Origin: Trichocoleus desertorum ATA4-8-CV12
Lineage (GTDB): Bacteria; Cyanobacteriota; Cyanobacteriia; FACHB-46
Length of the DNA: 64,000 bases
Reading direction: 5' to 3'
NCBI GenBank assembly: GCA_019358975.1
Contig: JAHHIL010000008.1
Coordinates: forward strand, 1 to 64,000
In this document: piece by piece, positions 1-64,000 of the stretch
How the letters are laid out: each line of letters opens with the position of its first letter
Numbering within the stretch: the first letter of the stretch is position 1
Made by a program: the position numbers and the translations under genes
Notes under the pieces: model-generated
The model's database searches: none
Told to the model about the DNA's origin: nothing
The model's input: only the letters and a program-made list of their open reading frames with translations

Positions 1-127
1 CGCTCCACTCAAGTTCGCTCCACTCAAGTTCGCTCCACTCAAGTTCGCTCCACTCAAGTTCGCTCCACTCAAGTTCGCTCCACTCAAGTTCGCTCCACTC
101 AAGTTCGCTCCACTCAAGTTCGCTCCA
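1..127 (-). repeat. Perfect 15-bp tandem repeat (at least 8 copies) inside a pentapeptide-repeat gene
   Basis: The 15-base unit CGCTCCACTCAAGTT is repeated eight times without a mismatch from 1 to 120, and a further 7 bases of the unit follow. On the minus strand each unit is one NLSGA pentapeptide, so any change in copy number keeps the frame. The array continues past the window edge, so its full length is unknown. Confidence 0.97.
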
Positions 128-420
128 ATTAAACCAACTCGAACTTGATTAGATTGGCTGAGGTTGGCATCAATTAGTTCTGCCCCATTCAAGTTAGCTC
201 GAACTAAAACTGCACCCGTTAAATTAGCTTGAGAGAGGTTAGCTAAAATTAAGTTCGATTTAGTCAAATTAGATTCCGAAAGGTCGGCTTCACAGAGTAC
301 AGCTTCAATCAAACTTGCTTGGCCTAGCTCTGCTTTATAAAAGTCCCTTCTACCTGTGCTGTATTGCTCCAACAATTCAGCCGCAGCTTGAATACTTTCC
401 TGCCTACTCCTACTCATCAT
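1..420 (-). CDS. Pentapeptide-repeat protein, 3' part outside the window
   Basis: The reading frame opens at the ATG at 420 (a second ATG follows directly) and runs off the left edge without a stop, so the C-terminus is missing. The first ~30 residues are not repetitive (a helix-like stretch ending near RRDFYKAEL). Then come A(D/N)LxxA-type pentapeptides, and the visible part ends in at least eight identical NLSGA units. Pentapeptide repeats fold as a right-handed quadrilateral beta-helix. Cellular roles vary widely and none can be assigned here. The short helical leader before the repeats is common in cyanobacterial members. The exact DNA-level repetition is noted separately. The gene reads leftward and is separated by 123 bases from the V4R-like gene on the same strand. 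Confidence 0.88.
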
Positions 421-543
421 CTGATCATCCCTAAAGGTTTAGAACACACGTAGCATGTAAAAAATGAGCAGTGCCGTAGCAATTGAATCTTAATTCATGG
501 CACTGCTCATTCTTAATTCAAGAGTACCTCTCTGCTTTGAGGC

Positions 544-1011
544 TTATCCCATTTCAGTAAATTCAAAAACATCGTGGCTGCCACCACGCAGAACAGACTC
601 AGTGTGCTTGCCTTGTAGGCGCTTACTCAAAACTGCCTCTAGCGCGCCCCAAACCGCGCCTAGGGTGAAGGTGCACTTTCGCTCTGAACCTTGGGGTTCA
701 CCCGCAGAGCAAACAGTCTCCTTTACATAGACTTTGATGACATCACTAGTTCTCTCAACCTTGTCGAGCACCAACAAGCGAGTGCCGTCTTTCCCTAAAG
801 CGTAGGCCATTTTTGAGGCAGCATCTTCTAAAGATACGGCTGAGTTAACTAAGCCTAATTCTGCTGCCAGCTTTTTGCCACGGGCCCGACCAGCGGCAAT
901 CAAAGAGATAGCAGTTGCTTTCTCACCTAAGGCATCTTCCATGCCAACAATGATGGACTTTAAGCAAACAATACTGCTGAAATTTCCGAGTTCTTCGCGC
1001 AACGTAGTCAT
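544..1011 (-). CDS. V4R-like (4-vinyl reductase / hydrocarbon-binding) domain protein
   Basis: This encodes 155 residues. The C-terminal half follows the V4R pattern: a strand with KVYVKET, then CTFTLGAVWGALEAVL, then a TES...GG...FEF tail. In V4R proteins the tail usually carries conserved cysteines in an EC...GD..C.F arrangement. Here those positions read S and V, so a metal-binding or redox role of the canonical kind is doubtful. The N-terminal half contains a glycine/alanine-rich helix (AAGRARGKKLAAELG). The start at 1011 has an AAGGAA ribosome-binding site six bases upstream. It lies 70 bases downstream of the roadblock gene on the same strand and is probably co-expressed with the GTPase module. 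V4R domains are thought to bind small hydrophobic ligands. Its role as a sensor in this module is inference. Confidence 0.7.
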   Translation of the reverse strand: MTTLREELGNFSSIVCLKSIIVGMEDALGEKATAISLIAAGRARGKKLAAELGLVNSAVSLEDAASKMAYALGKDGTRLLVLDKVERTSDVIKVYVKETVCSAGEPQGSERKCTFTLGAVWGALEAVLSKRLQGKHTESVLRGGSHDVFEFTEMG

Positions 1012-1081
1012 TAGTAATTCCTTTTTTCTCTGAGGATGAAGACTGACAAATACTTGGGTGCAATTGATTCAAGCGGCGGTT

Positions 1082-1450
1082 CTAGCTGACCATAGGAGTG
1101 ATTGAGGCAACCGCTCGCTTAATCTCCAAGTTCAACAAACCTTGCTTGGCGCTAGAACTAGCCAAGACTAGGAGTACGGCGTCGGAACCACAGCCAACTA
1201 GGACTCCGTAGCCTTTTTCTCCTTCTACAAAAATCCGCTCAATCGTGCCCCGCGCTAACTCCTGGCCAATTCGCTCACCGAGAGAGAGCATGGCTGCCGA
1301 CATAGCAGAAGTTCTTTCTTCATCAAAACCTGCGGGCAGGGCAGAAGCTAAAGCTAGACCATCAGGGCTAACCAAAGCCGCACCTTGAATATCGGGGGTG
1401 CCGCTGACGAAATTCTGGAGAACATCTTGTAAGGCTGAAACAACGATCAT
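1082..1450 (-). CDS. Roadblock/LC7-domain protein (MglB-like)
   Basis: This is a 122-residue single-domain protein. The pattern GAALVSPDGLALAS near residues 22-35, followed by MSAAMLSLGERIGQEL and a late LVGCGSDAVLLVLAS strand, is the roadblock/LC7 fold. In bacteria such proteins act as GTPase-activating or nucleotide-state partners of MglA-type small GTPases. The MglA-like gene lies upstream on the same strand (1855-2397), which fits that pairing. A 404-base spacer separates the two, so the genes may be transcribed apart. An AGGAAA ribosome-binding site precedes the ATG at 1450. The protein is expected to be cytosolic and to form homodimers, as the family usually does. Confidence 0.88.
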   Translation of the reverse strand: MIVVSALQDVLQNFVSGTPDIQGAALVSPDGLALASALPAGFDEERTSAMSAAMLSLGERIGQELARGTIERIFVEGEKGYGVLVGCGSDAVLLVLASSSAKQGLLNLEIKRAVASITPMVS

Positions 1451-1640
1451 GGCTTGTTTCCTGGATAGGGGTGTTGTGAATATCTAGTGGAGTGGAGGAG
1501 AAATCAAAAGTTGTCAGCTTAGAAACTAGGCAATAAATCTAGTCAAGTTTCTATTCAATCCACCTTCTTTACTGAGAGTAGCTACTGAATGGAGGTGTGT
1601 ATTCAGTTCTTAAAGTCGCCTCTCAATTAAACTCTTTATG

Positions 1641-1810
1641 CTTGCTTCTTGGCTTAGTATTCACAAAAATCGAGCTTTATAACAAGCAAAACAAGAATAA
1701 ATTTTAGTTAAATTCTTGTGTTCTCTTCTTTGCTTAGTATTCACAGAAAAGCAGATTTTATAACAGGCAAAAACCAAAGAAAATTAGCAGAGAATAAATT
1801 TAGTTCTTGT
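1641..1810. repeat. Imperfect direct duplication (~80-bp period) in the 404-bp spacer
   Basis: The gap 1451-1854 between the roadblock and GTPase genes is AT-rich. It contains two imperfect copies of a segment centred on GCTTAGTATTCACA (first copy about 1641-1719, second about 1721-1810; period about 80 bases). The first copy also carries an inverted repeat, ACAAGAAT (1691-1698) with ATTCTTGT (1712-1719). No convincing gene lies here. The duplication may hold a duplicated regulatory site, but this is inference. Confidence 0.75.
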
Positions 1811-1854
1811 CATTATCAAAAATATCGCCAGAACCAACTCTCCACTCTATTTCT

Positions 1855-2397
1855 TCACTTCCCTGCGGTAGCTCCCATTAGCTGTTCAATTAAGGCAATT
1901 AGAGTTTCGAACACAGACTCTTCTTGAGTCGCATTGACAGTGACAATGGGGGGTCGAGAAGCTGGGTCTAGTAGCCCCAAAGCCAAGGCAACATTTTCTG
2001 GGTCCCATGCCCCAGGACAATCCATGTGAGTCAGCCCAATAATCATGGGAATTTTTACTCGCTGATTCATAAATGCCAAAATTCGCCGACCATAGCGAAA
2101 GTCTTGAGGTCGATTGGCATCTAGTAACAGAATGTAGGCATGGGCTTTTTCAATGAGCATGTCCCACATAAAGTCAAACCGAGATTGTCCAGGTGTGCCA
2201 TACAAATGCATGGCTTGACCAGGGGCAAAAGTCAAACGGCCAAAGTCAAAGGCAACTGTGGTATTACGCTTTTGCTCCGCTACTTCGTCCGTAGCACGAC
2301 GGTCTGTATCGACTACATCAATTTCGCTAATGGTCCGGATGAAGGTGGTTTTTCCAGCTCCAACTGTGCCTGTAATCACAATTCGTAAAATTTCCAT
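1855..2397 (-). CDS. MglA-like small GTPase
   Basis: This encodes 180 residues. The P-loop GTVGAGKTT spans residues 10-18, the switch II motif GTPGQ residues 67-71, and the base-recognition motif reads THMD (residues 123-126) where Ras-type GTPases have (N/T)KxD. This is the MglA / prokaryotic Ras-like class that switches between GTP and GDP states in the cytosol, often setting cell polarity or motility. The start codon overlaps the stop of the upstream PATAN gene (TAATG at 2399-2395), so the two are probably translationally coupled. With the roadblock gene downstream it makes a GTPase plus regulator set. GTP rather than ATP specificity is expected from the family, not shown here. Confidence 0.9.
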   Translation of the reverse strand: MEILRIVITGTVGAGKTTFIRTISEIDVVDTDRRATDEVAEQKRNTTVAFDFGRLTFAPGQAMHLYGTPGQSRFDFMWDMLIEKAHAYILLLDANRPQDFRYGRRILAFMNQRVKIPMIIGLTHMDCPGAWDPENVALALGLLDPASRPPIVTVNATQEESVFETLIALIEQLMGATAGK

Positions 2398-3272
2398 TAG
2401 CTCTTGCTCCGTAAAAAGCCAACCAAATTTTGCAGAAAGGAGTTGCTAACTTTAGATTTCTCAGCAGTTCCTGCTTTTTTAGACTCCTCTGGAAACTCCT
2501 CGATCGGCTCCAGAACTATGGGAGGTTCTTTGACATGAGAACTGGATGTGATCAGAGGAAGCTCCTCTACTAAGCCTGCTAGCATGAGCCGAAAAGCAGC
2601 TTGCTGAATTTTGGCAATAGGTTGATTGAGCTGTTTGGCGATCGCACTGAGAGAAACTGAACCGTTGGCAAAGTCCCAAAGCTGAGACTCTAAGGAGCTA
2701 AGGCGGAATTGTGGCTTTCCTGGTATTGTGCTTTGCATAGCTGAATTACCATCGGGCAGCGCTTCAGCGAGTGAAGCCCAGTCCTTAAGGGCTCTTAAAC
2801 CTGCTAGGGCAACTTCCATCGCTGGTAGGCTTAAGCCTGTCATTTCGGTACTGGGTAAAGAGGCTTTGCCATCTAGGTCAAACCGTCCTGTTTGAATCCC
2901 AAATAAGCTCCAAATTTGCTGCATCTGAGCCGAAAAAAGCAAATTTAATTGCTCAGCTTGTAGCGCTCCTTGGGTTTTTAGGGTCATTCCCAAAGGGGTG
3001 TCTCCTCCAGCAAGATTACCCAATCTTTCAATTACTCGCTGGCTCAACCACCCTCTGGTTGTGATTTGAGAAATTAGGCCTTGACCATCTAGACGATCAG
3101 CCGCAGCAATAACTCGTCCCTGGCGAAACCAAATGTAGCGACAAGTGGGCACTTGGGAGGTTGGAGCATCGCTTGTAATGAGAAGCGTCAGCCGACCTGA
3201 CTTGCGTCCTTGGTCAATCATTCGGAACAGCTCTGCTAAGGAAAAGTCTGCAAGAGAACTAGCTAAAGTCAT
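2397..3272 (-). CDS. DUF4388 (PATAN) domain protein
   Basis: This encodes 291 residues. The N-terminal ~150 residues have the PATAN/DUF4388 pattern: LADFSLAELFRMIDQGRKSGRLTL, then YIWFRQGRVIAAA, then a helical part ending in FDLDG. The central part (about 195-240) looks like a short winged-helix-like segment. The tail is acidic and proline-rich, then basic. PATAN domains in cyanobacterial response regulators are known to take part in phototaxis and pilus control. A PATAN protein fused by operon structure to an MglA-like GTPase suggests control of motility or surface polarity, which is inference. It is the first gene of the 3272-to-1855 unit, and its stop overlaps the GTPase start. The ATG at 3272 has only a weak upstream AGGG. 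Confidence 0.85.
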   Translation of the reverse strand: MTLASSLADFSLAELFRMIDQGRKSGRLTLLITSDAPTSQVPTCRYIWFRQGRVIAAADRLDGQGLISQITTRGWLSQRVIERLGNLAGGDTPLGMTLKTQGALQAEQLNLLFSAQMQQIWSLFGIQTGRFDLDGKASLPSTEMTGLSLPAMEVALAGLRALKDWASLAEALPDGNSAMQSTIPGKPQFRLSSLESQLWDFANGSVSLSAIAKQLNQPIAKIQQAAFRLMLAGLVEELPLITSSSHVKEPPIVLEPIEEFPEESKKAGTAEKSKVSNSFLQNLVGFLRSKS

Positions 3273-3916
3273 ATTTGCGAGCCCTGATTCTAGGATTAAT
3301 AGAGGTTGTAGGAACCCTATGATTGATGTTTGATAGGTAGATGAATTATGAATTCCTAAAGTTTAGTTGTATTTTTTACCTAGGGACTTTTGCACGCAGA
3401 AGTTCATAAATATAAAAACCATATTTACAGGCCGTCAACTATTTTGAAGAACAAGGCTCTGTCTAAAACCAACCAATAGCTTTAAGGATAGTTACAAAGA
3501 TACTTATAAGGTAAAAACTAGAGGCTTTACATGCGATATATGGCGTAAAGTTCTCCGCCATATCGTGAATTTAGCCAGCTTTAAATAAATCTCACTACGA
3601 CCCAGGTTCTTATTTAATCGTTCTCCAAGTGAATAGATCAATATCACTCACTCAAGTTGCCCAGATCAATTAAATAACTTTCAGTTTCGTCATTTTTCAC
3701 CCAGTTTGTATCCCTTTCCAGCAGAATGGCTGAGTTTTAATTACTGAATACGGATAGCTAAGATGGGTTTTACAGCTTGGCTCAGTCAAAAAGGTTACAT
3801 TACCATTAAGTCTTGAACAAAGCCTAAGAATCTCTTAGGGCAAGTTAGCACAACTAAAAATTGAGCCATCTTACGTAGATAGGTCGTAACATTTTTAGCA
3901 ACACCAAAACCACGAG
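3273..3916. other. Non-coding 644-bp interval with a small inverted repeat
   Basis: This lies between the PATAN gene start and the recN stop and should hold the promoter of the PATAN-GTPase unit. An inverted repeat, ATATGGCG (3538-3545) and CGCCATAT (3556-3563), has a 10-base loop. It can extend by CG on both sides if a two-base bulge is allowed. I see no gene in the interval. Confidence 0.6.
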
Positions 3917-5881
3917 CTAAGCTTTTTTTGGAGCTTGCGATCGCGCTGCCTTAGCACGAGTTGAGGTGGAGCGAGCCTTAGATTTAGGGCGCACTTCCGT
4001 TGGTGTAGCAGTCTCAACAGGCAAAATTGCAGTGCTGGCAGGAGTCTGGCGCAGGTCGGCTGCTTGGGCTAGGAGAGAATCGGCAAAGGCGATCGCCTCT
4101 TGAGCTGAACGTCCCCCCGCAAGTTGAGCTAGTTCTTCCCGGCGCTGATTGGGGTCTAGGGTTGTGACACGCACCACCGTCCGAACCGCTTCTAGATTTG
4201 CTTCAGAGGTGATCAGTTCAACTGTTGCAGTTTCTGTGTTTGTATCGGTATCTGCGGCTGGCTTGCCCTTAGATTGACTGCGTTTGCCATTTTTAGCTCC
4301 TACGGCATTGGCTCCTACAGCAACAGGCTCCGCGATCGCTTGCTTATCGACGTGGAAGTGATAGTCTGCCATCGCCGCCACAATGGGTTGGTGAGTCACA
4401 CAAAGAACTTGATGCTGCTGACTCAGTTGATATAGTTTCTCTGCGATCGCCTGTGTCACCCGACCGGAAACCCCAACATCAATTTCGTCAAAGACCAGCG
4501 TGCCAATCAGATCAACTTGCGAGAAACAAGCCTTGATCGCTAGGAGAAAGCGGCTCATCTCTCCACCAGAAGCCGTTTCATTTAATGGCTGCAAGGGTTC
4601 CCCAGGGTTGGGGCTAAATAGAAAGGTAATTTGATCGGCTCCGTTGGTAGTAGGGGCGATCGGCGCAATTTGCACTTGAAACTGCACCTTCTCCATCGCT
4701 AGCGGCTTCAATTCGCGGATGAGGCGGTCTTCTAGCTCACGAGCGGCGGTCTGGCGTAACTCAGTCAGCCGAGCGCAAACTGCCACCAAAGTAGTTCGGC
4801 GCTCTTGGTAAGTTTGCTCTAGCTCTTCTAGAGACAGCCCACCTCCAGTGAGGGCTTCTAGCTCTGCCTGTACCCGCTCCTGAAAGGCGATCGCATCTGT
4901 CAAAGTGGGGCCATATTTGCGGCAAATCTGTTTAAGTTCAGCAATACGGTCTTCCACATCCTGCAACCGTTGGGGGTCAGTCTCAACGGATTCACCATAG
5001 GCGTTGATTTGCCGTCCCGCTTCTTGAACTTGGGCTAAAGCGTCTGTCACTAGGTCTAAAACTGACTGCAATTCGGGGTCGTAGCGCAGCATATCGTTCA
5101 GAATCACTTCGGCATTACCGAGCAAATCAGCACAGGCAGGCTCACCTGTATCGTTTTGATAGAGGGCTTGATAGGCTTGATAGCTTTGCTGTTGCAGCTC
5201 TACACTATGACTCAGCCGCTGTCGCTCTTGCTCTAGTTGCTCTAGCTCATCGGCATCAGTCAAGCTAGCAGTGCTCAACTCCCGCAGTTGATATTGGTAT
5301 AGGTCGAGTTGTTGCAAGCGCTGGCTCTCGGAGTGCCGCCGCTTTTCCAAAGCCTGCAAAGCCTGTTGGTAGGCATTAAAAGCACTACTCACCGCTGCTC
5401 GTTGTTCTAGGAGAGGTGACCCCCCAAAGCCATCTAGCCACTCGCGCTGATTTGCGGCCTGCCCCAGCTGCATGGTTTGACCTTGAGCCGTGATCTCTAC
5501 CAGGCGATCGCGGAGGGTCTCCATTTGCTGCTTGTTCACCAGCACACCATTCAGGCGCGATCGGCTGCGGAGCGTGCTTTGCCCTGCGACCATTTCACGA
5601 CTACAAACCAGAGAGGAGTCATCTAGGAGGTCAATCTCTTGCTCAGTTAGCCAGGTAGTCAATGAGGGATCTAGGCTAAACGTCGCCTCTACTAAGCCAC
5701 GCTGCGCTCCTGTCCGGATAGCGCGACTGGTCACCTTACCACCCAAGGCTGCATCAATCGCATCTAAAATAATCGACTTGCCAGCACCTGTTTCACCCGT
5801 CAAAACATTCAGGCCAGTACTGAACTCTAACTCCAGGCGATCGATTAGAGCAAAGTTTTCAATCCGAAGAGAAAGCAACAT
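3917..5881 (-). CDS. recN: DNA repair protein RecN
   Basis: RecN is an SMC-like ATPase that tethers DNA ends during double-strand break repair. The Walker A motif GETGAGKSI lies at about residues 30-38, the central region is coiled coil with LEQLEQERQRL-type heptads, and the signature TASGGEMSRFLLAI and Walker B LVFDEIDVGVSG are present near 435-475. The protein has 654 residues, about 100 more than E. coli RecN. The extra length comes from a low-complexity insert (about 515-565, with KNGKRSQSKGK and TDTNTETATVE) just before VRVTTLDPNQRREELAQLAGG, and a lysine/arginine-rich tail that ends KKA. The gene is divergent from the ABC1 kinase gene across a 288-base spacer. The family assignment is firm. 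The function of the insert and basic tail is unknown. Confidence 0.97.
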   Translation of the reverse strand: MLLSLRIENFALIDRLELEFSTGLNVLTGETGAGKSIILDAIDAALGGKVTSRAIRTGAQRGLVEATFSLDPSLTTWLTEQEIDLLDDSSLVCSREMVAGQSTLRSRSRLNGVLVNKQQMETLRDRLVEITAQGQTMQLGQAANQREWLDGFGGSPLLEQRAAVSSAFNAYQQALQALEKRRHSESQRLQQLDLYQYQLRELSTASLTDADELEQLEQERQRLSHSVELQQQSYQAYQALYQNDTGEPACADLLGNAEVILNDMLRYDPELQSVLDLVTDALAQVQEAGRQINAYGESVETDPQRLQDVEDRIAELKQICRKYGPTLTDAIAFQERVQAELEALTGGGLSLEELEQTYQERRTTLVAVCARLTELRQTAARELEDRLIRELKPLAMEKVQFQVQIAPIAPTTNGADQITFLFSPNPGEPLQPLNETASGGEMSRFLLAIKACFSQVDLIGTLVFDEIDVGVSGRVTQAIAEKLYQLSQQHQVLCVTHQPIVAAMADYHFHVDKQAIAEPVAVGANAVGAKNGKRSQSKGKPAADTDTNTETATVELITSEANLEAVRTVVRVTTLDPNQRREELAQLAGGRSAQEAIAFADSLLAQAADLRQTPASTAILPVETATPTEVRPKSKARSTSTRAKAARSQAPKKA

Positions 5882-6169
5882 GGGGCAGAATTGACCTTGA
5901 AGGCAGAGGAAAAAACTTCGAATTCCCTACACACTGAAGATACTGCGTCCTAAGCAGCAGGTAAAATCAGGTCTCTTGGTGGAAACCACATCAAATCATA
6001 GGGGGCTACCCATTTAGTTTAGTGTGAGTTGCCGTACCGCTGCCCGCTCTCCCATGAAATGAGAATTGACCAACTCAACCAAAAGCTAGAGTAAAACTGA
6101 ACTCAGAGCTATGATGAGATGAGTTGTTACAATACTTAACATCGCTGCTCCTCAATCTGTCCTGAACCC

Positions 6170-8302
6170 ATGAAGAATGTTGAGACTGTATCTTCTACTG
6201 ACACGCGGACTGACTTACGCTCAGTTCAGCCAGAGTCTGCCATTCCAGCACGAATAGCAGTGACAAACTCAACGTCCCCTTCAACTATCACGGTCAAAAG
6301 TGAGCCGATCGCTCTGCCGCCAGAAACGCTAATGCCCGAAGCTGTGACTGAAGCTGAAGTGGCTGAAGCTGAATTTGATCCAGAGATTGCTGGCCTACGC
6401 TATGACCCAGTGGCGATCGCAGACTATTACCGCTCCAGACCGTTGCAAGTATGGGGGCGCTTACTCACCATTATTTGGCCATTTTTGACCTTTGGGCTGA
6501 GCTTATGGTGGGACAAGCGGACAGGACAAGGAGCTAAAAACCAACGCCGTCGTGCCATTCGCTTGCGGGAAATCTTGACTGCGCTGGGGCCAGCCTACAT
6601 TAAAGTCGGGCAAGCCCTCTCCACGCGGCCTGATCTGGTTCCCCCGCTGTTTTTAGAAGAACTGACTCAACTTCAAGATCAGTTACCGCCCTTTCCCAAC
6701 GAGCTAGCTTACCAGTTTATTGAAGAAGAGCTAGGCGATCGCCCTGAAGATGTTTACGCTGAATTGACACCTCAACCCATTGCAGCGGCATCTTTAGGAC
6801 AGGTTTACAAAGGCAGACTAAAAACCGGAGAAGTGGTCGCAGTTAAGGTACAGCGGCCTGGTTTAGCCCAAAATATTACCCTAGACCTATATTTGCTTAG
6901 AGGTCTCGCAGCTTGGGCTCAGCGAAACATTAAACAAGTCCGGAGTGACCTTATTGCCATCTTGGATGAATTCGGAAGCCGTGTCTTCGAAGAGATGGAT
7001 TACATCCACGAAGGGCACAATGCAGAGCGATTTGCTCGCCTTTACGGTCACTTGCCAGATATTTATGTCCCCAAAATTTATTGGGAATATACTCAGCGGC
7101 GCGTGCTGACAATGGAATGGATCAACGGCACCAAGCTAACTCAGCCAGAGCAACTTAAAGCTCAAGGCATTGACGCGAGCTACCTGATTGAGGTGGGAGT
7201 GCAGTGCTCCTTACGCCAACTCCTAGAACATGGCTTTTTCCATGCTGACCCGCACCCAGGTAACTTACTAGCCACACCAGACGGCAAGCTGGCTTATCTA
7301 GACTTCGGTATGATGAGTGAGGTCAAGCCCTATCAGCGCTACGGTTTGATTGAAGCCGTGGTTCATATGGTGAACCGGGACTTTGAGGGTTTAGCCCACG
7401 ATTATGTCAAGCTAGAATTTCTGACTCCAGAAACTGACCTCACCCCAATTATTCCCGCTCTAGCGAACGTCTTCAGTAACGCCCTTGGCGCGAGTGTGGC
7501 GGAGCTAAATTTCAAGAGCATTACCGACGAGTTCTCGGCGCTGATGTACGAATATCCCTTTCGGGTGCCCGCTTACTATGCGTTGATCATTCGATCGCTC
7601 GTCACCCTAGAAGGCATTGCGATCAACGTAGATCCTGATTTTAAGGTGCTCAGCAAAGCCTATCCTTATGTCTCCAAGCGCCTGTTAACCGATCCTGCTC
7701 CGGAACTACGCAACTCCCTCCGCGACCTGCTGTTCAAAGATGGCAGCTTCCGGTGGAACCGTTTAGAGAATTTGCTCAAAAACGCCCGCAACAGCCAGGA
7801 CTATGACTTAAATCAAGTCATGAACCAGGCAGTAGATTTTCTCTTCTCAGAACGAGGGGCGTTCATTCGCAACAGATTAGTTGATGAAATTATTAAAGGA
7901 GTGGATGCACTGGGCCGCAATGCCCTCTATAACCTCACATACTTAGTGCGGGAGCGGGTAGGGTTAGCCGTCAACCAACAAGTGGCTGCTCCAGCTGATG
8001 AACAGCAAAGTCTAGAACACATTAAACGGATTTGGGGCATTCTTCGGGAAACTCAAGGCTTTGACGCAGCTCAACTGCTACCCTTAATTCCTCGGTTGTT
8101 GGCTAAGCCAGAAACTCAGCACATGGGGCAGCAAATCGCTAGTGGTTTAGCCCAACGAGTGGCAGCTCGCTTCATTCGGGAAGTGTTGCTCAAAGAAGAT
8201 GCCGCTTCTGGAACTCCTAGATCTGCAACGAATGGTTCTTCTAGCCGAAGTAGTGGGGTAAACTCATCCCCTCCCCTGGCTCTACCTGCCGCCGCTCGAT
8301 AA
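6170..8302 (+). CDS. ABC1/AarF/UbiB-family atypical kinase
   Basis: This encodes 710 residues. The first ~75 residues are low complexity and acidic. The conserved region starts at YDPVAIADYYRSRPLQVW. Hallmarks of the ABC1/UbiB family are present: KVGQALSTRPDLVPP (the KxGQ region), the alanine-rich loop AAASLGQVYKG, the lysine in VAVKVQRP, HADPHPGNLL and the metal-binding LDFGMM. Family members are protein-kinase-like ATPases linked to quinone and lipid metabolism. In cyanobacteria and plastids they associate with membranes and plastoquinone or tocopherol pathways. A hydrophobic segment (LTIIWPFLTFGLSLWW, about 98-113) may contact the membrane. The exact substrate cannot be read from the sequence. 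A HIP1-built terminator hairpin follows the stop. Confidence 0.93.
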   Translation: MKNVETVSSTDTRTDLRSVQPESAIPARIAVTNSTSPSTITVKSEPIALPPETLMPEAVTEAEVAEAEFDPEIAGLRYDPVAIADYYRSRPLQVWGRLLTIIWPFLTFGLSLWWDKRTGQGAKNQRRRAIRLREILTALGPAYIKVGQALSTRPDLVPPLFLEELTQLQDQLPPFPNELAYQFIEEELGDRPEDVYAELTPQPIAAASLGQVYKGRLKTGEVVAVKVQRPGLAQNITLDLYLLRGLAAWAQRNIKQVRSDLIAILDEFGSRVFEEMDYIHEGHNAERFARLYGHLPDIYVPKIYWEYTQRRVLTMEWINGTKLTQPEQLKAQGIDASYLIEVGVQCSLRQLLEHGFFHADPHPGNLLATPDGKLAYLDFGMMSEVKPYQRYGLIEAVVHMVNRDFEGLAHDYVKLEFLTPETDLTPIIPALANVFSNALGASVAELNFKSITDEFSALMYEYPFRVPAYYALIIRSLVTLEGIAINVDPDFKVLSKAYPYVSKRLLTDPAPELRNSLRDLLFKDGSFRWNRLENLLKNARNSQDYDLNQVMNQAVDFLFSERGAFIRNRLVDEIIKGVDALGRNALYNLTYLVRERVGLAVNQQVAAPADEQQSLEHIKRIWGILRETQGFDAAQLLPLIPRLLAKPETQHMGQQIASGLAQRVAARFIREVLLKEDAASGTPRSATNGSSSRSSGVNSSPPLALPAAAR

Positions 8303-8315
8303 ATAAACTAAAACT

Positions 8316-8364
8316 AAAGCGATCGCCCTCTTTCTTCTAAATGCTGAAGTAGAGCGATCGCTTT
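8316..8364 (+). terminator. HIP1-based hairpin after the ABC1 kinase gene
   Basis: AAAGCGATCGC (8316-8326) pairs with GCGATCGCTTT (8354-8364). The intervening CTC...CTTC and GAAG..GAG can extend the stem towards an 8-base loop. It starts 13 bases after the kinase stop. There is no long T run, so it could be a terminator or only an RNA-stabilising hairpin. Confidence 0.55.
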
Positions 8365-8484
8365 GTATTGAGAGGTAACCTTAAGGCTATCTTTATGCTC
8401 CTATGCACTCACCTAGCTAATGTGTAGATGTAGCAGCGCTGGTTGAGGAGAATAGTGGAATTTAGATTCTTCCAACTCACCCCA

Positions 8485-8754
8485 TTACGGATGATCAGAA
8501 TAAGGGTTCGTATCGACTCCCAACGCTTTATGACTCCGCTTTAGCTGCTTCCACAAAGTTTTTACTCGCTTATAAGCTTGCTCAGAAGAAAGCTTACCAC
8601 CTGTTTCTAGAGCAGAAATATAGGAGACTTTCTGAGAAAACTCTTGCAGATTGGCGTTAAAAGCTAGCGTTTCGGGAGTAAATTTACCGTAATAGCGGCT
8701 TCTAGGGTATAAAAGGTTGTCTTTCGCTGTAGTGTCAGAATTTTCCATAGCCAC
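8485..8754 (-). CDS. Small conserved cyanobacterial protein (DUF7219-like)
   Basis: This encodes 89 residues. The core YPRSRYYGKFTPETLAFNAN, then LQEF and SYISALETGGKLS, followed by a helix with LWKQLKRS, is a pattern I recall from small cyanobacterial proteins annotated as DUF7219. No function is known to me. It is mostly helical, with no signal peptide or membrane segment. It reads leftward and ends about 120 bases from the hairpin that closes the ABC1 kinase gene. The name is from memory and less certain than the reading frame. Confidence 0.75.
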   Translation of the reverse strand: MAMENSDTTAKDNLLYPRSRYYGKFTPETLAFNANLQEFSQKVSYISALETGGKLSSEQAYKRVKTLWKQLKRSHKALGVDTNPYSDHP

Positions 8755-8932
8755 CCTTTAGTAATTTAGTGACACTGAGTCCTAATTATTAAAAACTTCT
8801 TAATTTCAACTTAACCTAAACTAAGGCAGCGATAATTCTGCCTTAGGAAGTACTTTTACCTTTGTACAATTGGCTACAATTTATCCCGCATATCCCCAGT
8901 AGATTCGCAAGCGACTTTCAAAGGGCTTGCAG

Positions 8933-9394
8933 TTAGTCATCTTGCAGCGAAACTTTTAACTGCTGAGCTAAGGCTTCCAGCTCATTTTTCTCACGCTTCA
9001 GGTTTTCTTCTAGTTCCTGAATCTGCTCGCGTCGAGCTTCCACTTCTAGAGTGCGTCGTCCTAATTCCTGACTCTGTAGGGTCAAAGACTGTCGCCATTG
9101 CTCAGCCCGTTCTGCTTCTTGTTGCAAGAGCGCTGGCGTTAGGCCCGCAATCAAATACTTCTGCACTAACTCAAGTACCCACCCTGTAGCATCCTGGAGG
9201 TTGGTAACTTGATGGTCTTCTGCCAGTTCAAGCAAAACTAAAGTCCCTTCTCCGAAAGCATTGGCTTCCGCAGACAAAATGACATCTTCTTCAACAGCTA
9301 AGGCCCAGGTAGTTTCGGATTTTTGCCGAGCGAGTAATCGCAGCTCCGCTTTTCCTAAAAATCCTTTTTTTTGCACTTGGGCTAAATGCAGCAT
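8933..9394 (-). CDS. Conserved cyanobacterial protein with a C-terminal coiled coil
   Basis: This encodes 153 residues. The N-terminal half (1-85) looks like a small beta-rich domain: MLHLAQVQKKGFLGKAELRLLARQ, then WALAVEEDVILS. The C-terminal half (about 95-150) is a long charged helix with heptad spacing and repeated LEVEARREQIQELEENLKRE-like residues, so a dimeric coiled coil is likely. There is no signal sequence. I do not recognise a named family, although the general form is familiar from cyanobacteria. It is a single gene on the minus strand between the small DUF7219-like gene and a BON-domain gene, with spacers of about 150-180 bases. Confidence 0.75.
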   Translation of the reverse strand: MLHLAQVQKKGFLGKAELRLLARQKSETTWALAVEEDVILSAEANAFGEGTLVLLELAEDHQVTNLQDATGWVLELVQKYLIAGLTPALLQQEAERAEQWRQSLTLQSQELGRRTLEVEARREQIQELEENLKREKNELEALAQQLKVSLQDD

Positions 9395-9548
9395 TGCAAT
9401 TCAAGCTAAACGTAAGCATATTCTTGAGAGACAGTATATCTCGTTTTACAGAGATGTCCTCAAGCCAAGTAGCAAAGGCGATCGCAGGGAGTCGCTTTAG
9501 AACTAAGGACGGAAATCAGGGCGATCGCTTGCGTCAAAAGGTCTAGCC

Positions 9549-9908
9549 TCATTTTTCAACTGCATTCACCGCATAAACCTCAACATCAGCGGCTCCATGA
9601 ATATTGGCAGCAACCTCGACTAACCTTTTCAGGAGGCTTTCAGCGACTTGCCCCTTAAGCACTACTACCCTGCCACGCTGAGATACTGCAAGGGATTGGA
9701 TTTGCTCCGAGGTGAAGGTTTGTTGGAATGCCAGTTGTACTCGCTTAGCCAAACCACGATGGTCATATTCACCGTTTAGCCCAATCCGCTCTGGGGGTAT
9801 CGTCTGGAATAGAGCGAACCGAGTAACCGAGCTAACGAAAGCTTGACTGGGACTTGAGTTAGCAGCTTGTGCCGACTTGAACTTTAAGGTAGTTGGCGAT
9901 GAACCCAT
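9549..9908 (-). CDS. BON-domain-like protein, paralogue of the gene at 32987
   Basis: This encodes 119 residues. The conserved part begins at ERIGLNGEYDHRGLAKRVQLAF and ends with GRVVVLKGQVAESLLKRLVEVA and AADVEVYAV. This is a BON-type alpha/beta fold (a strand VVLKGxV, then a helix). The second copy at 32987-33376 shares the block (I/V)GLNGEYDxxGLAKRV and the VVLKGxV strand, so the two are paralogues. BON domains are thought to bind membranes or lipids. Those in cyanobacteria are mostly uncharacterised. The first ~38 residues are serine/alanine-rich and look unstructured, without a clear signal peptide. Confidence 0.8.
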   Translation of the reverse strand: MGSSPTTLKFKSAQAANSSPSQAFVSSVTRFALFQTIPPERIGLNGEYDHRGLAKRVQLAFQQTFTSEQIQSLAVSQRGRVVVLKGQVAESLLKRLVEVAANIHGAADVEVYAVNAVEK

Positions 9909-10255
9909 AAGTCGCGCTTCTTTATAAACGAATTCTGTCTAAATATTAATCGATTAAATAATTACTTAACAAGTTTGGCCATCTACCTTATGGCAGTTGT
10001 TAGTGTAGAAACATTGTTATCTTGAATACATCAGTTAGAGTGCAGTTGATGATTTTGTTAAGTGCGATACTAACAAAGACAATTAGTAGTAGTAGCAACA
10101 AATTTCACCTAACTATTACGGTAGTTTGAAATATCTCTGTCAACGCAAGTCAGGTCTACTTCGCACTTGTGAGCATGAGTGCTTTAGTCTGAGATACTAG
10201 CGAGTTGTAGCTTTTTTAACGATAAACTCTTGGCTACAGAAGCTGGAGCATAAAC
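9909..10255. other. Divergent intergenic interval (347 bp)
   Basis: This AT-rich interval lies between the BON gene (leftward) and the permease (rightward) and must carry both promoters. I see no gene, strong hairpin or recognisable operator in it. Confidence 0.5.
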
Positions 10256-11896
10256 ATGCAACCAATTACCTCTCCGCGCTGGTTTGTCCGCAGAGATATT
10301 GATGGCTTTTTTGGCCTTGCGCTTGACAATTTCATTCAAATCTTGGTGATTGTCAGTCTGTGCCAAGGAGTACTTAATTTCCCAGGCACAATTCTGTATG
10401 GCCGTGTTCTACCTGGTGTTGCCCTAAGTTTAATCGTAGGTAACTTCTACTACGCTTGGCTAGCTTACCGACAAGGCAAACAGGAGCAGCGACATGATAT
10501 TACCGCCCTACCCTACGGCATCAATACGGTCAGCCTCTTTGCTTACGTATTTTTGGTTATGTTGCCCGTCAAGCTAGCGGCGATCGCCCAAGGAGTAACC
10601 CCAGAGCAAGCCGCAGAACTAGCTTGGCAAGCAGGTTTGGTCGCTTGTTTAGGCTCCGGTTTGATCGAACTAGCAGGCGCTTGGATTGGCGAGGGTGTGC
10701 GCCGACTCGCACCGAGGGCAGCTTTACTCTCTACTTTAGGTGGCATTGCGGTAACCTTCATTGCGATGGATTTTTTATTCCGCACTTTTGCAAGTCCCAT
10801 CGTGGGGTTGGTGCCACTGGGTGTGATCCTTTTGACCTACTTTGGTCAAGTAGGCTTTGCGATTCCAGGGGGTCTATTAGCGGTACTGCTTGGTATTGGG
10901 CTGGCTTGGGGAACTGGACTCGTAAGTTGGGATGCCACTCGCTTCGCAACGGCCCTAGAACCCGTAGGCTTTTACTTACCCAGATTCTGGTTAGGTGAGC
11001 TATGGCAAGGGCGATCGGTGCTGATCGATTACTTGAGCGTAATTTTGCCAATGGGCCTGTTCAACTTGATTGGCAGCATTCAAAATTTAGAGAGTGCTGA
11101 AGCCGCAGGAGACTCTTACCCAACGGCTCCTTGTTTAGCAGTTAATGGGATTGGCACAATTGTGGCAGCGGTGTGTGGATCTTGTTTTCCCACAACAATT
11201 TACATTGGCCATCCCGGTTGGAAAGCGCTGGGGGCCAGGGTTGGTTATTCGACGCTCAGTGGCATTGGGATGGCTCTGTTGTGCCTGAGCGGAACGGTCG
11301 GCCTGCTCGCTTACTTTGTCCCGATTGAAGCAGGGATGGCGATCGTGCTTTGGATTGCCATTGTGATTGTGGCCCAGAGCTTTACGGCGACTCCACTGCG
11401 CCATGCTCCAGCCGTGGTTGTGGGATTGCTCCCGGCGATCGCAGCTTGGGGCGTACTAGTTGCGAAGAATGCTCTGCGAGCTGCGGGTCTAGGGACTCCC
11501 GCTCAACCTTTTACTCCTGGTTTGATTCCATCTTTTCAAAACAGCGGCATGTTTATTGATGGGGCATTTGCCTTGGAGCAAGGATTTATCTTTTCTGCCA
11601 TGTTCCTCGCAGGGATCACGGTTTATATTATTGAGCGCAAGTTTAAACAGGCCGCACTGTGGTCGTTAGCGGCAGCGGTGCTCTCTTGGGTAGGGTTGAT
11701 GCATAGCTACAACTGGGCGATCGCGGATACAGTCATCCACTTGGGTTGGGGCGCTGGGGGCGATTGGGCCGTGGGTTACTGTTTGCTGGCAATTCTATTT
11801 TTCTATGCGGCATGGCAAACTCGGAAGGCCAAGAGCGAAAGTCCAGAGAGCCTACTCAACGAAATCTCTGGCCCTCAAGAATACTCGCAAGACTAG
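10256..11896 (+). CDS. NCS2-type (xanthine/uracil-like) permease
   Basis: This encodes 546 residues with about 12-14 hydrophobic segments. The opening FVRRDIDGFFGLALDNFIQI and the motif RHDITALPYGINT match the AzgA-like/NCS2 branch of nucleobase permeases. The conserved helix around IGSIQNLESAEAAGDSYPT corresponds to the region that carries substrate-contact residues in this family. It should sit in the inner membrane and import a nucleobase or related anion by proton symport. The substrate is not predictable from sequence alone. It converges with the DUF3616 gene, with only two bases between the stops, so no separate terminator fits between them. The ATG at 10256 is used because the conserved region starts within ten residues. 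Confidence 0.88.
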   Translation: MQPITSPRWFVRRDIDGFFGLALDNFIQILVIVSLCQGVLNFPGTILYGRVLPGVALSLIVGNFYYAWLAYRQGKQEQRHDITALPYGINTVSLFAYVFLVMLPVKLAAIAQGVTPEQAAELAWQAGLVACLGSGLIELAGAWIGEGVRRLAPRAALLSTLGGIAVTFIAMDFLFRTFASPIVGLVPLGVILLTYFGQVGFAIPGGLLAVLLGIGLAWGTGLVSWDATRFATALEPVGFYLPRFWLGELWQGRSVLIDYLSVILPMGLFNLIGSIQNLESAEAAGDSYPTAPCLAVNGIGTIVAAVCGSCFPTTIYIGHPGWKALGARVGYSTLSGIGMALLCLSGTVGLLAYFVPIEAGMAIVLWIAIVIVAQSFTATPLRHAPAVVVGLLPAIAAWGVLVAKNALRAAGLGTPAQPFTPGLIPSFQNSGMFIDGAFALEQGFIFSAMFLAGITVYIIERKFKQAALWSLAAAVLSWVGLMHSYNWAIADTVIHLGWGAGGDWAVGYCLLAILFFYAAWQTRKAKSESPESLLNEISGPQEYSQD

Positions 11897-11898
11897 GC

Positions 11899-13023
11899 TT
11901 ACAGTTTAAAGACATCGGCTAAAACGCCATTTAGATCTCGTTGGCGGGTTTCCGAAGGCGCATCATAAACCACCATCAGTGAGGGAGAGTTGCTAATGCA
12001 GGTAAACAAGGTCATGCCTTCGGCGCGATCGCTCCCAACCCCATAGGGAATATCAAATAAGAGTTCCAGCTCTCCCTTTGCTTGCTCACACAGACTGTTT
12101 TCATCCAAATCTAGGGCTTTGGTCAGGCGAAACACGCGAATGGAGCCGTCGAGTACCATCGTTGGGCCAGCCAAAATCAATAGATCTTTGCCTTGAAAAT
12201 GGAGATCCCGAATGCCTAATCCACCCAAATCAAAAAAGTGTTTTTTATAAAGTTGCCCTTCTTTACCAATAGGTTTTAGGGATAGAGTTTCGGCGTTTTT
12301 CTGCTCCACAGCAATTTCTAAAATAATTGCCCAGCCTCGTAGCACTGGCCCCCGCAACCCGACAAAAATGCGATCGCCACAAACTGCTAACCCTTCCACA
12401 TCAAAGCCATTATCTTTTCCAGGCAGCAGTAGAGGCTGGTCCTGAGATTGAGTATAGGTGGAGAGAAAAGGCTCCAGGTGAGGGTCAGACTTGAGGGCAT
12501 CAATCAAGACATTGCCGCCCGGTGTGAGCTCTAAGGTGGCAGCAGTTAACTGTTGGCTGGGGTCTTGGAAATGGGGACAGGACTTAACCAAATCTCCATT
12601 GCAGAGCGGAATTCGGGCCAGGATGTAGCGGTTGGGGTCAAACTCTACTTCGGTTAAGCGTTGCAGATTTTCCTGATCAGTTTTTTTGCCTTTGACTTTC
12701 TTGCGTTTGGTGCCGTGGGAGCCGACGACCCAAAGATATTCATCGGCGTAGTCCATACCCTCGATATCAACTTCAACGTTCTTGCGATCGGGTAAATTGA
12801 CCAGATCAGCGAGGGCGAACTGCTTGTCGTGTCTGTAAATATAAGGCTCGGCGAAAGACAGGCGATCGATTGTGGCAGCTTCATCGGAGGCAACCCACAG
12901 ATGCCCATCTTTTGTGTGAACCACTGCTGAGAGATCTTCACAAACCGCCTGAAACTTAGAACTAAACTGCAAAACAATTCGACTCAACAAAAAACCGTCT
13001 GTCATCGTTTTGCTCCAAGACAC
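11899..13023 (-). CDS. DUF3616 protein
   Basis: This encodes 374 residues. The motifs EDLSAVVHTKDGHLWVASDE, then VEVDIEGMDYADEYLWVVGS, then DNGFDVEGLAVCGDRIFVGLRGPVL follow the DUF3616 pattern, which looks like a beta-propeller with repeated (D/E)xEG(L/M) strands. No enzymatic activity is known to me. There is no signal peptide, so it is presumably cytosolic. An internal ATG at residue 7 is an alternative start. It converges tail to tail with the permease. Any functional link between the two is unproven. Confidence 0.85.
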   Translation of the reverse strand: MSWSKTMTDGFLLSRIVLQFSSKFQAVCEDLSAVVHTKDGHLWVASDEAATIDRLSFAEPYIYRHDKQFALADLVNLPDRKNVEVDIEGMDYADEYLWVVGSHGTKRKKVKGKKTDQENLQRLTEVEFDPNRYILARIPLCNGDLVKSCPHFQDPSQQLTAATLELTPGGNVLIDALKSDPHLEPFLSTYTQSQDQPLLLPGKDNGFDVEGLAVCGDRIFVGLRGPVLRGWAIILEIAVEQKNAETLSLKPIGKEGQLYKKHFFDLGGLGIRDLHFQGKDLLILAGPTMVLDGSIRVFRLTKALDLDENSLCEQAKGELELLFDIPYGVGSDRAEGMTLFTCISNSPSLMVVYDAPSETRQRDLNGVLADVFKL

Positions 13024-13204
13024 TAGCCTTTGTTCAAAGCTAGCTCACTTTTACTGTTGAAAGGGCAATTCAAGGACTCACTGTCATAAACTAAGTTTAG
13101 GCATTGCCTTTTACTTAATGCCTGTTTCTTGCTACATGCATTAGCTCTTTTGCTTTACCTTCTTAGGGATTGCCTAAGCTAGGTTCAAGAATGGATCATT
13201 TGAA

Positions 13205-14560
13205 ATGGCACCAAATCAGATGTTCGAAATTCTCCTCGTGCTGGTTATATTTATTGGGTTGTCTGCTGCATTACTACGAGCAGAAGCCCAGAAAGACCAA
13301 CTTAAGCAGCGTTTACGTAGATATGATGCCTTAGTGTCTAGAGAAGAACAAGAGAGGCAATTAAATTCCAATATTCTTCTGAAACAAGATGAAATTGCTG
13401 AGCTTGCCAATGAAAAAGAACATTTAATTACTGAGATTAGGAATTTACGACAACAGGTGTATGGTTTACAAGAGGAAGAATATGTTCAATCTTTTGGTTT
13501 TTATGAACCCAAATATGATTTTATAAGCTCTGGAGACTATGCACTCCAGTTGAAGCATATCAAATCAGAGCAAAGAAGGCTTATTAGGGAGAAAAAAGCA
13601 GCCATTTGTCATACTGACTGGGTAATGCGAGACAGCAACAAAGATGGCCAGAAAATGACAGAAAACTTTCTGAAGCTAGCTTTGTCAGCATTTAATACTG
13701 ATTGTGACGATATTATTCTTAGAGTAAAGCACAGTAATGTTGAAAGCCCAGAAAATAAGATAAAGGCAACTTTTAGCAAGTTAAACAAAGCCCTGAAAAT
13801 AAGAGATTGTGAAATTACACAGACATATCTTAGTTTAAAGCTTCGAGAACTAGACTTTCAATATGAGCTAGAGTGCAAGAAACAAGAGGAGAAGGTAAAA
13901 GAGCAGGCTATTCGTGAAGAGGCCAAACAAAATCAAAAGTTAGAAAAGGAACTCAGAAAGATCGAAGAGGCTGAAGAAAGAGAAAGACGCTATCAGCAGG
14001 AACTTGAGAACGCCCTTCAGGAACAGGCATTAGCCTTAGGACAAGAGAATGAACAGTTAGAACATCAAATTCAGCAGCTAAGACAGTATATTGCTGACGC
14101 AACCAGTGACAAGGAAAAAGCGATCTCCCGCTCTGTCAGAATTAAGGAAGGCTATATTTATATAGTTTCAAATATTGGTTCATTTGGACGAGATGTTTAT
14201 AGGATATGTATGACAAGGAGGCGTATTGACCCTGACGAGTACATTGGCACTACAAATCCTGCCGTACCATTTCCTTTTGATATTCACTTTAAATTCTTTT
14301 CAGAAGATGCGTCAGACACACTGAGACGGCTGCATCAGCGTTTTCATAACAGACGCGTGAATAAAGCGAATGAACGACGAGATTTCTTTAGAGTTCCTTT
14401 GGATGAAATTGTTCAAGCGGTGGAAGAAACTAAGAAGGAAACAGGTGCATTGAAAAATATTCAATTTGAGAAAGCACCCCAAGCTTATGAGTACCGTAGA
14501 ACTTTGGCATTTGAACGCAAAGATAATCAAACATCAATGCCAGCTAATGAAATAGCCTAA
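13205..14560 (+). CDS. Membrane-anchored DUF4041 / GIY-YIG-like (T5orf172) protein
   Basis: This encodes 451 residues: one N-terminal membrane helix (about residues 8-24, ILLVLVIFIGLSAALL), a coiled coil (30-90), the DUF4041 region (about 95-235), a second long charged coiled coil (215-305), then a T5orf172/MUG113-type GIY-YIG domain (about 316-415). The domain opens with GYIYIVSNIGSFGRDVYRIC and ends with RRVNKANERRDFFRV. In relatives I recall, the second half of the motif reads KIGMT and a later LExxLH supplies the acidic residue. Here they read RICMT and LRRLH, so nuclease activity may be lost. DUF4041 proteins often occur in phage and defence contexts. This gene converges with the caspase-SUMF1 gene, 37 bases apart. 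Confidence 0.85.
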   Translation: MAPNQMFEILLVLVIFIGLSAALLRAEAQKDQLKQRLRRYDALVSREEQERQLNSNILLKQDEIAELANEKEHLITEIRNLRQQVYGLQEEEYVQSFGFYEPKYDFISSGDYALQLKHIKSEQRRLIREKKAAICHTDWVMRDSNKDGQKMTENFLKLALSAFNTDCDDIILRVKHSNVESPENKIKATFSKLNKALKIRDCEITQTYLSLKLRELDFQYELECKKQEEKVKEQAIREEAKQNQKLEKELRKIEEAEERERRYQQELENALQEQALALGQENEQLEHQIQQLRQYIADATSDKEKAISRSVRIKEGYIYIVSNIGSFGRDVYRICMTRRRIDPDEYIGTTNPAVPFPFDIHFKFFSEDASDTLRRLHQRFHNRRVNKANERRDFFRVPLDEIVQAVEETKKETGALKNIQFEKAPQAYEYRRTLAFERKDNQTSMPANEIA

Positions 14561-14597
14561 GAATACGACTCTCTAACTGAATAAGACACAATTTTAC

Positions 14598-16310
14598 TTA
14601 TAAACTGCGAGCAATTCTAAAACCTATAGTATTTGACTTGCTAGTAGCGCTGTCAGATTGACGTGAAGCAGAGCGACACAAAGTAGGGCCACTGAGCCAT
14701 GAGCCACTTCGAATTACACGCTCCTGAACCTTAAGGTCGCATATCCAGGCAGTTGCATCTACAGGTGCTTCATTGTAATCTTCATGCCAATGGTCTAGGC
14801 ACCATTCCCAAACATTGCCATGCATATCAAATAATCCAAAAGCATTAGCAAATTTAAATTTTCTAACTGGGGTAATTTCTCCTCTATTGATACCTTTAGC
14901 TTCTGAACGATAAGAGAAATTCCCATCATAATTTGCTAAGTCAGGCGTAATAGTTTCGCCAAAGTGAAAAGCAGTTTCAGTTCTAGCTCGACAAGCATAC
15001 TCCCATTCTGCTTCAGTTGGGAGTCGATACTCGCACCCAGTCTTTTTGGACAAACGTTCACAAAATTCTACAGCTTCATACCAAGAAACCTGTACTACAG
15101 GATGAGCTGCACTCCCTGCTCGGACAGGAACTTTATTCAACTTGCAATGAACTTGGGGTAAGTTTGCGATCGCCTTCCATTGCGCTTTCGTGACAGGATA
15201 CTTACTCATCAAAAATGGTTGTACTGCCACTGAATGAATAGGTGACTCATTAGGCAATGGTCGTTTCTCAGATGAACCCATCAGAAATGTTCCACCTGGA
15301 ATAACTACCATTTCTAAAGGCACACCATCCAGATCCTCGACTATAAATTGAGCTTCTTCTTGACGATGCTCGATTTCTTTACCGTGAGTGTCTATAGTCA
15401 CAACCTCAAAGTTAAAGATTCGAGTATTGGAGACGAGCGGTGTGATGAATTGACACTTTGTTGGTGCCCCTACATTTACTCCCTTCTGACTATCTGAAGA
15501 TAGCTTTAATAAAGGCTGTAATGACTGGGAGGCAACCTTAGAAGTCTGCCGAGCCGACGTTTGTAATAAAGGTAAATCGTATTTATAAGCAGAATTCAAG
15601 CTCACCTGCGGAAGTTGGCAAGGCTTTTTATGTTGATAGTTCAGCTCGGGTACACGCTGCTGTAAATACTGCTCTAAACCTCTTGGAGTTTCATATTTAG
15701 CTAAACCTTCTACCAAAGCATAAGTAAATGCTCCTTGTTGTAATTCCGCTATCTCATAGGATGCCTCGCCTTGTTGACACGAAAAAATAGTTGTAATTCC
15801 TTGCTGCTTAGCAAGTTTCGCTGTATAACTTCCTACATCATTCGTTCCCTTACTGCCGCTGAAAGAACGGCACATATCTAGAGTCATTACTACATTCTTA
15901 GCTCGGCAACCCATTAAGCAGCGAATTACAAAATCAACAGAGATTGCTGTTCCCTCAAGATCACCAAAATAGCCATCACTAGGCATTAGGTAATCATGAT
16001 TATCTTTACCAACTCTTCCATGACCACTGAAAGAGAACCATAAGTTGTCTACTTGTACGGCACGTTGAATTTCATCCAGGAGTAATCTTCGTAAGTTAGA
16101 GCGAAGGGGGCGAGTTGGTATATTTTCCCATCTACCAAAAGGGCTAGAGGTATCGCTGCAAAGAACAATATTCTTAGGATCAAAACCAACTTGACCACAA
16201 AGAAACTCCTGAATTCGCTCAGCGTCACGTACTGCGTACTTTAAGTGGTCACTAGGATGAAGGTGGTCATAATAGTTAACACCAATTACGATCGCTACAT
16301 TATTCCCCAT
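14598..16310 (-). CDS. Caspase-like (C14) protease fused to a SUMF1/FGE-sulfatase-like domain
   Basis: From the ATG at 16310 the protein has 570 residues. This start lies one base after the stop of the Pepco gene, so it is preferred over an in-frame codon at 16382 that would overlap that gene by 71 bases. Residues 1-245 are a metacaspase/caspase-like domain, with catalytic His97 in FSFSGHGR and Cys147 in TLDMCRS. A linker (about 250-330) leads to a SUMF1-type domain (332-570) with MVVIPGGTFLMG, YRLPTEAEWEYA, GNVWEWC and a final GFRIARS. The region of the formylglycine-generating cysteine pair has only one cysteine (GPTLCRSASR), so a ligand- or partner-binding role is more likely than catalysis. 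Caspase-SUMF1-Pepco sets are described as components of NTP-dependent conflict systems in multicellular bacteria. The target is unknown. Confidence 0.92.
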   Translation of the reverse strand: MGNNVAIVIGVNYYDHLHPSDHLKYAVRDAERIQEFLCGQVGFDPKNIVLCSDTSSPFGRWENIPTRPLRSNLRRLLLDEIQRAVQVDNLWFSFSGHGRVGKDNHDYLMPSDGYFGDLEGTAISVDFVIRCLMGCRAKNVVMTLDMCRSFSGSKGTNDVGSYTAKLAKQQGITTIFSCQQGEASYEIAELQQGAFTYALVEGLAKYETPRGLEQYLQQRVPELNYQHKKPCQLPQVSLNSAYKYDLPLLQTSARQTSKVASQSLQPLLKLSSDSQKGVNVGAPTKCQFITPLVSNTRIFNFEVVTIDTHGKEIEHRQEEAQFIVEDLDGVPLEMVVIPGGTFLMGSSEKRPLPNESPIHSVAVQPFLMSKYPVTKAQWKAIANLPQVHCKLNKVPVRAGSAAHPVVQVSWYEAVEFCERLSKKTGCEYRLPTEAEWEYACRARTETAFHFGETITPDLANYDGNFSYRSEAKGINRGEITPVRKFKFANAFGLFDMHGNVWEWCLDHWHEDYNEAPVDATAWICDLKVQERVIRSGSWLSGPTLCRSASRQSDSATSKSNTIGFRIARSL

Positions 16311-16311
16311 T

Positions 16312-16665
16312 TCACTTTGATTCAGTTCGCTTAAACTTGAGGGTAATTGCTCCTTTGCCGTTAACCTCACTACTACAAGCACCCAATAAGTTGACTTGAC
16401 CTTTGCCGTTAATCTCGACTGCTAAGGTCACCTCATCTAACTGCATCCCAAAATTGCCACCCGCCTCCTGTTCAGCCTGCTGGATAAGGTGTCCAAGCAC
16501 CCGCATTGTTCGGTTCCACTCCTGTTTAAGTTTTTCAGGATCAATAGCTCTGGATCTCAAGGTTGAAAGTTGTTCAGTTATATCTCTGCCCCAACCCTTT
16601 GTCCCATCGATAACTTCGTCTTCAGCATCGTCGCGAGTCACAATCCAGATTGGCTGCTCTGACAT
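16312..16665 (-). CDS. Pepco-domain protein paired with the caspase
   Basis: This encodes 117 residues. It opens SEQPIWIVTRDD, has a helical middle, and ends in LDEVTLAVEINGKGQVNLLG and GKGAITLKFKR. The latter resembles the Pepco pattern (a beta-rich C-terminus with a GGKG turn and LKFKR end) found next to caspase- and trypsin-based conflict proteins. The stop codon is one base before the caspase ATG, so the two genes are coupled. I infer that it acts as an adaptor or inhibitor of the caspase. The family name is from memory of published conflict-system analyses. Confidence 0.75.
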   Translation of the reverse strand: MSEQPIWIVTRDDAEDEVIDGTKGWGRDITEQLSTLRSRAIDPEKLKQEWNRTMRVLGHLIQQAEQEAGGNFGMQLDEVTLAVEINGKGQVNLLGACSSEVNGKGAITLKFKRTESK

Positions 16666-16796
16666 GGATGTTTTACTAACTAGATAGGTTTACGGCATTG
16701 TATCGTTTTCAACTTTTGCCCACTTCACACTAGAGAGCGTGCAAAGCTCCAGCTTAATAAAACATTACTGGACAGACACGCTGGAGAAGATGGATT

Positions 16797-16843
16797 AAAA
16801 AACTCAAGCCCCCACCATCAGTTTCTAGACAAGGATGAGGGCT
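16797..16843 (-). terminator. Probable intrinsic terminator of valS
   Basis: Read on the minus strand just after the valS stop, AGCCC pairs with GGGCT (16843-16839 with 16811-16807), with an inner ATC/GAT pairing and internal loops. A run of six T follows (16802-16797). The stem is imperfect, so strength is uncertain. Confidence 0.55.
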
Positions 16844-16869
16844 GGAATAGTTGCAAAATCAGCCAAAGC

Positions 16870-19593
16870 TTATTGAAGTTGAGCTAGCCGAGCTTTCAAG
16901 ATTTCGGCTTGTTTCTCGGCTTCAGCTAGAGCATCCCGCGCACCTTGAACCACATCAGCAGGAGCTTTATCGACGAATTTGGAGTTGCTGAGACGACCGG
17001 ACAGTGCAGCAATCTCGGCTTCTACCTTTTTCAAGTCTTTCTCCAGCTTGGCCTTGAGTGCAGCGACATCAACCACACCTGCAAGCAACACGAGGACTTG
17101 AACAGTGCCGACCACACCCGCGATCGCTTCTGGGGCAGATTCCAACTTCTCCACAATGCTGAGAGTTTCTACTTTGGCGAGGTTTTGGATGTAGGATTGA
17201 CCCTGGTCAAGGATTTGGCGTTCGCGATCGCTCTCACTTTGCAGAATTGTCTGTACCTTAGCTCCTGGCTTTACATCAGCTTCTGCCCGCAAATTACGGA
17301 TGGTACGAATCGTGCCAATTAAGAGGTCAAACTGATGTTCTAATTCAGCATCAATTTGTGCGGCATTGACTTCCGGATATGCTTGCACCGCCAAATACTG
17401 GTCTTCGCCTGCTTGAGTCAGGGTGTGCCAGATCTCCTCGGTGATGTGCGGCATAAAAGGATGGAACAGTTTGAGGATACCTTCCAAAACATAAGCTAAA
17501 GTTTGCTGAGCCGCTTTGCGGGAGGTCGCATTCTCTCCTTGCAAGCGAGGCTTCACCAGTTCGATGTACCAGTCGCAGAAGTCACCCCAGGTGAACTCAT
17601 ACAAGCCTTTAGCTGCCTCGCCTAACCCGAAATTATCAATGTCGTTTCGAGTTTGCTGCACAACTTGATAGAAGCGGGAGAGAATCCAGCGGTCACTGAG
17701 TTCTAGGCTTTCAGCTGGAACTCCTAACTGTTGGGGTGTCTGTCCTTCCAGGTTCATCATCACAAACCGGGAGGCATTCCACAGCTTATTCGTGAAGTTG
17801 CGAGATGCTTCTACCGAGGCGGATTCATCGGTTTTGCGGTTGTACTCCAAGCGGATGTCTTGACCTGCACCTACGACTTCCCGGATTAAGGTGTAGCGCA
17901 GCGCATCGGTGCCGTACTTGTTGATCAGCAACAGGGGGTCGATGCCGTTGTTGGCCGATTTCGACATCTTTTTGTTGTTTTCGTCCCGCACTAAGCCGTG
18001 GATGTAAACTGTCTCAAACGGCATTTGCCCGGTGAAGTGCCCTGCCATCATCGTCATCCGAGCCACCCAGAAGAAGATAATGTCGAACCCTGTTACCAGC
18101 GTGGTGGTGGGATAGTAGCGCTGCAAATCTGCGGTCTGTTCGGGCCAACCCAGAGTGGAGAACGGCCACAATCCTGATGAGAACCAGGTATCCAGCACAT
18201 CGGGGTCTTGGGTCAGTTGCACATCTGCACCAAATTTTGCGATCGCCTTTTCTCTCGCTTCTGCTTCGCTGTGGGCTACCACAAACGGGGTGTTATCAGT
18301 GATCTCACCATTGGTTTCGCTGACGGCGTACCAAGCAGGGATTTGATGCCCCCACCAGAGTTGCCGCGAGATACACCAATCCCGCAAGCTCACTAACCAA
18401 TCGCGATACACTTTCGTCCAGCGATCGGGTACAAAGACAGGCTCTTGTTTTTGGTCGAGAAACTCCAATGCTCGCTCAGACATCGGCTTGATTTTGACGA
18501 ACCACTGGGTTGAGAGCAACGGTTCAACTGGGACTTTGCCGCGATCGCTGTAGGGAACCGAGTGCTTGTAGTCCTCAATCTTGACCAACACCCCTAACTC
18601 TTCTAGACGCGCAACCACATTCTTACGCGCTACAAAGCGATCCTGCCCTTGAAATGGCCCTGCGTTCTCATTCATCGAGCCATCTTTGTTCATGATGTTG
18701 ATGAACGGCAGGTCGTGGCGCTTGCCCATCTCAAAGTCGTTGGGATCATGAGCAGGAGTCACTTTAACGCAACCCGTCCCAAAGGCAGCATCCACATACT
18801 CATCGCCAATGATTGGAATCTCTCGATTCATGATCGGTAGGGTGAGGGTTTTGCCAATCAAGTGCTTGTAGCGATCGTCGTTGGGGTTCACTGCGACGGC
18901 TGTATCGCCCAACATGGTTTCGGGGCGAGTGGTCGCCACTTCCACATAACCAGAACCATCAGAGAGCGGATAGCGGAAGTGCCAGAGATGTCCATTCACT
19001 TCTTGAGGTTCTACTTCCAGGTCAGACACGGCTGACTGAGTTGCAGGGCACCAGTTGACCAAATATTGACCGCGATAAATCAGCCCTTCTTCGTAAAGCT
19101 GCACAAACGCAGTTAAGACTGCCCGAGACAACCCTTCGTCCATCGTGAAGCGTTCCCGCGACCAATCGACCGAGACTCCCAAGCGCCGCAACTGGTTAAC
19201 GATCGTGCCACCCGATTCAGCTTTCCACTGCCAAGCCCGTTCTAGAAACTGCTCACGGCCCAAGTCGTAGCGAGTTTTGCCTTCTGCTTTAATTTTCTTT
19301 TCTAGAATTGTCTGTACGGCAATGCTGGCATGGTCAGTCCCAGGAAGCCAGAGCGTGTTGCGGCCCAGCATCCGGTGGTAGCGCACTAAAGTATCAATCA
19401 GGGAACTCTCGAAGGCGTGCCCCATGTGCAAGCTACCCGTGACGTTGGGTGGCGGAATCACCACGCAGTAAGGCTCTCCACCATGATTGGGGTCAGCCTT
19501 AAATACTTGGTTTTGCTCCCAAGCTTGTTGCCACTTAGATTCAGTTGTGGAGGGGTCGTACTGGCTGGCGAGGGTCGGGATAGTTGCAGTCAT
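16870..19593 (-). CDS. valS: Valyl-tRNA synthetase
   Basis: This class I aminoacyl-tRNA synthetase charges tRNA-Val in the cytosol. The start at 19593 gives 907 residues, in line with the family, and begins [15 protein letters not shown]. An in-frame extension to 19677 adds unconserved hydrophobic residues and is not used. The HIGH-type signature is LHMGH, in [16 protein letters not shown], and the KMSKS loop is [14 protein letters not shown]. The editing domain ([15 protein letters not shown]) and a C-terminal coiled-coil arm ([20 protein letters not shown]) are complete. I see no T-box in the upstream 190 bases. The gene lies between the Pepco-caspase pair and the HEPN-like gene, an odd place for a core gene. 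Confidence 0.98.
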
Positions 19594-19786
19594 GAAGGGC
19601 AATCTAATAGAGACGAAGTCTATAATTCTCTTAAAATTCTGCCACACTGCTAAAGTTATTAGACAGAATTTGAGCAAGAAATTTAATTACACAGAAAAAA
19701 CATAGCTCAAGACCTAAAAATCAAAATCAACTAATTCTAATCAGTTAGCATAATTTTTAAGGCAACCTAAAAGTAGAGGAAATAAT

Positions 19787-21052
19787 TTGAAAGATTATTT
19801 TCAAAAATCTGAATACGTTTTGGAAAAGATTTGGTTCGATTATCTGGGAGGCAGATATCAAGGTCGTGGGGTACTAACCTGGGAGCCTTCCCTTGGCTTT
19901 CATCTTGAAGCTTTACTGGAAAGAGATAAGATGCCTCAAATTGAGCAGGTTGAGCTAGGTAGAGTACGTATTATTCGTAAAAGTGACACTAGTTCAATCC
20001 GAATGAAACCCTGGTATCAAAAATGGGCTATTTCTCCAAGAGTAGTTTTAATTGACCGTGACGATATCTTGTCGCAGCATCGTCTTTCCATTGATTTAAG
20101 CCGAGTAATCTTCTCCACATTCTCTGGAATTGACAGTTGTACTGAATGGATTGGTTCTGCAATCTATAGAACTGATAATGTATACCACTTATCAGACCTC
20201 GTATCTCAGGAAATCAAGATTCAAGATTCTCGGATTGAAACTTCTCGAAATTTCTTAGGAATTTTTTACCAAGACGAAAATCAGAAAATCTTTGGACGTC
20301 TAATTGATAAACATCATCTTCAACTTAATTGGTCCTTTCTCAAAATATATTCCTCGAAAAACTTCGCTTGGAAATGGGCAGAAGCAGCACAAGATACATT
20401 ATCTATACTTTTAGGGCAGACAGTACAGTTATTATATCGTGAGTTACTTGGTGACTCGCAAAAGCGTTTTGAAACAAGAAGAATGATGAGTGTTGAACAA
20501 TTAGATATTTTGTCGCCCTTTTATGGTGAGCACAGATTAAATAAGAAGTCTTTCGTTAAACTAGCTAACTTTCTAGCTAAAAATGAGCCCCATTCTGAGG
20601 TCTGTCGGAATGTTTTTAGGCAAATAGCAGAATCATCACGACAAAAGAGTTCTCAAGCTAAGGAATTTCTTCTCTCCACTATTCTAGAGGCAGCTCTCCG
20701 TAACATTGACAAACACCCTTTCAAGGCTAAAAAAGATAGCTGGAATGTTGGTCAAAGTTTAAGAAGTTTTCTTCAGGGTTATTTTCCTGAGCAATGGATA
20801 CCGCTTCATTCTCAGATCATGAAATCACATACATACCTACGAGATCGTAACGCACATCCAGACTGGCTTTTCAGTCAGGGTGGCTCACGTTCAGAAGATG
20901 AAAGAGAAAAAGCGCTGGATAGTATGGTCTTTCTTAGTCGCTTTTATGGTTATATGATACTTGCTCTCGCCGGTTTTGAAGGGTTGGAGCCATATTTTCC
21001 TACACCCCATCAACAATGGAAACCATCACTCATAATGACACCAGCCAAGTGA
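19787..21052 (+). CDS. ApeA-like HEPN protein, candidate abortive-infection RNase
   Basis: This encodes 421 residues from a TTG start at 19787, supported by AGAGGA six bases upstream. The N-terminal third (FDYLGGRYQGRGVLTWEPSL, then FHLEALL) resembles the beta-rich opening of ApeA-type proteins. The C-terminal third is helical and carries the HEPN signature R352-D-R-N-A-H357 (Rx4H), which in HEPN ribonucleases forms the active site. ApeA is a reported single-gene anti-phage HEPN protein. A similar role here is inference from the architecture and from the nearby Pepco-caspase pair. The codon use and AT content look more biased to A/T than in valS next door, which fits horizontal transfer, though I did not compute it. 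Confidence 0.75.
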   Translation: MKDYFQKSEYVLEKIWFDYLGGRYQGRGVLTWEPSLGFHLEALLERDKMPQIEQVELGRVRIIRKSDTSSIRMKPWYQKWAISPRVVLIDRDDILSQHRLSIDLSRVIFSTFSGIDSCTEWIGSAIYRTDNVYHLSDLVSQEIKIQDSRIETSRNFLGIFYQDENQKIFGRLIDKHHLQLNWSFLKIYSSKNFAWKWAEAAQDTLSILLGQTVQLLYRELLGDSQKRFETRRMMSVEQLDILSPFYGEHRLNKKSFVKLANFLAKNEPHSEVCRNVFRQIAESSRQKSSQAKEFLLSTILEAALRNIDKHPFKAKKDSWNVGQSLRSFLQGYFPEQWIPLHSQIMKSHTYLRDRNAHPDWLFSQGGSRSEDEREKALDSMVFLSRFYGYMILALAGFEGLEPYFPTPHQQWKPSLIMTPAK

Positions 21053-21144
21053 ATTTAGAGTATCTAGACTGAGAGTGATTTTAATGCTTGCGATTGCGTG
21101 AAAAGCTAGAAAATACTCGTGTGTCTACCAAATAGTATTTTCTG

Positions 21145-22029
21145 TTAATTAGGTACCTTAACCTCATAACTCACAGTCCCTAACCAAGGTACTTTCGGTA
21201 GTTGATAAGGCTTAAACTTCAGGGGTTCTAGTCCAGCTTTCTTCACGAGGTAAGTCATAAAGTGCAGTGACCCTTGCAACAATTCAGCCGCATTCGGATG
21301 CTGAAAATCTTCTCGTTGCAGTTGTGGGTCTAACTTCAACAAATTCTTGACCGACTCAAACAAACCAGAATCAGGGGACAAACGAATATAAGTCGAGATG
21401 GCCCGCCGGATTTCTGCTTCCACTTCCGCTGGGTTTTCGAGCTGGTTGGCTGCGATCGCTCCCTTAAACCGTTCTTGCAGAAACCATCTGATATTCTCAG
21501 CATAAGGCTGAGCATCATAGTGAGCGATCGCTTGAGAAATCACAGCTTGTTTACCAAAATTCAGCATGACACCAACCACATAAGCTGCAATATTCGCCGC
21601 GTAGTCAGAGTCAGAGGCGTAGCGATTAAGCGCTTCTAAAACTGTAGGAATTTTGGGATTGTTGCCCTGTGCGTGAAACGTGGCGATCGCGGAACCCATG
21701 TCGCCTGCCCAAGAGGTGTGATCGGCTGTCCAACTAGTCAAATCAGACCACCGGACTCCTGGTTGATTGATTTGATCCGCAAGAGCTGCAATGAAATGGC
21801 CGAAGTCAGTTTTCTCACCACTGAGCAGCAATTCTTGATTCAGCTTGCCCTTAAACTCTCCTTCAATGTAGGGCTGCTTATAGCCTGTAGCCGTACTCCA
21901 CAGCAGCGTTGTGTAGCTAGGTTTGGTGTAGCCGCGTAGCTGATTGGCAATCTCGTAGACAGACTGAGCTGCATTGGCTCGCTCAATTTTTTCGATAAAT
22001 TGCAATGCTGCTGCTAAGTCTGGAGTCAT
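21145..22029 (-). CDS. Conserved hypothetical protein
   Basis: This encodes 294 residues with no signal peptide and no clear membrane segment. I do not recognise the family. Visible features are a WTADHTSWAGDMGSAIATFH block (about 104-123) with two conserved-looking tryptophans and an aspartate, an otherwise helix-rich middle, and a final beta-like tail LGTVSYEVKVP. The reading frame is long, starts at a clear ATG and is free of low complexity, so I trust it as a gene. It diverges from the lipoprotein gene across about 150 bases and follows the HEPN-like gene tail to tail. The SWAGD block superficially recalls active-site strands of some glycan-degrading enzymes, but that is too weak to use. 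Confidence 0.7.
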   Translation of the reverse strand: MTPDLAAALQFIEKIERANAAQSVYEIANQLRGYTKPSYTTLLWSTATGYKQPYIEGEFKGKLNQELLLSGEKTDFGHFIAALADQINQPGVRWSDLTSWTADHTSWAGDMGSAIATFHAQGNNPKIPTVLEALNRYASDSDYAANIAAYVVGVMLNFGKQAVISQAIAHYDAQPYAENIRWFLQERFKGAIAANQLENPAEVEAEIRRAISTYIRLSPDSGLFESVKNLLKLDPQLQREDFQHPNAAELLQGSLHFMTYLVKKAGLEPLKFKPYQLPKVPWLGTVSYEVKVPN

Positions 22030-22181
22030 TTTCAGCCACAGTAAAGGGAAGTTTAGTGGAGCGATCGCCTGTCCTAACCAAGAGAAACACCTGCAATCCT
22101 ACGAATTCCCTATTCCCGTAATATTTGCAAACAGACCTTGTATCTATTCCTCAATGAGTCCTATCGGACACTGGCATAAAA

Positions 22182-22523
22182 TTGAAGCCTAGCTTATTAC
22201 AACTGATTACCCTTTTGATCATGTCATCCTTGATGGCATCGTTCCTGGCAGCTTGCACCACAAGCCCCAGCACTACAAATCTCGACTGCAACGACCCTAC
22301 CGTCAAGCAAGCCAATCCTAACTGCGACAACTCATCAGGCAGCAGGAACCGAGTTTATGTAGGTGGCGGATCGGGTGGATATACATCTGGCTCTGGCAGT
22401 TCTGTGCGGCAAGCTCCTGCTGCAAGTGGGAGTAAAGGACAAAGCGTTGGCACCAGTGGTCGATCTTCAACCACTGGGCGAGGAGGATTCGGTAGGTTTG
22501 GCCGTGGCGGCGGATTAGGCTAA
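22182..22523 (+). CDS. Predicted small lipoprotein with a glycine/serine-rich tail
   Basis: This encodes 113 residues from a TTG at 22182. That start gives a lysine at residue 2 and a hydrophobic stretch, LLQLITLLIMSSLMASF, ending in the lipobox LAAC with Cys25, a good lipoprotein signal. An internal ATG (22221) would leave a very short signal. The mature part begins with TTSPST and a DCNDPT..QANPNC segment whose two cysteines may pair. It then turns into low-complexity GGGSGGYTSGSGSS and a C-terminal GRGGFGRFGRGGG. It is expected to be lipid-anchored at the membrane facing the periplasm. The function is unknown. The glycine-rich tail is similar to other cyanobacterial surface or envelope lipoproteins. 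Confidence 0.7.
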   Translation: MKPSLLQLITLLIMSSLMASFLAACTTSPSTTNLDCNDPTVKQANPNCDNSSGSRNRVYVGGGSGGYTSGSGSSVRQAPAASGSKGQSVGTSGRSSTTGRGGFGRFGRGGGLG

Positions 22524-22558
22524 CTCGCGATGAATAGCAAGATTTTCGACAGCTAAAC

Positions 22559-22598
22559 AAAAATTCCGCAGAGGGCTCAACCAACAACCCCTGCGGAA
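22559..22598 (-). terminator. Intrinsic terminator of the LPxxRPI-repeat gene
   Basis: On the minus strand TTCCGCA (22598-22592) with inner GGG/CCC pairs against TGCGGAA (22570-22564). A T-rich run follows (22563-22559, then GTTT). It lies about 30 bases past the stop at 22630. Confidence 0.75.
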
Positions 22599-22629
22599 CT
22601 ATCTGGAACACAAACTTGCTGTTACGAGT

Positions 22630-23079
22630 TTAGTCGATAAAACCCATTGAGTCTTCCGCTCCTTCATATTGGCTCACCATAATGGGGCGATGGTTGGGGA
22701 GGGAATCTAAGGTCGAAATTTCCAATCTGCTGACTGCGATCGGGCGGTGTCCAGGTAAAGAGTCTGAATCGGCGATCTCCATAGTGCTAGCGAAAATAGG
22801 TCGATTGTGATGAATCCCAACAAACTCCACCACTTGCAGGTCACTCTCAAAAATGGGACGACCACCTGGCAAGGAACCTACATGGGACACTCTTAAAGTG
22901 CTGGGTCCGATGGGGCGGTTATTAGGTAGAGGGCTGGGGTGATAGGTGGGAAGCGCCAATCCTAGGCTTCCAGACTTAGTTGCGCTATTTGTTTTTTTGT
23001 TGTCTGCAAGCTCCAAAGTGCCTGCTTGATCACTCTTAGCTTTGCTCTTGCTAGGGCTGGAAGTCTCTGTCGTGCTCAT
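22630..23079 (-). CDS. Protein with five 19-residue LPxxRPI repeats
   Basis: This encodes 149 residues. After a ~50-residue serine/lysine-rich leader come five consecutive units of exactly 19 residues, starting LPNNRPI, LPGGRPI, IHHNRPI, LPGHRPI and LPNHRPI. The shared pattern is LPxxRPIxxSxLxIxxxxS. Each unit probably makes one or two beta strands, so a small solenoid or beta-roll is possible. There is no signal peptide or membrane helix. I recall no named function for this repeat, although similar RPI-repeat proteins exist in cyanobacteria. A terminator hairpin follows the gene. Confidence 0.8.
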   Translation of the reverse strand: MSTTETSSPSKSKAKSDQAGTLELADNKKTNSATKSGSLGLALPTYHPSPLPNNRPIGPSTLRVSHVGSLPGGRPIFESDLQVVEFVGIHHNRPIFASTMEIADSDSLPGHRPIAVSRLEISTLDSLPNHRPIMVSQYEGAEDSMGFID

Positions 23080-23816
23080 AAGCCGAAACCTTATCTGACC
23101 TAATTAACTGGATTTTTTAATAGCTTACCAAGCTAGCGATCGCGTTGATCCTTCCCCCCTGATCTACTCGCGATCGCACTCTTCGCTGATTGTTATTGTA
23201 GGGGAAGATCAGCCCCAACTCTAAGTAAGACCGCTCAGTCCATGTGATGACCCTAATTAGCTTTCTTGATAGCTCCAGCCTGAAGAGAGGCGATCGCGCT
23301 GAGGGCAAGAGATGGGACAAATTCAGAATTCCTTGCCAGCTAACTTTACTTAAGATTTAAATTGCAAAGCTAGTTGTGTATTTTTGCAATAGTTCTTAAT
23401 GATTGATTAGCTACCAGCAGCGAGCTAGGTCAACATTCTTCAAAGCTAGCTTTTATGGTGTTAATGGGATACTTGAATTCCTCGTACCAGAGAATATGCT
23501 TAGGTCAAGATTTAAATTAATACAGCGGTTGTTGTAGAGTTCCAAAACTTACTTCATGCAAACTTTACACGTGAATTTAAAACCGCTTTAACAAGCCCAG
23601 GTGGACGTGCTTACCTCTAGGCTTCCGGTCAGATGTTCTAAATTCAGTTGCATGGGACAGTACACCTAAGGAGACGTTAATTCCCCAATGAACTAACTGC
23701 TCTGCGACTGAACATCCTGCTACGGTTTCTCGCGAGGCAGCAACGAGCAAGCGATCGCCTTACTTGAAGCAGGGATGGCTCAGGTAAAGGCTGAACCTAG
23801 CTAGGGAATAGACCAG
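23080..23816. other. Long non-coding interval upstream of the PEP-CTERM gene (737 bp)
   Basis: It holds HIP1 copies near 23136-23178 and two AAGATTTAAATT stretches (around 23352 and 23509), but no convincing gene. An AT-rich frame on the minus strand (23117-23320) has no family-like pattern. The interval should contain promoters for both flanking genes. Confidence 0.45.
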
Positions 23817-24551
23817 ATGAAATTCCAAAAAATTACTCAAGTAACAGCGCTATCGGTACTAATGGCAGGATTGGCAGGGCAAGCCCAAGCCGCTACCTTT
23901 GGAGAGGTTGAAGATGCTGGCGAGACATTGCCAACTGCCCAGGTAATTCCGGGCAACTCCTTACTAGAATCTATTTCCGGCACGCTCTCAACAGGAGTAT
24001 TTTCGGGTGTCGAGGATGCAGCGGATCTATTCAAGATCTTTTTAAACGGGGAGTCATTCTCTGCCACAACGGTAGGTGGAGCTGATTTTGATACGCAGCT
24101 ATTCCTATTTGATGAACAAGGTAGAGGCATCTATGCCAATGATGATGCCTTTGATAATACGCGGCAATCCACCTTGCCAGCTAATAGCGCTTTCACTCCT
24201 AAACAGCCGGGTACTTACTACCTAGGGATTTCCAGCTTTGGTTACGATCCCGTCAGCGCTGGCGGTAGTATTTTCCCGTTTTTCCCTGACGCACCCACTG
24301 AAGTCACAGGTCCTACTGGTCCGGGTGGCGCTTCGTCGCTCAGTGGTTTTGAAGTTGCAGGCCTAGAGGAAGGACAGTATACAGTCACCCTGACTGGCGT
24401 TTCTACAGGCGAGGGCGATGGAGCAACCTCTGTCCCTGAACCCGCTTCAGTCTTAGGGTTTCTCTCTCTAGGAATTTGGGGGGTTGTTTCCAAGTTGCAA
24501 ACCAAGAAGCAAAAGCAACGCCTAGCCAACCGCTTCCCCAGCGCTTCTTAA
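23817..24551 (+). CDS. PEP-CTERM sorting-signal exported protein
   Basis: This encodes 244 residues. A signal peptide (residues 1-25, ending GQAQA|ATF) is followed by a pre-peptidase-C-terminal-like beta-sandwich with FDTQLFLFDEQGRGIYANDD and QPGTYYLGISSFGYDP, a pattern seen in secreted calcium-binding domains. The C-terminal PEP-CTERM module is VPEPASVLGFLSLGIW, a hydrophobic helix, then a KLQTKKQKQR basic end. PEP-CTERM proteins are processed at the membrane by exosortase and exported to the cell surface or extracellular polysaccharide. No exosortase gene is in this window. It lies about 105 bases upstream of two exported ferritin-like genes on the same strand, but transcription together is uncertain. 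Confidence 0.92.
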   Translation: MKFQKITQVTALSVLMAGLAGQAQAATFGEVEDAGETLPTAQVIPGNSLLESISGTLSTGVFSGVEDAADLFKIFLNGESFSATTVGGADFDTQLFLFDEQGRGIYANDDAFDNTRQSTLPANSAFTPKQPGTYYLGISSFGYDPVSAGGSIFPFFPDAPTEVTGPTGPGGASSLSGFEVAGLEEGQYTVTLTGVSTGEGDGATSVPEPASVLGFLSLGIWGVVSKLQTKKQKQRLANRFPSAS

Positions 24552-24657
24552 GCACAGGTTAGTAACGAGTTCATAACGAGTTCGAGCCACGTTTCAGCAT
24601 GGCTAATTTTGCAACGCTGCTTTCTTTATTCATTGCCTGCTTCTCAGGAGCAACTGT

Positions 24658-25398
24658 ATGACTTCGCCAGTTCAACCGTTAGGAAAGATCTCTTTTAGCT
24701 CACGGCGTAAATTATTGAAATTGGGTCTTTGTGGGCTTGGTGCTTTAGCTTTGACAGCAGTCCCCCAGGTTGTGACTGCTCAGACAGCCAACGGCAGCAG
24801 AACCCTTACTTTTAATGCAGACGATGTTGGTATTCTTAACTTTGCTTTGCTGCTGGAGGAACTGGAGGCCGCCTTTTATGCCGCTGTCGTGAAATCAGGC
24901 AAAATCAGCAACCCCAAAGAACTCGATTATCTGCGAGCCTTGGGCAGGCATGAGGCGGCTCACGTCGTGTTTCTGCGCCAAGTGTTAGGGAATCAGGTGA
25001 CGTTTCAGACGAAAGATCTGCGCTTTAATCGCCAGGGATTGAACGCGGTATTACGCGATCGCGACACGATCTTAAATACAGCTGTCTCCCTAGAGGATAC
25101 CGGAGTTCACGCTTATAACGGAGCGGGACCTAAGCTCACCAACCCCACTTATCTCTTGGCAGCGGGTTCAATTGTATCGGTTGAGGGCCGTCATGCGGCT
25201 GGGGTGCGGGCGCTTTTGGGACGACCTGTGACCGAACCTGATAGCGATCGCGCCGTCAGTGATGCCGAATTGGTCGATGAACTCAACCCCTTTAGAGGGC
25301 GTGCCTATGACGAGCTGTACACCCCCAAACAGATTGTGGAGATTGTCGGTTCGCTGAATTTAATTAACAACCCCATCGCTGGGGCGCTCGTCGCTTGA
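24658..25398 (+). CDS. Twin-arginine-exported ferritin-like protein
   Basis: This encodes 246 residues. The N-terminus has a Tat-like motif (SSRRKLLK, residues 14-21) and hydrophobic core, ending near VVTAQ. The rest matches the Ferritin_2-type ferritin-like four-helix fold: LNFALLLEELEAAFY, then RHEAAHVVFLRQVLG, then SLEDTGVHAYNGA, then EGRHAAGVRALLG. The Glu and ExxH positions (EELEAAF, EAAH, EGRH) could bind two metals. It would act outside the cytosol. The physiological substrate is unknown. The next gene is a paralogue of similar length, 19 bases downstream, so they probably form one operon. Confidence 0.9.
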   Translation: MTSPVQPLGKISFSSRRKLLKLGLCGLGALALTAVPQVVTAQTANGSRTLTFNADDVGILNFALLLEELEAAFYAAVVKSGKISNPKELDYLRALGRHEAAHVVFLRQVLGNQVTFQTKDLRFNRQGLNAVLRDRDTILNTAVSLEDTGVHAYNGAGPKLTNPTYLLAAGSIVSVEGRHAAGVRALLGRPVTEPDSDRAVSDAELVDELNPFRGRAYDELYTPKQIVEIVGSLNLINNPIAGALVA

Positions 25399-25417
25399 CC
25401 TCAAGAGGGACTCAATC

Positions 25418-26359
25418 ATGATCATTTCTTCTCACTTAATTGCCTCAGTTGGAATTGCCACCTTGCCGCCCTACCGCTGGTTCAAAACCATGTTTGATCA
25501 TTTAGGGAATCTAGGGAGCCAGGTGCGACGCATCACGACAGCGGTTCAAAGCCTTTTACTGATCATCACTTTTGTCTTGCTCTCATTTGCCATTGCTCCC
25601 ACTAAGGCGGCCTTTGCGCAAACGGCAACCTTGAATCCTCAACAAGTCGTTGAATACGCCTTAACGTTAGAAAAGCTGGAAGCGGACTTTTATCTTCGGG
25701 CCAACAACGCGATTCAAACGGGCAGGATCAATAATGCGCCACCTATTGCTCAAGCGGCATTAGTTTCTTATGGCCAAGACGAACAACAACATGTTACCGA
25801 TCTCTCAGCAGTGCTACGGTCCTTGGGCGGCAATCCAGATGCAGTCACCATCCCAGCCAGCCCAGTTTATACCGCCATTCTGGGTCGCGATCCCTTTGCC
25901 AATTTGCCAGATTTGCTCTTAGCCCTCCAGTATGTGGAAGATTTAGGGGCAGCGGCCTATAAGGGGCAAGTGCAAAACTTACTGGCAGCTAATGCAGACA
26001 CTATTCTGGCTGGAGCGCTAGAAATCCATACAGTAGAAGCCCGCCATGCGGCTGGTATCCGCTTCTTGCGTCAAACTCTGTTAGGTGCAGATATCCGCCC
26101 CTGGATTAGAAGCGAAAGCGAAGTGATTTACAACGAAGTGCGGTCGGGCTTGCCCATCCCCTTTGAAAACGAGGCGTTTGATGGCTTTGCGACCGAGGAT
26201 GAGGTCCTAAAACTGGTCGGTCCTATCCTAGCGGCATCCCCACAATCCACTGGCCCCGCTGCTGAGACGAATACCATGATGGGCAATGTCACCCAGCAAG
26301 ATTGTCCCGCTGGTACGACCCTCCAATTTATCTCTGGCGGATTTGCTTGCATGTTCTAA
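25418..26359 (+). CDS. Second exported ferritin-like protein
   Basis: This encodes 313 residues. The ATG at 25418 has GAGGG upstream. After a hydrophobic region (about 45-68, LLLIITFVLLSFAIAP) ending near AFAQ comes a ferritin-like domain with VVEYALTLEKLEADFY, GQDEQQHVTDLSAVL, LLALQYVEDLGAAAY and VEARHAAGIRFL. The helix motifs parallel those of the preceding paralogue, and potential metal ligands (E of LEADF, EQQH, EARH) are kept. The tail has two cysteines (QQDCPAG and GFACMF) that could form a disulfide in an oxidising compartment. The unusually long leader (~68 residues) may include an alternative start at 25490. Export is likely. The substrate is unknown. Confidence 0.88.
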   Translation: MIISSHLIASVGIATLPPYRWFKTMFDHLGNLGSQVRRITTAVQSLLLIITFVLLSFAIAPTKAAFAQTATLNPQQVVEYALTLEKLEADFYLRANNAIQTGRINNAPPIAQAALVSYGQDEQQHVTDLSAVLRSLGGNPDAVTIPASPVYTAILGRDPFANLPDLLLALQYVEDLGAAAYKGQVQNLLAANADTILAGALEIHTVEARHAAGIRFLRQTLLGADIRPWIRSESEVIYNEVRSGLPIPFENEAFDGFATEDEVLKLVGPILAASPQSTGPAAETNTMMGNVTQQDCPAGTTLQFISGGFACMF

Positions 26360-26465
26360 GCAACCGAAAATTCTATCGGAACTCCTGTTTATGTGGGAGG
26401 GGTGGCTGGGCTGCTCCTCCCACAAGCGTTTTGGCAGTTAACTGGTTGGCGATCGCAGACCTGGC

Positions 26466-27197
26466 TCAAATCCGACCAGTCATTACGATGGGGCCAACGG
26501 GTTGCGGAGGAGAGGGAATGGGTTCCAAGCTGACAGCCAAAGTCGAGGCGGCGGAGCTACAAGCTGGATCTGGCAGAAAAAGCTGGTTCAAAACCATGCC
26601 TTGAGAGTTAGCAGCAAACTGGCCGCAAGGGATTTTCTGCTCCTGGTTGATCGCCCAAAGTCGGTAGATTTGATCACCAGCGGGAGCAGGTAGATTTTTT
26701 AGCACAATGACCGCCGTTTGGGCGTTGAGATTGATCACCACGCTACCAGAAGCCGTGGTTGCTTGCTCAGTACCCACCAGAGTTAATAGGCGTGTGCTGG
26801 GCTCCTGCAATAAGGTAATGACAGTATTCCGGGACCGTGCTGCCAGCAGTTCTTGGCGCAGGCGATAGTTATCCAACCCTAACCCCAAGGCAAGCAGGGC
26901 GGCTATACCAGTCCCCACCAGACTCCAGCGAAAAGGCGATCGCGATCGGACTGGACGACTGGATGCAGTTCGAGCCGACGCCAAAATAGCTGAACGTAGA
27001 CGAGCGGGAAGTTGCAATTCCGGCAGGCTGTAGGGTAGAAGCGCTAAGACTTCTCGCAAACGAGCCACTTCAGACCCAATCTCCGGATGATCGGCCAGCA
27101 ATTGCTGAAATTCTTCAGTTTCCTCAGGGCTGAGGTCCTCAAGAACATAACCGATGATTAATTCTTCTACCTGCTCAGAAAACCAAGACTCGGTCAT
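26466..27197 (-). CDS. RskA-like anti-sigma factor
   Basis: This encodes 243 residues. The N-terminal domain (about 1-65: IIGYVLEDLSPEETEEFQQLL and HPEIGSEVARLREVLALLPY) is the anti-sigma type that holds an ECF sigma factor. A single membrane helix (WSLVGTGIAALLALGLGL, about 90-107) follows, then a coiled stretch. A C-terminal RskA-type periplasmic domain has the pattern LVGTEQATTASGSVVIN..TAVIVLKNLPAPAGDQIYRLWAI. The gene begins 10 bases after the sigma gene stop, the usual sigma/anti-sigma order. It converges with the ferritin-like operon. In the family, proteolysis of the anti-sigma factor frees the sigma factor in response to an envelope signal. The signal here is not known. Confidence 0.93.
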   Translation of the reverse strand: MTESWFSEQVEELIIGYVLEDLSPEETEEFQQLLADHPEIGSEVARLREVLALLPYSLPELQLPARLRSAILASARTASSRPVRSRSPFRWSLVGTGIAALLALGLGLDNYRLRQELLAARSRNTVITLLQEPSTRLLTLVGTEQATTASGSVVINLNAQTAVIVLKNLPAPAGDQIYRLWAINQEQKIPCGQFAANSQGMVLNQLFLPDPACSSAASTLAVSLEPIPSPPQPVGPIVMTGRI

Positions 27198-27207
27198 AGG
27201 GCAACTA

Positions 27208-27804
27208 TCAGATGAAGCCTCGTAACGTTTGCTTCAATTTCAGTAAACCTTGGCGAACCCTCGTCTTTACAGTTCCTAGCGGGATGCCTAATTGCTTGGC
27301 GATTTCTGCTTGGCTAAAGCCTTCAAAGTAAGCCATTTCTAGTGCTTGACGCTGTGTGTGCGAAAGTTGGACTAAGCCGTCCTCAATCTGCTGCGATCGC
27401 TCTTGAAGAGAGGCTTGCTCAAAGGGTGTCATCACTATCTTTTCTGGCAGAGGTGACTGACGCCAGCGCTCTAGATCTTTGAGAGCTACATCACGAGAGC
27501 GGAGTTTGGCGATCGCTAGTGATCGCGTCATAGTTAGCAGAATACTATTGAGCGATTCATGAGCCGAGTGATATACATCATTGTGCCAGAAGGCCAAGAA
27601 CACCTCTTGAGTTAAATCTTCTGCCTCTTGAGGATGCTTCAAGAGTTTAAGAGCTAGCCCATACACCAAACCCGCATAGGTGTCATACAGCAACGCTAAG
27701 GCCGCAGGCTTTCGGGCCTTTAGGGCTTGCCAGATCTCCTTATCGGTTGTGATTGGTAAGGAGGTTGGTTCAGAACCAGAAGAATCAGCATCCATTCTAG
27801 ACAA
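27208..27804 (-). CDS. ECF-family RNA polymerase sigma factor
   Basis: This encodes 198 residues. Region 2 is ALALLYDTYAGLVYGLALKLLK with EAEDLTQEVFLAFW. The region 4 helix-turn-helix is LSHTQRQALEMAYFEGFSQAEIAKQLGIPLGTVKTRVRQGLLKL. The linker between them is typical of the SigK/RpoE-like ECF class that works with RskA-type anti-sigma factors. The gene leads the pair and probably autoregulates it, as is common in this family. The regulon cannot be deduced from this window. The nearby exported ferritin-like proteins are plausible members, but that is only proximity. A start at 27795 (second Met) is also possible. Confidence 0.93.
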   Translation of the reverse strand: MSRMDADSSGSEPTSLPITTDKEIWQALKARKPAALALLYDTYAGLVYGLALKLLKHPQEAEDLTQEVFLAFWHNDVYHSAHESLNSILLTMTRSLAIAKLRSRDVALKDLERWRQSPLPEKIVMTPFEQASLQERSQQIEDGLVQLSHTQRQALEMAYFEGFSQAEIAKQLGIPLGTVKTRVRQGLLKLKQTLRGFI

Positions 27805-27979
27805 CTAGTTCGAAACCATAAAATGATCGCGTGATACCTGCAACAGCTATTCATCTCACAGTCTTTAAACTATACACAACTAACAACCCTGCTTGAGTAA
27901 GAATCGGTTGAGGCGATCGCCCTGCTGATTGTTTATACTTTCCTAGTTTCTCCTATGCCTTTTCACTAGACCCGTTTCT

Positions 27980-28771
27980 ATGGATACTTATACAATCTTC
28001 AGTCAGGCTCAGCGGCAGCGGGTGAGCGATGGAGCGATCGCCCCAATTCTGAGTGGCTTTGAGTCTACCGCCAAGCAGTTGGTATTGGTCTGGTCGCAAC
28101 TAGGAGACTTTGACAGCTTGGAATATGCCTGGTGGCTCCAACGAGAAGCGGAACAGCTCCAAGCTCAAAACATCACGATCCGGGCAGTAGGAATTGGCGA
28201 TCGCGCTTCGGGCCAAAAATTCTGCGACTACACAGGTTTCCCTGCTGACTGTTTGTTTGTAGACCCCACCGCAGAACTGCACCGCCAACTCAATCTCTAT
28301 TCTGGTCTATCACTCAAGCTACCCACTCTTTCCACAGCTCAGAATGCTTGGATCAACCTGATGCTGATGTGTGCTGGAATTGGTAGCCCTGGGACGCTAG
28401 CTGAAGTGTTTCGGGGTTATCGAGGCGATCGCCAAGCCCCACAACTCATTGCCGAGGAGGAAGTGGTGCAAGCCAAACCGCTCCCTCCCTTCAAAGGCTC
28501 ATTCTTCAAACTGGCAGGTGGCCAAGGATTTCAACGCCCTTTTGAGCTTGCTACCTTACGACTGCGGAATATGACAGAAGTGCTCAGCCACTGGAGAACT
28601 TACGTACCCGATGCCGCTTACATCACGCAACGGGGAGGCACCTTTCTATTTAATGCTCATGGAGAGTTGCTCTACGAACATCGCGATCGCGGTATCCTCG
28701 GCTTTGCAGAAAATATGAGTAACCCGCTGTCGTTTCTGTCCGATGGATCTTGTCTCAATGTAGGTTCTTAG
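27980..28771 (+). CDS. Peroxiredoxin-like (AhpC/TSA-related, PRX-like2) protein
   Basis: This encodes 263 residues. The thioredoxin-fold pattern VLVWSQLGDFDSLEYAWWLQ and the later IRAVGIGDRASGQKFCDYTGFP with Cys82 mark the AhpC/TSA-like PRX-like2 group. The cytosolic protein probably acts in redox or peroxide defence, but catalysis is not demonstrated for this branch to my knowledge. It converges with frp, 12 bases apart. A near-identical copy of its last coding stretch (from GCGATCGCGG to the AACCCGCTGT region) reappears at 30455-30528, on the other side of frp-ocp, as described there. The conserved C-terminus ILGFAENMSNPLSFL is the duplicated part. Confidence 0.85.
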   Translation: MDTYTIFSQAQRQRVSDGAIAPILSGFESTAKQLVLVWSQLGDFDSLEYAWWLQREAEQLQAQNITIRAVGIGDRASGQKFCDYTGFPADCLFVDPTAELHRQLNLYSGLSLKLPTLSTAQNAWINLMLMCAGIGSPGTLAEVFRGYRGDRQAPQLIAEEEVVQAKPLPPFKGSFFKLAGGQGFQRPFELATLRLRNMTEVLSHWRTYVPDAAYITQRGGTFLFNAHGELLYEHRDRGILGFAENMSNPLSFLSDGSCLNVGS

Positions 28772-28783
28772 GCAGGGCATCCC

Positions 28784-29110
28784 TCACATGCGTGTCAGAG
28801 CTGCTATTTTGGTCAGCTTATCTCCTTCTAGCCCCTCCAGCTCCTTGAGATGCAGCCAACCTTCCTTAACCAACTGAGCAAACACAAAGATCAGCACTGA
28901 GTATTTATAGTCATATTTGCCATCCAACTGGTGTCTTCTTGCGCTTAAAAAATCATGTAATAGCCATGTATCATCCAATTTCGTGATCGTGCTGGCTCTT
29001 TCACGAACCTCTTTGATCAAAGCATTAATTTCTCGTTCGTAGGCTCTCTCAAAAGCTGACTGAGCTACTTGCTTCTCTCCATGAGACCATTCAACGTCAC
29101 TCATTTGCAC
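28784..29110 (-). CDS. frp: Fluorescence recovery protein (FRP)
   Basis: This encodes 108 residues. The core TKLDDTWLLHDFLSARRH, then DGKYDYKYSVLIFVFAQLV, is the FRP signature. The residues known to contact OCP in the characterised Synechocystis protein (Trp, His, Asp, Arg) are present here as W49, H52, D53 and R59. FRP binds the red, active form of the orange carotenoid protein and speeds its return to the orange form, ending photoprotective quenching of the phycobilisome. It is cytosolic and dimeric. It lies 90 bases downstream of ocp on the same strand, with a terminator-like hairpin between them, so independent as well as linked transcription is possible. Confidence 0.95.
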   Translation of the reverse strand: MQMSDVEWSHGEKQVAQSAFERAYEREINALIKEVRERASTITKLDDTWLLHDFLSARRHQLDGKYDYKYSVLIFVFAQLVKEGWLHLKELEGLEGDKLTKIAALTRM

Positions 29111-29135
29111 TATTTCTGTACCATCTAGTCAAGAC

Positions 29136-29166
29136 AAAAACTGAGCGCCCTTTATGAGAGCGCTCA
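29136..29166 (-). terminator. Hairpin with T run between ocp and frp
   Basis: On the minus strand after ocp, TGAGCGC (29166-29160) pairs with GCGCTCA (29148-29142). A GTTTTTG run follows (29141-29135). It could end or attenuate ocp transcription before frp. Confidence 0.65.
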
Positions 29167-29200
29167 CAATCGTTCAGAGTTTATCTACAGGGTTACTTCT

Positions 29201-30160
29201 CTAGCGAATCAAGTTCAGCAGTTCTTTAGGAGAAGCCAACAGATCAATTGCCACAAAGAAAATCTTGCCTTTAGGATTGATCAAGAATCGCCAAGCCATA
29301 TTCATGCCGACAGCGGCACCGAACCAAGGAGTTTGGACTTTGCCAGTGACTTTTATTTGGGTATAACCGTCTTCTGCGGGTTCAGAAACACCTCGCTCTG
29401 GGATCAGATTCAGATTTTGACATTCTTCGTTAAAGAATTGAAGGATGCCATCTCGGCCCACAATCGGTCTTTGAAAAGGAGGCTGAAGAGCACCGTCGGG
29501 TGCGAACAACTCAATCAAAGCACCAAAGTCATTGGCATTTAAATTGTTCATGTAGCTCAGCACCGTCGGGTTATCAACCCCTTCAATGGTGACTTGAGTA
29601 CGCTGTGAAATCTCCTTGGGAGTAACAACAGGTTCAGTAACTTTGGTATAGTCACCCAACTTACCTGGGTCAAACCCCATATCAACTACAGAACTGCGTA
29701 AGACTGTAATCTGTTGACCTTGATCTAGTTCTCTAACCGCTTGCAGTACTGCTGAGGCGTTGGCGGAGAGTTGATAGCCTGCTGGAATGGGAGCCACAAT
29801 TCCCTCGTCCATCCATTGCCCAAGCTTGTACCAGAATCCTAGTTTGATGTTTGCAGACCAAGCAGCGTAGGTGCGACAAATTGGGGTGTCGGCATGGTTT
29901 GCCAAGTCACACATGACTTGCGTTTGTTCAGCAAAAGTCATTTTCCGAATCTGATCTAGAGTTGCTTCTGCAAACTGCATACTGGCAGCTCCAGGAGCAG
30001 CAACGGTAATGGTCTGGCCCATCTCAAGATAAGCGAACCAAGTCCATGCTAGTTGGTCTTCGGCACTAAGTTGTTTGAATCTGGCGATCGTAGCTGGTAC
30101 TGCATCAGCAAATAGAGTTTGAGGAAAAATTCCACGAGCTGAGTCAATCGTAATTGGCAT
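29201..30160 (-). CDS. ocp: Orange carotenoid protein (OCP1-type)
   Basis: This encodes 319 residues, close to the usual 317-320. The N-terminal helical domain (1-165) opens with the Synechocystis-like sequence PITIDSARGIFP and contains Tyr44 and Trp110. The linker is followed by an NTF2-like C-terminal domain (about 190-319), where Tyr203 (in VLSYMNNL) and Trp290 (in MAWRF) match the residues that hydrogen-bond the keto-carotenoid. Arg155 and Glu246 of the interdomain salt bridge are also present. OCP senses blue-green light through its carotenoid and quenches phycobilisome energy. The linker is two residues longer than that of Synechocystis OCP. The presence of frp suggests the FRP-regulated OCP1 class. 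The first ATG follows an ordinary AT-rich upstream region of about 290 bases. Confidence 0.97.
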   Translation of the reverse strand: MPITIDSARGIFPQTLFADAVPATIARFKQLSAEDQLAWTWFAYLEMGQTITVAAPGAASMQFAEATLDQIRKMTFAEQTQVMCDLANHADTPICRTYAAWSANIKLGFWYKLGQWMDEGIVAPIPAGYQLSANASAVLQAVRELDQGQQITVLRSSVVDMGFDPGKLGDYTKVTEPVVTPKEISQRTQVTIEGVDNPTVLSYMNNLNANDFGALIELFAPDGALQPPFQRPIVGRDGILQFFNEECQNLNLIPERGVSEPAEDGYTQIKVTGKVQTPWFGAAVGMNMAWRFLINPKGKIFFVAIDLLASPKELLNLIR

Positions 30161-30454
30161 AGTACTGGCCTAACCTTAATGAGATTTACAACTGACGAAA
30201 AGACGCACTCCAGCGCGTTTCCACGCTGAAGCTTCAGCAATCTGTTAAAACAGTAACATTAAATTTCACAAAACTTAATAAACATTTACATAAAGCCGCA
30301 GATTTACCTTCATCTTGCAAAAACAGCACCTGATGGGTTTACTTAGTTTTGCTGCTCACCCCTCAATACCGCTCTACCCAAAACTTAAGTAAGCGAACGT
30401 TGCCCATAAACCGCCTCAAGCAGCCTTAAATGCTGGGCAGACATAATGCTCTGG

Positions 30455-30528
30455 GCGATCGCGGCATCCTCGGTTTTGCAGAAAATATGAGTAACCCGCT
30501 GTTGTTTTTGGCAAGTGAAACCAAGTAG
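30455..30528 (+). pseudogene. Detached 3' end of a peroxiredoxin-like gene
   Basis: The 74 bases read D-R-G-I-L-G-F-A-E-N-M-S-N-P-L-L-F-L-A-S-E-T-K-stop, directly matching the end of the gene at 27980-28771 (DRGILGFAENMSNPLSFLS). At base level, 28683-28738 and 30455-30510 differ at only about five sites, mostly silent. A TGCTCT also precedes both, with a short deletion in this copy. The fragment is in the same orientation as the intact gene, so the two copies make a direct repeat around frp-ocp. There is no upstream part of the gene, so it is not functional as such. A relic of a duplication, or a recombination scar, is the simplest reading. Confidence 0.85.
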
Positions 30529-30532
30529 ATTG

Positions 30533-31115
30533 TCACTCTAGCAACCAAGCGAACAAATTTTCTACAGTCAGGTTCAGCCCTGCGGCAAAAACAGGCACAG
30601 GCAGCAATCCAGTCGGTTCGTCAAAGACCTCGATTCGCTGTTGGGGAAGGTAAACAAAGACAGTCTGCTCCCCTGGGTCAATCAACCAGCCCATTTCAGT
30701 ACCATGTTTTAGACAATGCAAAATGTTTTTGGTGACTTTAGTTTGGCTCTGGTCTGGGGATAGGATTTCAATCATCCAATCTGGAGCGATCGCGAATGTA
30801 TTGGCAACCTCCCCATTCTGATCACGGGGAATTCTTTGCCAAGCAAAAACAGAAATATCAGGAACCGTTGAGCGATCGCCATAGACATGCGAAGCAGGGC
30901 TTCCGAAGGGTAGGTACAGCGAAACTCAGGAAAGGCCCGACCTAAGCGTTGAGGTTTAATCACCGCATTGATGGCAGGTACCATCTCACCTTGAATTGAA
31001 CTATGCTTTCCCTGAGGCATTGGCTTTTGAATGATTTGACCCTCAATGTACTCACTGGCTGGCTTAGTTTCTGGTAATGGCAGAAATTCCCCCATTTAAG
31101 TGGTGCTTGTACCAT
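30533..31115 (-). pseudogene. Uma2-family (PD-(D/E)XK-like) gene with at least two frameshifts
   Basis: Three frames together make one Uma2/DUF820 protein. The start MVQAPLK (ATG at 31115) is in one frame. LPETKPASEYIEGQIIQKPM then runs in another from about 31095. The remainder, GDRSTVPDISVFAWQRIPRD then ANTFAIAPDWMIEILSP, is in a third, entered near 30890. At the second break an extra ~30 bases (YLPFGSPASHVY) intervene. They contain GCTTCCGAAGGGTA, which resembles short dispersed repeats I recall from cyanobacteria. Uma2 proteins have a restriction-endonuclease-like fold and an uncertain role. The gene is decayed, unless programmed frameshifting is assumed, which is unlikely. Confidence 0.85.
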
Positions 31116-31222
31116 TGGTTTGCCTCCCAACTGCCAACTGGCTCTAATTTCCATTGTAAGTAGGAAAAGGTGCATCTAGTTAACAGTTGAGGTGTTGGGT
31201 TTCGTAGCCTCAACCTAACGTA

Positions 31223-31792
31223 CTAGGCGATCGCACTATGAAAAACATTTTGAAAATCAAGACCAGTTAAGTTTGTGTTAATAACTAAATCTCGGAAAGC
31301 ATCATTTGCATAGATTTCCGTGCGACTGAATTGCGGAATCTTAAACAGCATTACACCTATCAATGGATTTGTATAAAAGCTGTACCGCTTAATGCTTGCC
31401 ACTCCTCCATCTGAAAAATACTCAATCTCACTTTTACTTTCATCAAGACAATCAATGATATTGATAACGTTGAGTACATTCATTTCTAACTTATCAACTT
31501 GAATGGGTAAGACTTCCACTTCTTCAGATATTGCCTCCCCAATATTTGAGAGTGCAAAGGCATCACAAATTAACACTCCCGGATCAATATCTGTAAAGTT
31601 GCCAATTTGTTTTTCTGGATCAAGCTCTGCTCTAAACATTTTCCATGCTTTTCCAATTTTTTGCCCTTCAAAGTCTGGCCAATCAGGGCAGAACTCAGAA
31701 ATGTCTAGTATCCCCTCGCCTTCATCTTGCTCTACCAAACTGGCAGTTGCAAAATTTTTAGTATCAAAACGCACAGTCCAAATGTTTTTCAT
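31223..31792 (-). CDS. Imm11/DUF1629-like immunity-type protein
   Basis: This encodes 189 residues. The second half has FALSNIGEAISEEVEVLPIQ, INIIDCLDESKSEIEY and a final tail YANDAFRDLVINTNLTGLDFQNV, a pattern I associate with DUF1629/Imm11-type immunity proteins. Such proteins usually neutralise a cognate polymorphic toxin. No toxin is encoded beside it in this window, so it may be an orphan kept against incoming toxins. There is no signal peptide. The reading frame is AT-rich compared with nearby core genes. The assignment rests on the C-terminal pattern only. Confidence 0.6.
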   Translation of the reverse strand: MKNIWTVRFDTKNFATASLVEQDEGEGILDISEFCPDWPDFEGQKIGKAWKMFRAELDPEKQIGNFTDIDPGVLICDAFALSNIGEAISEEVEVLPIQVDKLEMNVLNVINIIDCLDESKSEIEYFSDGGVASIKRYSFYTNPLIGVMLFKIPQFSRTEIYANDAFRDLVINTNLTGLDFQNVFHSAIA

Positions 31793-31920
31793 AATTGTTC
31801 ACCATAGAAATTGTTGTTTCCAGTTAAGTTGTTAGTGCGATCGTCCCTCCCCTCCCCTTCTCTTCCTACACCCAAGCAACGAAACTTTGGCTTAGCATAG
31901 GCTTTAAGAGCAACTTTGAG

Positions 31921-32880
31921 GTGAGCGTGGTTACTTCTTTGCCTTGGCATCAGCGGGTTGGGAATCAGCGAGATTGGGTTTGGCGGGGGTGGCAAACTCG
32001 TTACACCTATATGCGGGCTGCACAGGGAGCCACCAGCAACACCCCTTTAATCTTGCTGCATGGGTTTGGGGCATCCATTGGGCACTGGCGACACAACCTA
32101 GAAGTGCTGAGTCAATCGCATACCGTGTATGCCCTGGATATGGTGGGGTTTGGGGCTTCGGAAAAAGCGATCGCCAACTACAACGCGGCTTTTTGGGTCG
32201 AGCAAGTTTACGACTTCTGGAAAACCTTTATTGGCAAACCTGTAGTGTTGGTGGGTAACTCGATTGGGTCATTAATTTGTATGGCAGCTGCCGCCGCTCA
32301 CCCCGATATGGTCGCCGGGATTGCCATGCTGAGCTTACCGGACCCTTCCGCACGCGAAGAAGCCATTCCTCAGTTTCTCAGACCCGCGATCGCCACGCTC
32401 GAAGGTCTATTTGCTTCTCCACTCCTGCTCAAAACTATATTTAAGATTGTGCGTCGGCCTCAAGTTGTGCGGCCCTGGGCCAAAATCGCTTACGCCAACG
32501 CAGAAGCCGTCACTGATGAACTGGTAGATATTCTGACTGGGCCTGCTCAAGATCGCGGCTCAGCCCAAGCCTTTTGTGCCATTCTCAAAGCCATGACCAG
32601 CACTAAATTTGGGCCTAGTGTCAAGTCAGTGCTACCAACTCTACAAATCCCCATGCTGTTGATGTGGGGAAAGCAAGATCGCATGATTCCCTATAACTTG
32701 GCGCGTCAGTTCACCAGCTACAACCCCAACCTAAAGTTCGTCGAAGTGGATAACGCGGGACATTGCCTACATGATGAAGCGCCAGAGCAAGTGAATCAAG
32801 CAATTCTGGAGTGGATTGATTCTTGGCACCTAGCTAAAACAGCCGAATCTTCAGCTCTACCAGTTGCGATTGAAGAATGA
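31921..32880 (+). CDS. Alpha/beta-hydrolase fold protein
   Basis: This encodes 319 residues from a GTG at 31921 (a second GTG follows two codons later). The oxyanion HGFGASIGHW, the nucleophile elbow VGNSIGS with a catalytic serine, an Asp near LLMWGKQDRMIP and a late NAGHCLHDEAPEQV with the catalytic His form a complete triad. The lid region (about 155-215) is helical and hydrophobic, suggesting a lipophilic or ester substrate. It resembles plastid and cyanobacterial hydrolases around chlorophyll and lipid metabolism, but the substrate cannot be read. It converges with the BON-domain gene, with the palindromic terminator between them. Confidence 0.9.
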   Translation: MSVVTSLPWHQRVGNQRDWVWRGWQTRYTYMRAAQGATSNTPLILLHGFGASIGHWRHNLEVLSQSHTVYALDMVGFGASEKAIANYNAAFWVEQVYDFWKTFIGKPVVLVGNSIGSLICMAAAAAHPDMVAGIAMLSLPDPSAREEAIPQFLRPAIATLEGLFASPLLLKTIFKIVRRPQVVRPWAKIAYANAEAVTDELVDILTGPAQDRGSAQAFCAILKAMTSTKFGPSVKSVLPTLQIPMLLMWGKQDRMIPYNLARQFTSYNPNLKFVEVDNAGHCLHDEAPEQVNQAILEWIDSWHLAKTAESSALPVAIEE

Positions 32881-32888
32881 TGGTGCAC

Positions 32889-32918
32889 AAAAAAATCTCT
32901 ACTGAATTCAGTAGAGAT
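32889..32918 (-). terminator. Intrinsic terminator with a perfect 24-bp palindrome
   Basis: ATCTCTACTGAATTCAGTAG and the next GAGAT (32895-32918, perfect palindrome) are followed on the minus strand by a run of seven T (32895-32889). It lies after the stop of the BON gene (32987) on the minus strand. The hairpin can form on either strand, but only the minus-strand reading has the T run. Confidence 0.85.
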
Positions 32919-32986
32919 CAAAACTAGGAAAGATAAAGTCCAACAGCAGTACAGGATAAATTTTGAGTTTGTCACGCGATGATGAC

Positions 32987-33376
32987 TTAGCCAATCGTGA
33001 CTTGATTAGTTTCTACGCCAGTTGCGCCATTCACGCCTCTAGCAACTGAAACCATTCGACTGAGAATATCTTGGCTCGGTACTTTGCCTTTCAGTACCAC
33101 GGTGCCGCCAGTCTGAGCGACATACAGTGTCTCAATGTCATCCAGTTGAGCATCTTCGTCAAAAGCTAGAGCGACGCGCTTCGCCAAACCACTTTGGTCG
33201 TATTCACCATTTAGGCCAACACGTTCTGGTTCAGTGGTTTGGGTGGCAGCGGGAGCAGCAGATGGTTGCCCTGCGGGTGCATTTTGGGGGACTGCTTGAG
33301 GGGCAGGAGTCGCATTAATCGCCTGCTGAGGATTTTGAGGCTTCTTAACGCCAAATAATCTTTGTAACCAACCCAT
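32987..33376 (-). CDS. BON-domain-like protein, paralogue of the gene at 9549
   Basis: This encodes 129 residues from the ATG at 33376, which has GGAG seven bases upstream. A TTG six codons earlier is less likely. The N-terminus MGWLQRLFG is followed by a proline/alanine/glutamine-rich linker (about 15-55), then a BON-type domain: ERVGLNGEYDQSGLAKRVAL, then TVVLKGKVPSQDILSRMV. Similar proteins with a short hydrophobic start followed by a PAQ-rich spacer occur across cyanobacteria. The location is uncertain, because the start is amphipathic rather than a clear signal. The relation to the 9549 gene is paralogy, with the GLNGEYDxxGLAKRV block shared. Confidence 0.85.
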   Translation of the reverse strand: MGWLQRLFGVKKPQNPQQAINATPAPQAVPQNAPAGQPSAAPAATQTTEPERVGLNGEYDQSGLAKRVALAFDEDAQLDDIETLYVAQTGGTVVLKGKVPSQDILSRMVSVARGVNGATGVETNQVTIG

Positions 33377-33660
33377 GTTCTTGCTCCGAATCAAACTTTA
33401 CTTAACTTGATTAAAGAGAGTTCGGCTCAATCAGGCATCTGCCCAGGAAAAGAGGTCAGCAAGGAGCAGGGCTAACCCTATCGACAGAGGCTTAGTCAAC
33501 TAATCTGCACAGAAATCTTAGCTGGTTGGGGTTGGGTGGGGCGGGCGAAACCCAGTAAACCGGATTTGGTGAATTAATAGTTTTCTAATTGAGAGAGAGC
33601 ACGATAAAATGGCGGTCTATGTGCTGTTGCTACCAGCATTTTGGTTAGACAATTACTGCG

Positions 33661-34179
33661 ATGAAACACACCCTTTCTGTTCTGGTTGAAGATGAAGCGG
33701 GAGTTCTAACCCGCATTGCTGGTCTGTTTGCCCGCCGGGGTTTTAACATCGAAAGCTTAGCCGTAGGGCCAGCCGAGCAGATGGGAGTCTCTCGAATTAC
33801 GATGGTGGTTCCGGGCGATGACAACAGCATTGAGCAGCTCACGAAGCAGCTCTACAAGCTGATCAATGTCATTAAGGTGCAGGATATTACCGAAGTGCCC
33901 TGTGTCGAGCGGGAACTGATGCTGTTGAAAGTAAATGCAGTTAGCGCCAATCGTTCTGAGATTGTGGAACTGGCGCAAATCTTTCGGGCGCGGGTCGTAG
34001 ATGTAGCGGAAGATGCTATCACTCTAGAGGTCGTGGGCGATCCGGGCAAAATGGTGGCGATCGTGCAGGTGTTGAATAAATTTGGCATCCGCGAAATTGC
34101 TCGCACCGGAAAAATTGCTTTAACTCGCGAGTCTGGGGTTAATACTGAATACCTGAAGTCCCTCGAAGCCAAGCTTTAG
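33661..34179 (+). CDS. ilvN: Acetolactate synthase small (regulatory) subunit
   Basis: This encodes 172 residues, the expected size. The first ACT domain starts at [37 protein letters not shown], with the glycine- and asparagine-bearing valine-binding loop. A second ACT-like half follows ([21 protein letters not shown], then [15 protein letters not shown]). IlvN binds the catalytic IlvB subunit and confers feedback inhibition by valine in branched-chain amino acid synthesis. ilvB is not in this window, and in cyanobacteria the two are often apart. The last four bases overlap the end of the histidine kinase gene on the other strand. Confidence 0.97.
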
Positions 34180-35720
34180 GAATTTGTGTCCAAGTTCTGA
34201 AGCGGAATTTCGATCCAAAATTCTGTCCCTCGCTCCGGTGCTGAAACACATCGGAGCATGCCTTCGTGTTTATCCACAATAATTTGGTAACTGATGGCTA
34301 GACCCAAGCCAGTGCCTTTTTGCATCGGTTTGGTGGTAAAGAATGGCTCAAACATTTTTGCCTGGACTGCTTCTGGGATGCCTGGTCCATTGTCATGAAT
34401 CTGAATTGTAATGCGATCGCCCAGTAAGCAAGTCTTGTCTGACGAGTTTACAACTGCAACTTCATTGCTAGCAGCTCGGTTGCCAGTCGCTGGGTTCGCT
34501 ACCGCTGTTTTAATCGTGATGACTCGCGGTTCTGGTTGCTCCTCCAAGGCATCGATCGCATTACTGAGAATATTTATAAATACTTGGTTGAGTTGGCTGG
34601 CGTAGCACTCCACCCGGGGTAAGTCACCATATTTTTTAACCACAGTAATTGCTGGATCACTTCCCTGCGATTTCAGTCGATTTTCCAAAATTAGTAGGGT
34701 ACTGTCGATCCCAGCATGAATATCCACGGCTTTTCTTTCCGCTTCATCCAAATGGGCAAACGTGCGCAAGGATAAAACAATTTCGCTGATTCGTTCGGCT
34801 CCGACCTGCATAGAAGCTAATATTTGCGGCAGATCGCTGATCAAAAAATCAAGTTCGATCGCTTCACCCAATGCGGCAATCTGAGGGTGGGGTTGGGGAT
34901 AAATCTGCTGATAAAGTTGCAGCAAAGCCAATAAATTTTGCGTGTATTGATCAGCGTGAACTAAGTTGCCGTAGATAAAGCTGACTGGGTTATTGATCTC
35001 ATGGGCAATCCCTGCCACCATTTGGCCCAAGCTGGACATCTTGGCGCTTTGGATCAGTTGGGTTTGGGTTTGTTTCAGTTCCAGCAACGTTTGGCTGAGT
35101 TGTTGGGCTTGAATCGTAGCAGCTTCCGCTAAAGCGCGATTTTTGGCTTCACTCTCACGCAAGACTGCTTCCGTGTACTGGCGATCGCTGACTTCTTGTT
35201 GCAGTTGTTTAATCAACAACAACGTTGCCGTTCGCGCTTCTACCGAGTCTCGCAATTGTTCTGGATGGCGCTTTAATTCTGTCTCGGCTGGATGGCGTTG
35301 AGTAATATCCCGCATCGCGACCACAACGCTAGTGTCTGTGGCTTGAAGATGAATGCAAATACAAGAAATTTCTAAAATTAAAGCCGTTTCCTGGGGCTGA
35401 AATTCATAACAGGCAGTCGAATCCATCCGGCGATTGAAGGCCATAGTCACAGGATGAGTCGCGACCGAAACTGGTTCGCCATTTTGGGTTAAAGGCAGCA
35501 AATCAATCAGCTGGGTACCCAAAATATCAAATCGACTTTTGGCGACTAAGCGATCGAATGTCGGATTAGACCACTGAACTTTGCCCGATTCATCTGTCCA
35601 GGCGATCGCTTCCGTCATTGCTCCAAGCGCCACCTCCATTGTCCCCGGAGTTGTGGGCAATTTGCTGGCTAGGTCTGCGGCATCAGCTTTCATTTCATTT
35701 TTCGGGCTATTCAATAACAC
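34176..35720 (-). CDS. PAS-type sensor histidine kinase
   Basis: This encodes 514 residues without a clear membrane helix, so probably cytosolic. The N-terminal PAS-like domain (about 25-135: [30 protein letters not shown]) is followed by a coiled coil. The kinase core has the H-box [12 protein letters not shown], the N-box [13 protein letters not shown]1 DNGPGIP and G2 GTGLGLAI. The coiled coil carries [14 protein letters not shown] and [17 protein letters not shown], typical of cyanobacterial hybrid-style kinases. No receiver gene is adjacent, so the partner is unknown. The start is a GTG at 35720. An ATG at 35693 is an alternative. An inverted repeat sits right at the start and is listed separately. 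The gene converges with ilvN with a four-base overlap. Confidence 0.9.
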
Positions 35721-35738
35721 GTGACTCAGTTAAGTCAC
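35721..35738. repeat. Inverted repeat at the histidine kinase start
   Basis: GTGACT (35721-35726) and AGTCAC (35733-35738) flank a 6-base loop immediately upstream of the kinase start. It could be an operator half-site pair or an RNA hairpin. The palindrome is short, so chance is possible. Confidence 0.35.
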
Positions 35739-35975
35739 AAAAGGTTCTTAACAGTTTTGACAGCGATTAGATCGAGCAGCTGATGTCATTAAAATGACAG
35801 AATTTCCCCTGAAACAATCATTTTTTGTTGCAACCAACTCTGCGTAGAGCACCCTGATACAGAGTATCCTGGGCTTTTCAGAAGGACAATCACACTTAGG
35901 TAATATTTGATGCTGAAATAGCTCGTGATAGTATTTGCCGCCAGTCTTCAATATCTACTTGAAGTTTGCTGGCTT

Positions 35976-36030
35976 GAAATTCACCTGAAATTCACCTGAA
36001 ATTCACCTGAAATTGAAATTCACCTGAAAT
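35976..36030. repeat. 11-bp tandem repeat across the end of the pentapeptide gene
   Basis: GAAATTCACCT occurs three times in tandem (35976-36008), then GAAATT (36009-36014), then a fourth unit (36015-36025). On the minus strand the stop of the gene at 36020 is the TGA in this repeat. Unit changes are not multiples of three, so slippage here would alter the end of the protein. Confidence 0.85.
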
Positions 36031-38275
36031 AGATCAGCAGATTTAGTCCAGGAATCGTGCGCGAGAGTGTCCAAAGCAGCAAGGCAATGAAGAGAATGCC
36101 GAGGCTCCACTGATACCAAACCAAGGTTGTAATCAAACCAGGCATATCGCGATCGCGCAGACGAATGTCATTAAAACCGAAGCGTAATAAGTTGTTGAAA
36201 CTAAAGTCGTAGTAGTTCAACCAGTTCCAGCGGCGATCCCACAGCAACGGCACATAACGCTCTTGAAACAGCGGAAAGCGAGGCATGATCGGCATCCGCC
36301 CAATCAGGAGGCGTAACTGACGCAGGCTACCCTCTTCGACAAAGTAGCTGACATCCATCAAGTTGTGGTAGCGGCCTTGCTGATATAGCCGTCCCAGCAA
36401 CAGCAGTGGCACCGGGACAATCACCACGGCGAGGCAAGCTAAGGTGAGCCCAGGGCGATCGGAAGTTTGAAAAATCGTCACCAGACCGCCTAAGGACAAC
36501 ACACTAAAGCTACTCAAAACCGCAATTGTCTCGTAGAGAGTCGGCACAATGGGCTTAGGCCGTAGCCGTCGCAAGCGATCGATCAGCCAAAACAGCACGC
36601 CAAAGTAAGCGATCGCCACAATCTCCACCCCAAACACCAACCAGAAATTGGTGCCATATCGACTCAACAGCAACAGGAGACTGAGGCAGAGCCAGTGCAA
36701 TCCATCTAAACCCCAGCCGACAAAGTTACGGGAATCGGCAGCAATGGCGCGATCGCGAATCTTGATGTAATCCGCTAAATCGATGCTGTCGAGGGTGAGC
36801 AGTTCGGTAAGTGAACGAAAGGGTTGCTCGACTCGACGTTGGGCGATCGCTGCTGCTTGGGCCGCCGAAAAACCAATTTTGACTAGACGGGGTAGAGAGG
36901 CGGTATTGATATTCGTACCTAGAAGTCGTTGCCGTAGTTCTTGCAACCGCAGAGATTCGGTTTTGTATTCAATTTGATTGGCGTCACTAATTTGCTCTAA
37001 CTGGCGAAAGTTTCGTACCAAGTTCCGCAACAAGCTCTCATTACCTTGCAGTACTGGAACCGAGAGCGATCGCCCAATCTGGCCTGGATTACCCAGAAAT
37101 TTGGCATGGTCGGCATCAAACTTTAACCCTGGCACATTCAAATAAGCTGCCTTACTAAAGCCTGCATCACTAAAGTCGGCTTGCTCCAAAATACTCGCCC
37201 CCCGCAGATTCACCGGACGACTAAACTGCACTTCTCGAAAGCTCACAGGCTGCTCAAATTCCGCTTCCGTGAGAAAGCAGGACTGCAAAAACCGACTCTT
37301 ATTAAACTGAGCCGCTTCTTGCCAACGGGTTTGGGCCAAATCCGCATTGCCCTGCCACTGCACCCGACTGAAATTAGCAAATTGCCGAAAGATAGCCTGA
37401 CTAAAGTTAGCAGTGCCTTGAAACTCACTGCTTTGGAAGTTAACCAGTCCTTGAAATTGCGACTGATTAAACCCAGCCCGCTCAAAAAAAATACTGCTGC
37501 GAAATCGAGCCTCTTGATTAAAAACAGTTCCAGCGAAACTGCTAGGTTGGCTGAAGCGGGTGCCCGACCAATCCGCCTCTTGGCTAAACCCAGTGCCTTG
37601 AGCTTCCACGCGGCTCAGAAAGAAAGTGTTGCTAAAGTTTGCTGTGCCCAGAAATCGAGTCTGAGCTAGTTTCAACGGGCCGCGAAACACGGCAATTTGT
37701 AAGGGAGCCAAAGCCTGTGTACCCACATTAGGAGTAGTAATCAGCGATCGCGACAGCTCACTCAAGCGTGATAAACGACGGCGATCGCGCCTCAGTTGCT
37801 CTTGCTCCGCTGCGGTAAAAATGGGTGACAATGCCTGCCCATACATCGGCGCTCTTAACCCCAATTGGTTGCCCGCAAACTCTCCCTGAATCACGGAATA
37901 GCTCAGGTCTAACCCTAAAGGCGACCCCGCCCGCTGCAATTGAGTTTGCAACAAACGGTAGAACTGATCGCGAAAAGTGGCATTTTCTAGCCGCAGATCA
38001 ATCTCAAAACGGCGTAAATCAATCGTGCGAATCCCCTCACTCTGGGCTGGCGATCGCAACCGTTCTTGCAACAGATCTAAAGTTAGGAGGGTGCGTTCTG
38101 GTGGCGCGATCGCAGCCCAACTCGGTTGCGGCCACAGCAATCCCAGCAGCCCCACTAGAAAACAGCACAGCAGTAATAAGTTAATGATTCTTCTGATGAA
38201 TAAGAGAGCGATCGCCCGTTCTGAACGACGCTCCCAGCAATTCCCAAATAGCCAGCGCAAGAATTTTGATCCCAA
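36020..38275 (-). CDS. Membrane protein with phenylalanine-centred pentapeptide repeats and a HhH motif
   Basis: This encodes 751 residues. An N-terminal hydrophobic signal/anchor (about 28-55: IRRIINLLLLCCFLVGLLGLLW then ending SWA) is followed by a domain (about 60-170) and then a solenoid of A(N/D)FSxxxF-type pentapeptides (about 200-400) with FNQSQF-like turns. A ComEA-like helix-hairpin-helix follows (NTASLPRLVKIGFSAAQAAAIAQRR, about 455-490, then LTELLTLDSI). The C-terminal third has about four membrane helices. Helix-hairpin-helix motifs of this form usually bind DNA non-specifically. Here they are combined with a membrane topology and pentapeptide repeats, so a role at the envelope is likely but unclear. 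The C-terminal end lies in an 11-bp tandem repeat. I know no characterised protein of this architecture. Confidence 0.85.
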   Translation of the reverse strand: MGSKFLRWLFGNCWERRSERAIALLFIRRIINLLLLCCFLVGLLGLLWPQPSWAAIAPPERTLLTLDLLQERLRSPAQSEGIRTIDLRRFEIDLRLENATFRDQFYRLLQTQLQRAGSPLGLDLSYSVIQGEFAGNQLGLRAPMYGQALSPIFTAAEQEQLRRDRRRLSRLSELSRSLITTPNVGTQALAPLQIAVFRGPLKLAQTRFLGTANFSNTFFLSRVEAQGTGFSQEADWSGTRFSQPSSFAGTVFNQEARFRSSIFFERAGFNQSQFQGLVNFQSSEFQGTANFSQAIFRQFANFSRVQWQGNADLAQTRWQEAAQFNKSRFLQSCFLTEAEFEQPVSFREVQFSRPVNLRGASILEQADFSDAGFSKAAYLNVPGLKFDADHAKFLGNPGQIGRSLSVPVLQGNESLLRNLVRNFRQLEQISDANQIEYKTESLRLQELRQRLLGTNINTASLPRLVKIGFSAAQAAAIAQRRVEQPFRSLTELLTLDSIDLADYIKIRDRAIAADSRNFVGWGLDGLHWLCLSLLLLLSRYGTNFWLVFGVEIVAIAYFGVLFWLIDRLRRLRPKPIVPTLYETIAVLSSFSVLSLGGLVTIFQTSDRPGLTLACLAVVIVPVPLLLLGRLYQQGRYHNLMDVSYFVEEGSLRQLRLLIGRMPIMPRFPLFQERYVPLLWDRRWNWLNYYDFSFNNLLRFGFNDIRLRDRDMPGLITTLVWYQWSLGILFIALLLWTLSRTIPGLNLLIYFR

Positions 38276-38295
38276 ATTACTGCTCTTGATGAGGC

Positions 38296-39294
38296 TTAAA
38301 TCACCAAAACCAACTTGCCCGTCATAGAGCCAGCTTCCAGCAAACGGTGAGCCGTAGCCGCTTCGGCCAAGGGCAAGGCTTGTTGCAGATGAATTTTCAG
38401 CTTGCCCTCATCAAACAGAGCCGCGCAGGCTTCTAGGATTTCGGCTTGATGCTGCTGAGCCGCTGCCAATCCTTGCAACATTGGGGTCAGCATCAGTTCT
38501 TGGCTAACACGCAAGTTACGCATTCTAGCCGTTTTCCAGTTGGCACTAGTGGTATCGAAATCCAGAATCGTCACCGCTTCCCCATACACTTTGACAGCCT
38601 CTAGGGACTTGAAGAAGTTGCTGCCGCCTACGGTATCAAAGGCAATATCTACCCCTGCGCACTCCGTCCAATCCATCACCGCTTGCACAAAGTCAGTCTG
38701 CTGATACAAAATCGCCAGCTCAGCCCCCCACTGCCGCACCAAGCGAGCTTTCTCTTCTGTACCCACTGTGCTGCAAACTCGCGCTTCCTTAAACACAGCC
38801 AGTTGTACTGCCACATGACCCACGCCCCCCGCGCCTGCATGCACTAGCACCCGCTGACCCGGTTGAAAATTGCAGCGATCGAACAATGCTTCCCAAGCCG
38901 TAATCAGCACTAAAGGAGCCGCTGCCGCTTCTTCAAAACTGAGTGAGGCAGGCTTACGAGCTGCGAATTTCTCATCAATAGTTGCCAGCTCAGCATAATT
39001 GCCCGGATGAGCCCCCAACCCGCCATTACAGAAGTAAACTTCATCACCCACCCGAAACCGTTGCACCTCTGCTCCCACAGCCTCAACGACTCCAGCCCCA
39101 TCGCAACCCAAAATGGCAGGCATCTGATCCGGGAAAAACGTCCCTCGTTGCCGCAACTTAGTGTCAATCGGGTTGATGCCAGCAGCTTTGAGCCGTACTA
39201 ATAGCTCAGTGGGTTTTTGAATTGCTAGATCCGGCACTTCTTGGAGTTGCAGGACTTCTGGACCTCCGGGGGCTGTCATCAAAACTGCTTTCAC
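38296..39294 (-). CDS. Zinc-independent quinone-oxidoreductase-like MDR dehydrogenase
   Basis: This encodes 332 residues from a GTG at 39294, with GAGAG a few bases upstream. An in-frame codon at 39369 would add 25 residues that read through a repeat-like, proline-rich stretch, so it is rejected. The catalytic domain (about 1-120) has the MDR pattern VRLKAAGINPIDTKLRQRG and CDGAGVVEAVGAEVQ. The Rossmann core has VHAGAGGVGHVAVQLA. The family reduces quinones, enones or aldehydes with NADPH. The typical zinc ligands are absent. The gene lies next to the pentapeptide-HhH gene on the same strand (20-base gap) but looks unrelated to it. Confidence 0.9.
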   Translation of the reverse strand: MKAVLMTAPGGPEVLQLQEVPDLAIQKPTELLVRLKAAGINPIDTKLRQRGTFFPDQMPAILGCDGAGVVEAVGAEVQRFRVGDEVYFCNGGLGAHPGNYAELATIDEKFAARKPASLSFEEAAAAPLVLITAWEALFDRCNFQPGQRVLVHAGAGGVGHVAVQLAVFKEARVCSTVGTEEKARLVRQWGAELAILYQQTDFVQAVMDWTECAGVDIAFDTVGGSNFFKSLEAVKVYGEAVTILDFDTTSANWKTARMRNLRVSQELMLTPMLQGLAAAQQHQAEILEACAALFDEGKLKIHLQQALPLAEAATAHRLLEAGSMTGKLVLVI

Positions 39295-39563
39295 GGGTAC
39301 TCTCTCAGTAAACTTCTCATGTTCCACCCTCTCCCCAGCCTCTCTCCCAATCGTGGGCAAGGGGAGCAAGAGTTGGGTTCCCCTTCTTTTACCAGAATAC
39401 TAGAGAAGTTATTGCTCAGGCTGCTTACCCAACTCATAGGCCTAACTCATAGTTTTAGCAGTAAGAGATTGGCGCTCGCTCACCCAATTCCACACCCAAT
39501 TTGAGTTAGACTACGGCTATGATCTTTGCTTAAAAACTAATAGTTATTCTTGAATTTATAACT

Positions 39564-40205
39564 GTGTCAGTGATTATTTTTGATTTTGATGGAACTCTGG
39601 CCGATACCTTACAGGCGATCGTGGCAATTACCAATCGCCTCGCCCTAGAATTTGGTTATAAAACTGTGAATTCTGAAGAGGTTAAAAAACTCCAGAACCT
39701 AAGTTCTCAAGAAATTATTAGATATTCAAAAATTCCGATCTTAAAGTTGCCCTTTTTGCTGCGTCGAGTCAAAAACGAGTTAAAACAAGAAATTCATCAC
39801 TTACAACCCATTCACGGAATTGAAGAGGCGTTGCTGGCTTTGAAACAAGATGGTCATCAGCTAGGCATTGTCACTTCTAATGCTGAGGCCAATGTCTTAA
39901 CTTTTCTTCAACATCACGGCTTACATGAGCTGTTTGAGTTTGTGCATTCAGGCACTAGTTTATTTGGCAAAAATAAGGTTTTAAGCAGGCTGCTCTCTCA
40001 AAAGCAAATTAATCCTGATGCGGTTCTCTACGTAGGCGATGAAACGCGAGACATCGAAGCAGCCAAGCAGGTAAAAATCAAATCCGTTGCGGTGAGTTGG
40101 GGATTTAATTCTAGACAAGCCCTAGCCAGACAAAACCCAGATTTCTTGATCGGTCAACCTCACGAGCTATTGGCGATCGCTCAAGCGCTCCAAGCTTCTA
40201 AATAA
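39564..40205 (+). CDS. HAD-superfamily hydrolase (phosphatase-like)
   Basis: This encodes 213 residues from a GTG at 39564. Motif I is IIFDFDGTLADT (nucleophile Asp8 and acid Asp10), motif II is GIVTSNAEANV, motif III is the lysine in FGKNKV and motif IV is YVGDETRDIEAA. The cap domain (about 16-78) is of the helical C1 type, as in phosphoglycolate-phosphatase-like enzymes. The cytosolic substrate is a small phosphate ester that cannot be chosen from sequence. It stands alone on the plus strand, facing pdhC tail to tail. Confidence 0.92.
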   Translation: MSVIIFDFDGTLADTLQAIVAITNRLALEFGYKTVNSEEVKKLQNLSSQEIIRYSKIPILKLPFLLRRVKNELKQEIHHLQPIHGIEEALLALKQDGHQLGIVTSNAEANVLTFLQHHGLHELFEFVHSGTSLFGKNKVLSRLLSQKQINPDAVLYVGDETRDIEAAKQVKIKSVAVSWGFNSRQALARQNPDFLIGQPHELLAIAQALQASK

Positions 40206-40269
40206 ATTGACCAAATCAAGGATTTATAGGATGACGTGAACGCCAGCATCACGCACCGCAATGTTGCCG

Positions 40270-40325
40270 ACCTCTCCCCCGTCCCCTCTCCCGCAGGAGA
40301 GGAGTGCCGCAAGGCGGGGTGAGGT
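40270..40325. repeat. Palindromic CCTCTCC-type dispersed repeat
   Basis: CCTCTCC (40285-40291) and GGAGAGG (40296-40302) form a tight hairpin. Outer ACCTC...GAGGT-like halves may extend it. This CCTCTCC/GGAGAGG style resembles repeats I recall from many cyanobacterial genomes. It lies after the HAD gene and near the end of pdhC. Confidence 0.6.
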
Positions 40326-40365
40326 TTGGATTTGGCTCTAGGCTCTAGCTAACAGTCAATTCGCT

Positions 40366-41691
40366 CTACAGCGTCAAGGATTGAGTATTGGTTTCAATCA
40401 AAGTTGCCAAATCTTTCAAGAAAGCAGCTGCATGAGCACCATAAATAATTCGGTGATCGCAGGTGATGTTCACTTGCATTTGCCGCTTCACCCCGAACAA
40501 GCCATCATCGGTCGCTACCATTTGCGGTCTAGAAGCTCCGATCGCTAAGATCGAACCTTGACCGGGAGGCAAAATCGCATCAAAGCGATCGACTCCAAAC
40601 ATGCCTAAGTTAGAAATGGTGAAGGTGCCGCTGTTGTACTCGTCAGGTTGCAATTGCTTGGCACGGGCACGATCGACTAAATCTTTCCAAGTACGAGACA
40701 ACGAGTAGAGATCCGCTTGATCGGCATTCTTTAAGACAGGGGTAATCAAGCCGCCATCTTCCATTGCCACTGCAACAGAGATATTGATCGCAGAAGGATA
40801 GCTGATGCCTTGCTCGGTATAGCTAGCATTCAACAGAGGATGCTTTTGCAGCGTCACCGCGACTGCTTTGGCCAGCAGAGCCGACATAGTGACACCTTTA
40901 GACTTCACTTGCTTGTAGAGCTTGTCTAGGTTGTCGGTGGTAATGGTATAGCCAACGTGGTAAGTAGGAACGCTGAGGCTCACCATCATATTGCGGACAA
41001 CTGCATTTTGCAGCGTGGTCAACGGCACCACTTGACCTGGAACTACAGGGGTAGGTGCAGCCACTGGTGTAGGAGCAGGCTTAGGCGCAGCAGCTGTCAC
41101 AGGCGTAGTAACTGGAGCTGTGGTCACAGCAGGAGCCGCAGGCTGAGATTTACCCGCAGCCGCTTCCACATCTTGAGCGACGATCCGACCGTGAGGGCCG
41201 CTGCCCTTCAATCCGGCGAGATCCACTTTCAAGTCTTTCGCTAGTTTGCGAGCGCGAGGAGAAACAATGGTGCGACCACTGCTGACGCTGGAGCCGTTGC
41301 CGTTGGTGGCGGTTGCAACTGTAGCCTCTGTCGCGATCGCAGCTTGGCGAGATTGAGTAGAGGCATCCGCAGGTGCAGAAACAGCCGCAGGATTCGTTGT
41401 CGTCGTGGCTGACTGACCGCCCGCTTTTTGCTTCGCCGTCTCAATTTCAGCTTCCGTTTCGGCAATGAAGGCGATCGTTTGTCCTACCGGAGCGCTCTCA
41501 CCAGCAGGCACCATGATCACAGCGAGATAGCCTTCATGGAAGGACTCCACATCCATGTCTGCCTTGTCGGATTCGACAACTAGGACGGTTTCGCCTCTCT
41601 CAACTTTGTCACCTGGAGACTTGGCCCAGGAAACAATTTTTCCTTCAGTCATCGTAGAACTGAGGGCAGGCATGAAAACTTCGTTGATCAT
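40366..41691 (-). CDS. pdhC: Dihydrolipoamide acetyltransferase (E2 of pyruvate dehydrogenase)
   Basis: This encodes 441 residues. The lipoyl domain (1-80) has the modification lysine in VESDKADMDVESF (Lys43). A linker rich in Ala/Thr leads to the peripheral-subunit-binding domain (about 145-180, with VSPRARKLAKDLKVDL). A second proline/alanine linker leads to the catalytic domain (about 210-441), which ends with CDHRIIYGAHAAAFLKDL, including the catalytic histidine and a cyanobacterial-type IIYG ending. E2 transfers the acetyl group to CoA to make acetyl-CoA. The name pdhC or odhB depends on convention. E1 and E3 are not in this window. An ATG at 41691 begins MINEVFMPALSSTM, as expected for the domain. 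Confidence 0.95.
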   Translation of the reverse strand: MINEVFMPALSSTMTEGKIVSWAKSPGDKVERGETVLVVESDKADMDVESFHEGYLAVIMVPAGESAPVGQTIAFIAETEAEIETAKQKAGGQSATTTTNPAAVSAPADASTQSRQAAIATEATVATATNGNGSSVSSGRTIVSPRARKLAKDLKVDLAGLKGSGPHGRIVAQDVEAAAGKSQPAAPAVTTAPVTTPVTAAAPKPAPTPVAAPTPVVPGQVVPLTTLQNAVVRNMMVSLSVPTYHVGYTITTDNLDKLYKQVKSKGVTMSALLAKAVAVTLQKHPLLNASYTEQGISYPSAINISVAVAMEDGGLITPVLKNADQADLYSLSRTWKDLVDRARAKQLQPDEYNSGTFTISNLGMFGVDRFDAILPPGQGSILAIGASRPQMVATDDGLFGVKRQMQVNITCDHRIIYGAHAAAFLKDLATLIETNTQSLTL

Positions 41692-41871
41692 GGGCTGGGT
41701 TCTGAATCAATAAATCGTTAAAACTGGAGCAAAGCCAGATCGCATTTTATCCTGACAGATGCCACCAGAGCTATCACCCCGAACAAAGTTGATCAGAATT
41801 ACCGCGATCGCTTGATCCCCAGGACAAAAATTCCCACCTGTATCCCTCAAGTGGTGTGACAAAGCTACATT

Positions 41872-41900
41872 AAAAAAATTCCCACCTGTGACAGTGGGAA
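41872..41900 (-). terminator. Intrinsic terminator of the ylqD gene
   Basis: On the minus strand TTCCCAC (41900-41894) pairs with GTGGGAA (41885-41879) around an 8-base loop. A run of seven T follows (41878-41872). It lies about 70 bases past the stop of ylqD. Confidence 0.8.
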
Positions 41901-41971
41901 GCCTCAAGAGACAGAGAGTCAGAAGCCGTACCTAATCTAAGCGACCGTACCCATCGTCAGAGATTGACGTT

Positions 41972-42427
41972 TTAGACATCGCCCCGAATTTCTTCGACAA
42001 TGCCATCGCGCAATAAAATCTCAACTTGCATCTTTTCAACCAAGTTGTCACCAGGCTCGATCCGGAAAAAGCTTTCGATTTGGCCTTGGCTCACTTCCTG
42101 GCTGAGTTCCAGCATTTGGACTTGCTGCAACTGCTGTAGCACTTGGTTTTTCTGCTCTAGCAGCTCACTTTTCTTTTGATTGACCTGGATTTGAATATTG
42201 TCAATCTGCTGCACCGTTTGAGGCCCAGGAGGTTGCAGACTTTGCTTTTGAATTTCAGCAATCATCCGCTGCCCTTGCATTTCCAACTGTTGCAGTTGGC
42301 TATCAAGTTGATTAATTTGCGCCTGGAGTTGCTGCTGAGCTTCCTCCTTCCACCGGGGAGTGACGATCGCTTTAACTGTAATGGCTCGTTTCAGGAGTAA
42401 CTGTGAGTTGGAGACGTCCATAAACAT
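41972..42427 (-). CDS. YlqD-family protein
   Basis: This encodes 151 residues from the ATG at 42427. An upstream codon at 42493 would add 22 unconserved residues, and a third ATG at 42421 is also possible. The protein begins with a beta-rich start (LLLKRAITVKAIVTPRW), has a long coiled coil (about 30-105: QAQINQLDSQLQQLEMQGQR), and ends with a small domain (FFRIEPGDNLVEKM then VEILLRDGIVEEIRG). This matches the conserved YlqD-like proteins of Bacilli and cyanobacteria. No molecular function is known. It is probably cytosolic and dimeric through the coiled coil. It lies 134 bases downstream of aas on the same strand and is closed by a strong terminator. Confidence 0.88.
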   Translation of the reverse strand: MFMDVSNSQLLLKRAITVKAIVTPRWKEEAQQQLQAQINQLDSQLQQLEMQGQRMIAEIQKQSLQPPGPQTVQQIDNIQIQVNQKKSELLEQKNQVLQQLQQVQMLELSQEVSQGQIESFFRIEPGDNLVEKMQVEILLRDGIVEEIRGDV

Positions 42428-42561
42428 TTCACTTGGAAAATAGTTTGAGAATGGGCAACGCTTAGGGAACAACGCGTATTTGTGCCGGGGCACCGCTTTT
42501 GCCAGAAGTAAATTCTGTCAGAAACGATACTGCGTCTGTATACGGCGCGTCAGCCCAGCGA

Positions 42562-44532
42562 TCAGGCAAACATCCCGTCGATCATACCTTGATAGCGCTC
42601 CATCACAACGGGTCGCCGAATCTTCAAGGTTTGGGTCATCATGCCATTCTCAACCGAGAAGGGTTCCACAATCAGGCGGAATGGCCCCACCCGATCATCG
42701 GGGCGATAACCCGGTCGATTTTGCACCTCCCGGTTCAGTTCTTGGCGGAATAAATCTTGAATGCGTTTGTCCTCTAGGGCGATCGCTGTAGCTCCGGAAT
42801 TGGTGCTAGCAGGTTGATCAGGCAAGTTGAGAGAGAGATTTTGGTTTGTGACCCACTGCTGGAGAGCGTCTAAATTCGGCACGATCAGGGCACCGAGCGA
42901 TCGCTGGTCTTGCCCAACCATCATGATTTGATCGATGTAGGGGCTGCGAATGCAAGCATCTTCAATCGGTTGTGGCTCAATGTTCTCACCACTAGTCAAG
43001 ACAATTGTGTCTTTGGCCCGCCCAGTCAGCACCAAATCATTCTCATCCGTCACCCAGCCCAAGTCGCCGCTATCAAACCAACCTTCTGGGTCAATCGCTT
43101 TAGCGGTCGCTTGCGGGTTGTTGTAATACCCCTGCATCACTTGTCGCCCCCGAATCAACACCAGACCTCGCTTTCCGGCGGGTAAGGGTTGGCGAGTTTC
43201 TGGGTCTACAATGCGAATTTCTGTTCCTGGTATGGGTTGACCGGAAGCACCTTTGAGGTTGCGCCAAGGCCGACGCACATTGGTTACGGGAGATGTTTCT
43301 GTCAAGCCATAGCCCTGCAAAACGGTGACTCCGACAATCTCAAAGAAGTTGTCGAGGTGCTTGGCAAAAGAGCCGCCCCCACTGACCAAAAATTCAATTT
43401 TGCCGCCAGTTGCCTCCCGGACTTGCCGATAAACCAGGCGATCGCCCAAGGCATGAACCGGAGCCAGAGCGGCAGCTTTTGCGGTGGCAGCTAAGCGTTC
43501 AATTGCAGAGGGATGGGGATTTTCTAGACTTAAACCCTGCACAATGCGACGGGCAGCAAGATAGCGCTGACTGCTTGACAACAGAGAGTTAATTAGCCGT
43601 TGCTTACTCGCTGGCTGCTCCCGAAACTGCTTCTGCACCCCTTCATAAATCGACTCCCACAGGCGAGGGACTCCCACCATGTACTGGGGCTTGTACGTTT
43701 TTAGATCTTGCTTAACGTGACGGATACTGGTGTAGATCTGAGTGCAACCTTGAGCTAAAACAAAGTACTCAAAAGCTCGCTCGTAAGCATGCCAGCTAGG
43801 CAAAATGCTGAGCACAATATTACCGGGCTGGGGCGGCACCACGGCCCCTAGCATGGTGGCTTGATGCAACAAATTGCCATGACTAAGCATGGCTCCTTTT
43901 GGCCTGCCCGTCGTGCCGGATGTATAGATCAGGGTGGCTAGGGTTTCCCGATTTTGCTGAACAGGTTGCAACGAGTGATTGGCACCCAGTTCTAGTAATT
44001 GAGGAAAGTTAAGAATTTTGAGAGTTTCATCCGTGGGTGGCTCCTCGTCGGAAAGTAGCACCACGGTTCGGACTGCCAAGCCATCCAGACCAGAGCGTAA
44101 TTTCTCTAGAGTGGCTTGGTTCTCAACGACCAAGGCGGTGCTGCCACTGTCAGCCAGAATAAACAAAAGTTCTTCGCGATCTGCTTGAGAACTACGCACA
44201 GCATTGGCTGCTCCAGCCGTCATGATGCCTTGATCTGCCACAAACCAACGGGGACTGTTGTCCGAGATTAGGCCCACGCGATCGCCCACTTCCACCCCTA
44301 GTGCCTGCAACCCTGCGGCAAAGCGCTGCATCTGCTGATATACCTGTGCGTAAGTCAGTGATACTTCCGGTTTGGCATGGGGGTCTTTCAAGGCCACAAT
44401 TGAGCCAAATTTCTTAGCCACAATCGGCCAAATTGCTGGCAAAGACTCAACAGCTTGATAGTCCACTAAGCGCTTAAGGTTAGCGCGCTCTGGCTCAGTT
44501 AGATGGAGGCTAGGTGCATTAGGAGGGTTCAT
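42562..44532 (-). CDS. aas: Acyl-ACP/long-chain fatty-acid synthetase (Aas-like)
   Basis: This encodes 656 residues from the ATG at 44532. A TTG six codons earlier is less likely. The AMP-binding signature TLIYTSGTTGRPKGAMLSHGN, the motif QGYGLTETSP, DSGDLGWVTDENDLVL and the catalytic-lysine-region GENIEPQPIE are all present. The size, and the internal stretch around IVQGLSLENPHPSAIERL, match the cyanobacterial acyl-ACP synthetase that activates free fatty acids and recycles them to lipids. It probably sits at the membrane without a clear transmembrane helix. The neighbours on the same strand are ylqD and pdhC. Confidence 0.93.
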   Translation of the reverse strand: MNPPNAPSLHLTEPERANLKRLVDYQAVESLPAIWPIVAKKFGSIVALKDPHAKPEVSLTYAQVYQQMQRFAAGLQALGVEVGDRVGLISDNSPRWFVADQGIMTAGAANAVRSSQADREELLFILADSGSTALVVENQATLEKLRSGLDGLAVRTVVLLSDEEPPTDETLKILNFPQLLELGANHSLQPVQQNRETLATLIYTSGTTGRPKGAMLSHGNLLHQATMLGAVVPPQPGNIVLSILPSWHAYERAFEYFVLAQGCTQIYTSIRHVKQDLKTYKPQYMVGVPRLWESIYEGVQKQFREQPASKQRLINSLLSSSQRYLAARRIVQGLSLENPHPSAIERLAATAKAAALAPVHALGDRLVYRQVREATGGKIEFLVSGGGSFAKHLDNFFEIVGVTVLQGYGLTETSPVTNVRRPWRNLKGASGQPIPGTEIRIVDPETRQPLPAGKRGLVLIRGRQVMQGYYNNPQATAKAIDPEGWFDSGDLGWVTDENDLVLTGRAKDTIVLTSGENIEPQPIEDACIRSPYIDQIMMVGQDQRSLGALIVPNLDALQQWVTNQNLSLNLPDQPASTNSGATAIALEDKRIQDLFRQELNREVQNRPGYRPDDRVGPFRLIVEPFSVENGMMTQTLKIRRPVVMERYQGMIDGMFA

Positions 44533-44760
44533 AGTAGCTCTTGACCTCAAAACGATAGGAAATTAAGCATAAATAGCTGGCTTGGCATCAAATATATGAC
44601 AAAAGGATACGCCCAGTTTTTCTCAACACAACCTGCTATGGTTCCACGCTATCCTGACTAGAGTCTAAGAAAGACTGGTTTAGGACAGGATTCAATCTGT
44701 CCGTTCTTAACCAAAATTGACCAAACAAGCGAACTTGAATATAAACGAGGGAAGTGAATC

Positions 44761-45045
44761 ATGGCAAAAGCAGTTTGGAACAGTGCCGTCCTCGCCGAAA
44801 GTGACAATTGCGAAGTGGTCGAGAATAATTACTACTTCCCCCCCGATGCCATCAATCGCGAATTCTTTAAAGAAAGTTCAACTCACACTACCTGTCCTTG
44901 GAAAGGTGTGGCTAGCTACTACAACGTTGAGGTAGAGGGCCAAGTGAATAAAGACGCGGCTTGGTACTACCCGGAGGCGAAGCAAGCGGCCAAAAACATT
45001 GAGGGCTATGTTGCCTTTTGGCGCGGTGTCAAAGTCGAGGCGTAA
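44761..45045 (+). CDS. DUF427 protein
   Basis: This encodes 94 residues. The pattern AVWNSAVLAESDNCEVVENNYYFPPDAI and later HTTCPWKGVASYYNVEV is the DUF427 fold, a small beta barrel. The conserved CPWKG is retained. No firm function is known to me. It faces the GH3 gene tail to tail, and a terminator hairpin starting at 45058 closes it, overlapping the GH3 stop region on the other strand. Confidence 0.92.
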   Translation: MAKAVWNSAVLAESDNCEVVENNYYFPPDAINREFFKESSTHTTCPWKGVASYYNVEVEGQVNKDAAWYYPEAKQAAKNIEGYVAFWRGVKVEA

Positions 45046-45057
45046 CTTTTATTTTTC

Positions 45058-45089
45058 GGTGGGTTATGGTCAGCCTAACCCACCTTTTT
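45058..45089 (+). terminator. Terminator of the DUF427 gene, overlapping the GH3 end
   Basis: GGTGGGTTA (45058-45066) pairs with TAACCCACC (45076-45084) over a 9-base loop. It is followed by TTTTT (45085-45089). The right arm and T run are the last codons of the GH3 gene on the other strand. On the minus strand there is no T run, so it does not clearly terminate the GH3 cluster. Confidence 0.8.
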
Positions 45090-46592
45090 CAGCATTGCGA
45101 CTGGCTTTGTCGCTAACACTTCATGCTTGATATCCCCCCATTTTTGGCCTGCTAGCAACTTCTGTTGCAGCACCAGTTCGGGCACTTCCGGCGACACCCA
45201 AACCTGAGCAGGGGCTAATTGTCCCAAAAGCCGAGCCTGTTGATAGTGGAGGGACTCGCTGAGAGCAGCCTCTAGTTGCTGAGCGATCGCTTCTCCTTCC
45301 CGATTAGCTTGATCTAGCAACAAGAGATAGTGGGGTTGGGGTTGAGTCACAGGAACTAAGGTTCTAAACGTAGTTGATCCCAAATTCAGGCGATCGATTA
45401 CCTGGGCAACAAAAGCGGCATGGAGTTTTTCTCCCACCAAATCGCTGGTCATCTGATCTCGGCCTAAGAATTCTAAACAAGGCGTATTTAGGTAGGTGTG
45501 AGTCATACGAACGCGATCGCCCATGCGATACCGATACAACCCGCCTTTTTGGGACACAATGATCGCGTACTCTGTAGCTGGCTCTAGCTCATGTAAGAGA
45601 CGAATCACTCCCATTGCATCTTCAAATTCAAAAAAGACTTCATTCAACAATGGGACAGATCCCTGAGCGGCAATCAGTGGCACTGTCATCGGAGCTTCAG
45701 TCGCCAACAGCCCCTTACCCTGCACCATCACACCGGGAAAGTGCGATCGCAAAACTTGAGCTTGGTCCGCAGCGTTGACACTATCCCAACAGGAAATTAG
45801 CTTCAGATGCGGCCAAATCTCTGTCCAAGTAGTTGTGGGATCTGAGATCAAGGCGAGGCGTTTGGGGGAGACGCGATCGCGCAATTGTTCGCAGAGCTTT
45901 TGGCGATGTTGCTGGATGTAGTTGAGATGCACCGTGAGAAAGCTAGGACTCCAAATAGAGATAATTTCTAGCTTTTCTGATTGCAATAATGCTAGACAAA
46001 GCTGCTCTTTAAAGGCTTCTGGATCGCGGAGACGACTTAAGCCCGCAGGAGCCACCAAAAAAGGCCGTAATATCCACTGCAACCAGCCGTCTAGATATTC
46101 AGCATCATCTGCTAGCCCAACCTTGATCCCTGCTTCTGTTTGTGTAGGTTGAGTGAGTTGCGGTGAGACACAGAAATAGACTTGTCCCGTGGAAAACTTA
46201 GGGCCATTTGTGATTAAGTCATGTGCCCACACCGAAAACATTTGACTAAAAGAGCGGCGCAGCGATCGCGTGTAGGGAATCCATTTTGCAGGGCCACGAC
46301 TCCCAGATGTTTTCTCATAAAAGAGGATAGGTTCTGAAGTTAAAAGTGCTGTTTTGCTCTGCTTTTGGCATTCGATCCACAGCTCCAAATCGGCATAATT
46401 CACAATTGGGATTTTCTGCCAATCTTTTAGCGATCGCACACCCAAAAAGCGACCGTATTCACTAGTAACTAAGCGTTGACAGATTTCCTTCTGAACCTTT
46501 GCTTGGGCTGCTTGCGGATCTTTTAGGGCTTGATGAAATCTGCGAGCTTCTGGGCTCAACAACTTGGCAAAGAATTGAATGATGGGACGCAT
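45075..46592 (-). CDS. GH3-type acyl-adenylate/amido synthetase
   Basis: This encodes 505 residues. The N-terminus MRPIIQFFAKLLSPEARRFH is helical. The adenylate-forming motif YEKTSGSRGPAKWIPYT (about 92-108) replaces the SSGTSxGxxK of plant GH3. A later YRYRMGDRVRMTHTY is the GH3-specific motif 2 region (about 355-370). GH3 enzymes activate a carboxylic acid with ATP and join it to an amino acid or other amine. Plant forms act on hormones. Bacterial homologues occur in biosynthetic clusters. It is the last gene of the 12-gene cluster, and its start lies 37 bases inside the glycosyltransferase gene. No other bacterial adenylating enzyme is in the cluster, so GH3 is the likely amide-bond maker. 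Confidence 0.88.
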   Translation of the reverse strand: MRPIIQFFAKLLSPEARRFHQALKDPQAAQAKVQKEICQRLVTSEYGRFLGVRSLKDWQKIPIVNYADLELWIECQKQSKTALLTSEPILFYEKTSGSRGPAKWIPYTRSLRRSFSQMFSVWAHDLITNGPKFSTGQVYFCVSPQLTQPTQTEAGIKVGLADDAEYLDGWLQWILRPFLVAPAGLSRLRDPEAFKEQLCLALLQSEKLEIISIWSPSFLTVHLNYIQQHRQKLCEQLRDRVSPKRLALISDPTTTWTEIWPHLKLISCWDSVNAADQAQVLRSHFPGVMVQGKGLLATEAPMTVPLIAAQGSVPLLNEVFFEFEDAMGVIRLLHELEPATEYAIIVSQKGGLYRYRMGDRVRMTHTYLNTPCLEFLGRDQMTSDLVGEKLHAAFVAQVIDRLNLGSTTFRTLVPVTQPQPHYLLLLDQANREGEAIAQQLEAALSESLHYQQARLLGQLAPAQVWVSPEVPELVLQQKLLAGQKWGDIKHEVLATKPVAMLKKVG

Positions 46593-47893
46593 AATTCAGT
46601 TTTAGGTTGAGAGAATTCCTGAGTCAGAACAGGTTTACCAGTCGCGATCGCCTGTTCCACAATATCCGCAGCCCGTATTACTCCTCCTGCTTGCGCGATC
46701 GCTTGCTGCAATCTGACTGCGTTCTGTTTGTATGTTTCACAGGTCAATACTTGTTGAACCGCAGTTCTCAATCGGGCGGCAGTTAAACGCGATTTAGGTA
46801 CGACTTCTCCAGCCCCCGTCCATTTGATCCGAGCGGCAACTCCTGGCTGATCATCTGTAACTGGGAGCGCCACCATCGGCACACCTGCTTGCAGAGATTC
46901 CAGGGCAGTATTCAAGCCTGCATGAGTGATGGCTAAGGTGGCACGTTGTAGTAGTTCTAGCTGAGGAGCATAACCCACGACAATCGGTTCACCAGGCAGA
47001 TCAGCAAGAATTTCTGGAGATAGCCCTTTCCCTAAGGCGATCACAAGTTGAGCATCCAATCCAGCACAAGCAGCAGCAATTTGCTCAAAAACCCGATGAG
47101 AGCGATTGCGTAAGGTTCCCATCGAAGCATAGATCAGAGGTTGACCCGTTAGCTTTTCAAACGGGAAGGAGACGTTTTCTCGGATTACAGTGTTGTGAAA
47201 CGGTCCAGTGAAATGAAAGCAAGGAGCAAGGCGCTGACGGGGATACTCAAACTCGGCGGGCTGATGGCTAATTTGAGCTAAGGGTGATAGAGCATCACTG
47301 GGATTTTTATATAGCGGTAGTCGCCACAGTTGGCGGTACTCATTCACAGGTTGATGTACCATCTGCCAATACTGCACCAACAGAGCATGACCAAAGCGAT
47401 TTCGTAGTCTCGCCCAAGGTGCTAGATCGTAAGGCCAATCCGCAAAGAAAGGAGGCACACTATCGTCGGGCTGCATCAAGAGCGCACTACAAAGAGAGAC
47501 AAAGGGCAGAGATAATCGTTCGGCGATCGCTCCGCCTGCAACAATCACATGGTCTACAAGCAAAGCTTCTACCCCTGCGGCTTTAATCGCAGCAGGAGCC
47601 TCTTGCAGAAACACGGTAGCCCAGACTTGTTGCCTAAATTTGAGGGTAGATTGAAAGGCTGCGAAACCTCGCAAAGTGCCTAGGTGATCATAGAATCCAC
47701 CCAAAATCCCTAAAGGAAATTCCTTTGTACCAATGGGCCAAAAGTTAATCTCCGCCGCTTTTGCCTTCGCTGCTGTATCAGGGATGTTAAACAAAGTGAC
47801 TTGATGCCCGCGCTGTTGCAGTTCTCGACCTAGAGCCAGCATGGGGTTGAGGTGCCCAGTTGTAGGAGGACATAAGAGACCAAAATGAGTCAT
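46556..47893 (-). CDS. GT1 glycosyltransferase (UGT/MGT-type, CrtX-like)
   Basis: This encodes 445 residues. The N-terminal acceptor half opens THFGLLCPPTTGHLNPML, as in macrolide, flavonoid and carotenoid glucosyltransferases. The donor-binding C-terminal half has QPLIYASMGTLRNRSH and THAGLNTALESLQAGVPMVA with DDQ, the UDP-sugar-binding signature. The acceptor is therefore a small hydrophobic alcohol or acid. It is probably cytosolic and membrane-associated. CrtX-like carotenoid glucosyltransferases belong to the same group, so a hydroxylated isoprenoid acceptor is plausible but not shown. The gene overlaps GH3 by 37 bases and starts 12 bases after the acyltransferase stop. Confidence 0.9.
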   Translation of the reverse strand: MTHFGLLCPPTTGHLNPMLALGRELQQRGHQVTLFNIPDTAAKAKAAEINFWPIGTKEFPLGILGGFYDHLGTLRGFAAFQSTLKFRQQVWATVFLQEAPAAIKAAGVEALLVDHVIVAGGAIAERLSLPFVSLCSALLMQPDDSVPPFFADWPYDLAPWARLRNRFGHALLVQYWQMVHQPVNEYRQLWRLPLYKNPSDALSPLAQISHQPAEFEYPRQRLAPCFHFTGPFHNTVIRENVSFPFEKLTGQPLIYASMGTLRNRSHRVFEQIAAACAGLDAQLVIALGKGLSPEILADLPGEPIVVGYAPQLELLQRATLAITHAGLNTALESLQAGVPMVALPVTDDQPGVAARIKWTGAGEVVPKSRLTAARLRTAVQQVLTCETYKQNAVRLQQAIAQAGGVIRAADIVEQAIATGKPVLTQEFSQPKTELCVPSFNSLPSC

Positions 47894-47905
47894 AAAATTT
47901 TAGGT

Positions 47906-48670
47906 TTACTCAAGTTTTGATGGTTGATGTTGCTGCTTGGCTAAAAGAGTTTGAACTTTGAGCTGATCAATTGTTTGGTTGGGATATACATGCGTAAAAA
48001 CGGGGATATATGTTTCTGCTTGAACCACAACTCCAGGCCCAATATGATTCCAAGCACCTAGAAACACCCCATCGCCAATTTTGATCTTCTTAACATACAG
48101 CATCAAATCTTGCCTGCGCGGCTTGATAATATGTGGATAAAGACCTACCTGATGACCAAAGATGACGCGATCGCCAATCTCTAGCAATCCGCGATCGGCA
48201 ATCTCTAGATGCGGAGTCCAATAAACACCTGTGCCCACCTTGGAACCCCACAGCCGCAACCATAAGGAGAATGCACCGGGAATCAAGCGCAGCACAGTCT
48301 CTAAAGCTGGAAAAGCAATATAGATCGCCTGAATCTGATGACTCCCCCACCAAGGAGAATACTCTTTCCCTTGCAGATAACTAATTCCTTCTAGAACAGG
48401 ATAAAAATGAGCATGAATCCGGTAAATTAGCAGCGGCAAGCCATACAGCGAAAACAACCACAATAAAACAGTCCAGATGCCAGGAGAGATACAGACCGAT
48501 AGAAATGAACTTCCTGCTAGCAACATCACCAGCACCGGAAAGCCAGCCAGAAAAGTACTGAGCCAAGTCATTCCCTGCCGTTCTACCTTCAATGATTGAC
48601 TTGGGCTTAACTCCCCCTTCCCTTGAAGGGAAGGGGGCTGGGGGGTTAGGTCTACTTCTGAAGTATCCAT
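47906..48670 (-). CDS. Hexapeptide-repeat (LbH) acyltransferase-like protein with repeat-derived N-terminus
   Basis: This encodes 254 residues. Two or three N-terminal membrane segments (about 37-60 and 63-85) precede a left-handed beta-helix of hexapeptides (about 132-235: LRLWGSKVGTGVYWTP, then IADRGLLEIGDRVIFGHQV, then VKKIKIGDGVFLGAWNHIGPG). Such domains acetylate or acylate sugars and lipids, although membrane-linked forms also occur in tailoring. The ATG at 48670 has GGAG ten bases upstream. The first ~25 residues (TPQPPSLQGKGELSPSQ) are encoded by the palindromic repeat next to it, so an internal ATG at 48571 could be the ancestral start. It is the ninth gene of the cluster. Confidence 0.8.
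   Translation of the reverse strand: MDTSEVDLTPQPPSLQGKGELSPSQSLKVERQGMTWLSTFLAGFPVLVMLLAGSSFLSVCISPGIWTVLLWLFSLYGLPLLIYRIHAHFYPVLEGISYLQGKEYSPWWGSHQIQAIYIAFPALETVLRLIPGAFSLWLRLWGSKVGTGVYWTPHLEIADRGLLEIGDRVIFGHQVGLYPHIIKPRRQDLMLYVKKIKIGDGVFLGAWNHIGPGVVVQAETYIPVFTHVYPNQTIDQLKVQTLLAKQQHQPSKLE
48613..48637. repeat. CCCCCTTCCC palindrome, a cyanobacterial dispersed repeat inside the acyltransferase start
   Basis: CCCCCTTCCCTT (48613-48624) pairs with AAGGGAAGGGGG (48626-48637). It is followed by CTGGGGGGTTAGG. The translated form (LTPQPPSLQGKGE) recurs, from memory, in many cyanobacterial gene starts. It lies in the first 60 bases of the coding sequence. Confidence 0.7.
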
Positions 48671-48692
48671 CGATCAACTTCTCCAGCCAACG

Positions 48693-49415
48693 TCAAAAAG
48701 GCCAAAATAGCTTTTGGGATAAGGTCAAATTTGTCTGTATCCCCAGGCTTTCCGGGGCGCGATCGCACTCATAATTAGTTCCGTGCAGTTTATCCCAAAC
48801 CTTCAGATTGGCTCCATAATTACAGCCCTGCGTTTGGGCATGGTGCCAAGCATGGTCTTGTGGCAAAACAAGCCAAGGGGAGATCCAGCGATAAATCCAA
48901 CTCTGAGGCGCGGGAGTGATCGCACTGTGCCGCCACAAATCTAGAATGGCAGTCAAAGTGACTCCCAAAACATATCCTGTGGGGTTCTGTAACAACAAGA
49001 GAAATAACGGATGAACCCACAGATACAGAATTAAAAAGCTGCTCCATAGGGTATTGCGGGAGGTGCCCAACACATCCATTTGAGTAACGGTGTGATGGAC
49101 TTGATGCCAAGGCCATAGATGGTGATGATGTAGCAGGCGATGATTCCAATAATAGAGATAGTCTACTAAAACGAAGCTGAGCAGGAATCCTAGCCCAGGA
49201 GAGAGCATCAAAACTCCTTTCCAGGTAGGTAACAGCCACTGATACAGTTGGTAAACCAACAACAGTTGTAGACCAGGGATCACAATTCCTTGAATCGATA
49301 ACCCTACCAGATCGAGTAGCCAATCTTCTCTATTCTTCTGCAAGAGGAGATTGGATTGGCGATCGCGAGTGACGGTCAACAACAGCAAAGTCATAAAAGC
49401 AGCAAAGATTGCCAT
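48693..49415 (-). CDS. Sterol-desaturase/fatty-acid-hydroxylase superfamily membrane enzyme
   Basis: This encodes 240 residues from the ATG at 49415, two bases after the stop of the Rieske gene; a GTG overlapping that stop is an alternative. Membrane helices flank eight histidines in the classic motifs: the WNHRLLHH region (about 90-97), HQVHH (104-108), the later DHAWHH region (188-192) and the tail NYGANLKVWDKLHGT. This ERG3/FA-hydroxylase-type diiron membrane fold hydroxylates or desaturates sterols, fatty acids, sphingolipids or carotenoids. It probably works with the cluster's oxygenases on a membrane-soluble substrate, but that is inference. The hydrophobicity fits an integral inner-membrane enzyme. 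Confidence 0.9.
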   Translation of the reverse strand: MAIFAAFMTLLLLTVTRDRQSNLLLQKNREDWLLDLVGLSIQGIVIPGLQLLLVYQLYQWLLPTWKGVLMLSPGLGFLLSFVLVDYLYYWNHRLLHHHHLWPWHQVHHTVTQMDVLGTSRNTLWSSFLILYLWVHPLFLLLLQNPTGYVLGVTLTAILDLWRHSAITPAPQSWIYRWISPWLVLPQDHAWHHAQTQGCNYGANLKVWDKLHGTNYECDRAPESLGIQTNLTLSQKLFWPF

Positions 49416-49417
49416 CA

Positions 49418-50440
49418 CTACACCCAGAATGTGACTTGAACCGATTGATCAGGCAGCAGACGGGGATCTTCGCCAACGGCAATGCGATCGCGAATGGACT
49501 CTACAAAGGTGTGAATTGTATCCGCTGGAGTGTTGGCAAATTTCTGCCCGTATTTCTCAATGACTTCTTGTTGCAAATCTAATGCTGCTACATCCTGACC
49601 AATGATGTGTTGGGCAGTCCAATAGATGAAAGGACGCGCCAATTGATTCCAAATGCCATAGTTGTAGGTGACATCCGTGTAGACCAAAGTAGAGTCTTCA
49701 GTTTCAGGGATGGATTGGCTGCTAATCCACAGTTGGCGATAGGCTCCCATGTCATACTCAACGCTAGTGACATTGGGCATGAAGAAATAATCGGTATGGC
49801 GAATCTTGCCGCCTTTGGGATTGAGAAACTTGGCGTACCAACCCAGATTCGTAGTTTCGTTGCGATATTCTGCCCGTACTGCTCCTTTTTGCCGCTCTAC
49901 CGTCATCTCTAGTTTTTGTCTGCGGGGCGTGCGAAAAACACCAGGATGCACAGAAGCCGTATGTGGAATATCAATAAAGTTCTCAGCGCAGTTCGTGACA
50001 TTATTGCGGAAGCGGTTAATTACTCGCACCGTTGTCCAACCTGGTTCCTGGTAATGAGGCATTGGAAAGGGCTCAAATTCTTCACTCGGCTTGTTGGTTA
50101 AGCGCACATAAATATAACCATCTTGCTCACAAGTCTCGTAATGCTTCACCCGTCGAGCTTGAAGCTGCTTAAAATCATCTCCTTCTGCTGGCACTGCTAC
50201 CAAAGTTCCATTGTTGTCGTACACCCAACCGTGATAAGGGCAATGCACCTGTCCTTGGCATACCTGACCACGAGATAACCGACTATTGCGGTGCATACAG
50301 CGATCGCGTAAAGCCACAGGTTCACCATTCTCATCTCGAAAAACTGCCAGCCATTCTCCCAATACAGTCCGAGATAGAACTTTATTGGGTCTTAGTTGCT
50401 CACTTTGAGCCACCACATACCAGAAATCCTCAAACTTCAT
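49418..50440 (-). CDS. Rieske non-heme iron oxygenase C (aromatic-ring-hydroxylating type)
   Basis: This encodes 340 residues from the ATG at 50440, which has GGAGG five bases upstream and overlaps the ferredoxin stop (ATGA). The Rieske cluster ligands are Cys48/His50 (DRCMHRNSRLS) and Cys67/His70 (CPYHGW). The catalytic iron motif ENFIDIPHTASVH supplies His160 and His165. The length and motif spacing fit a single-component-type oxygenase alpha subunit. It lies right after the ferredoxin, which is the expected electron donor. A GTG/TAG junction with the hydroxylase gene follows. Substrate unknown. Confidence 0.93.
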   Translation of the reverse strand: MKFEDFWYVVAQSEQLRPNKVLSRTVLGEWLAVFRDENGEPVALRDRCMHRNSRLSRGQVCQGQVHCPYHGWVYDNNGTLVAVPAEGDDFKQLQARRVKHYETCEQDGYIYVRLTNKPSEEFEPFPMPHYQEPGWTTVRVINRFRNNVTNCAENFIDIPHTASVHPGVFRTPRRQKLEMTVERQKGAVRAEYRNETTNLGWYAKFLNPKGGKIRHTDYFFMPNVTSVEYDMGAYRQLWISSQSIPETEDSTLVYTDVTYNYGIWNQLARPFIYWTAQHIIGQDVAALDLQQEVIEKYGQKFANTPADTIHTFVESIRDRIAVGEDPRLLPDQSVQVTFWV

Positions 50441-50736
50441 AGAACCTCCGTCAGAGGCGCGATCGTGATTTCTCCCATTACATCTAGCTGGCAAGCCAGT
50501 CTTGCTTGAGAATTTCCAGGTGCCAACATATCGAGAATTTCCTGTTCGGCTGTACTAGGCGGAGCAAGATCTCCTGTTACTGTGACTAAACAGGTTCCAC
50601 AAAGTCCTGTGCGACAACCAAACAGCACGGGAGAATTTTGTACTGTGAGCTGCTCTGCTAAAGGTTGGTGAGACTCTAGAGCCAGGGGCACATAATCTGA
50701 ATTTGGAAAGTGAACCACACAATAGGATGCGTTCAT
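50437..50736 (-). CDS. Plant-type 2Fe-2S ferredoxin
   Basis: This encodes 99 residues from the ATG at 50736. An earlier ATG at 50799 would translate part of the inverted-repeat element and is rejected. The cluster ligands are Cys41, Cys46 and Cys49 in GCRTGLCGTCL, and Cys82 in LACQL. This is the plant/adrenodoxin-like 2Fe-2S ferredoxin arrangement. It probably passes electrons to the Rieske oxygenases and diiron proteins beside it. No reductase gene is in the cluster, so it must use a general cellular ferredoxin reductase or photosystem I. Its stop overlaps the start of Rieske C. Confidence 0.92.
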   Translation of the reverse strand: MNASYCVVHFPNSDYVPLALESHQPLAEQLTVQNSPVLFGCRTGLCGTCLVTVTGDLAPPSTAEQEILDMLAPGNSQARLACQLDVMGEITIAPLTEVL

Positions 50737-50785
50737 GATAAAAAATTGTGGGTCAAATAAATATTGATAATTTGGGTTACGCCTG

Positions 50786-50855
50786 TAGGGGCGAAGCATT
50801 CGGCTAACAATCTTTGCATTTGTCCGAAGAATATCTACCGAATGCTTCGCCCCTA
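50786..50855. repeat. 18-bp perfect inverted repeat (MITE-like element) within the cluster
   Basis: TAGGGGCGAAGCATTCGG (50786-50803) is the reverse complement of CCGAATGCTTCGCCCCTA (50838-50855), with 34 bases between. The GGGGCGAAGCATTCGG half is a common cyanobacterial dispersed sequence. It lies in the 149-base gap between the second Rieske gene and the ferredoxin, the only long gap in the proximal part of the operon. Confidence 0.9.
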
Positions 50856-50885
50856 CCCCCTATAAGGAGATACACATGAAAATGC

Positions 50886-51935
50886 TTAGTCTTCGGATGT
50901 TTTCTGCCTAGGGAAACATTTTGACCAAAGGGAAGGTTTGAGTTGATTCACATAGTTCATATACTTAACCAGCGGCGCATCAATACTCAAAAGCACTTGT
51001 GGATTGAAACGGATGTTGTCATAGATCAGGCCATCCTCATCACGGAGAAAATAGTAGCTCAAGCGAGTGAGTAGCAAGAGCGATCGCGTCACTACCCAAC
51101 CCCAGATTCCTGATCTCTTCTCTGCCACATAGATGGGTTGAACGCGAGTTTTGTTAGGCGCGATCGGCGTATAGGCGTAAATCATATGTAGCGGCGGCAC
51201 CAAGCGCACGTTTTTCATCATGGTTAGCAAACCAATGCAGCCGTCAGCATAGCGCATGGAATATTCATACCTTTTGCCTAAAAATCTCTGAAGCACCGTT
51301 TCTCGCCACGTTTTACCAGGAATTTCTCCCCGCATGGTGAAATCAATCACGTTACCAGTGGCATTGCGATCGAGAGATAGCTCCATCTCAACATTGAGCT
51401 TGTGAACCGTTCGTAAATGTTGGGCATCGATGCCATTCATCATGCAGATGTGATGATGACAGTGACGCTCCAAAGGCTTGTCGGCCCAAACAATCAGGGA
51501 TTTGCCTTTTAACTCGTCAAACTCAACCACAGTTTCTGGAGCTTCGCTATCGGGATGGACCCAAATAAAGCCATATTTCTCATCGGTCGCATAAGCTCGG
51601 ATCTTGGCTCTAGTTGGAATCTGAACTTGGCAAGGAATATCTTGGCATTTACCAGTGCCATCAAAGGCCCAGTGATGAAAAAAGCAACGAATCACATTAC
51701 CATCAACTCGTCCTAGGCTTAAGTCAGTCCCTAAATGAGGACAATAGGCCTCTAAAGCCCGAACGTTACCATCTACGCCCCGATAAACAACAATTTTCTG
51801 ACCGCACAGATCGAACGATTTAGCTCGACCCGCTACTAAGTCACGACTCGCACAGATGATATACCATCCTTGAGCTACGACATCGCTATTGTTAAAAACA
51901 GGGGTTTTGAAATCACACAAAGTAGGAGATTGCAT
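50886..51935 (-). CDS. Rieske non-heme iron oxygenase B (KshA/DAF-36-like, paralogue of A)
   Basis: This encodes 349 residues. The Rieske ligands are Cys65/His67 (YCPHLGTDLS) and Cys84/His87 (RCFFHHWAF). The mononuclear iron motif reads NGIDAQHLRTVH, with Asp170, His173 and His178. The C-terminal half contains a hydrophobic segment (WVVTRSLLLLTRLSYYFL, about 283-300) that suggests membrane contact. The CPHLG...GKCQDIPC layout resembles Rieske oxygenases of the KshA/DAF-36 type, which act on steroids, but the family is broad. The gene follows the AurF-like gene by two bases and precedes the MITE-like repeat. Confidence 0.92.
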   Translation of the reverse strand: MQSPTLCDFKTPVFNNSDVVAQGWYIICASRDLVAGRAKSFDLCGQKIVVYRGVDGNVRALEAYCPHLGTDLSLGRVDGNVIRCFFHHWAFDGTGKCQDIPCQVQIPTRAKIRAYATDEKYGFIWVHPDSEAPETVVEFDELKGKSLIVWADKPLERHCHHHICMMNGIDAQHLRTVHKLNVEMELSLDRNATGNVIDFTMRGEIPGKTWRETVLQRFLGKRYEYSMRYADGCIGLLTMMKNVRLVPPLHMIYAYTPIAPNKTRVQPIYVAEKRSGIWGWVVTRSLLLLTRLSYYFLRDEDGLIYDNIRFNPQVLLSIDAPLVKYMNYVNQLKPSLWSKCFPRQKTSED

Positions 51936-51937
51936 AT

Positions 51938-53209
51938 TTAACTTACCTCCTCCAGTACCTCAGCTTGAGCTTGGGAAAGGGTGGGGATAAAAGCTGGCTG
52001 CGATCGCACCACAGAATCAACCTCCCCTGTAAGCAAAAATTTCTGCATCGCTCGTTGCTGCGTCTTTAAATATTTAGGGAGAGAATTCGCAGCCATCAAC
52101 GTCATCTCTCGATTGCTCGGCCAGACATAATCCAGCTTCTCGACATATACCTTGTAGGATTCCATCGCCTCCTGATGGGTCTGATAGCTGCGGTGCAAAC
52201 CTTCTGACTCTTGGGTAAAGCAAGCCACCATCATCTCTTTAGCTTCGCGATCGCTCATTCCAAATACAGGCGATCGCAACACTTGGTAGATGGCTGTATA
52301 TAGAGATGGGTCGTGCCAAAAGATGCCGTTAATAGCTGCTGAAAAATGATAGTGGTCACGCTGACAACCCCGTAACCCTAAGTTTGCGACAGTTTGTTCA
52401 AACTTTGTTGGCGGTTTCAAGCACTTCACGACATCATGAGACAAAATTGTGGAACTGTTGAAATGGAAACTCTCATCCAAAAAGTGATAGTAGGAAATTT
52501 GGCTGGGAATTGGTGCATTGTCTGGGTCAGGATGTTTTTGGTAGTAGGCACTGAGCTTGTGTTGCACCAGTTTGCCGTTCAATGTCCGCACTCCCCGAAC
52601 CGTGAAATATTGGCACGCTAAAAAGGTGTTATCTGAGGACAGCAAGCCAAAGCACTTGAGCTGAACCTGCTTCCACCAGCTTTTTAGGGCGTTGGTATCG
52701 GCAAAGATCATGGTCTCTGCAAACGGCCCTCGCATGGGATAGGTGAAAATCCGTTGGCCGAATAACGCGGCCTCTGTCTGACTAGCAATGGTTCTAAATG
52801 CCTGAATATGCGATCGCTCTTGGGCTGACTCTAGATCCAAGGTGTCACAGACCAATCGGAAATCTTCTTGAGCATAAAGACCCGCCGCGCTTGTCTGGTT
52901 AAAGAAAATCGTCGCGATCTCTGCTGAGACAATCTGCGAGTAATAAGCCACCCAATAGAGATGATTCAACACAATGCGTTGACTGAGGCTGGCTTGCTCC
53001 CATAAAGGAGTGCCGTAAAGTAGGGAAAACTCCTCTGGGTTCCAATATTCGTCTTTGCACTGGTCGTATTTAAAGGCAGCAGCAGCGACATCGATCGCGG
53101 CAGTTTGGTCTTGCTGCTGATTGCGCTGGTAGTTAATTTGCAGCTTGCGGTAAACCTTTTGGTTCTCTAGCAAGGTATTTGCTTGAGGTTCATCAAATAG
53201 ATTGTTCAT
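51938..53209 (-). CDS. AurF-like diiron oxygenase
   Basis: This encodes 423 residues from the ATG at 53209, which overlaps the ferritin-like gene stop (ATGA), with GGAG eight bases upstream. Another ATG at 53215 is too close to that site. Possible diiron ligands lie in SAEIATIFF (Glu), ESAQERSHIQAF (ExxxxxxH), DESFHFNSSTILSHDV (Glu/His) and ESEGLHRSYQTH. AurF-type enzymes oxidise amines to nitro groups or hydroxylate/cleave carbon skeletons, so the reaction here is open. The protein is soluble. The gene lies between the ferritin-like and Rieske B genes. Confidence 0.75.
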   Translation of the reverse strand: MNNLFDEPQANTLLENQKVYRKLQINYQRNQQQDQTAAIDVAAAAFKYDQCKDEYWNPEEFSLLYGTPLWEQASLSQRIVLNHLYWVAYYSQIVSAEIATIFFNQTSAAGLYAQEDFRLVCDTLDLESAQERSHIQAFRTIASQTEAALFGQRIFTYPMRGPFAETMIFADTNALKSWWKQVQLKCFGLLSSDNTFLACQYFTVRGVRTLNGKLVQHKLSAYYQKHPDPDNAPIPSQISYYHFLDESFHFNSSTILSHDVVKCLKPPTKFEQTVANLGLRGCQRDHYHFSAAINGIFWHDPSLYTAIYQVLRSPVFGMSDREAKEMMVACFTQESEGLHRSYQTHQEAMESYKVYVEKLDYVWPSNREMTLMAANSLPKYLKTQQRAMQKFLLTGEVDSVVRSQPAFIPTLSQAQAEVLEEVS

Positions 53210-54129
53210 ATACATTTCTCCGCTGGGAAAGGTTGAAAAGAACCCCGTTCCTCTAGTTCTTGGACAATGGCGTGAGCTGTAGCTTTCTGCATCAGGGAGC
53301 GTAAATAGCTCAACCGCGCCCCACTCTGGATCTCGGTTTCCAGCTCTTGTAAAACCTGGACTTTCTGCGATCGCGATAGATCCCCTTTTACCTGGGCGAT
53401 CGCATCTAAAACTCGCTGTGGCCCTACTTGCACCATGCGAAGAAACAGGGTCAACGCTTCTACAATGGCACTTTGGCTTTGCGTGGATAAAGGTATTTGT
53501 TTAAACAGCATTAAGCCAGAACCATGATGACGCGCTTCGGCTTGAAGAAACTGCTCAAATAATTGACCTAACTCCAAGTGGCAACAGCCTTTAGCTAGAC
53601 TGCGATAGTGGCTCAGCCCCCACCCTTCTAATACCACCTGGATGATGAACAGCAAGATGGCTTTGTCTTCTGTCTCTAGCAAATCAGCTAGAAACCGGAG
53701 GAACGGATCATCTGTACCAATGGGTGCTTCTGCAAAGAAACTCCGAATTTGAGCCAAGTGTGTCGCTTCCTCGGCGGCAAAGAGGCTGTAAAGCATCCGC
53801 TCCTCTAGTGTTTCCGCCAGCAAGAGCATCTTCGCCATGTAGCCCATGCCCGCTTTCTCTACAAAGTAAGCTTCCGCCAACAATCCTTGGCTAGCAATCT
53901 GCGCGATCGCCCGCTGCTCTCCTTCACTCGCATCTTGAAAGATTGCCACTCGTTCCAAGCCAAAATGGGTAGCGTCCCAGTAAGGCTGTGGTAACTGCGT
54001 AATTACTTTATAGGAATAGGAAGGCTGTCCTGCTGTAGGTATCCGATCGCCTAAAGCTGAAACCAAGACCCGATTGAGTTTATCTCCCTCAGCAATTAAA
54101 GGTAGATTAAATCCAGCAATGTTTTTCAT
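53206..54129 (-). CDS. Ferritin-like (diiron) protein
   Basis: This encodes 307 residues from the ATG at 54129, which overlaps the SDR stop (TGATG). The helical pattern has metal-type motifs LLAEAYFVEKAG, LEERMLYSLFAAEEATHLAQI, VVLEGWGLSHYRSLA and FLQAEARHHGSGLML, which fits a four-helix diiron protein with Glu/His ligands (EEATH and EARHH). This could be an oxygenase, a desaturase-like or hydrocarbon-forming type. It is not the aldehyde-deformylating oxygenase itself. The start and stop overlaps on both sides show tight translational coupling with the SDR and AurF-like genes. Confidence 0.75.
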   Translation of the reverse strand: MKNIAGFNLPLIAEGDKLNRVLVSALGDRIPTAGQPSYSYKVITQLPQPYWDATHFGLERVAIFQDASEGEQRAIAQIASQGLLAEAYFVEKAGMGYMAKMLLLAETLEERMLYSLFAAEEATHLAQIRSFFAEAPIGTDDPFLRFLADLLETEDKAILLFIIQVVLEGWGLSHYRSLAKGCCHLELGQLFEQFLQAEARHHGSGLMLFKQIPLSTQSQSAIVEALTLFLRMVQVGPQRVLDAIAQVKGDLSRSQKVQVLQELETEIQSGARLSYLRSLMQKATAHAIVQELEERGSFQPFPAEKCI

Positions 54130-54971
54130 CAAGCTGGCCTCCGTAAAAAGATCCGACGGTATAACAGATCAGATAAGGGCAGGCGAATCCAATCAGGTAC
54201 GAGCCGTTGAAAGAGATACACCAATGCTGCATCCCGTCCAACCCGCACTCGCAGCCGACGCGATCGCCCTTCTGCCAAAGCCACGGCTTGTCGAGCCACG
54301 CGGAGCGTATTATTGGGTGATTTGGCCCGTAATCGGTCTTTGAGCAAGTGGTAATTCTGCATCTGTAACTGATAAGGGGCTGAATCTCCTTCTGCCCAAC
54401 CCGGATCGTGACCAAACTTGGTATGGCTGGCTCCTGGCTCAATTAGCGCCACATGCACGCCATGCGGTTTTAGCTCGTAATACAGGCTCTCAGCCAACCC
54501 TTCCAACGCATGTTTACTGGCACAGTAAGCGGAGGTGAGTGGAAACCCTGTATAACCAAACGTAGAAGAGATAAAAATAATCGTGCCTTGCGCTGCCCGA
54601 ATTTCAGGTAATAAAGCTTGAGTCAGGAGCATGGGGCCGTAGAAATTGACCTCCATTTGTCGCCGCAGTTGAGCTTCAGTGAGATCTTCGAGCGGGCCGA
54701 AAAAGCGATCGCCTGCATTATTCACCAAGCAATCCAGATCTCCTTTTTGGCGCACATACTCCACAACTGCTTCTCGTTGGGCTGGATCTGTCACATCTAG
54801 ATCGAGAATCGTTAAGCGATCGCCATACTTCTCTAGCGGCTCTGCCAATAACTCTCGGCGTTGGTCAGCGTGACGCATCGTACTGATCACTTGCCAACCG
54901 CACCGGAGAAACTCGTCTACCATGCCGCGCCCAAACCCAGAGGAACAGCCTGTAATTAGCACTGTTTTCAT
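54129..54971 (-). CDS. Short-chain dehydrogenase/reductase (SDR)
   Basis: This encodes 280 residues from the ATG at 54971, with GGGAGG upstream, overlapping the Rieske A stop (ATGA). The cofactor motif is TGCSSGFGRG (about 8-17), the NNAG motif is VNNAGDRFFGPL, and the catalytic Ser plus Tyr-x-x-x-Lys are in FISSTFGYTGFPLTSAYCASKHAL. NADP(H) is more likely because the arginine-rich helix (TMRHADQRREL) follows beta-2. The C-terminal part has basic residues (GRSRRLRVRVGRDAAL) and a long hydrophobic end. Similar retinol/steroid-dehydrogenase-like SDRs oxidise alcohols on hydrophobic scaffolds. Here it probably oxidises or reduces an alcohol made by the oxygenases. Confidence 0.9.
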   Translation of the reverse strand: MKTVLITGCSSGFGRGMVDEFLRCGWQVISTMRHADQRRELLAEPLEKYGDRLTILDLDVTDPAQREAVVEYVRQKGDLDCLVNNAGDRFFGPLEDLTEAQLRRQMEVNFYGPMLLTQALLPEIRAAQGTIIFISSTFGYTGFPLTSAYCASKHALEGLAESLYYELKPHGVHVALIEPGASHTKFGHDPGWAEGDSAPYQLQMQNYHLLKDRLRAKSPNNTLRVARQAVALAEGRSRRLRVRVGRDAALVYLFQRLVPDWIRLPLSDLLYRRIFLRRPA

Positions 54972-56065
54972 ACGGCCTCCCAAACCCGCTCTCGCTCAGG
55001 TTCCACCCCAGAATTAATCTGTGATGGTTCTGTCACAGGTGCTTGTGCTAGTTCTAAAATTGGCTCCCACGTTCCCCAAGCTAGCGGTTGCTGTTGCTCT
55101 ACGTGCTGCATGAACTGGACTATCGATTGATCTGCTTTGGTTGGAGTTTTGAGGTTGAATTTAATCGTCTGAAAGATCTGAGTATCACCTTTAGCAAAGT
55201 AGTTACCAACTAATTGGGTGACGAACAAAATTAGCCGATTCAACAACCAACCCAGAAGCCTAGGCCGCTTTTTGGTGATTAGAACCGTTTGCCCTTCGGT
55301 TTTGCCACCTTCCAACAGCCGTAGAGTAAACATGATGTAGAAGTGAAGGAAATCCGGGCCGAGGGTGACTGTGCCCGTGCTGCCATACCAGTAGCACATG
55401 CTATAGGTGCCCTCATTTTTATAAAACGGTTGAATCAATCGCATTAGCCAGGATTCATTGCCGCCTCGTGTCGTGTTGCTGAAGGTAATGGCATTGCGAT
55501 GCAGCGTCTCGGTACGAAACACAATCTGAATCGGAAAGTTATGTACCGTGTTGAAATGCTGAGCATCGATCGCATTGATCAACAGGACATTAGGATGGCA
55601 GTTTTTGAAGAAATGCGACCCAAACATCACGTCACAGTCTGTATGTTCTAGCTCTGGAACAAAAGGGAGAGCTTGTTGAGGTGTTTCTCCCGCCCACACC
55701 CAAATTAAGCCGTAATGCTCGGCAGTGGGCCAACTGGAGAGCATGGCAGGAATGGCTTTGCCCAAACAAGGCACATCCACACAATGCCCGTGAGGATCAA
55801 ACTTCCAGTTATGGAAAAAACAGCGAATGCCTGTGCCATCCACCTTACCCTCTGCTAGATGCGCTCCCATGTGGGGACAGTAAGCATCCAGTACGACCAC
55901 TTGACCTGCTTGGTTGCGGTAGATCGCCAAATCTCGCCCCAACAGTTGCACAGGCTTGACTTGCCCTACCTTGAGCTCTCGCGATCGCAGTGCCCAATAC
56001 CACCCTCGAATAAAGCGATCGGGATGATTAAAAATTTCTGTCTGCATCCCAGCCTTGCTACTCAT
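54968..56065 (-). CDS. Rieske non-heme iron oxygenase A (KshA/DAF-36-like)
   Basis: This encodes 365 residues. The Rieske ligands are Cys63/His65 (YCPHMGAHLAEG) and Cys82/His85 (RCFFHNWKF). The iron motif is NAIDAQHFNTVH, with Asp167, His170 and His175. A hydrophobic stretch (WLLNRLILFVTQLVGNYF, about 278-295) is in the same position as in Rieske B, so the two are paralogues and likely membrane-associated. The CPHMGxxLAEGxVDGxxIRCFFH arrangement resembles KshA/DAF-36-like oxygenases, but the substrate cannot be taken from this. It is the second gene of the unit, four bases after the GNAT-like gene stop, and its stop overlaps the SDR start. Confidence 0.92.
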   Translation of the reverse strand: MSSKAGMQTEIFNHPDRFIRGWYWALRSRELKVGQVKPVQLLGRDLAIYRNQAGQVVVLDAYCPHMGAHLAEGKVDGTGIRCFFHNWKFDPHGHCVDVPCLGKAIPAMLSSWPTAEHYGLIWVWAGETPQQALPFVPELEHTDCDVMFGSHFFKNCHPNVLLINAIDAQHFNTVHNFPIQIVFRTETLHRNAITFSNTTRGGNESWLMRLIQPFYKNEGTYSMCYWYGSTGTVTLGPDFLHFYIMFTLRLLEGGKTEGQTVLITKKRPRLLGWLLNRLILFVTQLVGNYFAKGDTQIFQTIKFNLKTPTKADQSIVQFMQHVEQQQPLAWGTWEPILELAQAPVTEPSQINSGVEPERERVWEAV

Positions 56066-56069
56066 TTCG

Positions 56070-56795
56070 TTACACCAGGGCTGCAGGTTCTAGCGTGGCA
56101 AACCACAGCCGCCGACCTGCTGGCGTTAAGTTTGTTTCGGTAATCTCTGCCAAGCACACCAACTCATCTCCTTGATCGTGATATGGGTTCTGGGTGGCAA
56201 AAAAATCAATATGTAGATCTTTGCAGCGCTCTGCTGGAATCCCTTGAAGCTGACCCTTAAGCTGTTGCGGATAGGGGAAGCGGACAATTCCAGTGGTACC
56301 GTCATAACAGTCACCAAACTGTCGCTGTGCTAGAAATTGCATCAATCTCGCCATTGGGAGAGATGTAGGAGCATCATAGCGGGGGTAAAATTCTTGCCAA
56401 AACGTGGGCAAAAAGCGGTAGGTGCGATAGCCAGAGGAGATCAAGAGCCAATAAAGTTTGCCGCGAGGATATTTGCGCCGCAACTGATTGACAGTGGCGA
56501 TCCAAGCCCGCGAGAGCGCTGAACTAGACCAAGCACTAGGGTCCATAATCGTGTCGCCAGAGTAGACGACCGTTAACTCCTCATCCTCAAACTCAGTTTC
56601 GTACATCCGAATTGTCGAGAAACCCTTGAGGGTCTGCGATCGCTCATCTTTCAATAAAATCACCCAGTTCTTGGTATTCAAGTCAGCGTCAAAAACTGCT
56701 CGCTTGACTCCGGAAAAATGAGTGCTCAATAGGCCATACATAGCCTCGCGATCGGCAGTAGATAACTCCGCGATCGCCACAAGGTGACTCTTCAT
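56070..56795 (-). CDS. GNAT-like hypothetical protein, first gene of the cluster
   Basis: This encodes 241 residues. The fold pattern resembles GNAT acetyltransferases: AELSTADREAMYGLLSTHF, then LKGFSTIRMYE and TVVYSGDTIMDPSAW, followed by LLISSGYRTYRFLP. No clear acetyl-CoA-binding R/QxxGxG/A loop is visible, so the activity could be lost or different. The protein is hydrophilic and cytosolic. It precedes Rieske A by four bases and follows a 345-base gap that should hold the main cluster promoter. I do not know a characterised homologue. Confidence 0.72.
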   Translation of the reverse strand: MKSHLVAIAELSTADREAMYGLLSTHFSGVKRAVFDADLNTKNWVILLKDERSQTLKGFSTIRMYETEFEDEELTVVYSGDTIMDPSAWSSSALSRAWIATVNQLRRKYPRGKLYWLLISSGYRTYRFLPTFWQEFYPRYDAPTSLPMARLMQFLAQRQFGDCYDGTTGIVRFPYPQQLKGQLQGIPAERCKDLHIDFFATQNPYHDQGDELVCLAEITETNLTPAGRRLWFATLEPAALV

Positions 56796-57140
56796 AGTTA
56801 AAATTCACGAGATCGGGCAATTACAATTCCTAGCTGACTGAGCGGCTGGCCATTTGTTGATAGAGTTCCCTAGAACCTTTGAGGGTCAACAAATTCAGCC
56901 AATCCCTTCTCCCTGCCAACTGTAAAGCAACGGACAAAACTAGCTAGACCTTTTATCTGATTCCGTTATTCTTAGGAACAAATCAGCACAGGCTATAAGC
57001 TAGAAGGGTTGAACCGTTAGGATTAGAGGGGTTTTTCAGCCAATTGGGTGCAACTGTATAAAGCGTAACGACACAATCACGCTGTTGAGTCAACCTGTGT
57101 TCCACCTAATAATCTGTCCCCCCCGCTTTAATTCCGGTGT
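56796..57140. other. Likely promoter region of the oxidative cluster (345 bp)
   Basis: This is the only gap above 300 bases in the 45-61.7 kb minus-strand block. No gene, terminator or clear operator is visible. It separates the nadK gene from the first cluster gene. Confidence 0.5.
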
Positions 57141-58061
57141 TCAGTTACGGTGGTTGTTGCTATAGCGAATCCTAGCTCCAGCCCATTGCAACTTTTCTCG
57201 CAAAGTTTGGTAATAGGAATAGTTTTCTCGCAAAATAATAAACTTGGCTTGGCAGTCTGCCACGCGCACATCCACCCGCTGCCCGGGCCAAATCGAGGTT
57301 GCCATCACGCCATCCATCCAGAGCTTGGTGCTGAGGTCGTTGTCTGCCAAGGGCCAAATGCTTACTACGGAACCAGGCGGCAGCACAATTGAGCGGCTAG
57401 AAAGACTTAATGGGCAAATTGGTGTTACCACTAACGCTTCCATCCCCGGATGCACGATGGGGCCATTGGCAGCCACAGTGTAGGAAGTAGACCCTGTGGG
57501 TGTCGCCACAATCAGGCCATCTCCCTGATACTGATCCACCACCTCGCCATCTATTTCCATTTCCAAAATAGAAGTAATCATGCGATCGGCAGACGCAGGC
57601 TTCACCGTCATTTCATTCAGCGCTAAGTAGCGATCGCTCACCGGATCAAGATTTGTCCGATGTCCTTCATACACACTTGCTTGCACCATCATCCGGGTCT
57701 GAACGGCAAAGCGGTCTTCTAGCAACCGATCCCAAACTCGCTCTGAATCACTCAGCTCCTCCGAGGACTCGGTGAGGAATCCCAAATGCCCACCGACATT
57801 CACCGCCAAGATCGGAATACCATCGGCAGCTAGATGCCTGGTCGCTGAGAGTGCCGTGCCATCTCCGCCTAAGACCAGCGCCAGATCGATCGGATGGGTC
57901 GCTGAGGCCAAGAATACGGGATAGGGATTGTCCTTGGGTCCACTTGGTCCCATCAGCACTTTACAACCTCGGTCTTCTAGTTGCCGAGCACATTTTTCAG
58001 CCCAGCGCCGACTGGTCGCATCTCCTGCTTTATGAGCAATAATGGCGTTTTTGAGTTGCAC
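57141..58061 (-). CDS. nadK: NAD(+) kinase
   Basis: This encodes 306 residues. The ATP-binding GGDGT is at about residues 64-69 (LVLGGDGTALSATR), then NVGGHLGFL, and the NAD motif QGDGLIVATPTGSTSYTVAANGPIVHP. The C-terminal beta domain (VRVADCQAKFIILRENYS) is complete. It makes NADP from NAD, supplying the NADP(H) that photosynthetic and oxygenase enzymes need. Cyanobacteria often have two NAD kinases, so this may be one of two. It stands on the same strand upstream of the cluster, but a functional coupling is only suggested by position. Confidence 0.96.
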   Translation of the reverse strand: MQLKNAIIAHKAGDATSRRWAEKCARQLEDRGCKVLMGPSGPKDNPYPVFLASATHPIDLALVLGGDGTALSATRHLAADGIPILAVNVGGHLGFLTESSEELSDSERVWDRLLEDRFAVQTRMMVQASVYEGHRTNLDPVSDRYLALNEMTVKPASADRMITSILEMEIDGEVVDQYQGDGLIVATPTGSTSYTVAANGPIVHPGMEALVVTPICPLSLSSRSIVLPPGSVVSIWPLADNDLSTKLWMDGVMATSIWPGQRVDVRVADCQAKFIILRENYSYYQTLREKLQWAGARIRYSNNHRN

Positions 58062-58120
58062 CTAGATACCAATAAACTTCAGAGGTTAGCGATGCTGGAT
58101 TTAATCCTATCACTTGCCTT

Positions 58121-58858
58121 TCAGCCATTTAACCAACGCCAGCACTTGAGGTGACAGCCTGATCCTGCGATCGCGATCGCACCTGCATAGTTAGGTGCAG
58201 GGCTGAGGTGCTGCAAAGTCCAGTTATGGGCGTTTTCCCAGGTTCCCCTGACTTCTCGTAAAGCCGCAGGTTCACCAGGGGCAAAAGCCACATCAAACTG
58301 ATCGAGTGGAATCGACAACCCTTGCCCCAAAGCTTTGATATAGGCTTCTTTACGAGTCCAGGCATTGAAGAATGCTTCAGGCTTGAGGGCGTCAGGCAGC
58401 GATCGCAAGATATTTCGCTCTGAAACTGAAAAAACGGATTTGGCTACCTGTTCAAAAGGAAAATCTGTGCGGATGTATTCGAGGTCAATGCCTAGTTCGC
58501 GATCGCTCGACACCCCCAACAGAGCCAAACCCTTGGAGTGAGACAAGTTGAAATGTAGTGATGTAGCAGTGCCTAACCGAGGTTTGCCATAAGCGTTATA
58601 GGTAAAACGTAGCTGAGCAGGCCTTTGATCGAGGTAGCGACCCAAAATCAATCGCAGTAAACCTCGCGCCACAATAAAATGCTGCCTATCCTTGGGAAAA
58701 TAAAATTTTGCTGCTCGCTCTTGTTCGTCACTGGTTAAGGTTGCATGGAACTGCTCAATTAACGTCGGGTCTTGATCGAGCGCTGCACACCAGACATGCA
58801 CTTCATTCTTGGCTAGCTCCAAGTTTGTGGGGGGTGACTCCCAAACTGTACTGCTCAC
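58121..58858 (-). CDS. Sfp/HetI-type 4'-phosphopantetheinyl transferase
   Basis: This encodes 245 residues. The motifs are NLSHSKGLALLGVS, then LGIDLEYIRTDFPFE with metal-binding Asp/Glu, and FNAWTRKEAYIKALGQGL with the catalytic Glu and Lys. Sfp-type enzymes load carrier proteins of fatty acid, polyketide or peptide synthases with the phosphopantetheine arm. In cyanobacteria the same enzyme serves several synthases (HetI-like). No carrier protein lies in this window. It lies 59 bases upstream of the nadK start on the same strand. Confidence 0.93.
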   Translation of the reverse strand: MSSTVWESPPTNLELAKNEVHVWCAALDQDPTLIEQFHATLTSDEQERAAKFYFPKDRQHFIVARGLLRLILGRYLDQRPAQLRFTYNAYGKPRLGTATSLHFNLSHSKGLALLGVSSDRELGIDLEYIRTDFPFEQVAKSVFSVSERNILRSLPDALKPEAFFNAWTRKEAYIKALGQGLSIPLDQFDVAFAPGEPAALREVRGTWENAHNWTLQHLSPAPNYAGAIAIAGSGCHLKCWRWLNG

Positions 58859-58898
58859 GCTTAGATTTTTCCAGCCGCTAGGCTTTCTGCACGAATCA

Positions 58899-58965
58899 AG
58901 GCCCCCCTAGCCCCCAACTCTGGGGGGAACTTTGAGAGCTTCTCCAAAATTGGGGGTAGGAGGAA
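58899..58965. repeat. CCCCCTAGCCCCC/TTGGGGGTAGG dispersed repeat
   Basis: CCCCCCTAGCCCCCAA (58901-58916) is matched by TTGGGGGTAGGAGG (58949-58962) in inverted orientation. An inner CCCCAACTCTGGGG hairpin lies between them. This resembles the CCCCCTAACCCCC-type repeat common in cyanobacteria. It lies between the thioesterase and transferase genes. Confidence 0.65.
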
Positions 58966-58999
58966 GCGATAGAGCATTCAGGCAGAATATTTATTGTTT

Positions 59000-59782
59000 T
59001 CATTCAGGTAGACGGCTCAGAATCTGAGTGAGTTCTTGGGTTAGCAGTTGTAGCAACAAGGTCTGGTCTGAGTGAATGAAAAAGTGATTCCCTGCCAGCA
59101 TTCGGTGAGAAAAGCCAGCACTGGTTTGAGCTTGCCATACTTGCAGCGCTTCCTCACTCACATCTACGTCCTGCAATCCTCCAAATGCAGTGATTGAGCA
59201 AGGCAGAGGAGCTTGGGAAGCATAAGTATAGGTTTCGAGAACGGCAAAATCAGCTCGTAGAATTGGCAGCATCAATTCCATGAGTTCCGCATGCTCTAGT
59301 ACCGCTTCTGGAGTGCCTTGCAGACGACGTAGCGCGGCGACAAATTCTGCTTGAGGTAACTGATGAATCGGTGGTTTACGGTGGGGTATTTGAGCAGCTC
59401 GCGCCCCTGATACAAACAGATGCACGGGACAGGGCTGATGATTTGTTCGTAACCAGCGAGCCAATTCAAAGCAGACCCAAGCTCCCATACTGTGTCCGAA
59501 AAAGGCAAAAGGTTGGTCTAGGTGGGGTAGGAGATCTGAGGCGATCGCTTCTACCAACTCAGTCATTCGAGTTAATAGCGGTTCAGTCATCCGAGAACCA
59601 TGCCCAGGCAACTCGATCGCGCCTAGCTCAACCTCTGAGGGCAAGCTATTCAGCCAAGGGCGAAAGATAAAAGAATTCCCCCCCGCGTAGGGAAAGCAAA
59701 ATAGCCGCAAACGAGCTTGAGGATTGCGTTTGGGATAAGTTACAGAAGCCGTAGCAGTTGGCACCAATCTTTTACCTAACAA
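59000..59782 (-). CDS. Type II (GrsT-like) thioesterase
   Basis: This encodes 260 residues. The nucleophile elbow is FFGHSMGAWV (Ser), with FCFPYAGGNSF at the start and a late NHFFIHSD with the catalytic His. This is the external type II thioesterase of polyketide and non-ribosomal peptide synthesis, which clears stalled carrier proteins. The Asp of the triad is expected in GGLQDVDVSEEAL. The start is either a TTG at 59782 or a GTG at 59764. With the Sfp-type transferase it implies carrier-protein chemistry, but the synthase is not in this window. Confidence 0.9.
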   Translation of the reverse strand: MLGKRLVPTATASVTYPKRNPQARLRLFCFPYAGGNSFIFRPWLNSLPSEVELGAIELPGHGSRMTEPLLTRMTELVEAIASDLLPHLDQPFAFFGHSMGAWVCFELARWLRTNHQPCPVHLFVSGARAAQIPHRKPPIHQLPQAEFVAALRRLQGTPEAVLEHAELMELMLPILRADFAVLETYTYASQAPLPCSITAFGGLQDVDVSEEALQVWQAQTSAGFSHRMLAGNHFFIHSDQTLLLQLLTQELTQILSRLPE

Positions 59783-59800
59783 AAACTTGCCAATTTGAGT

Positions 59801-60490
59801 TTATAAGCTGTCGCTCTCGTTATTGAGTAACGTTAGATAAGCATTGGCGAAGATAGCTGCTTGGGTGCGATCGCGCAAATTGAGCCGATTCAGAATGTTG
59901 GTGACGTGATTTTTGACCGTGCCTTCTGAGATAAACAAAGTTTGAGCAATTTCTCGATTACTAGAACCCGCCGCAATTAAGCGCAACACTTCCCGTTCTC
60001 TGGGCGTGAGTTCGCTCAACTCCGGAGGCAATGGCAATGGTTCAGCGGGTGGACTAGCATTCGCGGTGGGTTTTGGCCCCATGTGGGAAAGTACTTTCTG
60101 AAAAATGCCTGGGCCAAATTGAGCGTATCCCTTATGAACCGCCCGAATCGCAGCAGCTAGCTCCTCCGAAGGCGTATCCTTCAGCAAATAGCCGATCGCT
60201 CCCACCCGCATCGCCTCAGCAATATATTCATCATCATCAAAGGTGGTCAACACCAAGACTTTGATCGCTGGAAAGCGCTGACAAATACTTTTAGTGGCGG
60301 CAACCCCATCCATTACAGGCATTCGCACATCCATCAACACCACATCGGGTTGTAGCGTTTCTACTTGCTGAATCGCAACTTGCCCATTACTCGCATCTCC
60401 CACTACATCCAAGTCTGGCTCTAGCTCCAGCAGAGCTTTCAAACCCTGACGCAAAATACTTTGGTCATCGACTAGTAAGACGCGAATCAT
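59801..60490 (-). CDS. NarL/LuxR-type response regulator
   Basis: This encodes 229 residues from the ATG at 60490, which overlaps the kinase stop (TAATG). An in-frame ATG 14 codons earlier would lie in the kinase gene. The receiver domain has Asp8-Asp9 (LLVDDQS), the phosphorylated Asp54 ([15 protein letters not shown]) and the conserved Lys in LLKDTPSEE. The C-terminal helix-turn-helix is [36 protein letters not shown]. It is regulated by the histidine kinase upstream and probably controls transcription of genes nearby, such as the thioesterase gene that follows at 19 bases. Confidence 0.95.
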
Positions 60491-61713
60491 TAGGGCAATT
60501 TCGGTAGGGGCAACTTGGCTAGAATCCGACAACCCGCTCCGGGCTGGCTGGCAATGGTAAAGTGACCGCCCAACGCCAAACTCCGTTCCTGCATCCCCTG
60601 AATCCCAAATCCGGTTGTATTTTCATTCACTTCAAAGCCGTTACCGTCATCTTGAATCTGTAACAGCAAGATATCTTTCGCTGTCCTAACTTGAATTTGT
60701 ACCGCACTCGCAGCAGCATATTTACAAATGTTAGTCAGGGATTCTTGGACGATGCGATAAACGGCAGTTTTGAGTTCTAGTGGCAGCGATCGCGTCAGTT
60801 CAATTTCACAAGTCGGCAAAATGCCCGTGGTGCGATGAAATTCCTGAGCGAGGCGGGCGATCGCCATCTCTAAAGCTTGGCCTTGGAGTGGATCGGAACG
60901 CAGAGCGGCTACAGACTGTCGAACTGCTTGCAAAGCTGTTGATCCTAGCCGTTTTGCCTCTGCTAGAAAGGCTTGCGCTTTGGTGGGGTTGGTTTGCCAA
61001 AGCTTTAAGGCTCCTTCCAGTTGAATATTCAACCCGGTGAGAGCGTGGCCGAGAGAGTCATGAATATCGCGGGCAATGCGGTTGCGTTCTTGCAGTGTCG
61101 CTTGGTCTTCAATCCGCAGGGCATATTGGCGTAGTTGTTCGTTGGCGATCGCCAGCTTTTCTCGGCTCTCTCGCTCCGCCAGCAGCGCATTAATCAAAAA
61201 CAAGACCAAAATCAGGATCAGCCCAAATAGCAAAGCCGCATTCAACGTCAAATTGAGGATGAGAAACCGGATGCGATCTTGCACCATCGGTCGTCCGGGC
61301 AAATTCAGCGTTTGCATGCGGTAAAGCAGCGTCAGCAGGAAGGCAGAAAACGCCAGTCCCGTCACCATCAAGCGTCCGGGCAGCTTAAACAGCAAACAAC
61401 TGCGAATGACTAAAACCAAATAGAGAAATGGAAACAGCCGAATTCCCCGTGGACTCAAGCCCCCCGCCAAAACAATTAGCCCAAACTCTACCCCCGTATA
61501 CAGTAGCTTTTGTATGGCAGGTCGGCCTATCGGCATTCGCAGCCCCATCATCCAAAGGCCAGCGATACTTAGCAGCGTTGCTAGGGGAAATTGACGCACA
61601 CGGGGCATAGGCGTGAGCAGAAGCTCTGACAAAGCTGCAACCCCCAGAAGGGCCCATTCTAGGTACAGCAAAAACGGAAACGGATGAGTTTGAACCTTTG
61701 GCAGCTTGCTCAC
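60490..61713 (-). CDS. Membrane sensor histidine kinase (HisKA_3, NarX/DegS-like)
   Basis: This encodes 407 residues. The first ~185 residues have about five to six membrane helices with short connecting loops. The HisKA_3 phosphorylation motif [18 protein letters not shown] has His218, and the ATPase core shows [13 protein letters not shown] (N-box), DDGNGF (G1) and [16 protein letters not shown] (G2). The lack of a large extracellular sensor domain suggests that the membrane bundle itself senses the signal, as in other multi-helix kinases of this class. It is the first gene of the kinase-regulator-thioesterase series. Its stop overlaps the regulator start. Confidence 0.94.
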
Positions 61714-61833
61714 ATTCGAGGATGGCGAAAATCAATGGCGCTCCTTCCTACTCTAAGAGCACAGCCTCCTCTTGCACTACTAGCTGGGACTACTAGTTAG
61801 GGTTCTAAACTCTGTAGCAAAGGTGTCTAAAAA

Positions 61834-62283
61834 CTAAAGTTCAGTATTCCCTTCCTCAATTTCCTGCTTGAGCCGCCACAGATCTTCGTACAGTTGTCCG
61901 TCTGGAGCTTCACCCAGCAAAGTGGCAACCACGGCTCCAGCCATGCCACCAAAGGGGCTGTAGTCCATCGTTACCTTAACTTCTGTGCCAGCTTCATACT
62001 CTGAGGTACGAAAGCTGACGCAGCCTTCGTTAGGCACAGTAGCACCAGGCAGCGATCGCCAGCAAATCAGCTCATTTTCTTGATCCTGGGTAATCTCGGC
62101 ATCCCATTCAATCTGGTTGCCTAAGGGAGCTTTGGTGATCCAATGCGATCGCTGAGCATCCAGCATTTGCACCGACTGGAGATGATTCATGAATCGTGGC
62201 AAATTCTCAAAGTTACGCCAGAACTGATACAACTCCTGAGGAGAGCGATCAATCCGAATGCTTCTTTCTACATGGATGCTCAT
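61834..62283 (-). CDS. SRPBCC-type (polyketide cyclase-like) protein
   Basis: This encodes 149 residues. The pattern SIHVERSIRIDRSPQELYQFW, NLPRFMNHLQSVQMLD and HWITKAPLGNQIEWDAEI is typical of cyanobacterial SRPBCC proteins, a helix-grip fold with a hydrophobic cavity. The end DLWRLKQEIEEGN is a conserved helix. It probably binds a small hydrophobic ligand or acts as a stress protein. There is no signal peptide. A gap of about 120 bases separates it from the two-component kinase on the same strand. Confidence 0.9.
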   Translation of the reverse strand: MSIHVERSIRIDRSPQELYQFWRNFENLPRFMNHLQSVQMLDAQRSHWITKAPLGNQIEWDAEITQDQENELICWRSLPGATVPNEGCVSFRTSEYEAGTEVKVTMDYSPFGGMAGAVVATLLGEAPDGQLYEDLWRLKQEIEEGNTEL

Positions 62284-62509
62284 AGAGTGGCTCCTAGCTG
62301 AATGACTGGCTGACCTAGTCTGACCTTAGATCCCGATGAGCCAACTTGCACCTACTACAGGAGAGAACTTTACCCCTGAGTCTGGCTGCATCACCCATGA
62401 CTTTAGTCACGCCGATCTTCATGACCTTCTCCTCAGGCGAAAGCGAGGTCAACTTTCTATGATTGGGTCATCCACGGTTGACTGAGTTACCTTACAAACG
62501 ATTCCTACT

Positions 62510-63043
62510 ATGAAACTGAAATTGATGCCGCTTTTGGCTGGCGCGATCGCCCTAACTTTAGCAGCTGTTCCCCTCGCCACCCAAATCGTTCAGGCGCAAT
62601 CCAACACAGGCACGCCAAGCCAAAATGGCCCCCGGATGATGAAAGGCCTGAAGGGGATGAACGCCTTGAACTTGTCTACGGAACAAAAAGCGCAGATGCA
62701 GCAAATTCACCAAGAAACTAAAGCTGCAATTGAGCAGATTTTGACCGCAGAGCAACGGCAACAACTGGAAGCAGCCAAGGCCCAACGGCAAGCTGCTAGA
62801 GCTGAAAGACAGGCAACCAGACCTGAAGGGCAAGCTAGACCCCAAGGAGAAGCCAAAGAGCGTGGAGGCCGACTTGCCAACCTCAACCTCTCAGCCGACC
62901 AACAAACTCGTATCCGGGAAATTAAGCAAGCCTCCCGTCAACGGATGGAAGCAGTGCTGACCGAGGAACAGCAGCAAAAACTGGATGAGCTGAAACAAGC
63001 AAGACAAACAAGACGCGAGTCCACCCAACCGCAACAACAGTAG
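62510..63043 (+). CDS. Exported Spy/LTXXQ-like protein
   Basis: This encodes 177 residues. A signal peptide (residues 1-30, LMPLLAGAIALTLAAVPLA, ending VQAQ) is followed by two helical halves with the motifs LNLSTEQKAQM then ILTAEQRQQLE (about 53-85), and LNLSADQQTRIREI then VLTEEQQQKL (about 124-155). These LTxxQ motifs are typical of the Spy/CpxP family of periplasmic chaperones. The middle and tail are rich in Arg, Gln and Ala. The Spy family responds to envelope stress in other bacteria, but no regulator for it is beside it. Confidence 0.9.
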   Translation: MKLKLMPLLAGAIALTLAAVPLATQIVQAQSNTGTPSQNGPRMMKGLKGMNALNLSTEQKAQMQQIHQETKAAIEQILTAEQRQQLEAAKAQRQAARAERQATRPEGQARPQGEAKERGGRLANLNLSADQQTRIREIKQASRQRMEAVLTEEQQQKLDELKQARQTRRESTQPQQQ

Positions 63044-63104
63044 GGTTTAGGAACTACAGCTCCGAAACTTGGACTGTTAAGCGCTCTGAACCGTTAAAGA
63101 TTCG

Positions 63105-63544
63105 TTGAGGTCGATTTTGACAGGGGCGGCATTGTTCGCCTCTGACCATTCCGCCTTTGAATCATTAAAACTTGCAATGTCTGGAACACAAACCGTCCCA
63201 ACTATCGTGAATTTGGCCTTATCGCGATCGCTCCCTACAGGCACTTTTGGTGGAGCTTGGGCAGATTTTCTAGACCAGAACGGGCGATCGCCACTCACCA
63301 CAGGTTTCCGCCACAAACAACTCCACGACGGCATTCATATCCTGACGGGTTACGGCAGCGACTCACTCGCTGAAGCAGAAGTGCAAGCATTTCTACTTGG
63401 AAAAAATTCAACCAACCCCTCTGGGAAAGGCTGCGGCAAGCCTATCAACGAGGCCAGCGATCGCGTCTTGATCCAGACAAATGGCAACCAGAACTGCTTT
63501 GGCAATTACCCTTAGCTCAAGTGCAAGCCTTATTTAACCTTTAA
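63105..63544 (+). pseudogene. Coq4-family gene with an internal frameshift or deletion
   Basis: The first frame (from a TTG at 63105) reads SRSLPTGTFGGAWADFLDQN, then GFRHKQLHDGIHILTGYG and EVQAFLLG, a Coq4-like core. From about 63414 the continuation is in another frame: LWERLRQAYQRGQRS, then LDPDKWQPELLWQLPLAQ and VQALFNL-stop (63542-63544), the Coq4 C-terminus. The segment between AFLLG and LWERL is much shorter than in intact relatives. Coq4 proteins are scaffold-like factors for quinone biosynthesis. The N-terminal start may also be damaged. Confidence 0.8.
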
Positions 63545-63635
63545 CCAAAGCCCTCCCCGGATGGAGGAGGGTCTGAGAAAAACTAATTCTCGGCATTAAT
63601 GATCAATGATTGGCTAAAGGAAGCTTCGCGATCGC

Positions 63636-63872
63636 CTACATCTTGCCCTTTTGCATCACTTCTTGCAGGTGTTGACGAATTTCTTGGGCTTGACGCATAT
63701 CTTCTTGTTGCAGCTTTTGGAACAGCTCTGCACAAGGTTGCGATCCAGTCGATTGAGCGTCTTGAATATAGGAATCGTAAGCTTTTACGGCTTCAGACTT
63801 ATTTTGAAGCACCGTCAGCAAATCGTATTCTAAGTTGCTTACTGCCTGCGCTCCACCATTGCTAGTTGCCAT
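63636..63872 (-). CDS. Small helical conserved protein
   Basis: This encodes 78 residues from the ATG at 63872, supported by GGAGG eight bases upstream. A longer frame (to 63932) lacks a good site. It is almost all helix: VSNLEYDLLTVLQNKSEAVKAY, CAELFQKLQQEDMRQAQEI and HLQEVMQKGKM. No domain is recognised. The pattern of acidic and His residues could fit a small ferritin-like or four-helix unit after dimerisation, but that is speculative. Confidence 0.72.
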   Translation of the reverse strand: MATSNGGAQAVSNLEYDLLTVLQNKSEAVKAYDSYIQDAQSTGSQPCAELFQKLQQEDMRQAQEIRQHLQEVMQKGKM

Positions 63873-64000
63873 AAATCTAACCTCCAACGAACTTCTGAGT
63901 CTAGTGTGGTTCACTCCCTCCAATCCCTTCATCTGTCAAAAAGAGGAGTAAGTCGCTGTGTAATTTTAGTGACTGTTTTTCTCAATCCAGCAGCAAAAAT

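Follow-up and report, generated by a model that had tools for sequence, protein, structure and literature searches.

What does a pathway act on when its operon encodes a suite of oxidative and conjugating enzymes and no scaffold synthase? This question is raised by twelve adjoining reading frames on the minus strand (45075-56795) of the 64,000-nucleotide stretch of Trichocoleus desertorum DNA that we analysed (hereafter, the window). A preliminary description had drawn them as one single-strand cluster, and the ORF list of the window agrees with it in all twelve coordinates, each frame having either Pfam or fold support.

Gene content and layout of the operon

The operon begins with a GNAT-fold protein (56070-56795) that has no Pfam match; its AlphaFold model (pLDDT 90), considered alongside an alignment of 12 sequences, matches GNAT acetyltransferases (E 3e-6, TM about 0.4). 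Three Rieske oxygenases follow at intervals. Rieske A (54968-56065; PF00355, 1.7e-23) has as its nearest solved relative 3-ketosteroid 9alpha-hydroxylase (about 1e-25) and retains CxH/CxxH in 27 of 28 orthologues and DxxHxxxxH in all 28, while the ligands of Rieske B (50886-51935; PF00355, 9.5e-27) and Rieske C (49418-50494, likely starting at the ATG at 50440; PF00355, 3.9e-25, plus VanA_C) are all invariant (23/23 and 25/25 orthologues, respectively). Between Rieske A and B lie a short-chain dehydrogenase (SDR; 54129-54983, likely start ATG at 54971; PF00106, 1.3e-47), a ferritin-like diiron protein (53206-54132) and a CylC-family, dimetal halogenase-like diiron protein (51938-53215, likely start ATG at 53209). 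The ferritin-like protein is also without a Pfam match; its predicted model (pLDDT 80) resembles ferritin-like diiron proteins with a best E of only 0.02, and the pattern E/ExxH/E/ExxH, which provides six ligands for a 4-Glu/2-His diiron centre, is invariant in 27/27 orthologues. A plant-type [2Fe-2S] ferredoxin (Fer2; 50437-50799; PF00111, 1.5e-7), with its four cluster cysteines invariant in 24/24 orthologues, precedes Rieske C.

Downstream are a membrane enzyme of the fatty-acid hydroxylase/sterol-desaturase superfamily (48693-49418; PF04116, 9.6e-25), whose histidine-box residues are invariant or nearly so among 24 orthologues, a hexapeptide-repeat acyltransferase-like protein (47906-48670; PF00132, 25.8 bits, under the cut-off of 27), a GT1 glycosyltransferase (46556-47893; UDPGT, 2.1e-23) and, as the last gene, a GH3-type acyl-acid amido synthetase (45075-46592; PF03321, 6e-35, with GH3_M and GH3_C also above cut-off) in which the nucleotide-binding TSGSxG...K is invariant in 22/22 orthologues. 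Translational coupling, as claimed previously, is borne out by ATGA overlaps at the Rieske A/SDR, ferritin-like/CylC-like and ferredoxin/Rieske C junctions, by TGATG at the SDR/ferritin-like junction and TAGTG at the Rieske C/hydroxylase junction, and by a 37-bp overlap of the GT1 and GH3 frames. Promoter and terminator matches were no more frequent than in shuffled sequence, and no structured RNA or tRNA was found.

The absence of a scaffold synthase was likewise upheld. No PKS, NRPS or terpene synthase was seen among the window ORFs, no PKS or NRPS was found out to +76.9 kb of the contig, and the operon itself has no ACP or PKS gene by Pfam and no FAAL partner. Directly upstream of the operon are an Sfp-type PPTase and a type II thioesterase (58121-59782), and a long-chain acyl-CoA-synthetase-like gene lies on the other flank (42562-44550); these flanking genes are outside the conserved set.

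A ten-gene core and the CylC-like protein

Ten of the genes recur together: GNAT, Rieske A, ferritin-like, CylC-like, Rieske B, ferredoxin, Rieske C, hydroxylase, hexapeptide and GH3. We found this set in Cyanobacteria, Vampirovibrionia-like genomes, Bdellovibrionota and one gammaproteobacterium, so that the conservation of gene order on which the preliminary description had staked its reading extends over several phyla, with synteny kept in 18 named loci plus further genomes. CylC-like and Rieske C genes and strong matches to GH3 fall in an identical 13 of 194 genomes of the cyanobacterial phylum, a co-occurrence whose significance is overstated by the chance probability (1/C(194,13) = 1.7e-20) because related genomes are counted. 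The hexapeptide gene is present in 12 of these 13 genomes and in one other of the 194. All three marker genes are present even in Synechocystis-like genomes, where they lie hundreds of kb apart. At the level of sequence, the core forms one conserved and catalytically intact unit that is inherited together across several phyla, in support of a single oxidative and conjugating pathway that operates without an assembly-line synthase.

The two remaining genes are local accessories and were rejected as members of the core. GT1 is in none of the homologous clusters examined and occurs independently of the cluster (35/194 genomes), which removes the ground for the glycosylation step that had been proposed for the pathway. 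At E<=1e-50 the SDR finds no orthologue among the remaining 193 genomes of the phylum, and an SDR is present in the clusters of four loci (L015, L017, L018 and L058).

The CylC-like protein, present as a single copy in the host genome, had been labelled an AurF-like diiron oxygenase. Its score against the AurF family (PF11583) is 25.4 bits, under the curated cut-off of 29.6, and it carries, as QERSH and HFLDESFH, the QExxH and HxxDExxH motifs of CylC dimetal halogenases; it is a CylC-family protein. Identities of 57-77% to cyanobacterial Rieske-cluster homologues, the Synechocystis block included, as against about 27-35% in most alignments to FAAL/PKS-linked homologues, together with a tree of the CylC-like clade, place it in the Rieske/PriA clade of CylC homologues. 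Eight of the nine CylC/NocO active-site residues are invariant in 31/31 Rieske-type homologues; the ninth is Gln in all 31, versus Glu in 12/12 other CylC-family proteins. In NocO, replacing this Glu (E252) with Ala abolishes chlorination, and Gln at the E252 position is found in a small subset of CylC homologues (PMC12101540). Halogenation by the CylC-like protein is therefore not to be assumed, and the step may be either a chlorination or a hydroxylation/desaturation. PDB searches with the CylC-like, ferritin-like and hexapeptide proteins returned no significant homologue.

Candidate substrates and the proposed pathway

We favour a native membrane-lipid or fatty-acyl substrate. This leaning draws on PMC12101540, where the characterised halogenases named from the CylC family act on fatty acyl chains, on a fatty-acid desaturase gene that adjoins the four-gene block in a Synechocystis-like genome, and on an Mpo1-like gene (2-hydroxy-fatty-acid dioxygenase family), linked in Nostocales to Rieske B and in L015, probably also in G060, part of a fusion with an amidohydrolase. 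The similarity of the Rieske proteins to 3-ketosteroid hydroxylase, to SxtT/SxtDIOX and to demethylases is weak and of about the same degree in each case, which gives no pointer to fatty acyls.

We hypothesize, with somewhat better than even confidence, that the operon encodes an orphan Rieske/CylC pathway that oxidises, and perhaps chlorinates, a fatty-acyl chain and then conjugates it by means of GH3 and the acyltransferases; substrate, product and halogenation are all features that we infer. The substrate would be a fatty acid or fatty-acyl derivative drawn from primary metabolism, in which case a scaffold synthase would not be needed. With electrons supplied by the cluster ferredoxin, the membrane hydroxylase, the ferritin-like and CylC-family proteins and the three Rieske enzymes would introduce functional groups at unactivated C-H bonds along the chain; for the CylC-type step the alternatives are those given above. 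GH3 would adenylate a carboxylate and couple it to an amine, which is probably an amino acid. The acylation of O or N groups would fall to the hexapeptide and GNAT-fold proteins, and in the host strain GT1 may attach a sugar. A bolder extension, which we put forward only tentatively, is that CylC enzymes of the Rieske clade are a separate reactivity class marked by the invariant Gln, acting on freestanding rather than carrier-bound lipids, in a ten-gene oxidative pathway common to photosynthetic cyanobacteria, members of a second class of that phylum, Bdellovibrionota and some Gammaproteobacteria, and making an undescribed class of oxidised, possibly chlorinated, N-acyl lipids.

Among the alternatives, an amino-acid-containing membrane lipid fares best, though we regard it as rather unlikely. 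Here GH3 would act like OlsH of planctomycetes, which was shown to build N-acyl ornithine using ATP and a free fatty acid (PMC12493201), and would produce an N-acyl amino acid; the hexapeptide protein would O-acylate this product and the iron enzymes would hydroxylate its chains. The best NCBIfam matches of GH3 and the hydroxylase are indeed OlsH and the ornithine-lipid hydroxylase OlsE, and an amidohydrolase resembling N-acyl-amino-acid hydrolases is linked to the cluster in Nostocales and L015; however, both matches are far below cut-off (for GH3, 30.2 bits against 620 for NF052613), a similarity at the level of superfamily only. Moreover, we know of no aminolipid that requires five to six oxidative enzymes, a number far beyond known aminolipid needs, and the patchy occurrence in 13/194 genomes resembles specialised metabolism more than a bulk membrane lipid.

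Oxidation and conjugation of a hopanoid, sterol-like or carotenoid isoprenoid, as envisaged earlier, is improbable. Rieske A, B and C do match the 4beta-methylsterol monooxygenase SdmA family, but weakly, at 72-80 bits, none of them reaching its cut-off of 600; Rieske A and B weakly match 3-ketosteroid 9alpha-hydroxylase, and the FA_hydroxylase superfamily includes the sterol desaturases. Against this, squalene-hopene cyclase is absent from the host genome (G000, 99.98% complete) and scores above cut-off in only 7 of 19 cluster bearers, so that a hopanoid or sterol substrate was rejected. A C30/C40 substrate such as squalene or a carotenoid is disfavoured since two cluster-bearing genomes (G004 and G018) have the CylC-like, Rieske C, ferredoxin, hydroxylase and GH3 genes yet lack squalene/phytoene synthase, as does G194. 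Finally, the notion of a chance or loosely assembled neighbourhood draws on the absence of GT1 and SDR from other cyanobacterial clusters and is so improbable as to be negligible: translational coupling, order conserved in several phyla and co-occurrence that persists where the genes are dispersed all contradict it as regards the ten core genes.

The core, kept together across phyla, guides the choice of genes for deletion, and its scattered counterpart in Synechocystis-like genomes makes a genetically tractable genus usable. The Gln/Glu difference provides a one-residue test of halogenation versus oxygenation in the Rieske clade, and an enzyme of this type, should it prove to need no carrier protein when acting on unactivated lipid chains, would make a useful catalyst for C-H functionalisation.

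Comparison with known systems

The preliminary description knew of no described cyanobacterial cluster with this gene set. A category of Rieske-containing CylC clusters has been published, however (n=36; Eusebio et al. 2021, PMC8406957), as the most abundant CylC architecture of that survey and without a product. The present locus is a complete member of this category, consisting of the ten-gene core with a local SDR and GT1. As in the clusters described there, it has a single CylC homologue, two to four Rieske proteins (three here), a sterol-desaturase-type gene (in most clusters there; PF04116 here), acyltransferases, and no carrier protein, FAAL or assembly line. The SDR and GT1 are additional in the present member, and GH3, the hexapeptide protein and a fixed ten-gene core go unmentioned in the survey's main text. 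What is added beyond the catalogued category is the recurrence of the ten-gene core, the Gln/Glu split, the disfavouring of isoprenoids and the accessory status of GT1 and SDR.

The PriA-containing clusters of Synechocystis in the same survey share the GNAT-RieskeA-ferritin-CylC block and have the other functions elsewhere in the genome, versus one operon here. No papers were found in a literature search by gene name for sll0263-sll0266. These four genes we take to be the block in question. Sll0254, which has been called a Rieske lycopene cyclase, was considered as the Rieske C orthologue of Synechocystis and dropped, judged by description only, because papers describe it as a CrtU-like carotenoid enzyme.

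Among individual enzymes, the CylC/NocO dimetal halogenases (PMC12101540) share eight of nine active-site residues with the CylC-like protein, including QExxH and HxxDExxH, and differ in having Glu (NocO E252) where it has Gln, in an identity of roughly 27-35% in most comparisons, and in that the present operon has no FAAL, ACP or PKS partner. AurF, the p-aminobenzoate N-oxygenase, shares the ferritin-like diiron superfamily and a weak Pfam match, below cut-off; its Asp135 corresponds to Gln132 of QExxH, the CylC-type state. The OlsH/OlsI ornithine-lipid pathway (PMC12493201) is alike in its GH3-type enzyme, its lipid-related role and its independence of an assembly line, but the present operon has no OlsI alpha/beta-hydrolase, scores far under the OlsH cut-off and carries a large oxidative set.

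Operon organization and encoded proteins

The twelve open reading frames of the preliminary description lie on the minus strand at 45075-56795 and comprise a ten-gene core and two accessory genes, SDR and GT1. Five gene junctions overlap at ATGA or similar sequences, with a 37-bp overlap between GT1 and GH3, which supports the proposed translational coupling. Pfam matches back the identities of GH3, GT1, FA_hydroxylase, three Rieske proteins, the Fer2 ferredoxin, and the SDR, while scores fall slightly under the cut-off for the hexapeptide protein and for the AurF match of the CylC-like protein. Two operon proteins had no Pfam match. The first gene product was modelled with a GNAT fold (AlphaFold pLDDT 90; Foldseek E 3e-6), a partial similarity (TM about 0.4) that leaves its chemistry the least certain among the cluster proteins. 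The other, of 308 residues, has a predicted ferritin-like diiron fold (AlphaFold model; best E just 0.02), and its top 50 structure matches are mostly ferritin-like diiron proteins.

Just upstream (58121-59782) are genes for an Sfp-type phosphopantetheinyl transferase and a type II thioesterase, with no PKS or NRPS seen on the contig up to about 76.9 kb. Downstream, on the operon's strand and outside the conserved set, is a long-chain acyl-CoA-synthetase-like gene (42562-44550; AMP-binding, 1e-85), separated from the operon by a DUF427 gene in opposite orientation (44761-45045). By eye, we also noted a row encoding a PEP-anchor-like protein, two ferritin-like-domain proteins, and an ECF sigma/anti-sigma-like pair (23817-27804), as well as a candidate orange carotenoid protein-like product (29201-30160).

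Conservation, co-occurrence, and accessory genes

Gene order is conserved elsewhere, as the preliminary description required. A genome scan gave eighteen named loci that, like twelve further genome regions, share one gene set in almost the same order (GNAT, Rieske A, ferritin-like, CylC-like, Rieske B, ferredoxin, Rieske C, FA-hydroxylase, hexapeptide, and GH3). Contig ends truncate some loci, and Rieske B and GH3 shift position in some. Among the carriers are Oscillatoria, Laspinema, Phormidium, Nostoc, and Synechocystis (a four-gene block), together with genomes from a further class of the phylum, MAGs of Oligoflexus and Halobacteriovoraceae, and one gammaproteobacterial MAG.

Within a fixed panel of 194 phylum genomes, CylC-like (E<=1e-154), Rieske C (<=1e-118), and GH3 (<=1e-86) all have their strong matches in an identical set of 13, and the hexapeptide gene occurs in 12 of these and one other. 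Because the genes are widely separated in both Synechocystis-like genomes (at about 1.93, 1.38, and 0.98 Mb in G076), this co-occurrence is more than linkage. Its naive probability, which ignores kinship, is 1.7e-20; the 13 carriers span eight family labels, and many non-carriers belong to those same families. In the CylC-like tree, the window protein sits inside the cyanobacterial clade and the other-class genomes group with Bdellovibrionota at a weakly supported fork, a topology that suggests some horizontal transfer. Metal- or cofactor-binding residues are invariant or almost so in orthologue alignments of every core family examined. The arrangement is operon-like, the active sites are intact, and inheritance is shared.

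GT1 occurs in 35 of the 194 genomes regardless of cluster presence and was found in none of the homologous clusters. No SDR orthologue at E<=1e-50 was detected elsewhere among the 194 genomes; the clusters of the gammaproteobacterium, Oligoflexus, and Halobacteriovoraceae do include an SDR. Further genes, for an amidohydrolase and an Mpo1-like protein, lie next to Rieske B or at the margin of the cluster in Nostocales and the gammaproteobacterium. These are separate genes in Nostocales and fused beside the Rieske cluster genes in the gammaproteobacterial locus (L015:18436-20133); an apparently similar long frame lies in a cyanobacterium (G060:C23 near 612579).

The CylC-like enzyme and the pathway substrate

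The protein previously called AurF-like contains QERSH and HFLDESFH, corresponding to QExxH and HxxDExxH, the defining motifs of the CylC/NocO dimetal halogenases (PMC12101540), and is better described as CylC-like. Of nine residues essential in NocO (PMC12101540), eight are invariant across 31 orthologues. The ninth, E252, is Gln in all 31 and Glu in 12/12 other members of the CylC family (among them FAAL/ACP/PKS-linked proteins of Planktothrix and Gloeothece plasmids and a P450/sulfotransferase-linked protein of Stanieria), with positions assigned by alignment to FAAL/PKS-linked homologues and published motif spacing rather than by structure. Gln at this position, noted in 2025 for a small subset of homologues (PMC12101540), is found here to mark the Rieske-cluster clade. 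Since NocO E252A loses activity and retains iron (PMC12101540), the substitution may alter the chemistry, and halogenation should not be assumed; from the protein family, we place chlorination somewhat short of an even chance.

A second, distinct CylC-family gene occurs in a Synechocystis-like genome (L055, G076:C1:2822001-2842000, about 9486-17902). Its product, at 33% to the window's, has Glu at the diagnostic position, and its neighbours encode a DevABC-type exporter, a KASIII-like synthase, and a GT1 sharing 48% identity with the window GT1, possibly a separate orphan glycolipid cluster.

In the proposed pathway, the cluster ferredoxin would supply electrons to the iron enzymes, which would introduce several C-H oxidations, the CylC-like enzyme contributing chlorination or hydroxylation. 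GH3 would form an amide by way of an acyl adenylate, the hexapeptide and GNAT-fold proteins would acylate, and GT1 would glycosylate in the window's strain only. Among the substrates first proposed, the hopanoid, sterol-like, and isoprenoid options fare poorly. Hopene cyclase exceeds the cut-off in just 7 of 19 cluster bearers, and the window's own genome has none; squalene/phytoene synthase is missing from G004 and G018, both cluster bearers, and from G194. If the carriers share one substrate, it is therefore unlikely to be a hopanoid, sterol, or carotenoid. Circumstantial evidence favours a fatty-acyl substrate. Fatty-acyl chains occur in all bacteria. They are substrates of characterised CylC-family enzymes (PMC12101540), the four-gene block of the Synechocystis-like genome has a fatty-acid desaturase gene beside it, and the Mpo1-like family takes its name from a 2-hydroxy-fatty-acid dioxygenase.

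Relation to Rieske-containing CylC clusters

The preliminary description knew of no such cyanobacterial cluster, which was mistaken. In the survey by Eusebio et al. 2021 (PMC8406957), 'Rieske-containing' clusters form the largest CylC class (n=36); they combine a single CylC homologue with two to four Rieske proteins and a sterol desaturase family gene, and are described there as having no carrier protein or known product; fatty-acid-type substrates are proposed, and non-cyanobacterial members are noted. The window cluster shows each of these class features and represents a real and coherent pathway, its type catalogued but still orphan. The core-gene description may in part already be drawn in the survey's supplementary figures; what is new here is the strict co-occurrence, the Gln that defines the clade, the case against an isoprenoid substrate, and the division into core and accessory genes.
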